Of a stretch of DNA of 64,000 nucleotides, positions 1 through 64,000 are shown piece after piece. The stretch is from Gossypium raimondii (lineage: Eukaryota; Streptophyta; Magnoliopsida; Malvales; Malvaceae), in the NCBI RefSeq assembly GCF_025698545.1, contig NC_068569.1, forward strand, positions 5,022,001 to 5,086,000, given 5' to 3'. The stretch's first letter is position 1. Every line of letters starts with the position of its first letter. The translations under genes were made by a program, and so were the position numbers. The notes under the pieces were generated by a model. The model had not been told where the DNA came from. It made no database searches and was given only the letters and a program-made list of their open reading frames with translations.

Positions 1-558
1 TTCGTATTTTGATTTATTAAAATCTAAAATTTTATATATAAAATAGTGTTTAAATGGTGATTTTATCTCTGGTAATGTTTTTACTGATGATATCATTTTC
101 ACTGTCCTTTTCTCTCTTTTTTCTTATATTTTGAAAAAATGAAAAATCCTATGGATTTTATTTTTTCGGGGTGGGAGTCATTGATATGGACGAGGATGAT
201 TATAAGATCGATTTTAAATCACAAAAATTGTGGAATACTCATGTTCAGTTCAGATTACTACTTCTTTTCAGTCTTAATATTATTTTATTATATTAAATTT
301 GTTCTTTTGTTATCAAAAAGTACATCATCACATAAAAAGTGTGCACATTTGCTCATGTTTGTCAGTCTTCCAGATCATCCTTATTGTTTTATATCTCTTC
401 ATTGTATCCGTTTCGAATTTTCCATTTCATTTCATTGCATACTTTATTTTATTTTATTTAAAACAAAATTTTGTTTTTATTTATAATTAATTTTTTTATA
501 TTTTTAAGTTTTAATTTAGTGTCCATCTCTTTATCAAAGGGAAAAAACCAGTGAATCC
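1..558. other. AT-rich upstream region of the GATA gene
   Basis: No gene is recognised here. The short open frames are low-complexity, Phe/Ile-rich translations of AT-rich DNA and lack any family motif. The stretch just before 559 is presumably the promoter and leader of the GATA-factor gene; I did not find a convincing single TATA box. Confidence 0.5.
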
Positions 559-3066
559 ATGGATAATTCACCTTGGTTCAATCAAGCAGCAGCTGAAATG
601 AATGGCCAGAACAATGACAACAATAATGCAGGCAATAGTAGGGTTGATCTTACTCTCAAGTTGGGACTGCCTTTGTTTAATCCGCTTCAAAATCCTGCAC
701 TCTACCATAACATTCAGGTTATTTATCTTTCATCCTCTCACACTCATGATTAAATGGATATGTAAATTTGCTATGGTCTTTCTTTTTCTCCATGCATGAT
801 GATATAAGGTTACAAGGTTTTTTTTCTAATAAAAAATTGGTTTATTTTGAGTATATATAAGTGGTATTTAAAATAAACAATATGAATTTTTTTATTTGAT
901 CTAAATTTTGATTATAGTATTTTCTGTAAAATAGATATAATTTTATTCAATTGAGTGGTTTTTTTTATGATAATGATAGTGATTCATTGTGTTAATCTTT
1001 TAATTAATTTTTATTTGTGTTCGAAAATTTTATAAAATTAAAATGATAAAAATAAAACAAATTTTATGAAATTTAAATTGATTTTTATGAAATGCTCGTT
1101 AAAAAAAGTTATGAAATATATAACGAGAATTCCCAAATGCATAAAATCAAAAGTTTTTATTTTTAGATTAGATAAGAAAATGAAACTCCTTACACATTGT
1201 ATAAAATTTTATTGTTTTTATTTTTTTATTTTCATTTTATAGTGACTTTTCTCTAGTTTTAGTTACAAATCCTTCAAAAATATATGGCGATATAATGATT
1301 TTTTATATTATTTTTATGTCAATTTCATAAAAGAAATAAAATTATGGATTTAAATTCTAATATTTGGGGTGCCAACGGCGGTTTCATTTTAAGTAAATTT
1401 TTGAATATATAAGGAAACAACGATATTCACGTTGGATACAACTTAATTTTGTTTTCTAATTAATAATAATGACAGCGAAGATATTAACCATAATAGTAAA
1501 ACATGCGTTGTCAAATTTAATTTTAGCTTAGAAAATATTGTTTTAATTAGTAAAATAAAATTATAACACAACAAAAATCAAGGTAATCAATTATGTTCTG
1601 ATACCACTTGCATTGGTCAAAACGCTCCATTTTGATAGTAAATCGGAACAACAAATTCTAGGTTCTATTTCAATGTAAATTTTAATTAATAATTGTTGTA
1701 CTGGTTGATTTCGTCTGTATTGATCGAATATGTACGGTATTGAGATGATCTTATTGTTTAATTTATGGAATAATTCTCTTTTGCTTATTTATCTTGAATT
1801 TGTTTAATGATAGATTTTATTTGTGAAGTTTATTAAAAATATTTTATATATGAGATGTATTTAATTTTATTATTTAATATTTATAAATATTTTTATATTT
1901 CCAAAAATAGTAATAAATCTAAAATCTTACTACCTTGTAGAAATTCATCTTTTAAGTTGTGGTTAGAAACAATATGATGTGATGATTTTATGATATCAAA
2001 TTTATCATTGGATATATATATTAATAGTACTGTAGATTAATAATTGAAGAAAAGTTTGCCTGAAAAATAGAAAGCATATGTATTGCAAATAAATACACAT
2101 GGGCTTTGGCTAATTACAATATGAAATGTTATTGCAAACTATTTATTGACTTTATGTAATCTATCTTAAATTAATTTCCATTTAGTTAAGCATTTGTCAT
2201 TCCATAATTATTCTTTTAAATTATTTGCATGATTCAGCAAGGACCTGTTAACGAAGGAGCAATGCCAGAAGCTCCACAACAACACTTCAATGGCGGCCAA
2301 TATGCAGCATGGCCATCACCAGATCAAATAGGTAACGGTAGCAGTGCCCATAACATGAATTATCCGAATGTATTCAACAATTTCTCAGGCCCTTCTGTTG
2401 AGTTTCCTCCTTATGACACCACCAACTCCTACAACTATGTCACTCCTCCGCCTCCACCTCCTCTTCACGAGCTGCCTCCGAACAGCTACACCCTGCTCGA
2501 CGTCCCTCCTAGGAGAGCTGCCCAACTGCAACAAAGGGAGTTCGAAAGCTCCTCCGGCTTGAGTTTGGGACAAGGTCAACGTGGTTATGGCCTCTACAAT
2601 GATCCCAACAAGAGATGCACTAACTACAACTGCAACACCAATGATACTCCTATGTGGCGCAGAGGACCTCTAGGCCCCAAGGTACAATGCTATCATCTTT
2701 CCATTACATAATCAATCACTGGAACTTTATAGCGAAACCCTACAGTTATTAAAATGGATTACATTATGATGATAATTTATGAACCGTCGGATATAGTAAT
2801 AATAAAAGGTAACGGCATCTAAAAGATAATTTCAGTTACCATAAATGGAGGAAATTTTATTTGATTGAAGTCTAGTTTTATCGATCAGTCCACGTGAATG
2901 CACGATGGAAACTTTGAATAAGTTGCCAACTTTTTTTATATATTTCTATATGTTTAAATTGCAGACATTATGTAATGCCTGTGGTATCAAGTACCGAAAG
3001 GAAGGGGAGAAAAGAAAGGCTAGAGAAGGGAAAGACGGGGAGCAACAGTTCGACCTCAATGAATAA
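559..3066 (+). CDS. GATA-type zinc-finger transcription factor (GATA29-like)
   Basis: Sequence-specific nuclear DNA-binding protein of the plant GATA family, predicted at 234 aa. Exons are 559-717, 2238-2681 and 2965-3066; all junctions are GT-AG and phase 0. Exon 1 gives an Asn-rich N-terminus with VDLTLKLGLP. Exon 2 is Pro/Asn-rich and enters the finger (KRCTNYNCNTNDTPMWRRGP). Exon 3 completes it with TLCNACGIKYRKEGEKRKAR and ends FDLNE. The second intron splits the finger after GPLGPK. The spacing is C-X4-C-X18-C-X2-C, instead of the usual plant C-X2-C at the first pair, while the TPMWRRGP and LCNACG core is intact. I recall Arabidopsis GATA29 having a similar unusual finger; that link is from memory. 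Intron 1 is long (718-2237) and AT-rich. The next gene, on the opposite strand, is convergent. Confidence 0.88.
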
Positions 3067-5476
3067 TTAATATTTCCTTCCGTTTTGCAATTTCTTTTTG
3101 GAACTTCTTCTTTTTTCTGCTGAAAACATTTCCTTCACAGTATGCGAACAATTTTACTTTGATATTTTGGTTGACTATGAATTTATCTTTGAATAAATAT
3201 TAGGGATAATACAACTTTAGTCCCAAAATTTATCAACTTTTTTTTTATCTTGGTCCTTAAATTGTTTTTGTCCTCAATTTGACAATCTTTTCTTGAAATT
3301 TTGGAATATGTGATGAAGTGATGCTCGATATTATGTCACGTTATCACTGTAAAATTAATAATTTTTTATAAAAAAATAGATGATGATGTGGTATAATCTT
3401 AGAGTGCCGCATCATTTTATTGACCAAAATTGAGAAAAATTGTCAAATTCAAAATTAATATGAATAAAAAATGTAGAAACCAAATTCAACATTAATTCTA
3501 AATTAGTACTTTAAATAGAAGAGAATACCTCTCTTAGAATTAAGATTTTTCCCTTGTGGAAAGCATATTGGATTTCCACCTTATCTTTATTTTATCAATA
3601 ATTATGATTTTAGGAGAAACATGAACACGTGAAAAGCCGATATATATAAGTTGAATAAACTTAAACATGGATAATAATTATTGAAAGTTGACTGATTATA
3701 GTGGAAGCAATTCGTAAAGTATAGTTCATTGAAAGTTGATGGAACTTGACTTTACTAAGAATTTAAAGAGGTGACAAATTCAGAGAGAGAGAGAACCTTG
3801 TCAAATGCTTGAAAAAGCAAATCATGCGTGCGCCTTACAATTTAATATAAGATACATAGTTCACATTTATTTGGTTGTTGTTGAGAACAAATCCCCAACA
3901 TATCAAGCATTATCCTAGTGGAGATTTTATCTCATGACGCCATTAAGGAGTTCTAAGTGCTTAAAAAGGTGGTAGCATTCTTCCCTCCAAATGTCCTACA
4001 TGCTATAGGGCATGGGCTGCGTAATTCGCCTTCCCAGGCATATAATGAAACTCGCTCTCATTGCCTTTTTAGGCATTTAAGCTTTTGGTAAAATGGATAG
4101 GCAAATCTCTCATTAGAGATAATATAAGACTTGTTGAGAGATTCGTTGATTTCAAGAGAATAAAAAATTTCTCAAAATATGAAAATGGATTGTATTGATT
4201 TTTTTTTTTGATAAAGTTTAATAAATAAAAATGATTTAATATATCTCTTTTGTTTTTTGAACAAATATATAGTAATGTTTTAATAACTTAATTTTTAACA
4301 GTAAATATTGACTATTTTTTAACAGTAAATATTAAATTGTAACGATCAATAATTAAAATAATTAATATATATAGTAATCCTTTATTTTTGGAACAAATAT
4401 GAATGATGTGTAGGTTCCAAACAGACCTTAAAGAGGTCTAGGCCATGTATTTGGAGGATTGTCCTTTCCTTTGATTCAGTCCTTGCGAGAAACAAATATG
4501 TTTTTAGATAAATTGTTTCCTGCGTTTTCGTTGCTTGGCGTAAGGGCATTTCATTAATGAATATGATATTTATGGTTCATGAGCCATGTTTATATGAACC
4601 ACCGTCTTAAAATTTGACAAAATACCAGTCTTTAGATCAATTGTATTTACGAGCTTTTGAACATCAGGATTCTTATTTTATGACTTCGTACACTCTTAAC
4701 CAGGGAGGACTATCCACTATGATCCATGATCCAGGCTAACAGTTAGTGGAGCGGTAGGCAATCCAAGGCGGGTTTTTTTTTTTTAACTTTAAGAACTAAA
4801 TGATATTTTAATTTAAGTTTTATTTCATATTAAATCTAATATGTATTTATTTTTAAAAATGCAACGTGTCACAACACTATTAACTAAGAGAACAATTTTT
4901 AACCGGACTAAACAATTGAATAAAAAATTGTAAGGAAATCAAAATTTAATAAGTACACACTTTCCAAAAAAAAAAAACATATTAACTTCACTCAACTTTT
5001 CAGACTCAAATAAAAATTTGGCCAAAGTGAAAAAAAAATTCAAGACGAAAGTGACAACGTCATTATACAAATTTTAAATTAATACAATTGAATCAATATT
5101 TCAACTAAAACTAAAATTATATAATTGCATACAATCAAAACATAGGACACAAAGGGCAATTTTGAAATTTATCACAGAAAGGAGAAAGCCAAAGATAAAG
5201 TTTGGTTTCAAGCAATGAGATGTAAGGTTAAAAAATCATATTTGGCACCTCCTGAGCCATCCATACATGCATACATTCATTCATACAGAGAAAATCATTA
5301 TCCATAAAATATAAAGAGGAAAAAAAAAAAAACATAACCTAGAAGAAAAAATTGTTGCACTCCAAGCTACCTTTGCATCCGGCAAAAAGACATAATCAGC
5401 TACACCAAAATAATAATATAATCCAACGGCTAAAGCAAGAGTGATTACCTAACACAAAACAACATTATTGAGGAAT
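3067..5476. other. Convergent intergenic region, no gene seen
   Basis: This lies between the 3' ends of the GATA gene and the KHZ gene. It should hold both 3' UTRs. The remainder is AT-rich with repeat-like text, for example around 3200-3500, where an imperfect inverted arrangement of 'ttgacaatctttt' and 'aaaaattgtcaaatt' suggests an old MITE-like insertion. No coding-like segment longer than about 60 codons is supported. Confidence 0.5.
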
Positions 5477-8400
5477 TTACATTCCTGGCTTGCGCAATTC
5501 TTCTGTTCCATGCGCAAAGTGGCACCTTTCACCAAAAGTGCAGGATCCTTTAGAGAAGTTCTCGCACAGCTTAGTCTTAAAGTTGTTCCCCGAACCAGAT
5601 CCACTCTTAGAGGTGTTCTTCATGCTACTTCCAGAGGCCGAACCAACATTTATAATCAGTTCGTGAACCATTGCACTGGCTTGCTTGATCTGATCAAATG
5701 TTCCCTCCAGCTCAATGTTCCTTGAACTAGGATCCGATTCATTCTCCCTTATAGAAAGCTTGGCTCCTGTAACCCGACAAATATGCTTCGAGTTCACACC
5801 ATTTTTCCCGATAATAGCTCCTGCAAGAGATGCATCAATGCTGATCTTGGCAGTGGCAGATGCTCCGAAGCTGGCTGCAGCACCAAAACCTGGTGAGGGA
5901 GGCTCCAATCTGCCAGCCATTCTCCCAGGCATTGGTCCCATGGAACGAGGGTCTTCGTAAGCAGGACCAGTCCGCTTTCCAAGCTCCCATTCGCCATGAG
6001 CAAAATGGCATTTATCACCAAACTTGCAACCTTCAGGGGTGCTGAATTTGCTGCACAGGCGGGTTTTTACAGCTGGAGGAGATGAGCCATCAGGAAAGGA
6101 TGGTGGGACTACTGAATTTCTGGCAGCTGCAGGAAGAGCTGGGTTGTTACCGAGCATCTGAGACACTGCTTTGATGCCACCCGGAACATAATGCAAGAAG
6201 TGACAGCTCTCACCAAATTGGCACCCAGAAGTGCTGTGAAATCAACAAACTCAAGAATATCAAAGCTAATATCAACGCAATACCGTTTTGTTAATACTGT
6301 AATATAAGTACTAGTACAGTCTATGAGACGCAATTATGAATTTATTTAAGCTCTTTGTGCAGACACTATAGCTCATACAATACAATGAAATTGGTGTTAC
6401 TGCATGTAACGTCAGGAATCACACACAAAAGAATCTTCCGTATTACTACATCATTGAGTAGCAAGCACTAAGAACATGACACAACCCTTAACTATAGCCC
6501 AGAACCAAGCAAATCAGCAATCCTTTCTCCACAAAGCCACTTTCTTGAATGTGTATATAGAAAAAGCATATCATATAAAATTGACACTTCATTCAAGCAA
6601 TCAATTCCTCGCCCTTAATATAGTCCTAAAACTGAAGAGATTAGAAGGAAAGTTTTCCATATCAATCTAAAGGAAAGTTCATACACTCCCGTGCATCTAA
6701 TAAGAAAAGCCAGTAATAAGCTTATCCCTATGATGAAAATAGTCTAACAGATTGAATCCATCCTAAAATCAATGCTTTCTTCTCCTACTCAATATCTCAC
6801 CACAAGCAGCACTAGTCTTATACGATTACACTACTTATACGTTCATTAAACCTAATGCACAACTCACTTGATCCAGACACATCATATCTTCTTTTACAAT
6901 AATATGGCGACAGTCCATGTTACAATTAATTGTGCCAACTGCAAATTGCAATGAATTCTTAGATTGTTTGGGATTTGAACTTGATAACTTATCCGAGAAT
7001 AATTCGATCATCAAGAAGCAGGGGATAAACAATTAGAAACGTCATAAATCCACCCAGTATCCAGTGATATCAATCCAAAATATTTTGATATTAATCCATG
7101 CTTTGAGAGCTTAACCAGACTAAAAACAGAGCTCATATCAATCAAGCCACTCATCACATGATCTTTCCAATCTTACCATCAAGTAGCACCATGCAAAATA
7201 CACGCCAAGGACCCCTCCAAGCACAGTAAAGATCAAATTAATAACTTTCCTCTTTAAAAATAAAAAATATATCAGCTATCTCAGTTAATGCACTTTTTTT
7301 CTAATTTGCCGTAAAGTTCAGATCGATATTAGTGTACTGAAGCACTGCCAATTCCATACACCCAGAAAAAAACAGCTAGTCTGCATCCTACTCTAGCTGT
7401 CATTTCTCAAGCATTTTCATGTTTATAAAATTAAAAATGGGTTTATCACTGGATAAATAGTTACCAAACTGTTTGACACAGACAAGAAAAATGTTCATAA
7501 CTACCATTACTTCTAGGAGAAAGAGAGAGATTGATGCCCTCAATGTAATAACAGTAGTCATAACAATACCATCGCACTATCATCCTCAAATTAATGAAGA
7601 AGAGTTTTATCAAATTCAATTACATTTCATTAACTGAACTGCTTACAAACTTCAATTGTCTATAAGCAGAATTTTCAAACAAAACAAGCTCCAGTGCCTA
7701 GAAAAATGCAAATATGCATTATCTTTCCCCCCAAGAAAAAGATAAAAATTGATTCCCAGGTAAAATAAATGCACATAAAACCAAGTACATACATTCACAT
7801 AGTATCAAATCTTACTTACAAAAAAGAAACCCAGCTTGTTTCAATAGTTTCTCATAAAAGCATTAATTACTGTTCAGATGTATGACTTTTAAAATTCTTG
7901 TATGAGTCCTACAATATGTAAATGATTATGATGTATATTGAGAAGTAAAGGAAAGAAGTCTGTGTGGCTTTTACAGAGGATATATGAGACTCAAGAAACT
8001 TAAATCTTTAACCTTCCCGAGCAAACTTGACTAAAATAAGTTGACATATACAAGAATGCTACAAATGAATAAAGGCCCTAGATAAACATGCTACTCTATG
8101 AGTACATCCAAAAAAGTTTTTCCAAGAATGTTGGCCTTATTTTTTGAAAAGAAAATTTAATCAAGATGGGAAAACAATACTCATAACATAAAACAAAATT
8201 CCATATGTGCATGAATTATTAATCAAATAAGGAAAAAAATCTCAAATTACACAACAATATATGCATATATATAATAACAAGCGTTTCCTACTTTTTACTT
8301 TCCTCTTCAATAAGACAATCCTCAAAATTTATAAACCAATTAAGTAAAAGAAAGGAATTAAGTAAAGCTTACTCAAGCAAAGAATTGGAGAACAACCTCC

Positions 8401-10796
8401 AAATATTTAGTTGGAAAAAGCCCATTATCAATGTCATGAAATACCTTATTATGTTACATATGCTGTTTAGAACTTAATAGCCCATAATTTTGCATCAGAA
8501 CGAGCCCTCGAACAACAAGCAACATTATATTCTAGAGTAAATTCAGGCTTAAGCCATTCTATTTCCATTATCTAGAAAATAGACTACCATGTACCAAATT
8601 TTCTGGTACTTACTCAATATTCCACACATAACATCTGTGTTTAATTGAAAAGATTATAGAAGTACACTATAATAGAAAAGTTTTGAATCCTGCATGGTTT
8701 CTTTCTGTTTACATATAGGCCACTATGTAATTAGTCCAAGAATTCACCAAGAAACAAACCATTTTTGTCCCATAGTCTTTCTTATCATGATTAGAGCCAA
8801 GAGCATTACCTGTATGATCATCACTTTAACTGACCAATTAATTAGTCATAATCACATAAATTTTACTTCAGAAGGTTGTTGTCAAAGGAAAAGTTTACTT
8901 ATAAAAATTAGAAAAAGATGGAAGTGCATTAGGCTAATTATTTTGTATAAGTTAAGATTTGAACCTGAAAAACTTTGTGCATGGCTTTGATTTGCTTCCT
9001 ATACCAGTTGGAAAGGACTCCATTTCTGTTGCAGAACATTAATTAATTTATCTCAGTTACAATTTCAGAGAGTAATTAATTTTTGAAGTTTACAAAGTAT
9101 TTAATACCCTGTTGACATTTCTTATCCTACTATAAAAGAAAAAATGCGCTTTTTTAAATATGAATAGTTGGTTTAGATAATTTTTAGAGCCATTAACCTT
9201 ACTAAAAATTGAAATTATTGAATAGTTAGCTAACAACTCAGCAACTACTCCCAGTACATACTTTTAAAAATGTTCTGTCCCCTGAGGCAATACTTTGTTT
9301 CCTTCAAGAAAATAGGAAATAAAGGGATAAAAAGATATTTTAACACATTCTTTTATATTTTTGGTTCCCAGAAAAAAAAACTCAACTTTGTGACTTTGAA
9401 AGTAAGTTGAGCTTTCTATTTTCCAGAGAACTGAGTTTCAGATGATTAAAAGAAAACAGCTTTCTGTTCTTTTTCTTTTTCCATGACGGAGAAATCAGAT
9501 TTAAGGCAAATATCTATTCGCTTCAGACATTAATTCCGAAAACTTCAACAAGAATAACCATGAAAGAGAAATCTTCTAAATTTTCAAACACAATGTTATG
9601 CATGAAAAATCAAGACTATAACATGCGCCACAACATGTATAAATATATTACTACATTCACTAACAAAGTAAGACATCATTGATAATCAAGTAAGAAAATT
9701 TTAACCATAATGACAAGGATCAATGAACTTAACATTCAATCTTTTACCCAAATAATAGAGGGATAAAGGAACAAGGGACAGAAAAAAATTCATCACCATA
9801 ACCAATACAAACCAAGCTATGCAACAACACAAGATGCTAATTATAATCACCAAAATAAAAGAGCAATCATATGCAAATTCACTACTGCTTAAGCTCAGGA
9901 AGCCCAAACTACGGGAGATAACACACACGGGGAGTGGATGATACCTTACACATTGGCAAAGGATTCAAAATGTCTACAAGCAAGTTTAACTGGTTGCTAC
10001 AGCCATGAATAAGTAAACAGCACATGCTATTAAATGAATCTGACAATCAACAACCCATTTTGGAGAATTTAAATTTTATGTTTAAAGCAAAGGAAAATTG
10101 CAGTAACCCCCCAAAAAAAAAAAAAAAAAGAGTTCATACGTCTACCCAGTGCCAGGTAATTTGCTAATTCAATACTTTTCTACATCGATTTCTAAAACTC
10201 CACGCAGCAAGCATAAAGCTGCTCGTAGAGTTTCAGAACTCCACAACTGTGTTTGTGATTGAATGGGATAAAAAGAAGCTAAATCTGAACTCAAAATGTC
10301 TTCTTTTTTTACTCTTCTATTTTAATAAAGTTTCTTTTCTCCTTTCATTAAGTTCCGATAGTAGAATTAAGCTAGAGCATAAATCAATCAATTGATACTT
10401 ATCATCATGCATACCCAGAATTTTTTTTATATCCATTTACCAAAACTAAATCTAACATTCAAATTTTCATTAGTACTTCCCAAGTAATCAAACACTCTTA
10501 AGCTACGGAAATTCCAAGCTTCCCACTTTCTCAGTACCTCAAGAAAGAAAGCGAAGAAAGGTCATAAATGAAAAAGATAAGGCAAAAAAAAAAGTGAAAG
10601 GAAAGTCCTCCAAACCCTAGAAATCACAATTTCATCACAAATATAGCACAAACAAGTCATGGAAGCATAAACATAAACAATTTGATATACATATAAGTAG
10701 CAGAAAATTCGCACCTTGCTTGGATTTCTTGAAGCCGCCATTGCCGTTCAAGGCAGCCTCGGGCCTCACTCTCTTGCGTCCACCACCAAACTCCAT
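5477..10796 (-). CDS. KHZ: CCCH zinc-finger and KH-domain RNA-binding protein (KHZ type)
   Basis: RNA-binding protein of about 299 aa. Minus-strand exons are 10796-10715, 9025-8965 and 6233-5477; the split codons (G|AA, AG|C) close perfectly. Order of domains: basic start MEFGGGRKR; finger 1 at about 43-62 (C-X8-C-X5-C-X3-[21 protein letters not shown]); finger 2 at about 108-127 (CX8CX5CX3H); a KH domain at about 175-240 with the GXXG loop GKNG; finger 3 at about 271-289 (CX7CX5CX3H); end RKPGM. Finger 1 is split by intron 2. An upstream in-frame ATG at 10815 would add MDFVARP. I chose 10796 because family members start M-x-FGGGRKR. Arabidopsis KHZ1 and KHZ2, as I recall, act redundantly in flowering and senescence. 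Introns are long (about 1.7 and 2.7 kb) and show no inserted genes. Confidence 0.93.
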
Positions 10797-11989
10797 TGGC
10801 CGAGCAACGAAATCCAAGAGAAAGAAACAAAAGTGAGAGAATATGGGAAGCTAGGGTTCGGAGAAGAAGGGAAAGCGCGGAGGGGGGGGAAAGGAAAAGG
10901 GTGGAAATAAAACTAGGTTTAAAAGTGGTTGATGGTGATGAATGAATGAATGATGTGTCTGAAAATTATGATTTTATAATCCCGAAAGGACAGGGAGAAA
11001 ATACTAGTGGCGTTGATGATCACGTGATTACTCACGTGCTACGACTGATAGCATTACTTCGCAATTTATTTTCTTTTTTCTTTCTTCAGAAAAATAACAA
11101 ACTTCTTAAGATTTAAAAAAACAAAACAAGAGGAATAGGAAAAGAAATACAAAAGAGAATTCATAGCAAATATTAAGAGCGTACTTCGATGAAAAATTTT
11201 AAAATATTTGAAAAACGTTAAAATATATTTTTATAATTATTTAAAATTTTCATCTAAAATACACTCTTAATTTCAAAAAAGTATAACCTTTGTTTGTAAG
11301 AATTTATAATTATTATTAATAGCATAAAAGTAAACAATATTATTATTAAAATTATAGTTTCTTCAGATTTGTATCTTGTGGTGTGCCATATGAAAGAACA
11401 AAGGTGAGGGAATTTGAAGAAAATTTGAAAAAATCTTTATGCTTTCAATATCGAATTTGAGATCCTCAAATTTTATTTGAAAAAAATTGATAAATAAATA
11501 ATTCTGTAGGTAAAGATATTTTCATTAATTATTTAAGATGTTCAAAGTTAATTTTTTCAAAAATATTTTACAAATAACTAATACGTGTATATGTTAAAAA
11601 CCAAATTCATCAATACATCAAAATGTAATATTGGAAGGTCAAAATTCTCAAAATATTAAGGCCAACATAATACTCAAGATTAAGATATAGTAATAAGAGA
11701 CAGACATAAACAAGCAACTCAAATGCATGGTGAAGTACAATAATCAAATTACTTAATTAGTCTACTCCAAAATCAGAATAATCTAGCGAAAATGCATTCA
11801 CGTATCTAAGAATCCAAAGGTGAACATGCTCCTAGTTAGTAAATAGGTCAGAGAGTTGCTCCGGGCTCGTACAGCGGAGGAATCTACTACAAAAAAGATG
11901 AGTGTTACCGATTCGAGATTGAGCTACAGCTATTTACATTACAACATTCGAAATAATTGTACACAATGTGCTCTCAAGAGGAAAGTCGG
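10797..11989. other. KHZ promoter side and NSE4 3' flank
   Basis: This is the intergenic DNA between the start of KHZ and the stop of NSE4, both on the minus strand. The first 130 bases upstream of the KHZ ATG are purine-rich on the plus strand and probably form its 5' leader. Two G-boxes follow at 11021-11038. The rest is AT-rich, and no further gene is seen. Confidence 0.5.
11021..11038. promoter_or_regulatory. Paired G-boxes upstream of KHZ
   Basis: Two perfect CACGTG palindromes lie at 11021-11026 and 11033-11038, 12 bp apart and about 225 bp upstream of the KHZ start codon. G-boxes bind bZIP and bHLH factors such as ABFs, HY5 and PIFs in plants. Function here is inferred only from position and sequence. 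Confidence 0.5.
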
Positions 11990-14949
11990 TCAATTGAGCT
12001 TACGCCGGCATCTGCGAATGCCAGGGCCTTTGTTAGCATCATCTGGTTCAGGCGAGTCGTCTACAATGGATTCTTGAAAAATCAACCCTCGGTTCCTAGA
12101 TAATATTCGGATTGGGGTTGTGGTTGATGCTCCTGAACTGTTTGCCGCTGGTTCCGCCTGGGACAAAGTCGGGTGTGAATCTTCCCTGTGAGGCATCAAC
12201 TCCTCTCCAACTGGAACCGCATTCATCATTACCTAAAATCCCATTCATTCAAAAATGTAAATTAGAAGGTAAAACAAATTAGCCTAAAACTGTGCCGGCA
12301 AAATATTTTTTTTGTAAAAACAAGCAACTGATGTATAGAGTTTAGTCAACCAAATACTTCACTATTTAATTATAAAGAATATCAATACCCATACACTATT
12401 TCTCCATTACCTTCCCTATGTGGCATTAGCTCCTCACCAACAGGTACCACATTCATCAATAACTGAAAGCCAGTTCATTCAAAACCAGAACTAAAAGGAA
12501 AGAAATTAACCTCTAAACACTATACAAGAAAATAATAATTTACTCTAGCCAATTAAAATAGTTCGTTACACTGATAAAGCAAAAGCACTGAACAAAATAC
12601 TCAATAGTTCTTGCAATATTGGGATTATATATGATGATAGCACATTCCATACCTTCCAGTCCTTAAAGTCGAATCTGAACACAAAATGGCTGTAAGCAGC
12701 CTCACCACTTGCTATGGACGAGGCAGCAGGGGCATTTTTAGGTGCTGAAAGAAAACAGTAAATGAGACAATTGCATTATCAAGGTATAATGCTAAGTGAA
12801 TTGTCTGTCGATTGTCTTGATATATACTTACAGACAATATGAGAACCAGATCCATTCACCACTATTTCGGCTCTTCCATCTTTAACTAAGAATGAAAGAG
12901 CAAATAAATTCTCGACAGTCTGTGCAAATGAACTTCTATTCAAGATCAAACTTTCAAGTTTCACTTGTCTCTTTCTCCTTAAAATTTCAAACATCACTGC
13001 CATATTCCTGTCAGTATCAGTTTTCTCTTCAGCACCAGTTTCATCAACCTGTTGAGCACAACAATAACTCTTTGTCAACAATGGTTGTTAAAAGAGTAGA
13101 CAGACACAATACAAATTATGATTGCTAAGCTTATGGTACCAAACAGTATACATTCAACCACACAACACTAAACACTGCACATCAGGATACACATTTTATT
13201 TACTTCCACAACATCTCTAACCATCAATTAATAGAAACCAAACAAGAAAGGGAAGTTTGAATATTCCCAAAAGATAGTGTGTGAATAACTCAAAAACACA
13301 CCAACTCCAATTCAGCAAGATTTTAACGGAAGTTTATACTGAATTAATTTATTGTAGTTAAATGAAGAAAACAAATCAAACCAAACTCTCTGTAAGCCAC
13401 AACAAATTGAATACAGTTCTGTTTCATTATTCAGTTGTTAGACTTAAAAATAGTTAAGAGTTCTATAATATAATTCACCTAGTTACACAAAGAACAAATA
13501 CTAGTTTTATTTCATAAATAAAAATAAAATTTTAGATTAACAAAAGTCAAGTTGGTTAGGTTAGGCATGGCATGAACATATTTCAGTTTTTAATAACAAG
13601 AACTTTAAAGTGAACTGAATAGTTTTATCATAACTTGAAAAAAAAAAAACTAAGGCATCAAAAAACAAAATGAAACAAGCACAATGATTTTATTGAGGTT
13701 CTTCAACTATATTTCACAACCCTAAATGATGCTTAAAAACTAAAGACCAGAGAACACACTTCACCTCATCAGGCCGACTAGTATCAGTTGGTCTGACAGC
13801 ACGCTTTCTAGTAACCATAGGCTTCCGTTGCTTTAACTCATTACTCATTGGTCCAAGCCTAAAGATCAGCACAAAGCAAAACAATTCAGCAAGAATCCAA
13901 CAATCCTTAACACCCAATCCATTAAAGACCAAAAAGAAAACTCAAAACAGTATCTATAAAAGAACTAACATAGTGCAAATTCCTTTGCAGGTTCTAAAGA
14001 ATGGCGAAACAGCCACCCCAATTTCTTTCCAATCAATCGATATCTGCTCATTTTCTTGTGTTTCAAGGCTCCTGGTGGATTTCCCAAACTCCCTAATTAA
14101 ACAATTGACGAAGTCTGCTAGGCTGATTCCTTCACAAGAGACGGACTTAACAGAAGTTGCCAATGTATTGGCTAAGCCTAACAATGCCTCCGCATCGGCT
14201 ACTTGTTCACGTGGCTTCGAAACTACAAGCACGAAAAAGAGAAGCACCAAAATTAATTACAATAATAAATATATTTTTGCAGATTAAATTCTTTCAACTT
14301 TTCCACATAAAAAAGAAATGAACAAAGGCTACTAAGTTAATTAAACTAAAATCTAGAAAATCTCAAACAAATTCAACGAATTAACGCTTAACGGACTTCC
14401 TTTAAGAAGTTAAAAGAAATGTGATAATTTATGAAAATGTTGAAAATTTAAAAAGCTATTCAAGAACAACAAAATGAGACGTAACAAGTAAATGAAAACA
14501 AATTCTCTAAAACTTAAAGGAAAAGCAAAGGGAAACCTTGTTGATGTAAGTTGTCGACTTCATTAATGATTATGTTAAATTTATTAGAATCCACGTTCGA
14601 TATTTCATCCCTTGCATCTGCACCGCCAAAAATTCAAGTTAGAAAAAGCAATAATTTAGCTCAAATCTGGAAAGAAAATTAAAACAAAAAAAAACTAGTG
14701 AAATGAGATTAATATCCTTTCAGGAAAAGAAGAAGAAGAAAAATAATAATAACCGCTTATTTTGGTAATCACGGCAAGGTATTTGGAGCGAAGAACCCTC
14801 CTATCTGCCGCATCCTCTTCTCGATTCGGTTGATTCGACTCAACATCCGCCGACTCATCTCGGGCCACTCCCGCCACCTTGGTTCGAACCGGTTCAGCAG
14901 ATGCATCACCCTTATCTGTTTGTTTTTCTTTCTTCACATTTCTCCTCAT
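11990..14949 (-). CDS. NSE4: NSE4, kleisin subunit of the SMC5/6 complex
   Basis: Nuclear kleisin that links the SMC5 and SMC6 heads and supports DNA repair and genome stability. Minus exons are 14949-14754, 14617-14537, 14222-13970, 13858-13765, 13048-12832, 12744-12653 and 12232-11990, giving 391 aa; every junction is GT-AG and in phase. The N-terminus is charged and basic. The middle holds [28 protein letters not shown] and [15 protein letters not shown], typical of the Nse4 N-terminal helical part. The C-terminal Nse4 domain reads [19 protein letters not shown], then [20 protein letters not shown] and [12 protein letters not shown], followed by [13 protein letters not shown] second copy of the last motif lies in the preceding intron (12411-12462). 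If that copy replaced its twin the protein length would stay the same. A possible E2F site lies upstream. Confidence 0.93.
12411..12462 (-). other. Duplicate (alternative or relic) NSE4 exon
   Basis: Within the intron between the exons ending at 12653 and starting at 12232 is a 52-nt segment bounded by CTTTCAG before and GTAATGG after. It encodes [17 protein letters not shown] plus one base. The start of the last exon encodes [17 protein letters not shown], identical at 14 of 17 residues. Simple inclusion of the 52 nt would shift the frame. Splicing it to an AG at 12182-12181 inside the last exon (GGGAAG|ATTC) would restore the frame exactly, making the two copies mutually exclusive. It could instead be a dead relic of an exon duplication. 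Confidence 0.7.
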
Positions 14950-15157
14950 AATTTCAAAGAATTTGAGTCTAAAAAGAATAAAAAAACTAACGAACAGACC
15001 AAAACCCTAGACAAAGAAATTAGCAACGGAAGAAGATTTTGTAAATCAACAGTAAAAAAAAAGAGAGAGAGAGATGGAGAAGAAAAAAAGAACAGAAAAT
15101 GATTACAGTTTAAAACATTTTAATTTCTCCCTCCCATTCTTTCTTTTCGATACACAC

Positions 15158-15165
15158 TTTCCCGC
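15158..15165 (+). promoter_or_regulatory. E2F-like site upstream of NSE4
   Basis: TTTCCCGC matches the E2F consensus TTTSSCGC and lies about 210 bp upstream of the NSE4 start codon. E2F sites are common in promoters of S-phase and DNA-repair genes, so the match suits a cohesin-like SMC complex subunit. An 8-mer can occur by chance; there is one copy only. Confidence 0.45.
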
Positions 15166-16263
15166 TACTAATTTTTCAGTACTCTCTTATATATAGATAT
15201 ATCAACATAGCTTCGGCTTTGGGTACCAATTTTGTGGACCAAGGTTTTTAAAGTGGTCTCATCTTGCCCCGGTCATAGTTAATGTAAAATAAAAAATATC
15301 TATAAATTATCATTCTTTACATTTTTTAAGTTACTCAAAATTTTCAATCACCTGTATTTTCTTTTTACAGTAGAGGTATTACAAAATTGAATGTCAGAAT
15401 GTCATTACCGGGATTTAAATGTTAATTTTAAAATGTTTTTTTTTAGGTTTTAGGAGTTATTTTTAATTTTCAATAACTTTTTAATTATTTTTAATTTCAT
15501 ATGTTAATTTTAATTAGAAGTTATTTTAAAAATTATTATGGTAGATCATAATCTGGATACTTATCAAAGTATTATCAACTCTATTTCATACAGTGTGAGA
15601 CTATCTATTACAGTAATAATCAATAAACAATAAGCATGATGAGGATAAGTGTCGAGCACTACCAACTCTATTTGGTACAATGTGAGACAACTCATTATAC
15701 CAACAACTAATAAGAAACAAGCTTAGGACCAAATATATCATCAGTGATATTATTTCTATGTTATCTTTTATATTTTTTTATCTAATTCGCTAAATTAATA
15801 CATTTTATCTTCATGACTATGAATTTTTGACTAACTTTGGAGAGAGGTTTCACTATTAACTTATTTTGTTCCATTTACAAATATTGTTATCTTTCAAGCT
15901 CTTTGTTAACTTAGGATGAGTTTGGATGGATGGTACGTTTACTTATAATTAGTGTAAAAATAATGATGGTAATGAGATTTGATACTGTAGTGAAATAAAA
16001 AGTAAATTAAGCGCACTACACCGCACTCCGTGTCGCCCATCCAAATCCACCATTAGATTCACATTGATAAAAAATATTAGTTGAGATAAAAAAATACATT
16101 AACATGTTGAAACATTATTCATGTTCTTAAGATAACTTTCACTCCAAATTCATTACACATTAGTGTTTGGTTAGTTTGTCAATTGAATATTTTTTCGGCT
16201 AGAGGTAAAAGTGATCTAATTCCATTTCACAATATTAATTTGTGCTAAGTTCAATTTCATAGT

Positions 16264-16893
16264 TAGAGTTGTTTATGGGTTGGGTCGTTCGAAAAATAAA
16301 AGGATTTGAGAAAAATATAGGTCTAGAAAATAAGTTTAGGCAAAAAAAAACAAAGTTCGTTTAGAAAATAGGTTGGGTCTCGAGTAAGTTTTTTGGCCTA
16401 GGCCCGATTTGGCTCAAATATTTAATAAAAAACTCTAGTTGTTTTTCCACTTATGTTTTTCTACTTTTTGCTATTGTTTTGTTAACATTCAACTATTATG
16501 TTATTACTATTTAATTTTTAATATTTGGATATTATATCACTTATTTTATTGTTAAATTTACTACTATTTTAGAGACATTTGCTTGTTTAGTTGCACTTAT
16601 TTTAATGTTATTTAAGTATAAAAAATTTTAAAAAAAAATTATTTTCAATTTGTTGGGAAATATTTATTTTAATATTTTGAGTGAACTTAGTGTATTATAT
16701 TTTTAAAATTGTTTATATAAAAAATAAAAATTACAAAAAATTAATACGGGCCGAGCCTAGATTTTAACATTTTTATTTGGGTCGAGTTTGAACAAAAATT
16801 TAGGCCTATTTTTCTTGTTGGGACGAGTCTAAAATCGAGCTTAAATTTTTATTAGACCTAACTTAAATTTAGCCTGACCCATAGACAACTCTA
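16264..16893. repeat. MITE-like element with TA-flanked inverted ends
   Basis: The left end reads TA-GAGTTGTTTATGGGT. The right end, reversed, reads TA-GAGTTGTCTATGGGT. This gives inverted termini of about 15 bp bordered by TA on both sides, as in Tc1/mariner-type MITEs. The inside is AT-rich with GGGTCGGG-, GGCCTA- and GGGCCGAGCC-like blocks and no coding capacity. A diverged relative lies at 24953-25510. Confidence 0.5.
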
Positions 16894-17574
16894 TTAACAA
16901 ATTTAGGCTTAATTTTTATTATTTTTATTTTTTTAACTTTATAGTCCCATCTAATTTTAACTTCACTACAATCAATCTCCCCTGTCATTTTTCAGGTAGT
17001 AAACATGAAAATTATATTAAAAAGTCAAAATTTATTATTAGTCATCGTATTATGCTTATGTTGTTTATTTAATTATTTTAGTTATCATATTTTAAAATTT
17101 AAAATTTCACGACTAAGTAATAAATTATTAAAATTATTATTATGTTTTTTTGTTATAAAAACCACCTCATTATTATTAGAAAGATAAAATATTGGAAATA
17201 ACCAAAACAATTTCCACCTCAACAGTTTCCAATCAAAGCAATTAAAATTTGATATTGTAATGAACTTAAATTTAATAAAATAATTAATAATATTAATAAT
17301 TAGATATGAATTTTAAAATATAAAAAATACAGAAATTCAATTATTAAAAATAAAAATATAAAAACCAAATTCCAATATTTCAAACAACATGTTTTAACCA
17401 AGAATTAAATTCCCAACTTTTCTCATCAAACTTCCAACATCCCGTGGGCCGTTTTTTCCTTTACCTTCTTTCAAAAGTTAAAAACACGAACACGCATTTA
17501 CATAATATCTTTTCGTCTCATTTTCTTCCCCGATTCAATTCACCATCAATCTTTCCCTTGAGCTCTCTCCAAGA

Positions 17575-19535
17575 ATGTCAAACTACACAGTGGAACGCAT
17601 CAAAGTTGCAACTCCTGATAAAGTGGAGCTGATGACAAAAGTTTTTAAACCAAATGAAGAGATCAAAGACAACTTAGTGGTAGTCCTTGTCCATCCCTAC
17701 TCGATCCTGGGTGGGCGTCAGGCTCTTTTGAAGGGGATTGCTTCTGGGTTAGCTCAAAATGGTCACAGGGCTGTTACTTTTGATATGAGGGGAGTTGGAG
17801 AGTCCATTGGAAGAGCTTCTCTTACAGGTTTTGCTGAAGTCAAGGATGTTATTGCTGTCTGCAATTGGGTTTCTGAACATCTTGATTCTCACAGAATCCT
17901 GTTGGTGGGTTCTTCTGCAGGTATATTATAATTATTCTCTCTCTCTCTCTCTCTCTCTCTCTTTTCTTTTCTGCAAATCTCTTTGATTTGGGCATGAAAA
18001 ATTATTGTTAGGTTTTGGGTAGTGTTTAGAATCCTTTGTTTAAAATTCAGATCTCATTCATGATTTACTTCGAAAAGGAAGAAGGTTAAAATAAAATGCA
18101 ACTTCTTTCTAGCATTGAAAGGGATGTGGATTGGTAAAGTTCTGTTTCTGTGATTACAAGAGGGTTACCCCTTTGATTTTAGGTTTATAAATGATTTCAG
18201 TGTTATTTGTTGGCAAAATCTTTCATTCAGGGTCACTTCTGAGCTTTTTTAGGATAATAATGTTTTCAGACTTTATGATCAGTATCTAAAAAAATCTCTG
18301 GATATGTAGATCAGTACTCTAAATGCTGGAGGTTGTTTTAGGAATTAGATTGTTGTTTCTTTTTAGATAAAGCTCAAAATCACATATGAACTTTGATACA
18401 ATATGATCTATAAATTTTGATTTGGTCTATTCAAAAGATTATGAAAATTGTTTAGTTATGCAAAGATTATGAAAATTGTTTATTTTCATGTATGAAATTA
18501 CATAAAATAAAAATTTTGTATAAAATTATATATTAAATCAAAATTCATAATTTTGAGATTTATCTCTTTTTCACTTGGTTTTTGGAGAAACGTGAATTTC
18601 ATTAATACTATTAAATCAAAATTTTGTATAAAATTACTCGTTTATTATATAAGTTGGACTGAATTTTTCCCTCAAGTGATAGATATGGTATTGGATGTGT
18701 AGTTTCTCTTCACTAATACTAGGTTTGGTATGAGTATTGTTTTTTCCATATGTTTTAGTACATAAGTTGGCAATAAACTAATTATTAGTAATTTTTGCCA
18801 CTAACATGACTTGTCTGTGGCAAACAGGAGGAAAATTTTTGCTTATATTTTTACTAGAGTTTTTTTTTATCTTTTAATTTCAAGTTTAAATTTATACTTA
18901 TTATTCTTTATTTTATGTCTAACTATTTTAACATATGTATTAAATAAGCTTTGTCTTCGTATTATTATATTAGTAACCAAACATGCCACAAATATAGTTT
19001 ATTGACGTGTTGTGGGTTTTATGCAATATTTGTACTTATTGTGTGATTGGATACTGTAAAGAATTGGTATAGTTATTAACCGGAGACAATCCTATTAATG
19101 ATGTGAGCGGAAGAGTTTTAGATGATAAATTGAGTTTTGTTTCTGAGAAAAGGCAACTTGTGTGCACTATTTGTATTCATCATTATTTATTATTTGCATT
19201 GTGTGTTTTTAGGGGCGCCAATTGCAGGGTCTGCAGTTGATCAAATCGAGCAAGTTGTGGGGTACGTAAGTCTGGGGTACCCTTTTGGCATGATGGCCTC
19301 CATCCTTTTTGGAAGACACCACAAAGCCATCCTCCAATCCTCAAAACCCAAACTCTTCGTCATGGGAACTCGGGATGGATTTACCAGTGTCAAGCAGCTC
19401 AACAACAAGCTTAGTTCCGCAGCCGGGCGCAATGAAATACATTTAATGGAAGGAGTTAGCCACTTTGAAATGGAAGGCCCTGCTTATGATGCTGAGATGG
19501 TGAAGCTTATCCTTAAGTTCATTTCTTCATTGTAA
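17575..19535 (+). CDS. Alpha/beta-hydrolase superfamily protein
   Basis: Small serine hydrolase of 222 aa; the substrate is unknown. Exons are 17575-17920 and 19213-19535; the Gly codon is split G|GG across the junction. The intron is placed directly after the nucleophile elbow GSSAG. Visible features: oxyanion-region HPYSILGG near residue 40; GHRAVTFDMRGVGES; nucleophile Ser about 114 in G-S-S-A-G; Asp about 170 in MGTRDG; His about 199 in GVSHFEME. The triad is therefore complete. No signal peptide or membrane segment is seen, so it is probably cytosolic. The family includes peptidase S33-like and esterase-like members. In Arabidopsis a homologous hydrolase, as I remember it, sits next to an EMSY-LIKE gene, as here. 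Confidence 0.9.
17937..17962 (+). repeat. (CT)n microsatellite
   Basis: An uninterrupted CT dinucleotide run lies just inside intron 1 of the hydrolase gene, 17 bases after the donor site. It is likely to be length-variable. Confidence 0.9.
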
Positions 19536-20008
19536 GACATGTAGCCACTTCTTTAAAAAGATTAGTGCTTGATGAATTGCTATTAAATTTGCTTCCTTAA
19601 GCTCTGTTATTGTTTGTAGAAAAAGATGCCAAATTTATGTGATAATATATAATATTATTTTGTGCAATTTGCAGGAAATTAGACCTTTGGTTTCCATCCT
19701 GTCTGATCAAAGTGAAAAAAAGAACATTGAGTTCCACTGAACTTGGCTGCAAACAAAATGAATATAATAAACTTTTTACATAGTCAGCAGTGCACTCAGG
19801 GATATCACCAGTAATATATTTTAAAACTTTATACAAAGCATTTACCTACACTACGTTTAGATTAAAGTTACAATAGCCTGCTAAGATTAGGAACCAAAGA
19901 AATGGCCACTACAAAAAGTACTTCATTCAGTCACTGCTAAGGCCACGGCTACAGCTATTTATACTGGATATACTAAGCTGGTTATTCGCTACCCAAAACC
20001 TACGCTCG
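19536..20008. other. 3' flank shared by hydrolase and EMSY-LIKE
   Basis: Convergent 3' region. It should contain the hydrolase 3' UTR and the far part of the EMSY-LIKE 3' UTR. No independent gene is seen. Confidence 0.5.
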
Positions 20009-20101
20009 TCATTTGATTGCGCCATCAGATCCTTCAATTATTCTACCCTCACCCATCTCATCATTGTACTGCCGTTTTCTCCATGCTCTTTCTTGATCCA
20101 T
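20009..20101 (-). pseudogene. Out-of-frame C-terminal tail of EMSY-LIKE
   Basis: Right after the stop of the spliced EMSY-LIKE last exon, the next frame reads 30 coding-like codons from ATG at 20101 to TGA at 20009. It includes RAWRKRQYNDEMGEG and EGSDG. The preceding in-frame sequence ends HPFSQGQ-stop, with only two bases (TA) between that Gln codon and the ATG. One base fewer than a full codon is therefore present, as expected from a single-base deletion that cut off an older tail. That this is an ancestral tail is inferred from its coding-like composition and position. Confidence 0.6.
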
Positions 20102-23100
20102 TACTGTCCTTGTGAGAACGGATGCTCTCCATCTGCTTTGAAGCCAATCAAATAAATATATAAATATAAATAATGGCAGCCTCTTAACTGCTTTCAGCCA
20201 TATAACTTATTATTTTAGATAAATATCTCCCTCGGAATTGGTGGCATTTCCATATGTAATATAATATTGCAAGTATGTATTCATCTTGCTGCTGTTGATG
20301 TTGCATGTGGAGCAGTTACTTGACAAGTTAAATAATGTGGCAGCAGGCTTAAGACAGAAGCTATGCCATACAAGTTAATTTGAACCCTTCCTTTCATTCT
20401 TATGCAAACTGGAATGGCCAGGACAACTGGACAACATTACTCAAATGAAAACTTGTACAACCTTGTGACAGGTAAACAGAACATCCAAAAGCTACAAATA
20501 AATTGTACAACAAAAGATGGAGCATCCATATTTTAACTAATCTACGACATAATTATATGTAATTAGTTATTACCACTTTCACCGTCAGATGCACCTTCAA
20601 GTCTCGCAATTGCATCAACTAGGGCTTGTTCATGCTCCTGTAATGACAAAGATCCATGGTGATTGCTGCTGCAATAGCTAATATGGAACAATGCAACGTC
20701 ATTAGAAGACAATACTTACTGTCAGCACTTTCTTTGCTTTCTCAATTTCTATGGAATCAGGGTGGCTTGCACCAAAAACTTTTTCCACCTGTTCAACATT
20801 TCCACAATTAGGAAGTACACACCACATCTGACAGTTGCAGTTTATTAGATGATCTTCCAGTAGCAATTATACCTCCTTAATTAGAGTATCTGTATGAAGT
20901 ATCTCAATATCCGCCAAAACCTTTTTTCCAACACCATTTTGCATCAAAGGAAAATCTTTTTTAGCCTGACCCTTTAAACTCCCCCTACCTCTTCCAGCTC
21001 CAGCCACCCCGCCACCGCAAGCCATGGACTTCTTAATCCCACGGCCTGGACCAGGGCGGCCACCTCTACGGGATATTCCAGGATCATCACCTTCCCATCT
21101 AATATCTTCAGAAGATATCTATCATTATATTTATAAGAAATCAGTGTGTGGCATGAAAGCATAAGTAACAAAAAGAGCAGCATTGTTATAAATGACAAAA
21201 TTACCAGTTCACTATGCTTGAGCAAAGTTATGTATGGCGATCAGAAGCACAATAGTTACAAATGTGGACTCTTATAATTGATGAATAACCCTAACAAGTT
21301 TGAGAGAATGGAAGTAGTGGGAGAAAGTTGTCAAGATATACAGACATGAACATTGAATTTAGTTAATATATTGATCAACAATGAGAAAATATATTACTCT
21401 ATCACACTGCCCTTGTCATTTTAGACATATCAGAATAAAAAGGGAACCTCCTAAATCTCATAATTTCCAGACATATACTGCTTGAAAATTCATGAAAATC
21501 ATATTTATCATTGGCAATATACTGTAACCTTATGAGATGTAAACCCTATCTAGAGAAGAATATGGTTCAAGATACAGGGATAGACCATGCACATAATTTC
21601 TGCAGTGTATGATGAATGACATAAAAGTTCCTGAGGCACATATGCTACAAGCTTAAAAGTTGATTTTGATAAAAAATGGTATACAACATACTAATGGAAG
21701 GTAAATCAGGCTGTACAAAGTAACAATTATACCTCTTTGAGATTGACCCATTCCCAGGTTTCATCCGCAGTATTTATATCATAAACCAAAGCATGCCGCC
21801 CCTACCAACATAGAAACAAAGGATTACAGCTCCATTAGTTAACAGCTTATTGTATAATCAACTAAGAAACATACCTCAACTGAGTTATAGTCTGTTATAA
21901 CGGCCTCATAGAAATGGTTGTCTTCAGGCCACCTTGTCCAAACTTTCCTTCCAATTAATGGATCATATGGTGCAGCTTCAGCAGGTACATTTGCGGCAAA
22001 TGCTCCTGTTGAGGTACGATTAGGAGCCTGGGGCTTTCCAGGAAGGCCTCTGGAAGGATGCTGCATCAACTTCGTTGGGGGTGCAGCAAAACAACATACA
22101 TAAATAAAAGATGAAAAGAACATGCATATCCCATTCATTGTATCTTCTAAGTATCTTAAAATGAATTAACTCACAGATTTTGACTTCTTGCTCTTTGCTC
22201 CTGGCATAGGACCTCGTCTTGAGGCTGATGAAGATGGTTGCATAGATGGATGCAATGCAGGAGATGGTGCACCCATGGATAATGAAGCTACTGAATGTGA
22301 TGTTTTCATCTTCTTGCGTGATCCTGATACTGAAGGACTAGGTACAGGGTCAAGCATAGGCTGACTTGTACTAAGCATTCCAGGCTGGAGGCCACTTGCC
22401 GTTCTCCATTCCCTAACAGCAATGAAAGATCATAGTTCCCATTAAAAAGGAGAGATGACAAAAGTTATTATATGATAAAAGCTGCTCATAAGAGCATGGC
22501 ACAGTATATCAGACCTTATCCTCCGAATCATGTCATCAGCATTAACCCTCAATAGAAGCTCCCTATGCTCCTCATCTGATACTCTCAACTCCTTTCTTAG
22601 TTCAGTAATTAAACTTTCCTTCTCCTGAGGGGGAAAACACATTTGGTTTAAGTACCTTTATAACCTGCTTTACATAATTTTTATGGGATAATTCATTGAT
22701 AATTTTTTTTGACAAATACCCAAGTTAAAGCATCAGATTGAGCTTTGAAGGCCCGCAAGATCGAACAGTATGCTTCCTGCTCAATGAGATGGATTTGTGT
22801 TTCCATGTCACCATGCATTCTAGGCAAAGGAGCAGAGCCTATAACTGCTGATCTTCCATTCCCGGCAGCAGTACAACCCCCTCTTTGAAACCTGTTCTGA
22901 TGTGAAGGAGGAAGGTCATCATCTGTTCCTGCAAGGGTTCAGAAGCGATAACAAAATCATTTGCAAAACTGATTAAAAAAAAAAAGGCTGATTAGAGGTT
23001 ATACTGTTTCCTACAGTTACCAGCAGTTATATTGTTTCTTCAAGCCACCCATTAAAAACATTACAGAACACTTCCTAGCAATGTACAAGTTTCACGAACC

Positions 23101-23273
23101 CCAAAATTTCACTCAAGATAAAAAAGGAAGCAGGTAACTTTATCATCAATTAACCAAGCTGGAAAAAATGTTCTCTCCCATCTTAAAATCATCAAATTTA
23201 CAGGGACAAAAGGGAACTTGAAACAAAATGTTTAACTCAACTCACCACTGCTATCAGAAAGCCCATAGTCCAT
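20101..23273 (-). CDS. EML3: EMSY-LIKE protein (ENT plus Agenet/Tudor-like domain)
   Basis: Chromatin-associated reader. Arabidopsis EML proteins bind histone tails and contribute to EDM2-linked immunity and seed development. Minus exons: 23273-23246, 22928-22720, 22624-22515, 22412-22175, 22069-21875, 21801-21733, 21118-20873, 20788-20720, 20637-20574 and 20135-20101; phases close and give 420 aa. N-terminus [20 protein letters not shown] is hallmark EML. The ENT domain is at about 51-117 ([35 protein letters not shown]). A Ser/Pro-rich basic linker (KKSKS) follows. The Agenet/Tudor-like region is at about 230-290 ([28 protein letters not shown]). A Gly/Arg-rich part and a C-terminal helix ([19 protein letters not shown]) complete it. 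If the last intron is retained, translation stops at 20563 (412 aa, ending ESGNN). The acceptor at 20135/20132 is a tandem NAGNAG. The EML3 label rests on adjacency to SELO. Confidence 0.93.
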
Positions 23274-24750
23274 GAAGATCCTTCAAAATCAATCTTAAGA
23301 AAAGTCTATGAAAATGCTCTGAACCAACAGAAGCAAGCTGATAAGTTGTTAAGAAAGACAAGGTACAACTACCTGGAAACAATAAATAATACAATGAATT
23401 CATAAACTTCAGCTAAAATGTGAACTTCAATCAACTAAACTAGCTATAACCTTGCTAATCTATTTTTTATTTTGCTACAATAATCTAGATCGATGGATTT
23501 GTCAAAATACACCATAGCTGAACCCAAAAACCTCTAAATATCAAGCACAGTTGGTACCAAATATATATAATAAGCATGGAAATTCAATTGCAACCTATTG
23601 CTGCAAACCAGTACGAAACTACTGACTTAAAAACAACGTTACAGAGTTTTTGGTCTTTGACAAGTTAAATTTTGAGATTTGGGTTCTTGGCTGGAGAAAT
23701 TTGTCTTACTTAGAACTCCTAATTATGCATCAAAATGCCAATTTAGAGGAACCACTTGTCTCTTTCGTTACTTGCTTTTTGCTTATATATAATGTATGCA
23801 CGTTTGGATACAAAGGCAAATAATATTTTGAAAATTTAAAATTTTAATTCTTTTTTAAGAAAGAAAATACGTGATATTTTAACGCTCAAATAAAACATTT
23901 ATGTTAGAATTGTCGTTGTACTTTTTTCATTTGTTGATTTCTAGAACAATTATGATTATGATTTTGCTTTTACTATTTACTTTTACAGTTTACTACAAAA
24001 TAACGTGCTTTGACGAAACAAAAGGCTAATTTCAAAGAGCAATATCATAAATATATTAGAAACATCAATTCAAGCAATTTCGTTAAAAAAACCCTAATTC
24101 CCAAAGGCAAGATCATAAATAAGAAAATAATGCAAAGCTACAAACTATCGATTCTAAATGAAGCTTCACGAGTTTTAAACCAGTCTCGCCGCTTTAAAAT
24201 CAAACTGGAAACATATAGTAAAATCAATTTTAAGTCAAGTTCATCAAAGAAAAACCCTAAATTCACAATATTAAGCTCCTAAAGTTACTCAAATAAAATC
24301 ACGAAATCTAACAAGCTCACCTTGCCCGTCAAACCCCCTCCCATTCTGAGGATCGAAAGCCAATTATTTCAGCGAAATTCTTCAAATTTGAACCAAAAAA
24401 CTCAATTCTGGTCGGCTTTGAGAGCAATAAAACCCAACCAAACTCTTCCACAGTCTTACTCCGAGCAGCTCCAATATGAAAAAGGACGATGCTTTCCAAC
24501 AAAATTTTCGTACTCCAAGCAAAAAGAGAATAGAATATAAGATACAAAAAGGGACAACAGTTGTTTTCCAATATTTCGAATTCAGATTGAAATTTGAGGG
24601 GAGAATTTGAGATTTAGAGGGATTAATGGGAGCAATGGAGATGGGAATAAGAGATAAAATTATGATTAAGCACGTGAATTTTTGTGAGTATATTTGGTTG
24701 GGATCGCGGGAGAGTGTGTTTGAGAGAGCATAGAGAAAGAACACGGACTT
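23274..24750 (-). other. EMSY-LIKE 5' leader with a leader intron
   Basis: Upstream of the ATG the minus strand offers an acceptor at 23320-23319 (GGTTCAG) and a strong donor at 24320 (GGGCAAG|GTGAGC). This implies a 5' UTR intron of about 1 kb and a first non-coding exon reaching from 24321 to perhaps 24600-24750. The open frames in this region are shadows without family features. Confidence 0.55.
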
Positions 24751-26255
24751 GAAATCTGTTTTTAATTTAATGTCGTTAATTTTTATTCAGTTTTAGTTCC
24801 GCTCTCCACGCACATAATGCATGCCGTTTTGTTTAATTGACGATTCTTTCTCTTCGTTATCTCTCAAATACAAATTTTGGTCTTGTACATTAAAAAAAAA
24901 TCAACTTATGTATTTATATTAAATATATGATTGCGTTAGCTTATTATTAAAGTAGTTTATGGGTTGAGTCAGGTTGGGTTTAGGTTGAGTCTAAGTATGA
25001 TATTAATATATTTTATATTTGTCTAAATTTAGCTCGTCCTTATATTTGGAGCCTAAAATTTTACTCAAATCTGTACATATTTACAAAAGACGAATCTAAT
25101 CTCATTTTAAACATGTCCATATTAGTTTTAATTTTTAAATATTTATATTGCTTTGTTTTAATATTTAATAATTTTATATATTTTTATTTATTGAAAATTT
25201 TTATAGTCATCTTAACATTTTTTAATATTTACATTAGAGTAGTATTATATATCTAGTATAAGTTTTTTTTAATGTGTTCTAAATTATATAATATATAAAA
25301 ATAACACAATATAAAATATTTAAAATTTAAAATGGGCCTGCCCAGACTAGACTCGGGCCTTGAATGTTCAAGCCTAAGCCCGACCCATATTTTAAACGGG
25401 CTTAATTGTTTTGTCCAAATTCATTTTTCGGAATATTTATACCCAAACCCTCCCGAATTTCGAACGGACCTTTAGGCCTGGACGAGTAACCTGGTCTATG
25501 AACAGATCTAATTAGAATTCACCAAAATATTTTCTGATATACAGGTTATATAATTATAAATATGTTTTAATTTTTTACATTTTATAAATCAATAATATCT
25601 TAATTATAATAAATTTTGGATGATAAACTTTGACCATTTAAACTCAAACAATATTTAATTTTTGCATAAAATTTTAATAAATATATTTATTATATAATTG
25701 TTTTCATTATATCGTGAATTTATTAGAAAAACATGGTTCTGTAAAAAGTGGACCATAAGCTATGGTTGAATAAGTAATGAATTCAGTATTATTTAAAAAA
25801 ATTCCTGCTGAGATTGTGTATATATAAAAGTTGGAAGAGCTTACCTAGTTGGTTAGTCCAATTCCAGTTAATTTCAAATTTAATCCAAAGTTAATACACT
25901 ATCTAATATTAAATTATCTCAAATGAAAAATAACAAAATCACAGTTTTTTTATTTAATCAAATTTTAATAGTTTTTAATGAGTTAAATTTTTAAATTAAT
26001 TTTAATTTCATTCATTTTATTTTTAACATATCATCAAAGTTAAATTACATTTTATTTTTTAATTAAAAATAGATAAATTAATTTTTATATATTAAATTAA
26101 AGAGTAAATTAATTTTTATTGAGTAAATTAATTAATTAATTTAATAAAATTGTTTATTAATTTATATAATTAAAAATTGATATGAGAAATAACTAAACAT
26201 CAACACATTATTGTCATATGTAATTCTTGTTAATTTGTGAAAAATAAATTTTAAT
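24751..26255. other. Upstream DNA between EMSY-LIKE and the Mutator element
   Basis: AT-rich intergenic DNA. It contains a MITE-like copy at 24953-25510 and then about 750 bp of very AT-rich sequence with nothing recognisable. Together with 35672-35930 this is what remains of the original spacer between the divergent EMSY-LIKE and SELO genes. Confidence 0.5.
24953..25510. repeat. Second MITE-like copy (relative of 16264-16893)
   Basis: It starts with TAGTTTATGGGTTGAG and ends with GGTCTATGAACAGATCTA, an imperfect inverted terminus of the same type as the element at 16264. Internal GGGCCTGCCC, TCGGGCCT and AAGCCCGACCC blocks match its character. It is more diverged than the first copy, and the borders are approximate. 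Confidence 0.4.
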
Positions 26256-26264
26256 AATAGAAAT
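26256..26264 (+). repeat. Left 9-bp target-site duplication of the Mutator element
   Basis: AATAGAAAT directly precedes the element, and the identical 9-mer follows it at 35663-35671. A 9-bp duplication is diagnostic of Mutator-like elements. Confidence 0.93.
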
Positions 26265-26465
26265 GCGCAAAATACCAATAAAAGCCTTTTTTTAAATTAC
26301 TAAAATGGGCCCGGTAAAAATTAATTACAGGAATGGTCCAATTCCCCGAAAACGCGTCCACGTCAGCGCGTTGTCAGGTGATGAGGCAGGAAAACGTTTC
26401 TTCAACGGAGCGCTTTGCCTACATGGACATAAAGTGCGCCCTCAAAGACGCGTTTTGCCCGTGTC
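26265..26465 (+). repeat. Left terminal inverted repeat of the Mutator element
   Basis: Begins GCGCAAAATACCAATAAAAG and is alignable by eye over about 200 bp with the reverse complement of 35465-35662. Shared landmarks are GCCCGGTAAAAA, GAAAACGCGTCCAC, GAGGCAGGAAAACG or its variant, and AGCGCTTTG. Confidence 0.92.
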
Positions 26466-26736
26466 TCCTGCTGGTTAAGGTTTTTGGTTTTTTTATGGTT
26501 TAAGGTTAGGGTTTTGTGGGTTTTAGATTTAGGGTTTTAAAGAAAAAATCAAACAAATAAGGGATTAGGGTTTAGGGTTTATTAATTAAATTAATTATAA
26601 ATTTTTCAAATTTGGATTAGGTTTCGTGTTTATGGTTTTTAAAGAAAAATCAATTAAATTAGGTTTAGGGTTACTTGAGTAAATTAATTAAAAAATTTAA
26701 AAAAATTAGATTAGGGTTTAGTGTTAATTTAAAAAA

Positions 26737-27290
26737 GCTCCCACGTAGAGGATCTTCTGCTACAATAGCTACTGAAAAAATAATTTCGAGAAAACGTTTC
26801 TGAGCAAATAGTGTCAAAAATGCTTTAAGCAAGATGCTTTGTCAGCAAAAGTACTGAAAGAAGCTCCCACGTGGACGCACTTTTGCTACAGTAGCTCCTA
26901 AAAAAATAATTTCGAGTAGACGTTTCTGAGCAAATAGTGTCAAAAACGCTTTAAGTAAGATGTTTTGTCAGCAAAAGTACTGAAAGAAGATCCCACGTGG
27001 ACGCGTTCTTGCTACAGTAGCTCCTAAAAAAATAATTTCGAGTAGACGTTTCTGAGCAAATAGTGTCAAAAACGCTTTAAGCATAATGCTTTGTCAGCAA
27101 AAGTACTAAAAGAAGCTCCTACGTGGACGCACTTTTGTTACAGTAGCTCCTGAAAAAAATAATTTCGAGTAGACGTTTCTGAGAAAATAGTGTCAAAAAC
27201 GCTTTAAACAGGATACTTTGTCAGCAAAAGCACTGAAAGAAGCTCCCACGTGGACGCACTTTTGCTACAGTAGCTCCGTTTGGCCTAAGG
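26737..27290 (+). repeat. 126-bp tandem repeats with ACGT-core boxes
   Basis: Direct repeats begin at 26737, 26863, 26989, 27115 and 27242 (periods 126, 126, 126, 127); the last is partial. Each unit starts near GCTCCCACGTGGACGC and continues through TACAGTAGCTCC, TTTCGAGTAGACG and GCTTTGTCAGCAAAAG. Units 2, 3 and 5 have a perfect CACGTG (26868, 26994, 27247). Units 1 and 4 keep only the ACGT core. The array ends just before the transposase TATA box, so it is likely to be the promoter or enhancer of the transposase. Confidence 0.9.
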
Positions 27291-27291
27291 C

Positions 27292-27298
27292 TATAAAT
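27292..27298 (+). promoter_or_regulatory. TATA box of the MULE transposase gene
   Basis: TATAAAT in the context GGCTATAAATGAAG, 85 bp upstream of the ATG at 27377 and directly downstream of the 126-bp repeat array. Spacing fits a plant core promoter. Confidence 0.7.
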
Positions 27299-27376
27299 GA
27301 AGCAAATTTTTTTTCTCAGATTGCATAAGTTACAGTAAAAAAAATTTAGAGAGGCTAAGAATGATAGAAATTGAAG

Positions 27377-30300
27377 ATGAGTGAACGTATTAGTGTTGTT
27401 ATTTATTGTGATGGTGAGGTTAGTCACACCGAGAACGGTGTTATTTTTTTATCGGAGAATACAGTGCAACTGGTTTTTAACCAGAACATAGATTTGACAG
27501 AACTTCGTAAAAGAATTAGGCGTAAAATATTCAGAACGACACCAATGAAAGTTCTGTCTATTACGTATCGGTTTTGTTCTTCTGTTGATTCGGTGACATA
27601 TGACTCGTTCGACGTAAAATGTGCTCGTAGCTTGGAGGCAATGGTGCAGACTCATCTTGCCAGTGGAGCACCCTATATGGAGTTATATATACGATTTACA
27701 TCGCCAAATGATGCACTTGCGACTGCTGTTCGAGAAGTATACACGAATCCTGCCCGATACTCGGTTAGTGGGTTACAAAATACGGAACAACCCATGTTTG
27801 GTAGCGGTATGAAATACACATCCCCTGCATGACACTCTATCAGTGGATGGGACATGCACCTTGGTGGGTCGATGTTTGATGCTGAAAATACGTACTGGGG
27901 AACGGTATCAACTTCTAGTGGTTGGCAATCTACATCCAATTAGGGACGTTATGAAACGCCTAGAAGAAGAGATGATGTACTCCCTACGATGTCCACCGAT
28001 GAGGGGACCTTGTACGTTGCAGATAATGGTGGGTTAGAAGATAACTCCGACGTGGATCCACCTCGAGAGCCCGGGCCCGATGATGCAGAAGTTGTATTAT
28101 TTTTTGAATCAAAGCTTATTTCAACCGAATCTAAAAATGTTGAAGGGGGTTCAGATGAAGAAGAAGGTTCACGATTTAGAGCATACTCACCTCTAGCCCG
28201 TATACATAATGTTGATCTGTCTGTAAATAGTGCGTTGGAGTTTCCAAATCTACCACACATGTTACGTGATCGCACAAGTTTGATACTGGATTCGGGTGAA
28301 TTTGAAGTTGGTAATGAGTTTTCCAACAAGGATAGTTTTATTGGTGCATTAAAACAACATAGCATCAATAGCGGCGTTAACTACCACGTGGTTAAATCCA
28401 GAGCTGATAAGTTTGAGGCGAAGTGTGCAGTGCAAGACGACACATGTTCATGGAAAATCTACGCCTCGTTGAGGAAAAGGACAGGGTTGTGGGAGATAAA
28501 AAAGTACAAAGGTCCACATACATATGTTGCAGGTACAGTATTTAGGGTTTCTGAATAATACTGTTATTATGTAATGTTGTATTATTTAATGTGCTCCGTT
28601 GATAGGTATTTCACAAGATCATCCCAAGATAGATTCAGCTATGTTAGCTAGCTTGATACTACCTACGGTGAAGGCAGATCCCAAGACTTTAATACCGGTC
28701 TTAATTGCCAATATTTGTAGCCAAATAAGGTACACGCCCTCTTATCGCAATGCTAGGATAGCTAAGCAGAATGTAATGACCCAAAATTCACGGGCATCAG
28801 AAAAGTATAATATCGGGCCTCCGTCTTAGTAAATTGAGTTAAAAAATAATTATTAGAAATATTTACGAGACTAGTTGTGTGTTTAATTAGGTTTTAGATA
28901 GATGAATTTAGCTTGATTAGGAGTAATTAGCAAAAAGGATTAAATTACAATAGAAGTGAAAGTTTAATTATAGATTAAAAGAAAATAAGAGGGACTAAAT
29001 AGGCAATTATATCAATTTCCAAATTTGAGGTTGCATAAGCATAAAAATCTAAGATTTTTATGTGTTAAAATATGTTATTAAGTTATTATATTATTATATT
29101 ATAAAATAAATTAAATTGTAACAAATATATGGTAATAAAAATATACATGTGTAAAAATAATATTGGTACAATTGTAAATTAAATATTTAGTTGTTTAAAA
29201 TTTAAGTTAAAAGATATTTATATTATGATTATGATTATATTGTTATTATTATAATAAAGTAAAAAGTAAGTAAAAAGAAAAAAAAAAAGAAACAAAATAG
29301 CAAACGAAACAGGGAAAAGAAAGAAAGAAAGAAGAAAAGGGAAAATAGGGTTTTTAAAGCTTGGAGTTCAATTTGGTAAGTCAATTAAGCCCTTTTCTTT
29401 TAATTTTGATGTTTTAGAAGCTTTAAAACAAAGTTTTGATAGAATTAAGTTGATATTTTGTAAGTTCATAGGTTTTAAGATGGTTCATGTTGAACAAATT
29501 GTTGAATTAGGGATTTAATTGAATGAATTTTAAGTTAGAATTGATAAAGGGATTAAATTGAAATGAAACTATAAGTTTTATGTTTTAGGGACTAAATTGA
29601 GGGAAATTCAAAATTAGGAAAATATGTTGAAATTTTAATAGTTACATTTGAGTTTGGATGAAATTTGAATAAAAATACAAGGTGAATTGAATTAGAAAAG
29701 TAAGTAAACTTAGTTAAGATTAAATTAAGAGTAAGGTAAAAATTGATTAGAAATTCAGTTATTTATTTTAATTTAATGCTGTAATTAATAGCAAAAATTA
29801 TTATTATTTTCTTAGCTAACAAAGAACCCGAGGCATCGGCAACAAAATGAAATGAGAAAGCTATCGAGGACTAAAATGGGAGATTTACAGTTTGTATTAC
29901 TATAACTTAAACTATTTACTAAATGCTATATTGAAATTGTAATCATGGGACATTTAAAGTAAGGTAAGTAATAACATTTGAAATTAAATAAGAATATGTG
30001 TGAATATTAAATTATATGTGAATTGAAATATTAGATGTTTTGAATTGTTTGAATATTTGAAATTATTGTGGAAATGAATTCGAAATTGGAAAAGTAAAAT
30101 AATACCCTATTAACTTATCGGACTAGATTGGATACAAATGGCATGCCATAGAATTTGTGATGTGATGAGGAGATTTGTAGTTCGGCCTAGAAGATGATTA
30201 TGTTATTATATGCTTCGGTTTATTCGAAGAGGCATTTAATGTCTTATTGGTGTGTTTGGGAGGATATGATATACTAGTGTGTTATGGAGGATTTATATTA

Positions 30301-32722
30301 TTTCGGGTGTGTTTAGGTTGGATATTTTGGTGTGTGTGGGTGGATTTCGCGTATTTGTCAGAGTCCGAGCCTAGTTAATAGGGTAAACAGTTAAAATGAA
30401 AATTTGAAAATGAGATTGGTTGATTTGACACTATTGAAAAGTACGAGAAAGAATGTATGAGTAAAATCATGAATTGAATTAGTATATGAATATATATATA
30501 TGGATTTAAGATGTATGAAGTGATATATAATTATGTATAATTAGTTTAAATGATTTATAAAGCTTATGGTTGATGTTTGTAATTTATTAATGTTAAATAG
30601 TTTAATTTATAGTAATACCATTGAGTATGAAATACTCAGCGTATGGTTGTTCCCGTGCGCAGGTCATTAGATTTCAAGGTCCAGTTCAGCATCCAGAAAG
30701 ATCTCGACTCCAACAAGAAAATTTCGGTGATGTTTTCTTCCTTAAATGAAAGTGGCACGTACATAAGAATTATAATAGTTATTTTGGTATGTTATATAGT
30801 TTTGTTGTAAAGAAAGGTATTTGATGTTTTGATGATCATATTAGTAAAATGGTAGAAGTTATATATAGTATTGGTATCAAATTGAAATGGCTTGATTAGT
30901 TTTATGAATTAATTAGAAATGATAATGGGATTTTCATTGATTAAGTTGTTATGTCAATATGTCAAATATAATTTAAGTATATAAATGTATTGGTTGAATT
31001 ACTGAGATTGGTTTGGTTGCGATTTGAAATTTGCAGGGGGTTTTATGTCAAAATAAGCAGAAATGCTGCCGAAATTTATAAAAAAATGAAGTCAATTAGT
31101 AAAATTTATATGAATTTATGATTTATTTTAATAAATTGGTTATTTATTTAATGATTATTTGTAAATTGTTTGATATGTCCAGTAATGCCTCGTAACCCTA
31201 TTCTGGCGATGGTTTGGGGTTAGGGGGTGTTACACAGAAGGCGTTGGAGAAGATGCATAGTGGATGGGACGCTTCATATAATGAAATATGGCAGTGGTGT
31301 CAAGTGCTAGAGAGATACGTCTCAGGTTGCATAACAGACCTTGAAACATAACATGCATACTAAAACAGCCGATTGCTACGTGGATGCCAAGTGTTCAAAC
31401 GCTTGTTTTGGACCTTTAAACAATGCTGAGACGCATTTTCATACTGCAAGCAATTGATACAAATTGACGGTACCTTTATGTTTGGTAGATATACCCATCG
31501 ACTATTGCTAGCAGTGGCACAGGATGGCAGTGGGAGAATTCTTCCAATTGCGTTTGCAATAACTCCGGGAGAGTCAGCTGATGACTGAAATTTCTTTCTA
31601 TCTAGGTTAATGAGGCATGTATGCCCCAACCTGATATTTGTGTTATTTTATATCGGGGCACCGAAATACTAGCTGCAATTGATTGACAGGGAAGCTTATG
31701 ACAGCACACACACCATCGGTATTGCCTAAGGCATGTTGCTTCCAACTACTACAGGCAATATCTATCTAAAAGTGAACGACGACAAGTGACCAACATGAGT
31801 ATTTAGTCTCTATTAATATAATTTCGTTTGTCATTTTGAATTTATTCTAAATGAAATAGTGGTATGTAATATTCGCTATGAACTTATATTGGCAGGGTAT
31901 GAAATAAATAAAAATCGTTTTCACGAAATGTTGACAGTTTTGTGTTCAATTAACGGTGAAGGCACGGGCTACCTTTGAAACATACCTTTCGAACTGTGGG
32001 CACAAGCATACGACGGCGGCCTACAATATGGTTATATGACCTCAAACCTGACTGAATGCATAAATTATATTCTAAAAGGAATGCGCCATCTACCGATAAC
32101 ATCGGTTGTGAGAAAGACATATTTTCGTTTGGCGACGCTATTTCTAAAGCGAGCAGCGAGTTACGCAGGCCAGATGCAGGGAGGCCATGTATGGTGCAGT
32201 AAGGTAGTGCAAGAAATTAACAAGGCCAAGGCACAGACGAACACCATGCACACAGTGTGTCACGATCGAGAAAACTTATAGTTTCGCGTGACAGAGTTTG
32301 ACAGACCGCACCAAGGTGTTATTGGCGGGCAATATCGTGTACATTTGCGAAATAGGACTTGCGACTGTGGGATGTTTGAAGCATTTTATTATCCATGCGC
32401 TCATGTAATTGTAGCTTGTTAGAATCTCCGTTTGGATCCGATGAGCTATGTCGACGAAGTGTACAAATTAGAAAACATGTACAACGTCTGAAGATACATA
32501 TTCCTACCGGTCCCAGATGAATGTAAGTGGCCGTCTATATCGCTTGCTCCCTTTAAGCTGTTACCGGATAAATAATTACGTCGCAAACCAAAGGGTCGAC
32601 CTTGCTCGGCTAGAATACATAACAATATGGATATCCGAGAAATAGCCAGTCAACAGAAGTTGTGCAGATGGTGTTGGAACCTAGGCCATACAAGCCGATC
32701 ATGCCTAAATCGCAATAGTTGA
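27377..32722 (+). pseudogene. MuDR-type transposase (mudrA-like), decayed and interrupted
   Basis: The coding frame starts MSERISVVIYCDGE. It runs in one frame to 28531 apart from two nonsense codons (TGA near 27830, TAG near 27942). It carries an acidic linker and the MuDR N-terminal domain (EFEVGNEFSNKDSFIGALKQ). An intron follows at 28532-28603, then the exon RYTPSYRNARIAKQ, which is cut by a solo LTR and resumes with KALEKMHSGWDASYNEIWQW at 31237. Later segments show the DDE core (IDGTFMFGRYTHRLLLAVAQ, then PIAFAITPGESADD-stop). At the expected second Asp the sequence is VILYRG, so the catalytic residue is Tyr. A SWIM zinc finger (CDCGMFEAFYYPCAH) and a C-terminal CCHC knuckle (CRWCWNLGHTSRSC) follow, with several further stops. 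It once cut and joined DNA at the element ends; this copy cannot. Confidence 0.9.
28772..31234 (+). mobile_element. Solo LTR (2463 bp) inside the transposase
   Basis: Begins TGTAATGACCC and ends GGGGGTGTTACA, a perfect TGTAA/TTACA inverted end of LTR type. It is flanked by the 5-bp duplication CAGAA at 28767-28771 and 31235-31239. Removing one duplication joins AAGCAG to AAGGCG and restores the transposase reading ...KQKAL. No gag, pol or primer-binding site is present, so it is most likely a solo LTR left by unequal recombination. The superfamily cannot be decided from the LTR alone. Confidence 0.9.
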
Positions 32723-33058
32723 ACGTTGTTATAAAAAACTTTGTATTATTTATATTTTTTTAAATCAAATAATATGGAAATATTCAGAATATTGATTTAT
32801 TTAAAATAAAATCAATTTTATTAAAAATATTAAAGTAAATTACAATTATTTTATTCAAAACAACGTTTTATTTTATTAAATGAAATAATATAGAAATATT
32901 CAAAATATTGTGTTATTTAAAAGAATTTCTATTATATTAAAAATGTAAAAGTAAATTTCTATTTTATTACATGAAATAATACAGAATAATTTATATTTTA
33001 TTACATCAAATAATATCAAAATATTCAAAATATTTGTACAGATATATTAAAGTAAAAA

Positions 33059-35247
33059 TCAATCTCCGTGCCCGCCAGATTCAGTGCCACATGGCGATCG
33101 TCGACGATTACGCGCTGGATTCCTCATTTGTCCAGCTTCTGGCGGGGGTTGTGGTTGCTCCGGCAGGGATTCTGGTTCCTCCGGTAGGGGATCTGGTTGT
33201 CGGTGTTGGGACGATGAGCCATCTTGATAGAATAGTGACTGTGGAAGTGTTTGCATCACCAACGACGAAGCTGTTCGAAACTCATACGGTGATGGGGATT
33301 GGTAAAAAGAAGAGCTTCCCGACGGCCCCTCATGTGATCCCTCGTGCGACGGTGGGCTATATATTGGCGGTCCACTCGGCGTAATTAAAAATGGAGATGA
33401 ACCGGGCCATTGACTCCAACCTACCATAGGACTAGAAAAAAGAAACATATAAGGGTTAGGATACATAAAATTGCTAGGATAAACACTTGGCATCATCTGA
33501 AAAGGTTGTGCTGTGGGTGTCGTCGGTTGAAGTGTTGGACTCGGTGACTGTGTCGGTGCTGTTGCTGGGCTTGGTGATGGGTCGGGTGATTGTGATGGGC
33601 CTGCGTCATCGTCTATTATTATTGGATTTAAAGCCCATGTCGTTCCCTTTGGACAAGCAATTGCCGCAGCCTCTCATCTGCTGACGGTAAATACGGCTTA
33701 CCATGGATCCTAAATCATAACATGTATTCTGGCACGCACGCTAACTTTGGAACAATGATCGGTTCCCGAGTAGGTCTATAATCATACCGATCTTCCCACA
33801 TTTAGATGTAGTGTGACCAAAATCTCGGCCAGTCCGTATGCAATTACCGTAGGTTGATTTTGTGATGATCATTCAACACATCAGGTGCCACGGGAATCGA
33901 TTGTCAGAATCCAATTTGCCGTAATACTTTTTCTGACTAGTGCATCTCCACGGTCGCAAAGTTGACCAATGAGACTTTCACATGCCAAGCGTTTGGATTT
34001 TGGAAGTACTCATCCGGAATTACTGTCCGAATTGTCGGATCCTCGTATGGTGTCCATTGAAACTATATGAACACGATAGAAATATTAGTTTTATACATAA
34101 TACATAATACTAAATACTAAATACTAAATACTAAATACCAATCGACTATCTCACGATGGAAATATCTATTTTATTTAATACTTACTTGTGCTTCCGACCG
34201 TTGGTCTAATAGAAGTCGTATATCTTCAAGAGAGATAGGTAATCGAGCATAACTTGCCGAATGGTTCGACCTAATTAAATAAATTTTTAGCATTCGATTA
34301 TATTTTAAATAATGTAATAATTGTAAAATCTAATATAAAATTTACCTCGTTATGAGTGGGAATGTATACGGGTGGTCCATTCAAGGACGTAAAAATAGAA
34401 AGCGAAACCGTGCCCATTACTGCAGTAGTGATAGACAACCTCCAATTTTTGCTTTATTCGGTCGCGTCGCCCCGCACATCTCTCGGCACAATATTGCCAA
34501 CACGACAGACCCCCAATTAAATTCACCAACTGCTCTAAAATCAACGAATTTCAGCAGCCATCTTAGATGTATAAGGTTTTGTGACAAGTCCGACATCAGA
34601 TAACCTTCAATTATCTGAAGAATGTATGCCCGAGCATATCATATATTTTCTAGTTCGGTAGAATCATCATCCAGCTCCGGGAATGTGTCTTGTAACCAGC
34701 CCATTTCGATCCGACCTCCGTTAATATTTTTCGGAATAGCGCCTAAAAGCTCGTAGCATACCGCTCCCCAATCACTTGATTGAACAGACCCGGTGACCGC
34801 GTACCCGTCCACCGGCAATCCCAATTGCAAATTTACGTCTTCCAAAGTGACAGTGCATTCTCCACATGAAAGATGGAATGTGTGCGTCTCGGATCTCCAC
34901 CTCTCAATCAACGCACGGATGAGTTTTGGGTCCAACTTGCATCCCCGGCCTACCGTCGCCACATGCCAAAAGCCTCTCCCCGCAGATAATTCTTTACCAA
35001 CGGTGATGGAGGACCATGAATATTACGGATATAACATTGCAATATCCGATCTACAGACTTTTATAAGAAATAATAAAATAAAAATTATTTAAAAATTATA
35101 AGAAATTTCTAATAAAATAAAAATTATTTAAAATTGCATAAATCAAAAAATCTTAAATAATATTTAAAAATTAAATTTAACACTTACCATTTTCATTTGT
35201 TCGACAGATATGTGCTTGTTATCGAGATGAATTAATTTTCCGGCCAT
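33059..35247 (-). pseudogene. Plant mobile domain (MAIN/PP7-long-form-like) gene of the MULE
   Basis: Minus strand. Exon 1 is 35247-35188, MAGKLIHLDNKH..., with donor GTAAGT. Exon 2 from about 35057 reads VDRILQCYIRNIHGPPSPLV and then loses frame near 34975. The domain resumes as GRGCKLDPKLIRALIERW, ETHTFHLSCGECTVTLEDV and NLQLGLPVDGYAVTGSV: the hallmark plant mobile domain. Further downstream are diverged segments (LPISLEDIRLLLDQ; WPRFWSHYI) with several stops and shifts. A Pro/Ser/Gln-rich tail follows (33496-33059), ending in a basic NPARNRRRSPCG segment. Host relatives MAIN and MAIL1 act with PP7L in silencing and genome integrity. Other members of the family live in transposons, as here. 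Confidence 0.85.
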
Positions 35248-35464
35248 TGCTAACACAATCAAATTTTTATGATTTAAAAAATTCAAAAAAATAAAATTAA
35301 AGCTTTTTTTTAAATAATTAAAAAAATTAAAGTTTTTTTAAGAGGAATTTGAGAGAAATTGAGAGAAAGGATATAGGTGTAAAAAAAATGAAAGGGAGGG
35401 TTTTATAGTTTTTTTTTTTACCGTTGGGGGGTCACTAACGGTAAAAAAAGTAGCCATTGCTATT

Positions 35465-35662
35465 GTTCACGCGTGGGCAAAGGCGCGCTTTCTGTCCACG
35501 TGGACAAAGCGCTTCCTTGAGGAAGCGTTTTCCTGCTTCGTCACTTGATAACGTGCTAATGTGGACGCGTTTTCGGGAAAATAGGGCCATTCCGATAATT
35601 AATTTTTTACCGGGCTCATTTCAGTAATTTTAAGAAATAGGACTTTTATTGATATTTTGCCC
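35465..35662 (-). repeat. Right terminal inverted repeat of the Mutator element
   Basis: The reverse complement begins GGGCAAAATATCAATAAAAG and follows the left TIR through GCCCGGTAAAAA, GAAAACGCGTCCAC and AGCAGGAAAACG. The inner part contains CCACGTGG. The flanking 9-mer at 35663-35671 repeats the left target duplication. Confidence 0.92.
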
Positions 35663-35775
35663 AATAGAAATAGTTAAAATTTTTAATAAAAATGGAAAAA
35701 AAATACTTTTATGTTTACCGTATATTCATCTCGGAGAATGCAATATAAATATAAATCCCGAATGAACATACTTAA

Positions 35776-35994
35776 ATGAGAAATCTACTCTCAGTTTCTG
35801 CTTCCTTAGGCTTTGCTTTTGCCTCCGCTGCTTCTATCCCTCTTCCACCGTATTACTTATTTCACCCATTAATTTCCTCTCGCCTCACTTCTCCCTTGCA
35901 CGCCACGTTTCTATCGGCGGCAGCCTTCGAATGGACCCTTCTTTACCCGACCCCGCCTCCTCCCTTTCTGTCGATTCCGTCGCCGACAGTTTGA
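35776..35994 (+). other. Overlapping upstream frame resembling a transit peptide
   Basis: 72 codons starting MRNLLSVSASLGFAFASAAS. The translation is Ser/Ala/Leu-rich, has Arg residues and lacks acidic residues over its first 50 positions, as organelle transit peptides do. It ends inside the SELO coding region and is out of phase with the SELO ATG at 35931. It is therefore either an upstream ORF that would damp SELO translation, or a former transit peptide separated by an indel. No in-frame ATG exists for SELO upstream of 35931 before a stop. Confidence 0.45.
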
Positions 35995-38900
35995 AAAGTC
36001 AAAGCTTAAGGGAACAAGGTAATGATCGCATAAACAAAGAAAATAAAAACAAAAAGGTTAAATTGAGCCTTGAAGATCTCAATTGGGATCATTCCTTCGT
36101 TAGAGAGCTCCCTGGGGACCCTCAAAGCGATTCTATTCCACGTCAGGTTTAATTTCTACCTTTTCAGAATTTCTTTTCATGTTCTAGTTTTATTGTTTCT
36201 TCTTAGTTGAATGGAAATTTGTTGAAAGCATATCGTTCTGGTCCTAAATATGGAATTTTTAGGCCTTTTGTTATGTAGTCAGTGTTTGTTCGGCTAAACT
36301 ATACTATTAGTTTAAATTTCATTTTTATAAATTTAGTATACAAGAATGGAAGAAAGACAAAAATAATCTTTATGCTGTTTAAAGAGCGAGGAACGAAAAG
36401 GTTGTATCTTTGATTTGTATAATTTGAGATGGACATTTAAAAAAATGTTTTCTAATGAATTTGCAGGTTTTTCACGCATGTTATACGAAAGTTTTACCAT
36501 CGGCTGAAGTAGAGAATCCGGAGCTTGTCGCTTGGTCAGACTCCGTGGCTGGCTTGCTTGATTTGGATTCTCATGAGTAAGTATTGCCTTGCACTGTACT
36601 CGTCCTTCAAAAAATACTAGCAAATGAATGGTGATGGGTATCTAAGTAATCTGTATTTAGACATTTTATACGTATTAGATTTAGTTTCTGAAATGCTAAT
36701 CGAAATTACCCTAGTTGAAATGATTCTCGGTAGGAAAACCATGCTAGCATTTGCATCCCTGTTTACTTCTCACTTTTTTTATTTGTTATTGTTGTTGTTA
36801 TTATGAGCTTGCATATGGGACCTTGGATTGACTTTGGTATAGTACTTGAGTACTATTAAAACTGTGAGATGTGATTTTTATTTCAAAATTTGGATATGCC
36901 ATAAAACATTTTGTTTGTTTATGTTTGGGTATCCTTGGAATGTTTAATTTTCAGCATCTGATTGAAAAAATAGAAGAAAGGGGAGGGTGGAGGGAACATA
37001 TACAGATTTGAAGCTACTGATGATTATATGCCATTTTGATTTACCAAGATGTTTCTTAAGGTTTGCTTATGTATTGGATGACTTCTTATATCTTGCTATA
37101 TTTGTTAGTCTTGAATCTTGTAATGGAAGAGTTTGCAAGTCAGTTGGATCAATTATCATATATGATAAAATACATCATCTTAAAGAGAGGGAGAGGATTG
37201 GTAATGCCTATATAGATAGGATTATGAAAAATAAGACGAGGGCATTTTGTTATGCATGCACCAAAATAAGAAAAAAACAGTATCACGTACCTATCAACTT
37301 TGCCTTGTTATACCAAATAAAAAGGAAAAACTCATAGGATTAATTCATTGCCACAGTATTGAGAAATTTGTCTTTCATGCCTTGGCTTTGATTGTTATTG
37401 ACTGCTGTTTTCTGTATCCCCTTGTATTGCATTGTGTTGTCCAAGTGATTAACCTTACAGCTCTTCACTGGAATTGCAGATTCGACAGACCAGATTTTCC
37501 GCTGAAATTTTCTGGGGCTTCTCCTTTGACAGGAGCGTAAGTGTTTGTCTCTAGAACTTTTTACAAATTACTATCATTTTCTTTCTTATTCATTCTCCTC
37601 TTGATCTTAGTTGATTTTCTCTCTGACAGGGTGCCATATGCACAATGCTATGGAGGACATCAGTTTGGCACATGGGCTGGCCAACTGGGTGATGGCCGTG
37701 CTATTACTCTTGGGGAGATTCTGAATTCTAAGTCCGAAAGGTGGGAATTGCAGCTTAAAGGGGCTGGGAAGACTCCATATAGTCGATTTGCGGACGGGCT
37801 TGCAGTTTTACGAAGTAGTATCCGTGAATTTCTTTGCAGTGAAGCAATGCATTTTCTAGGAATCCCAACTACTCGTGCTCTCTGTCTTGTCACCACTGGA
37901 AAATTAGTAACTCGAGACATGTTTTATGAGTATGTTCATTGTTTTTTTTTTTAATTAAGATAACCATGGGCTAACTAGACATTTCCTGCATAAAATGTAT
38001 AACCTTTTGGGGTGTATTTTTAGTTATAATTGTTTATATCTTCTACTGCAGTGGTAATCCAAAGGAAGAGCCTGGTGCAATTGTTTGCAGAGTTGCACAG
38101 TCTTTTCTGCGGTTTGGTTCATTCCAAATACATGCTTCTAAGGGAGAAGAGGACCTTGGTATTGTATCTACTTTGGCAGACTATGCCATCAGACATCACT
38201 TCCCTCGTATTGAGAACATTAGTAAAAGTGAGACCTTGTCTTTTAGCACTGGTGACAATGGCCAATCGGTTGTGGATTTGACTTCAAACAAGTATGCAGG
38301 TAAATATAAGGATTTGTTATCATATGTGGTATTAAGGGTAAATGTTGAGCAATAGAGTTGTTTTGGCAAGATTAGAGTGGATAGATGAAGAATCAGATTG
38401 TGAATTGAGTAGGTTTCATTTATCTGCTCTTACTCTTTTACTTCTGGATTTCTTTTTTATTTCGCTAGTGGCCCTTAGCACACAATTTTATATTACTTTT
38501 GATGTAAGCTTTGTGACATTCAGAAACGGTAGGGATATTCCTAAATTTCCTTTATATAGAATACAGTGGCCAAACCAGGATTCTTGGAGAATACCTGGCT
38601 TGTTGCATAGTGCACGGTTTTGGGTCAATGAGGAAGCTTAGGTTTAGTTTGGAAGCAGGAACCTGATAAGAATTGACTTTCTTTACATAAACCCATCCAT
38701 GCAGGACATGAGAGCTTCCCTGCAAATCCTTTATGCAAATTTTGAATTTGTTTACTAATTATCATTATTATTGTCAATCACGGCAGGTAGTTGTCTTGAG
38801 TATTGCCTTGAGCATGTTTGTCTGTAAGCTAGGATTTGTTGATTTTGTGGTAATAGTTCTAGTTTTCACTTCTTTTTTGTTTATATCCAGCATGGGTAGT

Positions 38901-40238
38901 GGAGATTGCTGAGCGCGCTGCTTCTTTGGTTGCGAGATGGCAGGGAGTTGGCTTTACTCATGGTGTGCTAAATACTGATAATATGAGCATTTTAGGTCTC
39001 ACTATTGATTATGGTCCTTTCGGATTTCTGGATGCTTTTGATCCAAGTTACACACCAAATACTACAGATCTTCCTGGGAGAAGATACTGTTTTGCAAATC
39101 AACCTGATATTTGCTCGTGGAATATTACACAATTTGCCTCGACTTTGATGGCTGCGCACCTCATAAGTGATAAAGAAGCCAGTTATGCCGTGGAAAGGTA
39201 TGTCTGGTTTGAGTTCTCTTTCACTGTAATAGTAAAGTTTTCCATGGTAGACCATTAATACATTGTTTTGCTGCAGGTATGGGACAAAATTTATGGACGA
39301 ATATCAAGCTATAATTATGCAAAAGCTTGGCCTCCAAAAGTACAATAAACAGCTTGTCAACAAACTTCTTAATAATTTGGCTGTCGATAAAGTGGATTAC
39401 ACAAACTTCTTTCGTTCACTTTCCAATATCAAAGCAGATCCTGGCATTCCAGAAGGTGAGTTGTTAGTGCCACTGAAGGCTGTTCTACTGGATATTGGCA
39501 AGGAACGCAAGGAGGCATGGGCCAGTTGGGTACAGTCCTATATACAAGAGGTACAATATGTTCCTGGTCATGAATGTGTACTCACCAATGATTATGTGCA
39601 TGTCAGTAGTTATGTTAATTTTTATTTATTAATTTCCTTCATTGTTGGCTGAAAATAAATCATAGCCAAATACCCATGGTGACCTTATAAACCTACTTGC
39701 GGCAGTTAAAGAAAAGACCAGCTTTCCTACATATGTTTCCATTTCATAAATATGTATGTATAACTATTTATTTCTTTGGTGTTTTTCTCTATGCATCAAA
39801 CTGAAGTAGTTTGCCTCCAACTCCTAGGTGTAGCAAATACTTAGCTTTGTATAATGTCCCATTAACAGTTTATAATTATGATATTTGACAAGGAAACAAT
39901 GATTTTCTGTGTGCGTTCCTCATCTTCTAAATTGTTGGTATCAACTGCTGTAATCTCACAAAATCTCTTTTGTCTTTATGCAGCTTGTTGCCAGTGGCAT
40001 CTCGGATGAGGAGAGGAAAGCCTCAATGGACTTGGTGAATCCTAAATATGTGCTGAGGAACTACCTATGCCAGAGTGCGATTGATGCAGCCGAAATTGGT
40101 GATTTTGGAGAGGTCCGAAGGCTGCTTAAAGTAATGGAGAGGCCGTATGATGAGCAACCAGGAATGGAAAAATACGCTCGCTTGCCACCAGCATGGGCTT
40201 ATCGGCCGGGTGTGTGTATGCTATCTTGTTCGTCTTGA
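35931..40238 (+). CDS. SELO: SELO, protein adenylyltransferase (selenoprotein-O family)
   Basis: Pseudokinase-fold enzyme that transfers AMP from ATP to Ser/Thr/Tyr of target proteins, linked to redox control. Exons: 35931-36146, 36467-36576, 37480-37536, 37630-37929, 38052-38299, 38891-39197, 39277-39550 and 39984-40238; all phases close, giving 588 aa. Motifs: [15 protein letters not shown] near 50; [21 protein letters not shown] near 130-150; [17 protein letters not shown] near 163-180; [28 protein letters not shown] and [13 protein letters not shown] near 335-360, the metal- and nucleotide-binding part. The C-terminus is [11 protein letters not shown]: Cys stands where animal homologues carry selenocysteine. 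Family members are mitochondrial or plastidial, yet no in-frame transit peptide precedes the chosen ATG (see the entry at 35776). A MULE ends 268 bp upstream. Confidence 0.95.
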
Positions 40239-43200
40239 GTTTACTGAATGACTGTTATACAAACCTTACAAATACCCATAAAGAAAAACCATTGTAGATA
40301 AGAGCGGAAAAGATTTTTTGTTCCCCTTTTAATTCTACGACAAAGTGTAGTAGCGTTTTATTTTTATTTTTTATTTACCTTTGTTGCATCATTCATTGAT
40401 GAGAGCTTTTACATGACTATTCATGTTTTTATAATCATCTATTTTCCCGTTTGTTGTAATAGGATGATACAGTAGAGAAATGAAATAATAGGCATGAAAT
40501 GACTTATGATGATGATGAAAGGAGATTCGGCGTTGCAGTTCATGTAGTGGGAATCAGAAATTGTGTTCTAAATGAGTTGTAATTATAGAGATGACTTATA
40601 AGAGATGTTTTGCTTGTAGCATCTTTGATCATATATCCTGTCTGCAGTTCGTCCATAATTCTTTAGCAATGGTCTCATTTTAGTAGGTATCAAACAAATC
40701 AAGCGATAGACCGTCATATTCGTTTCTTCTGCTCTAGGAATATCTTCAATGTTGACGGTAGGAAATACTTGCTTTTCTGCCAAGCTGCCCCACTTTCATG
40801 TGATGTAGCAGTCACCGTAAAAATGAAAAAGAAATGCTACTTTAAAATTGCCAGTGCGAAATTTGAGTATTATTTGCACTGTATGAAACCACTAAATTTA
40901 AGGTGAGGAATGAAGCCTAATTCTTATTTGCGTTGGTATTGATGAACGGAAAATGCTTAACGATAGAATGGAACAAGTACAAAAGGAAAAAAAAAAGAAG
41001 CCCAAAACCGATGGAGGAGAAGCCAAGCCAACATCATGATTTCGGCCAATATGAACTCGCATCTAGTGCGTTGACTCTAGGAAACCAATGTCGCCCATCC
41101 TATGGAAAGGAAGGGAAGCAAGTGGCGCCCAACCTCGAATCCAAGGTTTTCTTTTTTTGGAGTCCGAAATTAGATTATAAGTTTTTTAAAAATTATAGCA
41201 TAATTTTATTATTTATCAATTTATGATTTCATATTTTTTAAGGTTAAACAATTTCCATTTTCATTTTTTAGATTAAAATATAATTTTATCATATTAATTT
41301 AAAATTTCATTACTTATAAGGAAGCTAAATTGCAGAATTTTCATTTATTGGGCCAAGCCCCCCGTAGGCCCAATGCCCCTAAATTCGCCCCTGTGGCGCC
41401 AGACGACCAAATCATGCCAGAAACTAGAAAAGCCCATCCATGAACCTTAACAAAAATGTGGAGCGTCATCAAACAACCGACCGAAGGGAGTCACAAGCCT
41501 ACCTTCGCAAGGGAACCCAATCAACCGCTACTTGATGACCGGAGGCTGAAGAAAAGGAAGTGTGGACAGGTCCGAGTTTTATTCATTCGAAAGCATGGAG
41601 TAAGGAAATAATTTGCAAAGACGAGAGAGAAAAGTAAACTGAGGAGGGCTGAGCAGACACCGGCTTGAGTATTATTTATAAGAACATAAAGATTCGATAC
41701 TATTATCCAAATTAATATAATTATTCAAATGACTATCTTTTTGATTAAATTTTTTATTAAATAATCAAGAGACATAATTTGGGTCTAGGGTTTCCTTTTT
41801 GTAATGGACTTGGGCCTCTTCTTTGCTGCTATGAATGAAGTGACTTATGGAAGGAAAACGTATAGAAACATAAGGTTAAAATACGCCCTAAGTCATTGTA
41901 TTCTTTATGCATTTGAAATTTAGTCTCATCACTTTCATTTATAAGAATTTAGTCCTTTTCCTTTCAGATTTCAAATTTTAGATTAATTGTTAAAATTATT
42001 CTATTAATTTGTTAATGTAACATTTTGAAATTAAAAAAAAAATCATTTTGTAGCATTGTAACAAAAAAAAATGCACTGTAATGAAATTAAATTTAACAAA
42101 AGAAAATTTACATTGTTAACAATTAGACTTACATTTTTAAATTTGAAAGATAGAAGGATTAAATTCCTTGGAATAAAAGTAGGACAGAATTCTAAATGTA
42201 CATAAAGTGAAGGGACTTTTAGCACATTTTAACCAAAGCATCGAGTAAACTAAGGTTATGCTGCTACAGGTGCTACGGCCTACGAAAGCAACTTAAAGCT
42301 GAGCTCATCTTCCTTCACTACCAGCACCTGCAGCAAGGAACTCATCGTCCTCCAAAAACCTCGCTGCATCACCATGGAAATCCGACCAGTTACGAGAAAA
42401 AAATATCATGTGTCTTCTGCAAAGTACACATATTAAGTTAATCTATAATGATGGGTGGAAAAAATCTTGTTACGAATGACTAGAGATAAGATATATAATC
42501 CTTAATTAAACATTACACCCCTTCTTACAAAATTATCTTGAAAAGTTTTAAGGCGAAAAAAATGTTTATACCTTCCATTTGTGTCTTCTGAACTGCTTAC
42601 AATCGATCATCACAAGAAACAAAAATAATTTTCATTTAAAAAAACAGTTTGAAGCATATGAATTGCCTATAGACCCTAATTCTAACTCATGCTATTCTGA
42701 GATATAGGTAGATCAAAACGTATGTACTTACGAGTCACAGTTTTGAATTCGACTAATCATCGAAACTATTTTGAATGCTTTCAAGAAAAGAATCACAAGG
42801 TTAGCTAGCTTTAGGAAAACCAAATTCCAATTTGCTTCTTCTCATCATTTCATATTTACATACTTGTATAATTTATGGTTGAATGCATTATAAAACATAA
42901 AGAATCATATATAACAAGATATCCATTCTCTTGTAAAAACTTTGCACATATTCCAATTCCTGAGATGGCGACCATCACTAACATGAAGAGTGTTCTTTTA
43001 ATAGCCAATCTATTAAAGGAAAACTTTTGCAGAATCATCAAAGCAAAATCATTGCTTTTAAAATCACAGCTTTTCATGAGTTTAGATGTCACTTCTTCAC
43101 TGCAAGTTGAGTTGTGAGCCATATTTGACAGGCTCTCATTAGCTTGGAGTGAAGGTATTGCAAAGTACTACTCTAAATTAATAATTTGCAAGCGGTTTGT

Positions 43201-43716
43201 ATGCTTAACAGTAGTGATGAGGATGATAATAGCATTGCTTTAATACGCAACATCAGGGAGTTACGAGATCGTCAATGCGACATCAACATTGAGAATGTTT
43301 ACAAGGGATTTATGCTTCCTTTGTGAAGCACTATGATTGTTCTGGCATTACATGTGAGCGTTTGTGCTTAGAAATTATGCCAAGGCTTTAGCCTTTTTCT
43401 TTTATAAAAGAAAAATGAAATCACAACTTTCATTAATTATTTTTAATCTTTGGATTTATTGTCTTTACAAAAATTATATTTATTATTGTTGAAATAGAAA
43501 ATAATTAAAAACAAGATAATAGTAATTAATTTATATGGGATAAAGTGAAGAAATGGATGAAAGAGAAAAACGTCATGGAACATTCCACTTGTATAATGTT
43601 ACTTTTTTTTTGGAATAAAGTTTTGAAGTATTCCACTTAGGGCTAGTTATTTGTTGCTTTTGAAAAGTGATACAAAGAAATGTTTTGTTTGAGATTTAAA
43701 TATTTAATATGGTTAT
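40239..43716. other. SELO 3' flank and gene-poor DNA
   Basis: The SELO 3' UTR probably reaches about 40450. The open frames at 40583-40783 (-), 40933-41226 (+) and 42856-43122 (both strands) show no family motif. The text at 41330-41400 (GGGCCAAGCCCCCCGTAGGC and similar) looks like a transposon fragment. A short coding-like fragment is noted separately at 42305. Confidence 0.45.
42305..42399 (-). pseudogene. Short coding-like terminal fragment, unrecognised
   Basis: The minus strand reads RNWSDFHGDAARFLEDDEF then LAAGAGSEGR and a stop. The composition and lack of repeats look protein-coding, like a last exon, but I cannot name the family and see no partner exons. It may be a captured or relic exon. 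Confidence 0.3.
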
Positions 43717-45766
43717 TGTAATATCTCTATACTCCTTGAGTCAGAGAAATGTAAGGGTCAATATGTTAGAAATTGAAAAAGGTAATAAAGTAGAAATTAT
43801 TAGTCTTAGTTGACGGTAAAAGAAGATGCTGAAAGTAATTGAAAAGGCTCGTATATTATGAGAAATAAATCTAGGGTGTTGACTAAATTGTAAGAGAGTA
43901 AAAAGTGTTAGGGTAAAAGTGAGAAAATTAAAAGTTAGAATGATTAGATTGAATTGAAGGGAAAAAAAAGGAGAGGCTAGAGGTGAAATTTTACCAAAAG
44001 AAAATATGACTCACGAATAGTATTGTAGAGAAAATTGAGAGACTAAATGTTCAATTTAGATATGACATGAATAATGATTAAGGACTAAATTATATTAAAT
44101 TATGATTGGTTGGAATAATTTAGAACAATTTTATTTTCCTTAATTCTTAAGTTGATAAAAAGATGAAAGCAAAAAAAATGGTTATCATCATTTTTGTGTC
44201 ATCCCTCCAGGAAGAAAGAAACAAAAAACTTTGCAAACCTTACATTTTAGTCCTTATTCACCATTTCCAAGCTTTCCAAGTTTAATTCCTCTTATCTCTT
44301 TCATGAATATCTACTAAAATCAATAGATAAGCCTAGTAGTTATCTTAGTTTTATGAGAAGGACATCCATAGTTGCCTTGGAGGAGTGAGAAAATAAGAAT
44401 TAGAGTTTGATTACAAGAGGTCAAGGTAAGCATGGTTAGTTTTACATGGATTCCATGTTAGTTTTATTTAAAGATTATAAATATGGTGTTTGATTATAAT
44501 TCGATAAATAAATCTTGTATGTTTTGATATGGAAATGAAGAAAAGAGAAGAGAAGTGATCATTAAGAGAAGAATAAGAAAGCTTAATCACAAGTCTTTGG
44601 ACGTACTACTAGAATTTTACTTAGTTTAAATCATTTTAATTAGCAAGTTTAATTAGATGTATAAATGTTTACATGATTTTTAATTATTAATTATTATGGT
44701 ATGCATAAATAAGAAGTTGATTAAGAATGATGGAATTAATTATTTAATTCCATTTATTAAGTGATTTGTTAAAGTGAAATGAAAGAATAGTGAGAAAAGG
44801 ATTAAATTATAAATATATAAAAATTCATAGAAAAGGTAAATATAATGATTTAATTTATAAATGAACATATGGAATGATATGGAAATGTTATGACGGTAAT
44901 TGTTGAGTTTTGAAATAATTGGATTAAATTGAAAAGAAATTAAAAGTATATAAATTATGTTCTGAAATGTAAATGAGAAATTGATTTTGTTACATTTGTC
45001 CATCTAGACAAGATATGAATTAGTAGGATATAAATGTAATGTCATTAGGAAGCATTTAGCGCGCTCTTTGTTTTGTTATTGCACTTTGGTGCTATTATGT
45101 TTTGATTAAGCACTTTAGTGCTATTTTGTTTTGGCATTACACTTCAGTGCTACTCTATTCTGTTATTGCACTTTGATGCATCTTTGTGTTACTTTCACAT
45201 ATCCTGTACGTTTTACACAGGGCATCCGATAAATTTTAAAAGATAAAATTAAGGTTACGAATGATGTGACGCGATTAAGTGTAAGTAATTGGACGAGATT
45301 AAGTGTAAGTAATTAGAATGATAGTGAACCCAAGTATAATGAATGTTGTATAGCATAGAAATTTTATTGTAAATATGTTCTAAACTTATTTATTACAACA
45401 TTTTTTTTATTTTGTTTATCTTTAATTAATGAAAAAGTAAGTTTAATTTTTGTTGTATTTACTAAGTTTTAAGATGCTTACCGTGTTATTTTTAATGCAT
45501 AGGTAAAGACCTAAACTGAGGATTTATTGAGGATCAGTCTTTCACATATCATCCCATCTTAAGAGTTTGGAGAAGAGTATGTTATCTCCACTATGACATG
45601 TACTTAGATGAATGTTTATGTAAGTAAATAGGAAACTAATTGATTCTCGTACTTGTGTTTTATGTGTTTTGGTGAGTAAATATAAGGTATTATTTGATAT
45701 ATGAGTTATGGATAGTGTTTAGAATGATTATGGATAATTTTGGTACCGTTTGGATGTGATCGGTAT
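43717..45766 (+). mobile_element. 3'-truncated LTR relic
   Basis: Starts TGTAATATCTC, the same type of 5' end as the solo LTRs at 28772 (TGTAATGACC) and 57132 (TGTAACAGTC). It is similarly non-coding, with a tandem hairpin-like array in its second half. No matching GTTACA end or target duplication is found; the sequence passes at about 45766 into an expansin fragment. The identification and right border are therefore tentative. Confidence 0.4.
45081..45185 (+). repeat. 29-bp tandem array of small palindromes
   Basis: Four units start at 45081, 45110, 45139 and 45168, a period of exactly 29. Cores are GCACTTTGGTGC, GCACTTTAGTGC, ACACTTCAGTGC and GCACTTTGATGC; several can fold as short hairpins (for example AGCACT/AGTGCT). 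The array lies within the LTR relic. Confidence 0.7.
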
Positions 45767-45783
45767 AACCTTTATTAGGAAAA

Positions 45784-46213
45784 AACTGCGGTGCCTACTA
45801 CAAGCTCCGGTGCAACGTTGATCCTCAATGGTGCATTATTTGAACCATAACCGTGACGACCACCAACTTTTGTCCCCCTAACTATGCTTTATCTAGTGAC
45901 AATGGCGGGTGGTGCAGTCCCCTCGAGAACACTTCGATTTGGTCGAACCGGCATTCTTGCAGATTGCGGAATATCGAGCTAAAATTATTCCTGTTCTCTT
46001 CAGAAGGTGGTAAAACCCAATTCAAATCATCACGATCTTTAAGGTATGTTAAATTGTCGGCTGTCAGGTGTGAAGAAAGGAGGCATTAGGTCCACCATGG
46101 ATGGACTACAATCCTACTTCAACCTGGTGTTAATAACGAAAGTGGGAGGTGCAGGGTATATATCGTCGGTGTCCATCAAGGGTTCCAAAACAGGGTGGCT
46201 ACCTATGTCTAGA
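45784..46213 (+). pseudogene. Alpha-expansin fragment
   Basis: Coding-like translation across two frames matches the central part of alpha-expansins, cell-wall-loosening proteins. The first frame reads NCGAYYKLRCNVDPQW, then [20 protein letters not shown]. After shifts, [12 protein letters not shown] and [15 protein letters not shown] lead into [16 protein letters not shown]. The signal peptide and first third are missing, a conserved Cys of CGAC-type text is Tyr, there are stops and at least two frameshifts, and the C-terminal binding domain is absent after MSRN (46213). It is a dead, truncated piece. Confidence 0.82.
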
Positions 46214-46448
46214 AACCCGCTGTACGTGTTCTTCTCGACCACCTCATCAGGTTTCTACAGCGTCCGATCTCGGGGAACAGCTCGGAATTAACGGTGTCGT
46301 CCAATATGAGGTAGTTGTCCCACCACTCCCTGTGCATGCTGCCGTCGGCGGGGGACTTGTGGCAGTGGCAAGTGAAGAAAATGGGGATGGAAGCTTGTCG
46401 ACGGAGGTTGATGGTGGTGATTGCGTTGTTGAGAATAGGTTTTACCAT
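46209..46448 (-). pseudogene. Antisense coding-like fragment joined to the expansin piece
   Basis: The minus strand from 46448 reads [20 protein letters not shown], then [13 protein letters not shown] and [20 protein letters not shown]. It is unlike low-complexity noise and looks like the N-terminal part of a plant protein, possibly organelle-targeted. I do not recognise the family. It abuts the expansin fragment in opposite orientation; the last residues (from about 46255 down) probably belong to the junction. Confidence 0.35.
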
Positions 46449-47360
46449 GGAGGAAACTTTTTTTGCAATTTTGCCCGTGGTGGAGTTTGGTGTTAGTAAA
46501 TAGTTAGAATTTATTTTAATTAGAGGGAATAAATTAAAGAAAAAGAATTTTAATTATCTAAATTTTAAAATGAGTATGCATATAATAAATAACAGTTTTC
46601 TCCAGAAACTAGGTGAATATTGTAGCTATATTACATGTAGTTTGCTTCCTTTGATATCATCTTAATTTCAGGATCATACTTGGTAATAGCCACTGCGTAC
46701 TAATCTGTTCTTCCAAGTATGGTAGTAACTGCACCACTGCAGTTATGAAGTTTCCTATTAACATTAATTGTGATTACTGATAATAATAATATTATTTTTC
46801 TAATTTTTTATCTTTTGCATTAATGATTTACATCTGGCCAGATTTTTATTCTATATTTAGAAAATTGACAGATTGGGGGTCAAACAATAAAAGAAATTCA
46901 TTTTGACAGATATGTAGTGTGAAAATTTTGAACTTGAATATTGTTTGTTTTTTTGGAGTAAATATTGTTTATTTTACAACTGAATATATACTACCGTAAT
47001 TCATTTAGCTCTCTTTGGCTTTCTTACTATTCGTATCCTCTTTATGCAAACGTTTCCGTATGTATGCCAGCATCGTTTTCCTCGTAACGACTTACTGCTC
47101 ACCAACCTTTGCATTGTGAAATGTTTTGAGGACTCGAATTAAATAAATTATGATCATGTTGTAAGAAGCGATAGCTAAATGAACCGTGACTTTATAGCAT
47201 TTAATGATTAATGGAGCTGTAAGTAACAGACATATTTAACAGATGTCGCATTCCTCGGTTAATTTTTACTTTTGCCTTGGTGACATTTATAAACTAAAAC
47301 TCGTAATTATTTTAAAACACAAACTTTTCTTCTTTCCCTTTCTGTCTGAAATATATATAA
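46449..47360. other. Intergenic, nothing recognised
   Basis: AT-rich DNA without a convincing coding segment. The last 100 bases may serve as the promoter of the candidate gene at 47361, with a TATATATAA run at 47351-47359. Confidence 0.4.
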
Positions 47361-49852
47361 ATGAGGATTAGAAAGAGATTTCCCTCATATCCAATCGTGC
47401 CAACTTCAGTCGCTTCTACAACAGAAGAAGAAATGAAGCCATCCTCTCTTCCAACATCTGCTGAAGGAACAGGTAGAGAAGCATCACAAGAGGTGGTACT
47501 CACTGATTGGCCCTCTATTGTGGCACGAGCACACAAACTGCTAGGTTGTTCATCATCTACCTGTAGTTATCACCTCGTCTGGCCCCGTGTGCAAGAGGAG
47601 CATTCCCCCACCATCCCCGTCCGCAATGGAGAAACAGTCACTGAACTTCAGTCAAGAAATGAAAGGAACAAGAGTCCGTTGGACCAAAAAAATCCAACTC
47701 AAGCAATGGTTTTTCTTTTCTGATTTCTATTCATTCATATATTTCCCTTGGATTTTTCATTTCTTGGTGTTCATCTTTATGAAATGGTGATCTTTGATCT
47801 TATAGGTTTCATAAATTCCAATCATCAGTCTATTCTTAGACCTATATACGCCTTTTAACACAACTTCTACCACTAAGGTTGTTGATAAGGTTAAGTAATT
47901 GATATATCATTTACTGATTTTTTCTTTGGTATGATTTTTTTTATAGGTCATGGAACAAGGAGGTGGAATTGCCGGAAAACAGATACTCGATCTCTTCTCT
48001 AATTCTCCAATGTAAAATTTTGATTCCCGACCTACCATACTGTATCCATATTAGAACTAATAAATTAAAGAAAATTATCCATTTGCTTAGCATTTAAAGT
48101 GTATTAAGAGTACATGATTTCATCTTAATATCTTAGATTAAAAAGCTTAATTTTGATGTTCTAGGAAAGAAAATGACTCTTGTATCGGTATATCAAATCG
48201 CAAGGGGACAAATATTTCATCTGCTTCTTGGAAAGGTATGCTTTCTTTCCTCAGGTTTAAAATGGTTTTAAAATTCAGCTTTTTTTTCGCACCGTTACAA
48301 GTTTGCAAAGTTAGTTATCCAACATTATAAAAAAATACAGAACATACTCAACTATTATATTTTATACATAAGGTCAGAAGATTGATATTCGCGCTTGTGT
48401 TTGGTGGTGAAATGATATTATAAATGATATTTTATTTTTAAAATGATTATAATAATTTTTATTTTTATTTTTATCATACAAAGTTGCATCAAATTACACA
48501 ACTTTATTGAAAAGTTTCAAATGAAGAAATATAAAGGTTGGTATTTGATACATTAGCAATGTGCTTTTTTATCTAAATATTATTCCAAAAATATAATTAT
48601 CAATTGAAGGTGTTGTGTTGTGTTGTGTTGTGAAAAAATATACATTGTGTCATAAATTATGTACCAAGAGACATTCTTTATTAATACATGAATCAAAACA
48701 GGCTATTTTCACTATTATGCTTTTGTTCCTAGAAACAAATTAAAAGTTTTTAAAAAAATAATTCACTCCTCAAGTTTGATTTCACTTAATTTTGTTTTTT
48801 GCTCAGCAAGTTTTTCTATCGTAGGACGTTAGTAATCGTTAGCTTTCCCTTTGTACGCCAACAAGCGAAGGTTGGTACTAATGCTTGGCTGTGATATATT
48901 TCCATTAACAGCAGTCCGAAAAAACTTGAAAAATACTAGATAAGCAGAATCCTCCAATATTACGTACTATGCAATGTTCCCTTGTTATGCAAGTATGGAT
49001 ATATATATATATATATATATTATTATGCAAGTATTTTCATTTTCCTGAAAGTCCTTTTACATATATATATGAACTGTAGAATCAGAAACTTAGGTTTTGC
49101 ATGTGTTTTAGCCCTTTAGGACTTAGGCATCAATTGTTACAAAGACCTAAAATTTGATATTCTGCTCAATTCGTAGTGGAACCTTTGTTTGTTTCTCGAG
49201 AACTAGGTGAGAAAAATTAGTGTAAAGAATAAAAATATAACCCCATTTTAGATGAAAAATGCCTTCGACATATTTCAAGCTTAATTAGTTATATTATATA
49301 TAAAATGACAGTGTTAATATTACTGCAGAGTTTTATAATTAAGTTCGATCTTTACGTCTTCATTCCTCGATTATTTCTGGAGCTGAAAATGAAATATATG
49401 ACCTCTTTGTTTTATGTTTTACTTCATTATATATGTGTGCTATTCAAAGAAACTACATTATGTTTCATCATTTCTATGTTTACTTTTACGTACCCCAAAA
49501 CTTGTAAAATTGATTTTTCAACTGATATATGCATGCAATCAAGGGAAGGGAGTTCATGGATTGTTTGCTTCAAATTTGTTACTCAGGTGAAAAGGGGATG
49601 ATTGCGGGGAATAGCGAAGATGGAAAAGCTGAAACTGGGGTGAGGATTGGCTGTTCACTGACGGAGGTAGGCTCATCCAGAGGCGGTTGTGCCGATGGTA
49701 GGTCCCGAGAAGGAGACGAAGAGGAAGAGGAAGAGGAAGGCTCCTCCAATAAGAAGAAAGTTAGGATGAGGAGCTTAACCAGCATTTATGAGGACATCCG
49801 AAGCCTAATGCCCAGCTCTTCAGAGCTGAACACACATCCAGAAAATTACTAA
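47361..49852 (+). CDS. Unrecognised multi-exon candidate gene
   Basis: Exon 1, 47361-47708, encodes 116 aa rich in Ser, Glu and Thr (EVVLTDWPSIVARAHKLLG). Exon 2, 47947-48011, gives VMEQGGGIAGKQILDLFS. Exon 3, 48165-48235, gives KENDSCIGISNRKGT. These three join in phase with GT-AG borders. A final open segment near 49544-49852 encodes an acidic run (GDEEEEEEEGSS) and KKVRMRSLTSIYEDIRSLM before a stop, but no acceptor joins it in phase with exon 3. Either an exon is missed, the model is wrong, or the gene is broken. No domain is recognised, and no function is proposed. Confidence 0.35.
48611..48632 (+). repeat. (TGTTG)n short tandem repeat
   Basis: About four copies of the pentamer TGTTG in the intron region of the candidate gene at 47361. 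Confidence 0.85.
48999..49021 (+). repeat. (AT)n microsatellite
   Basis: An uninterrupted AT run of about 11 units in non-coding DNA. Confidence 0.9.
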
Positions 49853-51909
49853 TGGAAAGTCCGTAGGTGAAGAAGATCAGTTCAGTCAGTAAAGATATTT
49901 AAATGATATACATAGTGCATGCATGTATATCGTTTCATAATTGAGTTATATTAAACTTCAAAAACTATGGAAATTTGATGGTATAAAATAAATGCTAAAC
50001 CCAAAACAATGGCTTTGATTAATTTCTTTCTCTGGGTTATTATGAATCCTGAGGACTGATAGCTTCAGGATATTGAACTAGGTTTGTTATAATTCGATGT
50101 TTGTCTATGTTAATTTTGAGTATTAGAGGGTAACAGGGTTCTTTGTTAATTTTTTGCTTCACCCAATTATGACCTTAATTTTAGGTTTTGATATTTTTTT
50201 CATCAATTAAAATCATCAGAAGTAATTAAGGGTAAATAATTTATCTGTTCATAATAGCTAAATTTAATATCGCAATCTACATGTACATTAATTAAATTTA
50301 CAATTTATAAATGAGTTATTTTAAAATAAAAATTTTAGATTTTTGTCTTTTATAAAACATTTATTTTGCGTGTTTATTTATTAAATTTATATTTGTTAAT
50401 TAAACGATATTTAGCCTAATTTATAATAAAAATTTATTAATTTTGAAAAATTAATTTAGATAATAAGCAGCTAATAAAAATTTAAAAATAAAAAATTAAA
50501 AACAACCGATAGTAAAATATTAAGTAATTAGATAAAACAACTTATCATTTAAATATGATTCAAATTTCACCTAAAAAATAATATTTTAATATTTCTTTAC
50601 TTTTCACATAATATTTAGTAACAAAATGGTAAAATTATTAAAATCATATAATAGCAAAACTAATAAATATAGAATAATAATAACTATTACATTTATAATA
50701 AAAACATTGTTAATAAAATAATTATAATTATAATTATATTATATTAATAATTTGTTATGAATGTTAATTATATTTTAATTTAATAGAAACATTATTAATA
50801 AAATAATTTATTATATTATTGATTTTATAGATTTAAAAATATGAGAAAAATAGATAATAAAATATTAATTCTTAATTAATCAGTTTTCTTTATCTTAATT
50901 TCTCAAATAGATATGAGTCATATTATTTGTCAGTTTGAATTTGTATTGAATCGAATTGATTTAATTTTTTAGTAAAAATAATAAGTTGATTAGAAGCATT
51001 TACTATTTATAAAAAATTATTATTTTAATTTGATTATAAAAATAACTTTTGGGTCGCTTTCATTTTGGTCATCTAAAAATATCTTTTTAAGAATTGATTG
51101 AGGTAAACAAAAATCAAGGATTAAAGTGAAAACACGATAGAAACTAAAATAATATACAAAATTTGTCAAAATGTGTTTGTTTATCCTATTATGGAAAATT
51201 TTAAATTTGAGTTTTGAAATATAAATTTTAAATATCAAGATTCAAAATTAAAGTAGCAAATAAGTTGATATTATCAATGGATAAAAACTTTCAACAATTT
51301 ATTTCAACAATTTATTTAATTTATTTTGATATTTTGAAATTATTTTCAAAATCATCAATGAAAATTATTGTATTTACTGAAACCTAAATTTCTTTTGATT
51401 ATATGATCTTGAATCTTCCATGCCAAGCTAAAACAAAGAAAATACTAACAATTAATTAATTTTATCTTCCATTTAAACCAAAACTCATAATTTTTCATCA
51501 CTTCTTTACCCAAACGAAAAATAAGCAAATAATTTAATTAATTGCAAGTGTTTTTCCTTTACTTTTAGCTCAGCATGGAAGATTCAAGATTATATAATCA
51601 AAAGAATTTAAGTTTCAGAGACAATTATTTTATATAAGTTATTTGAGTTAATTTTGTTAAAGATACTCTAGAAACATAAAATAAATTTTTAAAATTTAGA
51701 AGGAGATTAAATTAATTAATTTTAATATTATAGTAATAAAATGGTTGACATTATCAGTGGACAATTTCTTTTAACAATTTATTAATTTATTTTAATATTT
51801 GAAATTTAAAAATTAAAATTTTAATATTAAAAAAATAATTTCAACAATAGATAAACAAATATAATTTGACAAAAAATTGTATTATTTTAGTTTATATCGC
51901 TTTTTGTCT
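49853..51909. other. Very AT-rich spacer, no gene seen
   Basis: Almost purely A/T sequence with poly-A/T blocks. One feature repeats: text around 51390-51480 (ATTATATGATCTTGAATCTT and following) reappears inverted around 51560-51600 (AAGATTCAAGATTATATAAT), suggesting a palindromic MITE-like relic. No coding segment is supported. Confidence 0.45.
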
Positions 51910-54219
51910 CAGATGGTTTTGCAATCAGATGGTGATCTTGTTCTTGCTACCGTAAACTTGCCCAGTAAACATGTTAATGACCCTTACTATAAAATTGTCA
52001 CTGCTGGAGATTCCAATTCATCCAGTCCTGGTTTCCAGTTAGTCTTCAATGAATCAGGCTACTTGTTTGTTTTGAGAGAAAATGAAGAAAGATCCGTTCT
52101 AACACCTACAATAACGGGCTCAGCTAAAGACTTGTACTACAGAGCAACTCTCGATTTCGACGGAGTTTTCACACTCTACTCTCACCCCAAGGCTTCCACC
52201 GGGAATGATACGTGGACTAGTCTTTGGTCTGAGCCTGAGAATATTTGCACATCAACTCCTGTAGTCCTGTTGGTGCAAGTAGCGGCGTGTGTGGTTTCAA
52301 CAGTATATGCAGTCTCAACGCGGACAAGAGGCCGAGTTGTGGATGTCCCAGGGGTTATGCTTTAGTTGATCCAAGTAACCAGTATGGCAATTGCAAGCCT
52401 AACTTCACTCTGAGTTGTGAAGAAGAGCCAGGTCCCGTGGAAGACCTGTATGAGTTTGAAGTGCTAACAAATGTGGGTTGGCCACTAGGTGATTATGCAC
52501 TCTTGGAGCCATTTACTGAAGACCAATGCAGACAATCTTGCTTGCATGACTGTATGTGTGCCGTCGCCATTTACAGAGAAGGTGATAAGTGTTGGAAGAA
52601 GAGGCTACCACTGACGAATGGAAGACCCGTTCCCAGTCACTTTGGGGCAAAAGCTTTTCTCAAAGTTAGGAAAGGAGATCGACCTCCTTTCTGTCCTTAT
52701 TTTCCCAATCAAGAAATTAAGAATCAGGAAACTTTGATCCTTGCATTATCAGTACTTCTAGGCATTTCTGTGTTCTTTATTTTCATTCTGGTTACCGCAA
52801 CTTGTCTAGGATTTTAGTTCATCTACCAAAAGAGACTCAAACTATTGCCAAAGAATGAAGTTGCCGTGGAAACAAATTTGCGTACTTTTACTTACAAAGA
52901 GCTTGAGAATGCTACAAATGAGTTCAAAGAAGAATTAGGAAGGGGATCTTTAGGCATTGTTTATAAAGGGACGTTACCTACGAGTTATGTCAGTCAGGTA
53001 GCTGTGAAAAGATTGAATACCTGAGAAAGAATTCAAGACTGACGTGCATGTAATTGGTCAAACGCATCACAGGAACCTCGTCCGTTTGCTCGGATTCTGT
53101 GATGATGGAGATAATAGGTTACTGGTTTATGAGTACTTGAGCAATGGCAGTCTAGCAAGCTTCCTTTTCTGTGGCTCAAGGCCTAGTTGGAGCCAAAGAA
53201 CTCAGATTGCTTTGGGGATTGCAAGAGGGCTCCTCTACTTGCATGAAGAATGCAGCACGCAGATTTGTTAAAACAAGGGCAGCAGCAAAAGAAGAGAACA
53301 AAGAGAACAGAACAATGAAACTAGATGCAAGAAAAAATTTTACTTGCTCACAAATGTGCGGCAAGGGAGCTATGGCTGATAGCTCATTCAGCTCATTCAT
53401 TCAACTAGAAAAACAACATATTTATAATCAAATACATCACCAAATACTACCTACTGCCACTAAGTAGCCTAGTAACTTGATAAACATTGCTTGTATACAT
53501 AAACAAGCCACCTAAACTAGTCATTCAACACCTAATGCATCAAGTTACCGTCAACTTGTTCATTTTCAACTAGTTTAATCAACAAAGAACTAAAGAGAAA
53601 ACCTTGCTGTTACAGCAAGTATACGTGCTGCAGCATATCATCAAGCTGCATGCACTTCAACCAAAACATGTAACAGCAGCATGGTTGGCCAATTTCCAAC
53701 AAGATTATTCACTGTGATATAAAGCCTCAGAACATTCTGCTAGATGAGCATTACAATGCAAAGATTTCAGACTTTGGATTGGCAAAGCTTTTGTTAGTGA
53801 ACCAGAGCCATACCAATACTGCTGTTCGAGGAACCAAAGGATACGTGGCAGCGGAGTGGTTTAGGAACCTGCCGATAACCGTGAAGGTGGATGTTTATAG
53901 CTTTGGAGTGCTGCTGCTGGAACTCACTTGTTGCCGAAGAAGTGTAGACATGGAGAGCGACATGGAAGAGAGAGCAATTTTAACTGACTGGGCTTATGAC
54001 TGCTACTGCGAAGGCGCATTAGATGCACTAGTTGAAAACGACATGGATGCCTTGAATGACATAGGAAAAGTAGAGAAGTTTGTGCAAGTTGCCATCTGGT
54101 GTATTCAAGAAGATCCGTCGCTGAGACCCACCATGAGAGCAGTCTCACAGATGCTTGAAGGAGTTTTGGAAATCCCTTTTCCACCATGCCCATGCCCATA
54201 TCCATACCATATGCTTTAA
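51910..54219 (+). pseudogene. Truncated G-type lectin receptor kinase (LECRK) copy
   Basis: Homologous to the copy at 61796, beginning at its residue 179 (MVLQSDGDLVLATVNLPSKH), so the signal peptide and most of the bulb-lectin domain are missing. Lesions: an 8-bp insertion near 52262 (CTCCTGTAGTCCTGTTGG against CTCCTGTTGG) that shifts frame in the EGF-like part; TAG at 52815 at the end of the transmembrane segment; a deletion at about 53020 after VAVKRL; and a 436-bp solo LTR in the catalytic loop (53266-53701). After it, [20 protein letters not shown] and [13 protein letters not shown] continue to a natural end [12 protein letters not shown] at 54219. It cannot encode a working receptor. 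Confidence 0.93.
53266..53701 (+). mobile_element. Short solo LTR (436 bp) in the pseudokinase
   Basis: Starts TGTTAAAACAAGG and ends TTTCCAACA (TG...CA). It is flanked by the 5-bp duplication AGATT at 53261-53265 and 53702-53706. The intact sister gene has a single AGATT at this point (CGCAGATTATTCACTG), so both borders are defined by comparison. It has no coding capacity. Size and ends suit a Copia-type solo LTR; the superfamily is inferred. Confidence 0.92.
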
Positions 54220-56596
54220 TTTCATGAAATTCTGTCGTCTTTTGTTTCAGTATGTCTAAATGCTACACAAGGAATAAGTTTTTAGTTTAGTCTTTCTTTT
54301 TTCCTCTTATCTGTAGGCTTAATTTCACTTGAAACTATTGATTTCAGTTTCCCGCAATAATTGCGAGTCAAGGTTACTGCTAATATTTACAAGACTTAAA
54401 AATGATTGCTTGCTTCAGAAAAGCTAAAAGATTTACAACAACCCTGAAAATTTTACACACATATATACATAATTTAGATATATTATTAAGGTTTAATATT
54501 TGTTAGATTGATAGTGTGTGTTTTTATTTCACAAGATTCTTATAAATTTGTTATGTATTTTTAAATATTTTATTATATTTTTATAAGATACATATAAATC
54601 ATTAATTTTATTTAACAATATACCAAATAATATTTTTATTATTTATTTATTCATTTTCATGTTGCTTTTGTGAATAAAAGTCAAATTAGATTCCTATATA
54701 TACGAGTAATTTAACCTTTGTTTTATTAAAATTGAACTTTTAGGGTCCAATATCAAAACTTTTTTACCGAACAAGGTTTGTTTTAGATTCGTTTAGGAGT
54801 GGATTCATGCATGCACGGAATTACGCATGCAAACGTAAATAAGGTATAAAGGGGCCGAGGTGGGGATTAATATATATTCTTATAGTTTTTAGTAGGGGTT
54901 AAAAAATTAAAAAAAAATTGAATTTTGAGTTAATTGAATTGATTTACTCGGTTTTTTGAGTGAATTCAATATTGAGTTAATCGAGTTCGAATCAAATTGA
55001 ATTTTATAATTCGAATAACTCAAATAACATATTGATCTAAATACTTCTTTGGTCCTATATCAATTTTGAAAATGAGTTAATTCACATATCTCATAACTAA
55101 AATTAAATATACATATATGTATTTTTAAAATTCAAAATATTTATAATAATTCCAGAATTTATATTTTTAATAAAAATTAAAAAAATTAAGAACTATAAAA
55201 AATTCTAAAGAGTATATAAATAAAGTTATAAAAATTTAAAAATCTAAAATAATAATTTTGGAGCCTAAATAATTAATAAATTAACAATAGAAGTTTACTA
55301 TACTAAAGTATTTTTTTTTTCTCTTATTTTGCTTTGAAAGAGTTTCAAATGTTTATGGTTTTAAATTTATGCGCTTGAATATGGAATTAATTATATTGTA
55401 ACAATATTTTAATTTGCCATGTTTAATTTTTTAATTTAACTCGAACATTTTAACTCAATTCAACTCGACTTAAATTATATTTCACTCAACTCGATTTGAA
55501 AAAAATCAAATCGAGTTAGAATGATAAAATGAGACTCACCAACTCGATTAAGTCAAAATTTTTCACTCGATTCAATTGAATGCTCACACTTAGTTTTTAG
55601 ACTTCATAAGGTTAGGGGTTGGCAAATATATTGTTTAAGAAATAAAGACACGTCATTTTTTAAGGCTACTTCTTCTAGTGTACCAAATATCAACTCATAA
55701 TTCTTTAACAAATCTATTGATGAATTTATTAATATATAAATGTAAATTTTTGAATCGATTTAATATCTTAATCATATTAGTACAAAAAGTTGTTGTTTCA
55801 TTAATATATATTTAGCAATTAAATTTTTTAATTTACTTAAAACAAATCCTTTAAGAATTTTATTTTACTCATAGTAGGAACTTAACATATGAGAGTGATA
55901 TAGTAAAAATATTAATAATTATGAAAGTGTGTAAATTTTATTTGAGTTTTACATAATGTAATATCTTTTTTGGTATAATTCTATGTTAATTTCGTGTATT
56001 ACGGGTAAAGTTATCTGGTAAAATTTCTAGATGATTCTTTTGTTTTGCATGTTTTTTTTTTGGGGTAAGAAAAGGAGAGCAAACTCATAACTACAGAACA
56101 CTGGTCAACTCCGGACCTTCTAATAGCACCGTGTTATGTAACAGTCATTAAGCAACAAGTAAATGCCCAAATTTGATTGAGCCTTAATAAATAACCGTCC
56201 ATTAACAAAATTACAGGCTCAAATAACAAAAGTACAAGCCCAAAATACAAAGAAAACCCTAGGCGGCCCGTTGGCCCAAAACTAAACTTAGTTTCAGTAA
56301 AAATTGAAACCCTAACCAGCCTCCAATGCTGCACCCCCTGCGCCACTCCATGTGCCTCCGCAACGAGCATGCCGCCTGAGGTCTGCTGCCTTGCACCAAA
56401 ACAACAAAGGAGCCTATTCTCTCCCCTCCGTTGACCAAACATCGAACCTGCAAAAAAGGAGAGAATAACAGTAGAGAATATAGAAGCAAAAAATATATAT
56501 ATTGTAACACATTTGGCTATAAAAAGCCAAAATATTAATGTAATTTTCTACAGAGAAATAGAGACGAAAAAAATCAAAAGAGAAAGACGAATATAG
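54220..56596. other. Intergenic with repeat debris
   Basis: AT-rich DNA downstream of the pseudokinase. A repeat with 10-bp direct flanks lies at 54893-55590. From about 56100 the text is less AT-rich, with GCGGCCCGTTGGCCC and CCACTCCATGTGCCTCC segments, and looks like the non-coding part of a retroelement. No gene is supported. Confidence 0.45.
54893..55590. repeat. Non-coding insertion flanked by a 10-bp direct repeat
   Basis: TAGTTTTTAG occurs at 54883-54892 and again at 55591-55600. The 698 bp between are full of TCGAGTT / AACTCGA motifs in both orientations (for example GAGTTAATCGAGTTCGAATC and CTCAACTCGATTTG), giving internal inverted symmetry. This looks like a MITE with a target duplication of 9-10 bp; clear terminal inverted repeats were not found. 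Confidence 0.45.
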
Positions 56597-56690
56597 CATA
56601 CATACATACATACGTACATACATACATACATACATACATACATACATACATACATACATACATACATACATACATACATACATACATACA

Positions 56691-56720
<30 letters not shown>
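56597..56720 (+). repeat. (CATA)n microsatellite, 124 bp
   Basis: About 31 tetranucleotide units with one CGTA interruption near 56612. On the minus strand it translates as an artificial Met-Tyr-Val-Cys repeat in open frames, which I do not regard as genes. Confidence 0.95.
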
Positions 56721-56721
<1 letters not shown>

Positions 56722-57131
56722 TCAAAAATACAAAATTTTTTTACCTTTCTTGCTATCGGAGAAGACGAAACCGAAGAATTCCTTTGACTTTTTTCTTCCA
56801 ATTTTTGAAAGACTTTTGGGAGTTTTGATCTTAGATTGGGGTTGGGGTAGCAAAACAATCAAAAAGGCCTCTTTTTTTATTCTCCGACCACTATGGAAGG
56901 CGGCGCCATCGCCGCTGATCGGCGGCCGCCATGGTGGCTGATGGCCGGAATCTAAGTTTAGCCCAGAGAGAGAGAGAATGGAGAAGGTTTTTTTTAAAAC
57001 AATGGCTGAAATGATTTTTGGTTTTGATTTTTTATATTTATAATATGACCCATACGATGTCGTCTTGGGACTAAGCTTTACGTGCCAAAATGGCGTCGTT
57101 TTAATATAACCCAATCCGATCCGACCCGAAC
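56721..57131. other. Retroelement-like non-coding DNA left of the solo LTR
   Basis: Contains CGGCGCCATCGCCGCTGATC and the AAACGACGCCATTTTGG-type box on the minus strand, followed by GATCCGACCCGAAC. Similar boxes (AAACGGCGTCGTTTTG, TGACCCGACCCATCCC) occur to the right of the solo LTR at 59346-59390. The solo LTR therefore probably inserted into an older retroelement. Confidence 0.4.
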
Positions 57132-59168
57132 TGTAACAGTCTAAATTTTTAGTAGTAACGGAAATAGTGATTTAAGTCACCAATTCCGATGAGTAAACTC
57201 GTAAATTTTATTATTTAGTATTTACGAGTTAAATGTGATTTTAGAAAGATTTGGGAAATAGTGATTTGAGTTTAAAAGGAATTATTAGGTTAATTGGTTT
57301 TAAAAACGGGGTATCGAGACCTCGATTTTATAAACTAAGCTGTAAATATTTTTATAAATATTTACGGAGTGTCATTAAGGTAGTATTAAACTTTCGTTAA
57401 AAAATTTATCGTTTCAATAGTTAATTAATTAAAAATGACTAAATTGAAAAAGGTGCAAAACTTGCTAAAGTGATTAAATAGCATAAATGGTAAACAAAGG
57501 AGGACTTAAGGATAAATTATGCCTAAAATAAAGGCATGAGGCAGCATAAGCAGAAAATAAAACAAAAATCATGTGATTAAAGGGCAAAATTGTAAATTTT
57601 GTGAAATTAACTTAAATAAATTGAATTCTAAACTTTTCTAGGCTATTCTTCTTCTAATTTTCAGTCCAAAAATGCCATTGAAGGTCCTCTAAGCTGGTTT
57701 TTCATATTTTCGCATCATATCAAGAGCTCATAGATCAACGAGAAAAAGGAAAATTAGTCGAGTAGTCTCTGAACTATTACCAATTTTACAATCCAACCCA
57801 GGTAAGTTCATATAGTTAAACTTTCATGATTATTTGTTAATTTAGGAATGGTATAATATATTTATTCATATTTTGTTGTTGAAATTAAGATTATTATAAA
57901 AGTATAAAAATTAAATTGAATGTTTAAAACGAGCAAAACGCATGATTGAGCACGATCGTTCCGTGACAAATAATGAATTGACAGATAAGACCATGGTTGG
58001 ACCATGACAATGTTTAAATGTAAGACCATAGTTGGGCTATGACATTTTAATGAAAAGACCATAACTGGGTTATGGCACCTTGAACGTAAGACCATGATTG
58101 GATAATGGCAGTATAGATACATGTGTAAGACCATAGCTGGGCTATAGCATTCTGATGATAATACCATAACTAGGTTATGACACTACAAATGTAAGACCAT
58201 GGCAAGGCCATGACAATGCATGTGTAAGACCATAGTTGGACAATGGCACAAAAAGAACGACATACTTATATTCGTAAGCCGTTCTTCGATTCAGTAAGAA
58301 ATGGTAAGAAACTTATGTGATTGAATTGAAAGATTTATAGATTATTATGACATTGATCTGAAGGAAGTGTGTTTATTGATTATATTGTATTTGACAGGAA
58401 AAAATGTATGATTTATTTAAATTTTAATTTATTATATTATATTAAGTTCTGTAAGATCAATGTTTAACCTATTGAACTTACTAAGCTTCATTAAGCTGAC
58501 TCGTATTGTTTAATGTTCTTGTAGATTAACATGTAGTCGGAAGATCGGATCAACACATCAAGCTACACTATCCAGTTTATTCCGTAGTTTTTGCAATGTA
58601 AATTTTGATTTATATGGCATGTATAGGGTTGGTTTGGCAATGAAATAGTTTGAATTATGGTTGTGAATATTAAATGTTTGTATGCATGTAATTAGTAGTA
58701 GAATTTGATAAATCAATTAAATGAGTTAAATAGGTAGGTATAAGTAAAAGAAATATTTGTGATGTTATGTCATATTGAGAACATGTTTTAGCTTGTATTG
58801 ATTGCTTGATTGAGATATATTGGTGTATGTAAATGTTGAGTGCAGGTTAATGTCAAAATGGGTGAGAAAAGTGGCCTTAAAATGACCTATTTTCGTCCAC
58901 ATGGGTAGAGACATGGGCATGTGTCCCCTGCTTCTAAGAATTTTTTTTTTAATTTTAGAAAAAATTCCCTGTGTACCCGGTTTAGTCCCGATTCACTTCT
59001 AATGTGAATATTGGGCCTCTAAGGTCCATCTAAGGGACAATATGAGTGTTATATGATTGATTCTTAATATGTGTAATAAATGTTGAGAAATGTCTGTATT
59101 TAATTCGTAAAGTTCAGTAATGCTCCGTAACCGTGTTTCGGTAACGGATAAGGGTTAAGGGTGTTACA
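57132..59168 (+). mobile_element. Solo LTR (2037 bp)
   Basis: Begins TGTAACAGTC and ends AAGGGTGTTACA, flanked by the perfect 5-bp duplication CGAAC (57127-57131 and 59169-59173). The ends TGTAAC/GTTACA are an exact inverted pair. No internal coding region is present. It contains an eight-unit hairpin array at 57991-58246. It belongs to the same broad type as the LTR at 28772. Confidence 0.9.
57991..58246 (+). repeat. Eight-unit tandem hairpin array in the solo LTR
   Basis: Units start at 57991, 58026, 58059, 58092, 58131, 58164, 58197 and 58230 (mostly 33-bp period). Each is a CCATNNN stem, a 3-nt loop (TGG, TAG or AAG) and a complementary NNNATGG-type arm. The variable stem triplets pair as GGT/ACC, AGT/GCT (one wobble), AAC/GTT, GAT/ATA (one mismatch), AGC/GCT, AAC/GTT, GGC/GCC and AGT/ACA (one mismatch). 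Units are introduced by GTAAGA or AAAGA-like text. Confidence 0.85.
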
Positions 59169-60794
59169 CGAACCGCCTAGGATCCGCGTGTTTTTAGACG
59201 AAGGGGCTATTTGTGCCCTTAGTCCTTCAGTTTTTGAGGCAGGTTTTAATGTGGTCCTATCCTTGTTTTTTATTTTTTAATTTTTCCACTTATCTTTATT
59301 TTTGTTTCAATTTGGTCCTTGGACCATTTTAAAAGGTGAGCACTAAAACGGCGTCGTTTTGATTCGACCCATGTCTGACCCGACCCATCCCTTAGGATCC
59401 GCGTGTTTTCGCTGGTAGGGGGTGTTTATGGTTTTGTTCCTCCCGCTTTTTCGATGTTTTACAATGCAGTCCTATTTATTTTTCTCTCTTTTAATTTTTA
59501 CCGTAAAATTTTAATTTGATTTCATTTACGTCCAGTTGGTCCCCCTCCTTTTTGCGCACGTTCCATTTAGGTCTTTACTTTGGTTTTACTATTTATTTTA
59601 TTAGGATTTATACTTTAAATTCTGTCTAAATCTCAATTCAGTCCTTTACTCAATTAATTCCATCTTTTTATATTTGTTTTATTTATTTATTTATTATTAT
59701 TATTTTAAAAGGAACCTTAATTTAATATATCTATTTATTTGTTCATTATTCTTTTACCTTTTAAAATATCCAAATTTAATATTATATATATTTATTTTAT
59801 TTATTTACTTATTTATTTATGTATTCACTATTTTGTTTATTATCTTTTACATTTAAAAATTAAACTGTTATATTCTTTTATGTGCGCAAATTTTTTATTA
59901 CCGTCATTATTATTTTATTTCGTGTTATCTTATCATTTATTTTTGATAACCTCATGTTATGTTTATTTATTTTTGTGCATATTTCACCTTTTATGTTTAT
60001 CTAAAATTACATTATTCGTTCATTATTACCATGATGTGATTAACAATATCAATGTTATTATTATAATTACGTTATTGCTATCATGACATTTCTGTATTAA
60101 CTTATTATTCATCATCACTACCCCATACACTATATTTAAATATAAGATAAGTGCCCATCATTTTAAATATTACGTTTGTTATTACTCAAAAAAGGAAAAT
60201 TCGAAGATAGGCAATATTTCGTATTTGGAGACTCGAAAAGTCGTTACCTAATTTATGGGGTTTCAATTTTCTCGTTAAATCTAAATGACCGAATATCCTT
60301 TCAAAATTAAGATGCATGAGATTTGATAATAAAATAAAAGGTAAGCTTATTTTCAAGTATTCAAGATGTCGTATTCTAACTTACTGAATATGACATTTTG
60401 TTATTTCGAGATAAAATGTCATTTTATATGTTTATTCAAAAGATTTGACTAAAAAGTACATTGATACAAGAAGAGATCTTATTTTTAAACCCTTTCCGAA
60501 TTTTTAATTTTCGACACCAAAACATTAATTAATCAACTAGATACCAATTTTGAGCGTTACGAGGGTGCTAACCCTTCCTCGTGCGTAACCGACTCCCGAA
60601 CCCGTTTCCTAAACTTTGTAGACCAAAAATCTTTGTTTTAATAAATCAAACTGTTTATTAAAACAATCAATTTATAAGGTGACCCGATCATACCTCATAA
60701 AAAAAAGATTTGTGACGATTCTCATTTTTTGTTTTCATTTTCATTTTCATTTCGTTTTCTATAAAAAGTCGGATTCAAAAAAATGATTTCGACC
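59169..60794. other. Retroelement-like non-coding DNA right of the solo LTR
   Basis: Continues the element seen left of 57132, with AAACGGCGTCGTTTTG and TCCGCGTGTTTT boxes, T-rich stretches, and near 60710 GATTTGTGACGATTCTC, reminiscent of the region just inside plant LTRs. No coding segment is recognised; the open frames at 59674-60086 are Phe/Tyr/Leu low-complexity noise. Confidence 0.4.
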
Positions 60795-61100
60795 CAACAG
60801 ATTGCAAACTCCTTCGGGTGGATGCTCAAAACGCTACAGCAGGAATGCATTGGCAGCTGTGGCTCCTGCCATATAATTATAGGCAACTCGGTTTTCTAAT
60901 TCTCTGAATATATGAGTGAACCTCAGTTGCAAAGCTCAATGATGCCTCTCAGTAGTTGTCCCCTGAGTTGTTTCCTTCGATTAAATTTATCTCCGAAATA
61001 TTGTCACACTCCAGCTCGATCATGCGAAAGCCAGCATCCCAAGCAACAAGCGTCGCCCATAGTTCAGCTTTAATCACTGAGCTTATCCCGATTTGTATGC
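60795..61100 (-). pseudogene. RNase H-like (LINE-type) fragment
   Basis: The minus strand reads GISSVIKAELWATLVAWDAG, FRMIELECDNISEINLIEG and, further on, ATEVHSYIQRIRKPS and IPAVAF, with stops between. This is the plant RNase H-like domain of non-LTR retrotransposons (E in KAELWA, D in ECDN). It is a short, broken remnant. Confidence 0.65.
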
Positions 61101-61795
61101 AATTTCTACGTAGCTTTATGGTTTGTCATGATATTAACTCTACTAATAAAGGACACAACTTTTTTGCTCATGAAATTTTAATTTAAAAAAGTTCCAATAA
61201 ATTTTTTTTTTTGGTAGATGTTCCAGTATTTTTCTAAAACCAAATCTTACGCTTTAGTCTGGTAGTGTTTGCATTTTGAGTGGTTGTGTTTGTTTTTTAT
61301 TTTCTCCATTTCATTCAATGTTTCTGGAAGCACTATTTACTCCGATTGACAAGTTGACTCCTCAAGTTTTTCTTATGTTACTGTTATTAGTCTGAAATGG
61401 TCATAGACTTAATTTTTGACAGGTGTTTCCCCCCTTCTGGCTACAACATTAATTCGATTTACAAATTAGAAATAATTTTTAAAATAAAATAATAAAAATT
61501 TATAAACTCTTAATAAAATTATTTATAATTTATATGCAATAATAATTAATATTGACTAAATTATATTTTTCATAGTACAACCTTTATGATGTTGGCAAGA
61601 TACATGTAAAACAAACGAAAATGTTGAAATTTCTACCATCCATCTCTATTCCAGCAAGCCTATGACAGGACCGAGGAGTTTCACTTGATGTAAGCAAATT
61701 CCACAACTTTTGTCAAGTTATAAGCTTAAAATATCTATCATTCTTTAGCTTCACTAATTTTACGAATCCATCTATCCAAACACTTGTTTCTTCTG
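61101..61795. other. Upstream region of the intact LECRK gene
   Basis: AT-rich DNA, presumably with the promoter in the last few hundred bases. A TTATAAGCTTAAAATATC segment near 61719 is a weak TATA candidate. No gene is seen. Confidence 0.4.
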
Positions 61796-64000
61796 ATGGC
61801 TTTGGGAATCTTTCCTCTCATTTCCTTTCTACTTTTGCTGCCTATTTGGGCTGATGCTCAAACTGTTGGTAATGTAACGGTGGGTGCTTCTCTCTCTGCT
61901 CATGAAAATTCCCATCCATGGGTTTCTCCCTCAGGTGATTTTGCCTTTGGTTTTCACCAACTCAGCAATAACAAGAATCTCTTCTTGCTCGCTATTTGGT
62001 ATAATAAAATACCAGAAAACACTCTTGTTTGGTATGCAAATGGCGACAGCCCTGCACCAAGGGGATCAAAGTTACAGCTTGCTGATAGAGGGTTTGTTCT
62101 TAATAGTCCCCAAGGGGAACTGCTATGGAATAGTGAGACCAGGAGTGGGGTTGTTGATAGCGGTATTATGGATGACAGTGGTAATTTTAAGCTTCTAGGA
62201 GGTAGTTCTATACTTTGGGAGAGCTTCAAAGATCCCGCGGATACTGTGTTGCCATCACAGATACTTGATAAGGGGGTAGCCCTTTCGTCCCGGCAATCAG
62301 AGACCAACTTTTCCAAGGGGAGGTTTCAAATGGTTTTGCAATCAGATGGTGATCTTGTTCTTGCTACCGTAAACTTGCCTAGTAAACATGTTAATGACCC
62401 TTATTATAAAAGTGGGACTGCTGGAGATCCCAATTCATCCAGTCCTGGTTTCCAATTAGTCTTCAATGAATCAGGCTACTTGTTTGTTTCGAGAGAAAAT
62501 GAAGAAAGATCCGTTCTAACACCTACAATAACAGGCTCAGCTAAAGACTTTTACTACAGAGCAACTCTCGATTTCGACGGAGTTTTCACACTATACTCTC
62601 ACCCCAAGGCTTCCACGGGAAAGATTGCAAGCTGGACTGCTCTTTGGTCTGAGCCTGATAATATTTGCACAGCAGCTCCTGTTGGTGCAAGTAGCGGCGT
62701 CTGTGGTTTCAACAGTATATGCAGTCTCAACGCGGAGAAGAGGGTGAGTTGTGGATGTCCCAGGGGTTATACTTTAATTGATCCAAGTAACCAGTATGGC
62801 AATTGCAAGCCTAACTTCACTCAGAATTGTGAACAAGAAGCAGCTCCTGCTGAAGACCTGTATGAGTTTGAAGAGCTTACAAATGTGGATTGGCCACTAG
62901 CTGATTATGCACTCTTGGAGCCTTTTACTGAAGACCAATGCAGAGAATCTTGCTTGCATGACTGTATGTGTGCCGTTGCCATTTTTAGACTAGGTGATAA
63001 GTGTTGGAAGAAGAAGCTACCACTGTCGAATGGAAGACTCGATCCCGGTCTTGATGGGGGAAAAGCTCTTCTCAAAGTTAGGAAAGGGGGTCGACCTCCC
63101 TGCTGTCCTTATTTTCCCAATCAAGAAACGCAGAAGAACAAGAACAAGGAAACTCTGATCCTTGCATTATCAGCACTTGGTGGCTCTGTATTCTTGAATT
63201 TCATTTTGATTTCTGTGACTTGCCTGGGATTTTACTGTATCTACCAAAAGAAACACAAACCCTTGCCAGTGAATGAAGTTATCGTGGAAACAAATTTGCG
63301 GTCTTTTACTTACAAAGAGCTTGTGGATGCTACAAATGATTTCAAAGAAGAATTAGGAAGGGGAGCTTTCGGCATTGTTTACAAAGGGACATTACAAATG
63401 AGTTATGTCACTCAGGTTGCTGTGAAAAGATTGATCAATACTTTGGTACAGGGTTATCATGACAAAGAATTCAAGACTGAAGTGAATGTAATCGGTCAAA
63501 CGCATCACAGGAACCTCGTCCGATTGCTCGGATTCTGTGATGATGGAGATAATAGGTTACTGGTTTATGAGTACTTGAGCAATGGCAGTCTAGCAAGCTT
63601 CCTTTTCGGTGGCTCAAGGCCTAGTTGGAGCCAAAGAATTCAGATTGCTTTGGGGATTGCAAGAGGGCTCCTCTACTTGCATGAAGAATGCAGCACGCAG
63701 ATTATTCACTGTGATATAAAGCCTCAGAACATTCTGCTAGATGAGCATTACAATGCAAAGATTTCAGACTTTGGATTGGCAAAGCTTTTGGTAATGAACC
63801 AGAGCCATACCAATACCGTTATTCGAGGAACCAAAGGATACGTGGCAGCGGAGTGGTTTAGGAACCTGCCGGTAACCGTGAAGGTGGATGTTTATAGCTT
63901 TGGAGTGCTGCTGCTGGAACTCACATGTTGTCGAAGAAGTGTAGACATGGAGAGCGACATGGAAGAGAGAGCAATTTTAACTGATTGGGCTTATGACTGC
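61796..64000 (+). CDS. G-type lectin S-receptor-like Ser/Thr kinase (LECRK), 3' end outside window
   Basis: Plasma-membrane receptor kinase. A single open frame of 735 codons runs off the window. Residues 1-21 form a signal peptide (MALGIFPLISFLLLLPIWADA). A bulb-type lectin domain follows (about 25-155, with LFLLAIWYNKIPENTLVWYA). An EGF-like Cys cluster (CGFNSICSLNAEKRVSCGCP) and a PAN-like part (DQCRESCLHDCMCAVAIF) precede a transmembrane helix at about 455-484. The kinase domain starts near 520: glycine loop GRGAFGIVYKG, VAVKRL lysine, catalytic loop [11 protein letters not shown] near 638, SDFGLAK near 659. The HRD Arg is Cys, so it is a non-RD kinase, a class often tied to immune receptors. 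No intron is needed. The pseudogene copy suggests that about 70 residues lie beyond the window, ending PYHML or similar. Confidence 0.95.
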   Translation, partial: MALGIFPLISFLLLLPIWADAQTVGNVTVGASLSAHENSHPWVSPSGDFAFGFHQLSNNKNLFLLAIWYNKIPENTLVWYANGDSPAPRGSKLQLADRGFVLNSPQGELLWNSETRSGVVDSGIMDDSGNFKLLGGSSILWESFKDPADTVLPSQILDKGVALSSRQSETNFSKGRFQMVLQSDGDLVLATVNLPSKHVNDPYYKSGTAGDPNSSSPGFQLVFNESGYLFVSRENEERSVLTPTITGSAKDFYYRATLDFDGVFTLYSHPKASTGKIASWTALWSEPDNICTAAPVGASSGVCGFNSICSLNAEKRVSCGCPRGYTLIDPSNQYGNCKPNFTQNCEQEAAPAEDLYEFEELTNVDWPLADYALLEPFTEDQCRESCLHDCMCAVAIFRLGDKCWKKKLPLSNGRLDPGLDGGKALLKVRKGGRPPCCPYFPNQETQKNKNKETLILALSALGGSVFLNFILISVTCLGFYCIYQKKHKPLPVNEVIVETNLRSFTYKELVDATNDFKEELGRGAFGIVYKGTLQMSYVTQVAVKRLINTLVQGYHDKEFKTEVNVIGQTHHRNLVRLLGFCDDGDNRLLVYEYLSNGSLASFLFGGSRPSWSQRIQIALGIARGLLYLHEECSTQIIHCDIKPQNILLDEHYNAKISDFGLAKLLVMNQSHTNTVIRGTKGYVAAEWFRNLPVTVKVDVYSFGVLLLELTCCRRSVDMESDMEERAILTDWAYDC

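Follow-up and report, generated by a model that had tools for sequence, protein, structure and literature searches.

Structure and state of the element

The window, i.e. the whole 64-kb stretch of DNA that was analysed, contains a Mutator-like element (MULE) of 9,398 bp (26265-35662), which is bounded by terminal inverted repeats (TIRs) of about 180 bp and carries a mudrA gene on the plus strand and a plant mobile domain (PMD) gene on the minus strand, in a head-on arrangement. The left TIR (26265-26441, plus strand) aligns with the right TIR (35482-35662, minus strand) over about 180 bp, or 201 columns at 80.6% in BLAST, in keeping with the length of about 200 bp given by a sequence-only reading of this locus. 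The other structural claims of that reading hold as well: the 9-bp target-site duplication (TSD) is perfect, AATAGAAAT being present at both ends (26256-26264 and 35663-35671) with 9/9 identical positions, and domain matches on the plus and minus strands place a mudrA-type transposase on one strand and a mobile-domain gene on the other, head-on. Across 17 copies of the element (window included), at ends picked by script, the TSD was identical at 9/9 positions in seven, at 6-8/9 in seven and at 3-4/9 in three.

The mudrA gene consists, on the plus strand, of an N-terminal exon (27377-28531) that starts with MSERISVV and contains two stops, with a DBD_Tnp_Mut profile match (E 1.4e-9, 27944-28558), a second exon (28605-28769) that runs up to an insertion, a catalytic region of the MULE type (31238-31797) with stops and one frameshift, and a last exon (31895-32719), also with stops, that has a SWIM-type region and what we read as a CCHC-like region. 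The MULE (PF10551) and SWIM domains were scored in the counterparts of a distant relative, L036; in its transposase both lie above the cut-off and DBD_Tnp_Mut lies below it. The insertion that splits mudrA is LTR-like, measures 2,463 bp (28772-31234), begins with TGTAATGACC, ends with GGTGTTACA (TG...CA) and has CAGAA on both flanks; we read it as a putative solo LTR.

The PMD gene is encoded on the minus strand by a first exon of 20 amino acids (35188-35247), a second exon with the PMD core and a frameshift (34345-35054), a small third exon (34186-34266) and a last exon with stops, a frameshift and a proline-rich tail (33062-34062). The PMD match (PF10536; 34639-35022) has an E-value of 4e-25 and 89.2 bits, against a gathering cut-off of 34.9. 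The gene had been described as having its own first exon and a clean GTAAGT donor just inside the right TIR. Indeed, the first exon lies about 235 bp inside this TIR, and of the 16 element rows in which exon 1 can be followed to its end, 15 retain the donor, a 17th row being set aside as an off-target match. An AlphaFold2 model of the PMD core had a pLDDT of 40.3 and was unusable, and a PDB sequence search returned one match only (E 0.4), which was disregarded.

In the aligned codons, mudrA has 13 stops and the PMD gene has eight, besides frameshifts; since both genes are thus broken and mudrA is split by the insertion, the window copy is dead.

Tandem array and shared motif

Between the left TIR and mudrA lies a tandem array of 126-bp units (26731-27277, plus strand; 4.3 units, TRF score 889); no tandem repeat in the window scores higher. 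The sequence-only reading mentions neither this array, nor the insertion in mudrA, nor the decay of the genes. Four array units contain an exact ACGTGGACGC (26869, 26995, 27121 and 27248); the same motif occurs exactly in the left TIR (26354-26363, minus strand) and, with one mismatch, as ATGTGGACGC in the right TIR (35559-35568). All seven matches to ACGTGGACGC at up to one mismatch in the 64-kb window fall within the element, against 0.41 expected. Arrays of period 125-127 precede mudrA in 19 of 20 TIR-anchored copies. The motif occurs in TIR and array alike in the window copy and in 10 of 15 scanned relatives; the other five do not show it in both places. In the distant family L036, the repeat upstream of the mudrA frames is a different one, with a different motif. 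A motif common to TIRs and array is also what a transposase-binding site would be expected to look like.

Association of the two genes among relatives

The genome was searched with the left TIR, the best 40 of 1195 candidates being scored. Among 20 TIR-anchored copies, in which PMD pieces were placed by DNA homology (rows of the PMD tail say nothing on frames), PMD pieces were found in 19 and pieces of both genes in 18, convergent in all 18; one of these 18, L027, is included on the strength of a PMD tail that lies past a nested element. The expectation that relatives carry the mobile-domain gene is therefore borne out, and the part of it that concerned intact frames is not: intact frames were not found in the window family, and were found in the distant L036.

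The association extends beyond the window family. Ten further elements (L034-L043), which were picked for a clean PMD exon and not for mudrA, have PMD identities to the window family of down to about 45%, and convergent mudrA pieces are found in nine of them, L034 having none within 7.2 kb. Among the best 150 of 2,237 mudrA candidates, 56 have a listed convergent PMD match within 10 kb, one has a PMD in a different layout and for 93 no PMD is listed, whereas random positions would be expected to give 1.1, whatever the layout; for 131 listed mudrA matches, the figures are 39 convergent and none in another layout, with 0.5 expected. Since these genome lists comprise the best 40-150 scored of 1,195-6,034 candidates, failure to appear in a list counts for little; in a random 12 of the 92 out of these 131 mudrA matches with no listed PMD, PMD pieces were found within 3 kb in nine. 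A putative young transposase lineage devoid of PMD was considered on the basis of clean 284-aa mudrA exons, only one of 24 of which had a listed PMD. With a better PMD list this became 7/24 versus 49/126 of the others, the 24 being drawn from the best 150 of 2,237, a top-scoring list enriched in clean exons; stops alone would leave about 5% of mudrA exons clean.

Selection on the two genes

The 20-row tree of copies is a star (terminal length 1.36, internal 0.025), and across 17 copies the in-frame N/S resembles the out-of-frame N/S, which indicates near-neutral drift of both genes within the burst. For these two reasons, selection was not judged from dN/dS within the burst.

Between subfamilies, dN/dS of the PMD core is 0.21-0.29 in 12/12 pairs (a range that the choice of L034-L043 for a clean PMD exon may lower a little) and that of the transposase core is 0.19-0.30 in the 10 pairs with data; for L036 versus L043, bootstrapping gave 0.24 [0.17-0.35] and 0.24 [0.16-0.34], respectively. 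In L016n and L027n, two rows not picked for their frames, the PMD core excess is 0.35 and 0.38. The rest of the protein is much looser in the window family: constraint is weak on the C-terminal half (excess 0.65 and 0.79) and absent from the tail (excess 0.71 to 1.39). Among L036-L041 themselves, where dS is low, the PMD core ratio ranges from 0.32 to 0.87. Synonymous divergence for the same pairs is higher in PMD (about 0.8-0.9) than in mudrA (0.4-0.7). The dN/dS comparison suggested by the earlier reading thus came out in its favour, the PMD core being constrained like the transposase core between subfamilies.

Similarity of the PMD cores to DUF1985

A DUF1985 match at E <=1 was obtained for 11/11 PMD cores, namely those of 10 elements other than the window copy and of one host-like protein (this label and that of PMD-B-like come from Pfam coverage and are putative). 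The best E-value is 9e-05, two others are 0.04 and 0.09, and the scores of 13-21 bits (for the seven of 11 members with scores shown) lie below the Pfam cut-off of 35.1. In the seven cores with ranges shown, the matches fall at the same end of the profile. None of seven reversed or shuffled controls and none of three PMD-B-like proteins matched DUF1985. No DUF287 was found in the 11 PMD core exons at E <=1, nor in the L036 tail exon at E <=0.01. DUF1985 is carried by VANC, the targets of which are tandem repeats in noncoding regions (PMC5735166).

Possible role of the PMD gene

Because 18/20 copies carry pieces of both genes in convergent orientation and the PMD core has a dN/dS like that of the transposase core, it is strongly supported that the PMD gene is a resident gene of the element, the core of which was formerly under selection. 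The earlier reading had likewise taken it for a resident gene and not a chance neighbour, and the refutation tests that it proposed did not refute it; taken as a whole, its interpretation is supported in part. In the window family, mudrA and the PMD gene have been passed on together, head-on, flanked by long TIRs and 9-bp TSDs; judging from the substitution ratios, the cores of both proteins were held by purifying selection in those lineages that went on transposing. The window is best explained as holding a dead copy of an old and large lineage of two-gene MULEs. As its core was preserved by selection, the PMD gene probably helps the elements to survive.

Our tentative preference, held with slightly less than even confidence, is that the PMD protein could be an accessory factor that the element needs in order to succeed over the long term, the most likely way being that it keeps the noncoding regions of the element active in a VANC-like manner. 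On its own or together with host partners of the MAIN/MAIL1/PP7L type, it would target the motif-bearing arrays and TIRs of its family and oppose silencing there, in the way that VANC does for VANDALs; the window family offers as candidate sites the ACGTGGACGC copies of the TIRs and of the 126-bp units. Weak DUF1985 similarity and motif-bearing arrays lend indirect support to this likeness. A broader proposal, speculative and on the whole improbable, is that PMD and the DUF1985 of VANC might be branches of one domain superfamily, in which the PMDs of long-TIR MULEs would form a second, wider branch of sequence-specific anti-silencers, each family matching its PMD to a motif array of its own, which here would be ACGTGGACGC of the TIRs and 126-bp units. 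The host silencing factors MAIN/MAIL would then be relatives of transposon anti-silencers, and a single superfamily would serve both host silencing and transposon escape.

A less likely alternative is a transposition helper in the style of mudrB, in which the PMD would assist the transposase or integration, the motif of the TIRs and array would be bound by the transposase, and silencing would play no part. The presence of ACGTGGACGC not only in the array but also in both TIRs, the similar constraint on the cores of both genes and the head-on layout shared with MuDR, which has two genes of which mudrB is apparently required for integration (PMC6446971), are consistent with it; however, the relatives that have been studied, MAIN and MAIL1 of Arabidopsis, have roles in transposable element (TE) silencing and gene expression (PMC5418596, PMC7156037), and the portions of the literature cited here tie no PMD to transposition itself.

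It is also doubtful, and a little more so, that the PMD could be, as the earlier reading had suggested by way of example, a protein-level antagonist or decoy, which would compete with MAIN/MAIL1 for PP7L or for heterodimers and weaken silencing generally, the arrays being irrelevant. Five element PMDs are nearer to the host-like L032, at 35-40% identity, than they are to the PMD-B-like L029, at 23-26%, but their identity to L032 is low; the branch that joins L032 with the L036/L034 group has a support of 58. MAIN interacts with MAIL1, and both interact with PP7L (PMC7156037); TE-made PMDs have been suggested to be a counter-silencing strategy (PMC8616336); a decoy idea is absent from the cited portion of PMC7156037, where the single use of the word concerns mass spectrometry.

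A neutral passenger, that is, a host gene captured by transduplication and hitchhiking without function, is contradicted and very improbable: MULEs do capture host genes (PMC13317346), and the genes are decayed in the TIR-anchored copies and drift within the burst, but the low between-subfamily dN/dS of the PMD core, the conserved exon structure and donor, and the retention of the PMD across families at about 45% PMD identity all argue against it. A chance neighbour or a nesting of two elements, conceivable where nested insertions occur (the LTR-like insert; L027), is refuted by the single layout between shared TIRs in 18/20 copies and by counts far above random.

On why transposons carry relatives of the silencing factors MAIN and MAIL1, the literature cited here, as far as excerpted, offers speculation only. 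A resident, co-inherited and selected PMD gene in a large MULE lineage makes such speculation testable, in a system for which candidate target sites have been named.

Comparison with known systems

In maize MuDR, mudrA and mudrB lie head-on. The present element shares with it two genes, TIRs and a mudrA-type transposase, and differs in that its second gene is a PMD gene, which is likened to mudrB by layout.

The head-on layout of a MULE with a PMD gene (PMC6446971) and the anti-silencing idea for a MULE-encoded PMD (PMC5418596) have already been published, and the portions of these papers cited here contain neither a PMD/DUF1985 similarity nor a tandem array before mudrA. The plant MULEs of the MUDR group (group 50; PMC6446971, 2019), which includes diploid cotton, Gossypium raimondii, have a 9-bp TSD, TIRs in the size range of 30-320 bp, a SWIM-type transposase and, in most members, an antisense PMD gene. 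The 9-bp TSD, long TIRs, mudrA-type transposase and antisense PMD gene were all found here, and it is in these traits that the likeness consists; in contrast to the present analysis, that paper, in the portion cited, gives no selection test, repeats or motif. The MULE-encoded PMD-C of grasses and Amborella (Ikeda et al. 2017, PMC5418596) is likewise a case of a MULE with a MAIN-type PMD, but the PMD is fused to the transposase there, whereas here the two genes are separate, on opposite strands and convergent, and the PMD gene has its own exons.

VANDALs are described as TIR-less or as having short degenerate TIRs, whereas the present TIRs are long; a table in PMC6446971 gives the VANDAL group TIRs of 46-174 bp and "PMD and/or DUF in half the members". 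VANC has DUF1985 and DUF287; in these elements the main domain is PMD, for which anti-silencing is only inferred, the DUF1985 scores shown lie below the cut-off and no DUF287 was found in the exons scanned. They resemble VANDAL/VANC (PMC5735166, 2017; PMC10398659, 2023) in pairing a MULE transposase with an accessory gene, in having noncoding tandem repeats that vary from family to family and bear a short family-specific motif, and in the weak similarity of their PMD to DUF1985.

Structure of the element in the window

The sequence-only reading of positions 26265-35662 as a Mutator-like element (MULE) with terminal inverted repeats (TIRs), a target-site duplication and opposed genes for a transposase (mudrA) and a plant mobile domain protein (PMD) was borne out by alignment and Pfam searches. 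Indeed, (i) TIRs of about 180 bp each are aligned at its ends, (ii) by sequence comparison, the target-site duplication AATAGAAAT flanks it at both ends, (iii) mudrA lies on the + strand and matches DBD_Tnp_Mut, and (iv) the PMD gene lies on the - strand and matches PF10536 (89 bits; cut-off 34.9), the two genes meeting head-on at about 32.7-33.1 kb. Four exons make up the PMD gene (35188-35247; 34345-35054; 34186-34266; 33062-34062); 15 of the 16 rows preserve the GTAAGT donor of exon 1, and most rows also keep the three other junctions checked. This copy is dead, because both genes carry stops in aligned codons (13 in mudrA, 8 in PMD) and frameshifts, and mudrA is interrupted by a 2,463-bp TG...CA insertion (28772-31234), which has CAGAA (5 bp) on both sides and is probably the solo LTR of a long-LTR retrotransposon.

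We read the MULE as inserted just upstream of a host SelO-like (protein adenylyltransferase) gene: by our reading its ATG is at 35931, 260 bp past the end of the right target-site duplication, and frames at 37541 and 38863 match SelO. Further along, a receptor-kinase-like gene is locally duplicated (51906-54003; 62323-64000), its two copies sharing one block at 88.5% identity and another at 97%; PAN_2 and kinase domains were found in the first copy.

Pairing of the two genes in related elements

In a left-TIR search of the 750.8-Mb assembly (window: G000:C5:5022001-5086000), the best 40 of 1,195 candidates were scored; 20 fetched stretches and the window copy cover 26 of these 40 matches (the 17 best and partners of paired TIRs) and represent 20 elements. 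PMD pieces are present in 19 of 20, the exception being L019, whose second TIR is absent from the 10 kb read, and mudrA pieces in 19 of 20, the exception being the deletion derivative L017. Pieces of both genes occur in 18 of 20 elements and are convergent in 18 of 18, in support of a resident PMD gene; the PMD tail beyond a nested element in L027 is presumed to belong to L027. Two neighbouring elements found by chance (L016n, L027n) also carry both genes convergently. The sequence-only reading asked whether relatives repeatedly carry both genes with intact frames: the pairing held, but each of the 20 copies has stops in at least one of the two genes, and intact frames were found in the distant relative L036. 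Internal deletions occur in L020 and L024. L017 retains both TIRs and nearly the entire PMD region, mudrA being gone, and L024 both TIRs and just the 5' parts of the two genes.

Among the matches listed genome-wide for a distant relative's transposase, a PMD is listed within 6 kb of at least 39 of 131, in each case convergent (0.5 expected); none has it in another layout, and 92 are without a listed PMD. Twelve random draws from these 92 gave nine with PMD pieces within 3 kb on the expected side and strand (core in six, tail only in three) and three without. For the window's own transposase piece, at least 56 of the 150 listed matches have a listed convergent PMD (1.1 pairings expected by chance), one has another layout and 93 have none listed. 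Ten more distant elements (L034-L043) were picked for a clean PMD exon; convergent mudrA pieces are present in nine, and no mudrA match lies within the 7.2 kb read at L034. TIRs were observed in L035. L036 has long, clean frames in both genes (239 and 257 aa in PMD exons; 294, 254 and 296 aa in mudrA). They match PMD, MULE and SWIM in Pfam, and DBD_Tnp_Mut below its cut-off; the L036 PMD is 46% identical to that of the window. The L034 PMD locus is flanked by arrays of 51 bp x 6.3 and 41 bp x 4.8 (L034:1-322, 5918-6113). Elsewhere, five PMD matches among those listed, on one strand at about 1.7-kb spacing (G000:C5:33325701-33332851), are a tandem amplification of the gene.

The layout itself is already known, since PMC6446971 reports antisense PMD in most MUDR-group members, including a Gossypium raimondii element.

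Selection on the PMD gene and the transposase

The window family forms a star-like burst, within which both genes drift: dN/dS over 14 copies is 0.84 for PMD and 0.92 for mudrA (transition weight 3; 0.65 and 0.70 unweighted), and N/S is alike in frame and out of frame (17 copies). Burst copies are uninformative on selection acting on their masters; between-subfamily pairs are informative. In the 12 pairs of L036-L041 with L042 and L043 (weight 3), which have one deep split in common and are non-independent, PMD exon A gave 0.21-0.29 in 12 of 12, against 0.19-0.30 for the transposase core and 0.27-0.50 for the SWIM part (10 pairs with data); the concern that PMD might evolve neutrally where the transposase is constrained is thereby answered for the PMD core. 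Ratios were higher at the tail exon of PMD (0.46-0.60) and at the N-terminus of mudrA (0.48-0.65). Among L036-L041 themselves, exon A ratios of 0.32-0.87 at dS 0.03-0.12 are as expected if recent copies drift. Bootstrapping gave 0.24 [0.17-0.35] and 0.24 [0.16-0.34] for the PMD and transposase cores (L036 vs L043), and 0.40 [0.26-0.61] for the PMD core of L022 vs L016n.

The L016n, L027n and L027 rows were not picked for their frames, and half of the burst's own decay was subtracted. The PMD core then gave 0.35 (L016n) and 0.38 (L027n) and transposase segment m3a 0.24 (L027n) and 0.19 (L027), with 0.79 (L016n) and 0.65 (L035) for the PMD C-terminal half, 0.71, 1.13 and, for L035, 1.39 for the PMD tail, and 0.80 (L016n), 0.59 (L027n) and 1.52 (L027) for the mudrA N-terminal exon. 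Therefore, from the between-subfamily, bootstrap and unselected-row ratios, constraint on the PMD core roughly equalled that on the transposase core during the time when the lineages moved, and the remainder of both proteins was much looser. That the PMD gene is resident in the element and under selection is almost certain. No earlier between-subfamily selection test on PMD genes was found in a word-matching literature search, with subscription journals mostly outside it and sources available in part.

Synonymous divergence is higher in PMD (about 0.8-0.9) than in mudrA (0.4-0.7) in three bootstrapped pairs (L036/L037 vs L042/L043); candidate causes are a higher mutation rate, codon effects, or lineages swapping the PMD module.

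Tandem arrays and possible function

Between TIR and mudrA, the window element carries a 126-bp x 4.3 tandem array (26731-27277), and arrays of period 125-127 with 2.3 to 4.3 units occur in 19 of the 20 TIR-anchored copies scanned, none being detected in L017. The motif ACGTGGACGC, allowing one mismatch, occurs seven times in the 64-kb window (0.41 expected), always within the element: one copy lies in each TIR (mismatched in the right one), four in the array and one, mismatched, in mudrA. Of 15 relatives scanned, ten have it in TIR and array and three in the array alone (L010, L025, L026); it is absent from any array in L027n and L016n.

We favour, tentatively and at somewhat below even chances, an anti-silencing role in which the PMD protein would counter silencing at its own element's noncoding sites. 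A helper of transposition is rather unlikely, although a motif common to TIRs and array would suit a transposase site equally well. A protein-level antagonist of host MAIN/MAIL1, of the kind raised by the sequence-only reading, is, in our ranking, a little less likely again. Anti-silencing was suggested for MULE-captured PMD-C, found as transposase fusions (PMC5418596), and taken up again in PMC8616336.

Comparison with known PMD and VANC proteins

Five element PMDs share 35-40% identity with the PMD of the host-like locus L032, a candidate host gene that may or may not be a MAIN or MAIL, and 23-26% with that of the PMD-B-like gene L029. The branch uniting L032 with part of the element PMDs has a support of 58; the PMD may have been captured once or several times.

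DUF1985 was matched at E <=1 by 11 of 11 PMD cores scanned (10 element, 1 host-like, all from loci outside the window), the best at 9e-05; these cores are kin, so the likeness counts as one observation. In the seven cores with rows shown, the match (E 0.00045-0.09; 13-21 bits, below the cut-off of 35.1) falls in the C-terminal part of the profile in 7 of 7. DUF7745 was weakly matched by 2 of the 11; none of seven reversed or shuffled controls had a Pfam match and none of three PMD-B-like proteins matched DUF1985. A literature search by words, mostly outside subscription journals, found no paper with both DUF1985 and the plant mobile domain and, in the sources as available, no earlier repeat/motif or DUF1985 observations on PMD genes. 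PMDs in the VANDAL group are already published, 'PMD and/or DUF in half the members' being the entry for that group in the PMC6446971 table.

The VANC anti-silencing proteins of VANDAL elements contain DUF1985 and DUF287 and bind short motifs, their targets being noncoding tandem repeats that differ among related elements (PMC5735166). Upstream of the mudrA frames, L036 has a different array from the window family (27 bp x 4), in which six copies of ATTGGCGCC lie within 5640-5835, and a second array on its PMD side; the likeness to VANDAL elements lies in family-specific repeats, as in the window family versus L036.
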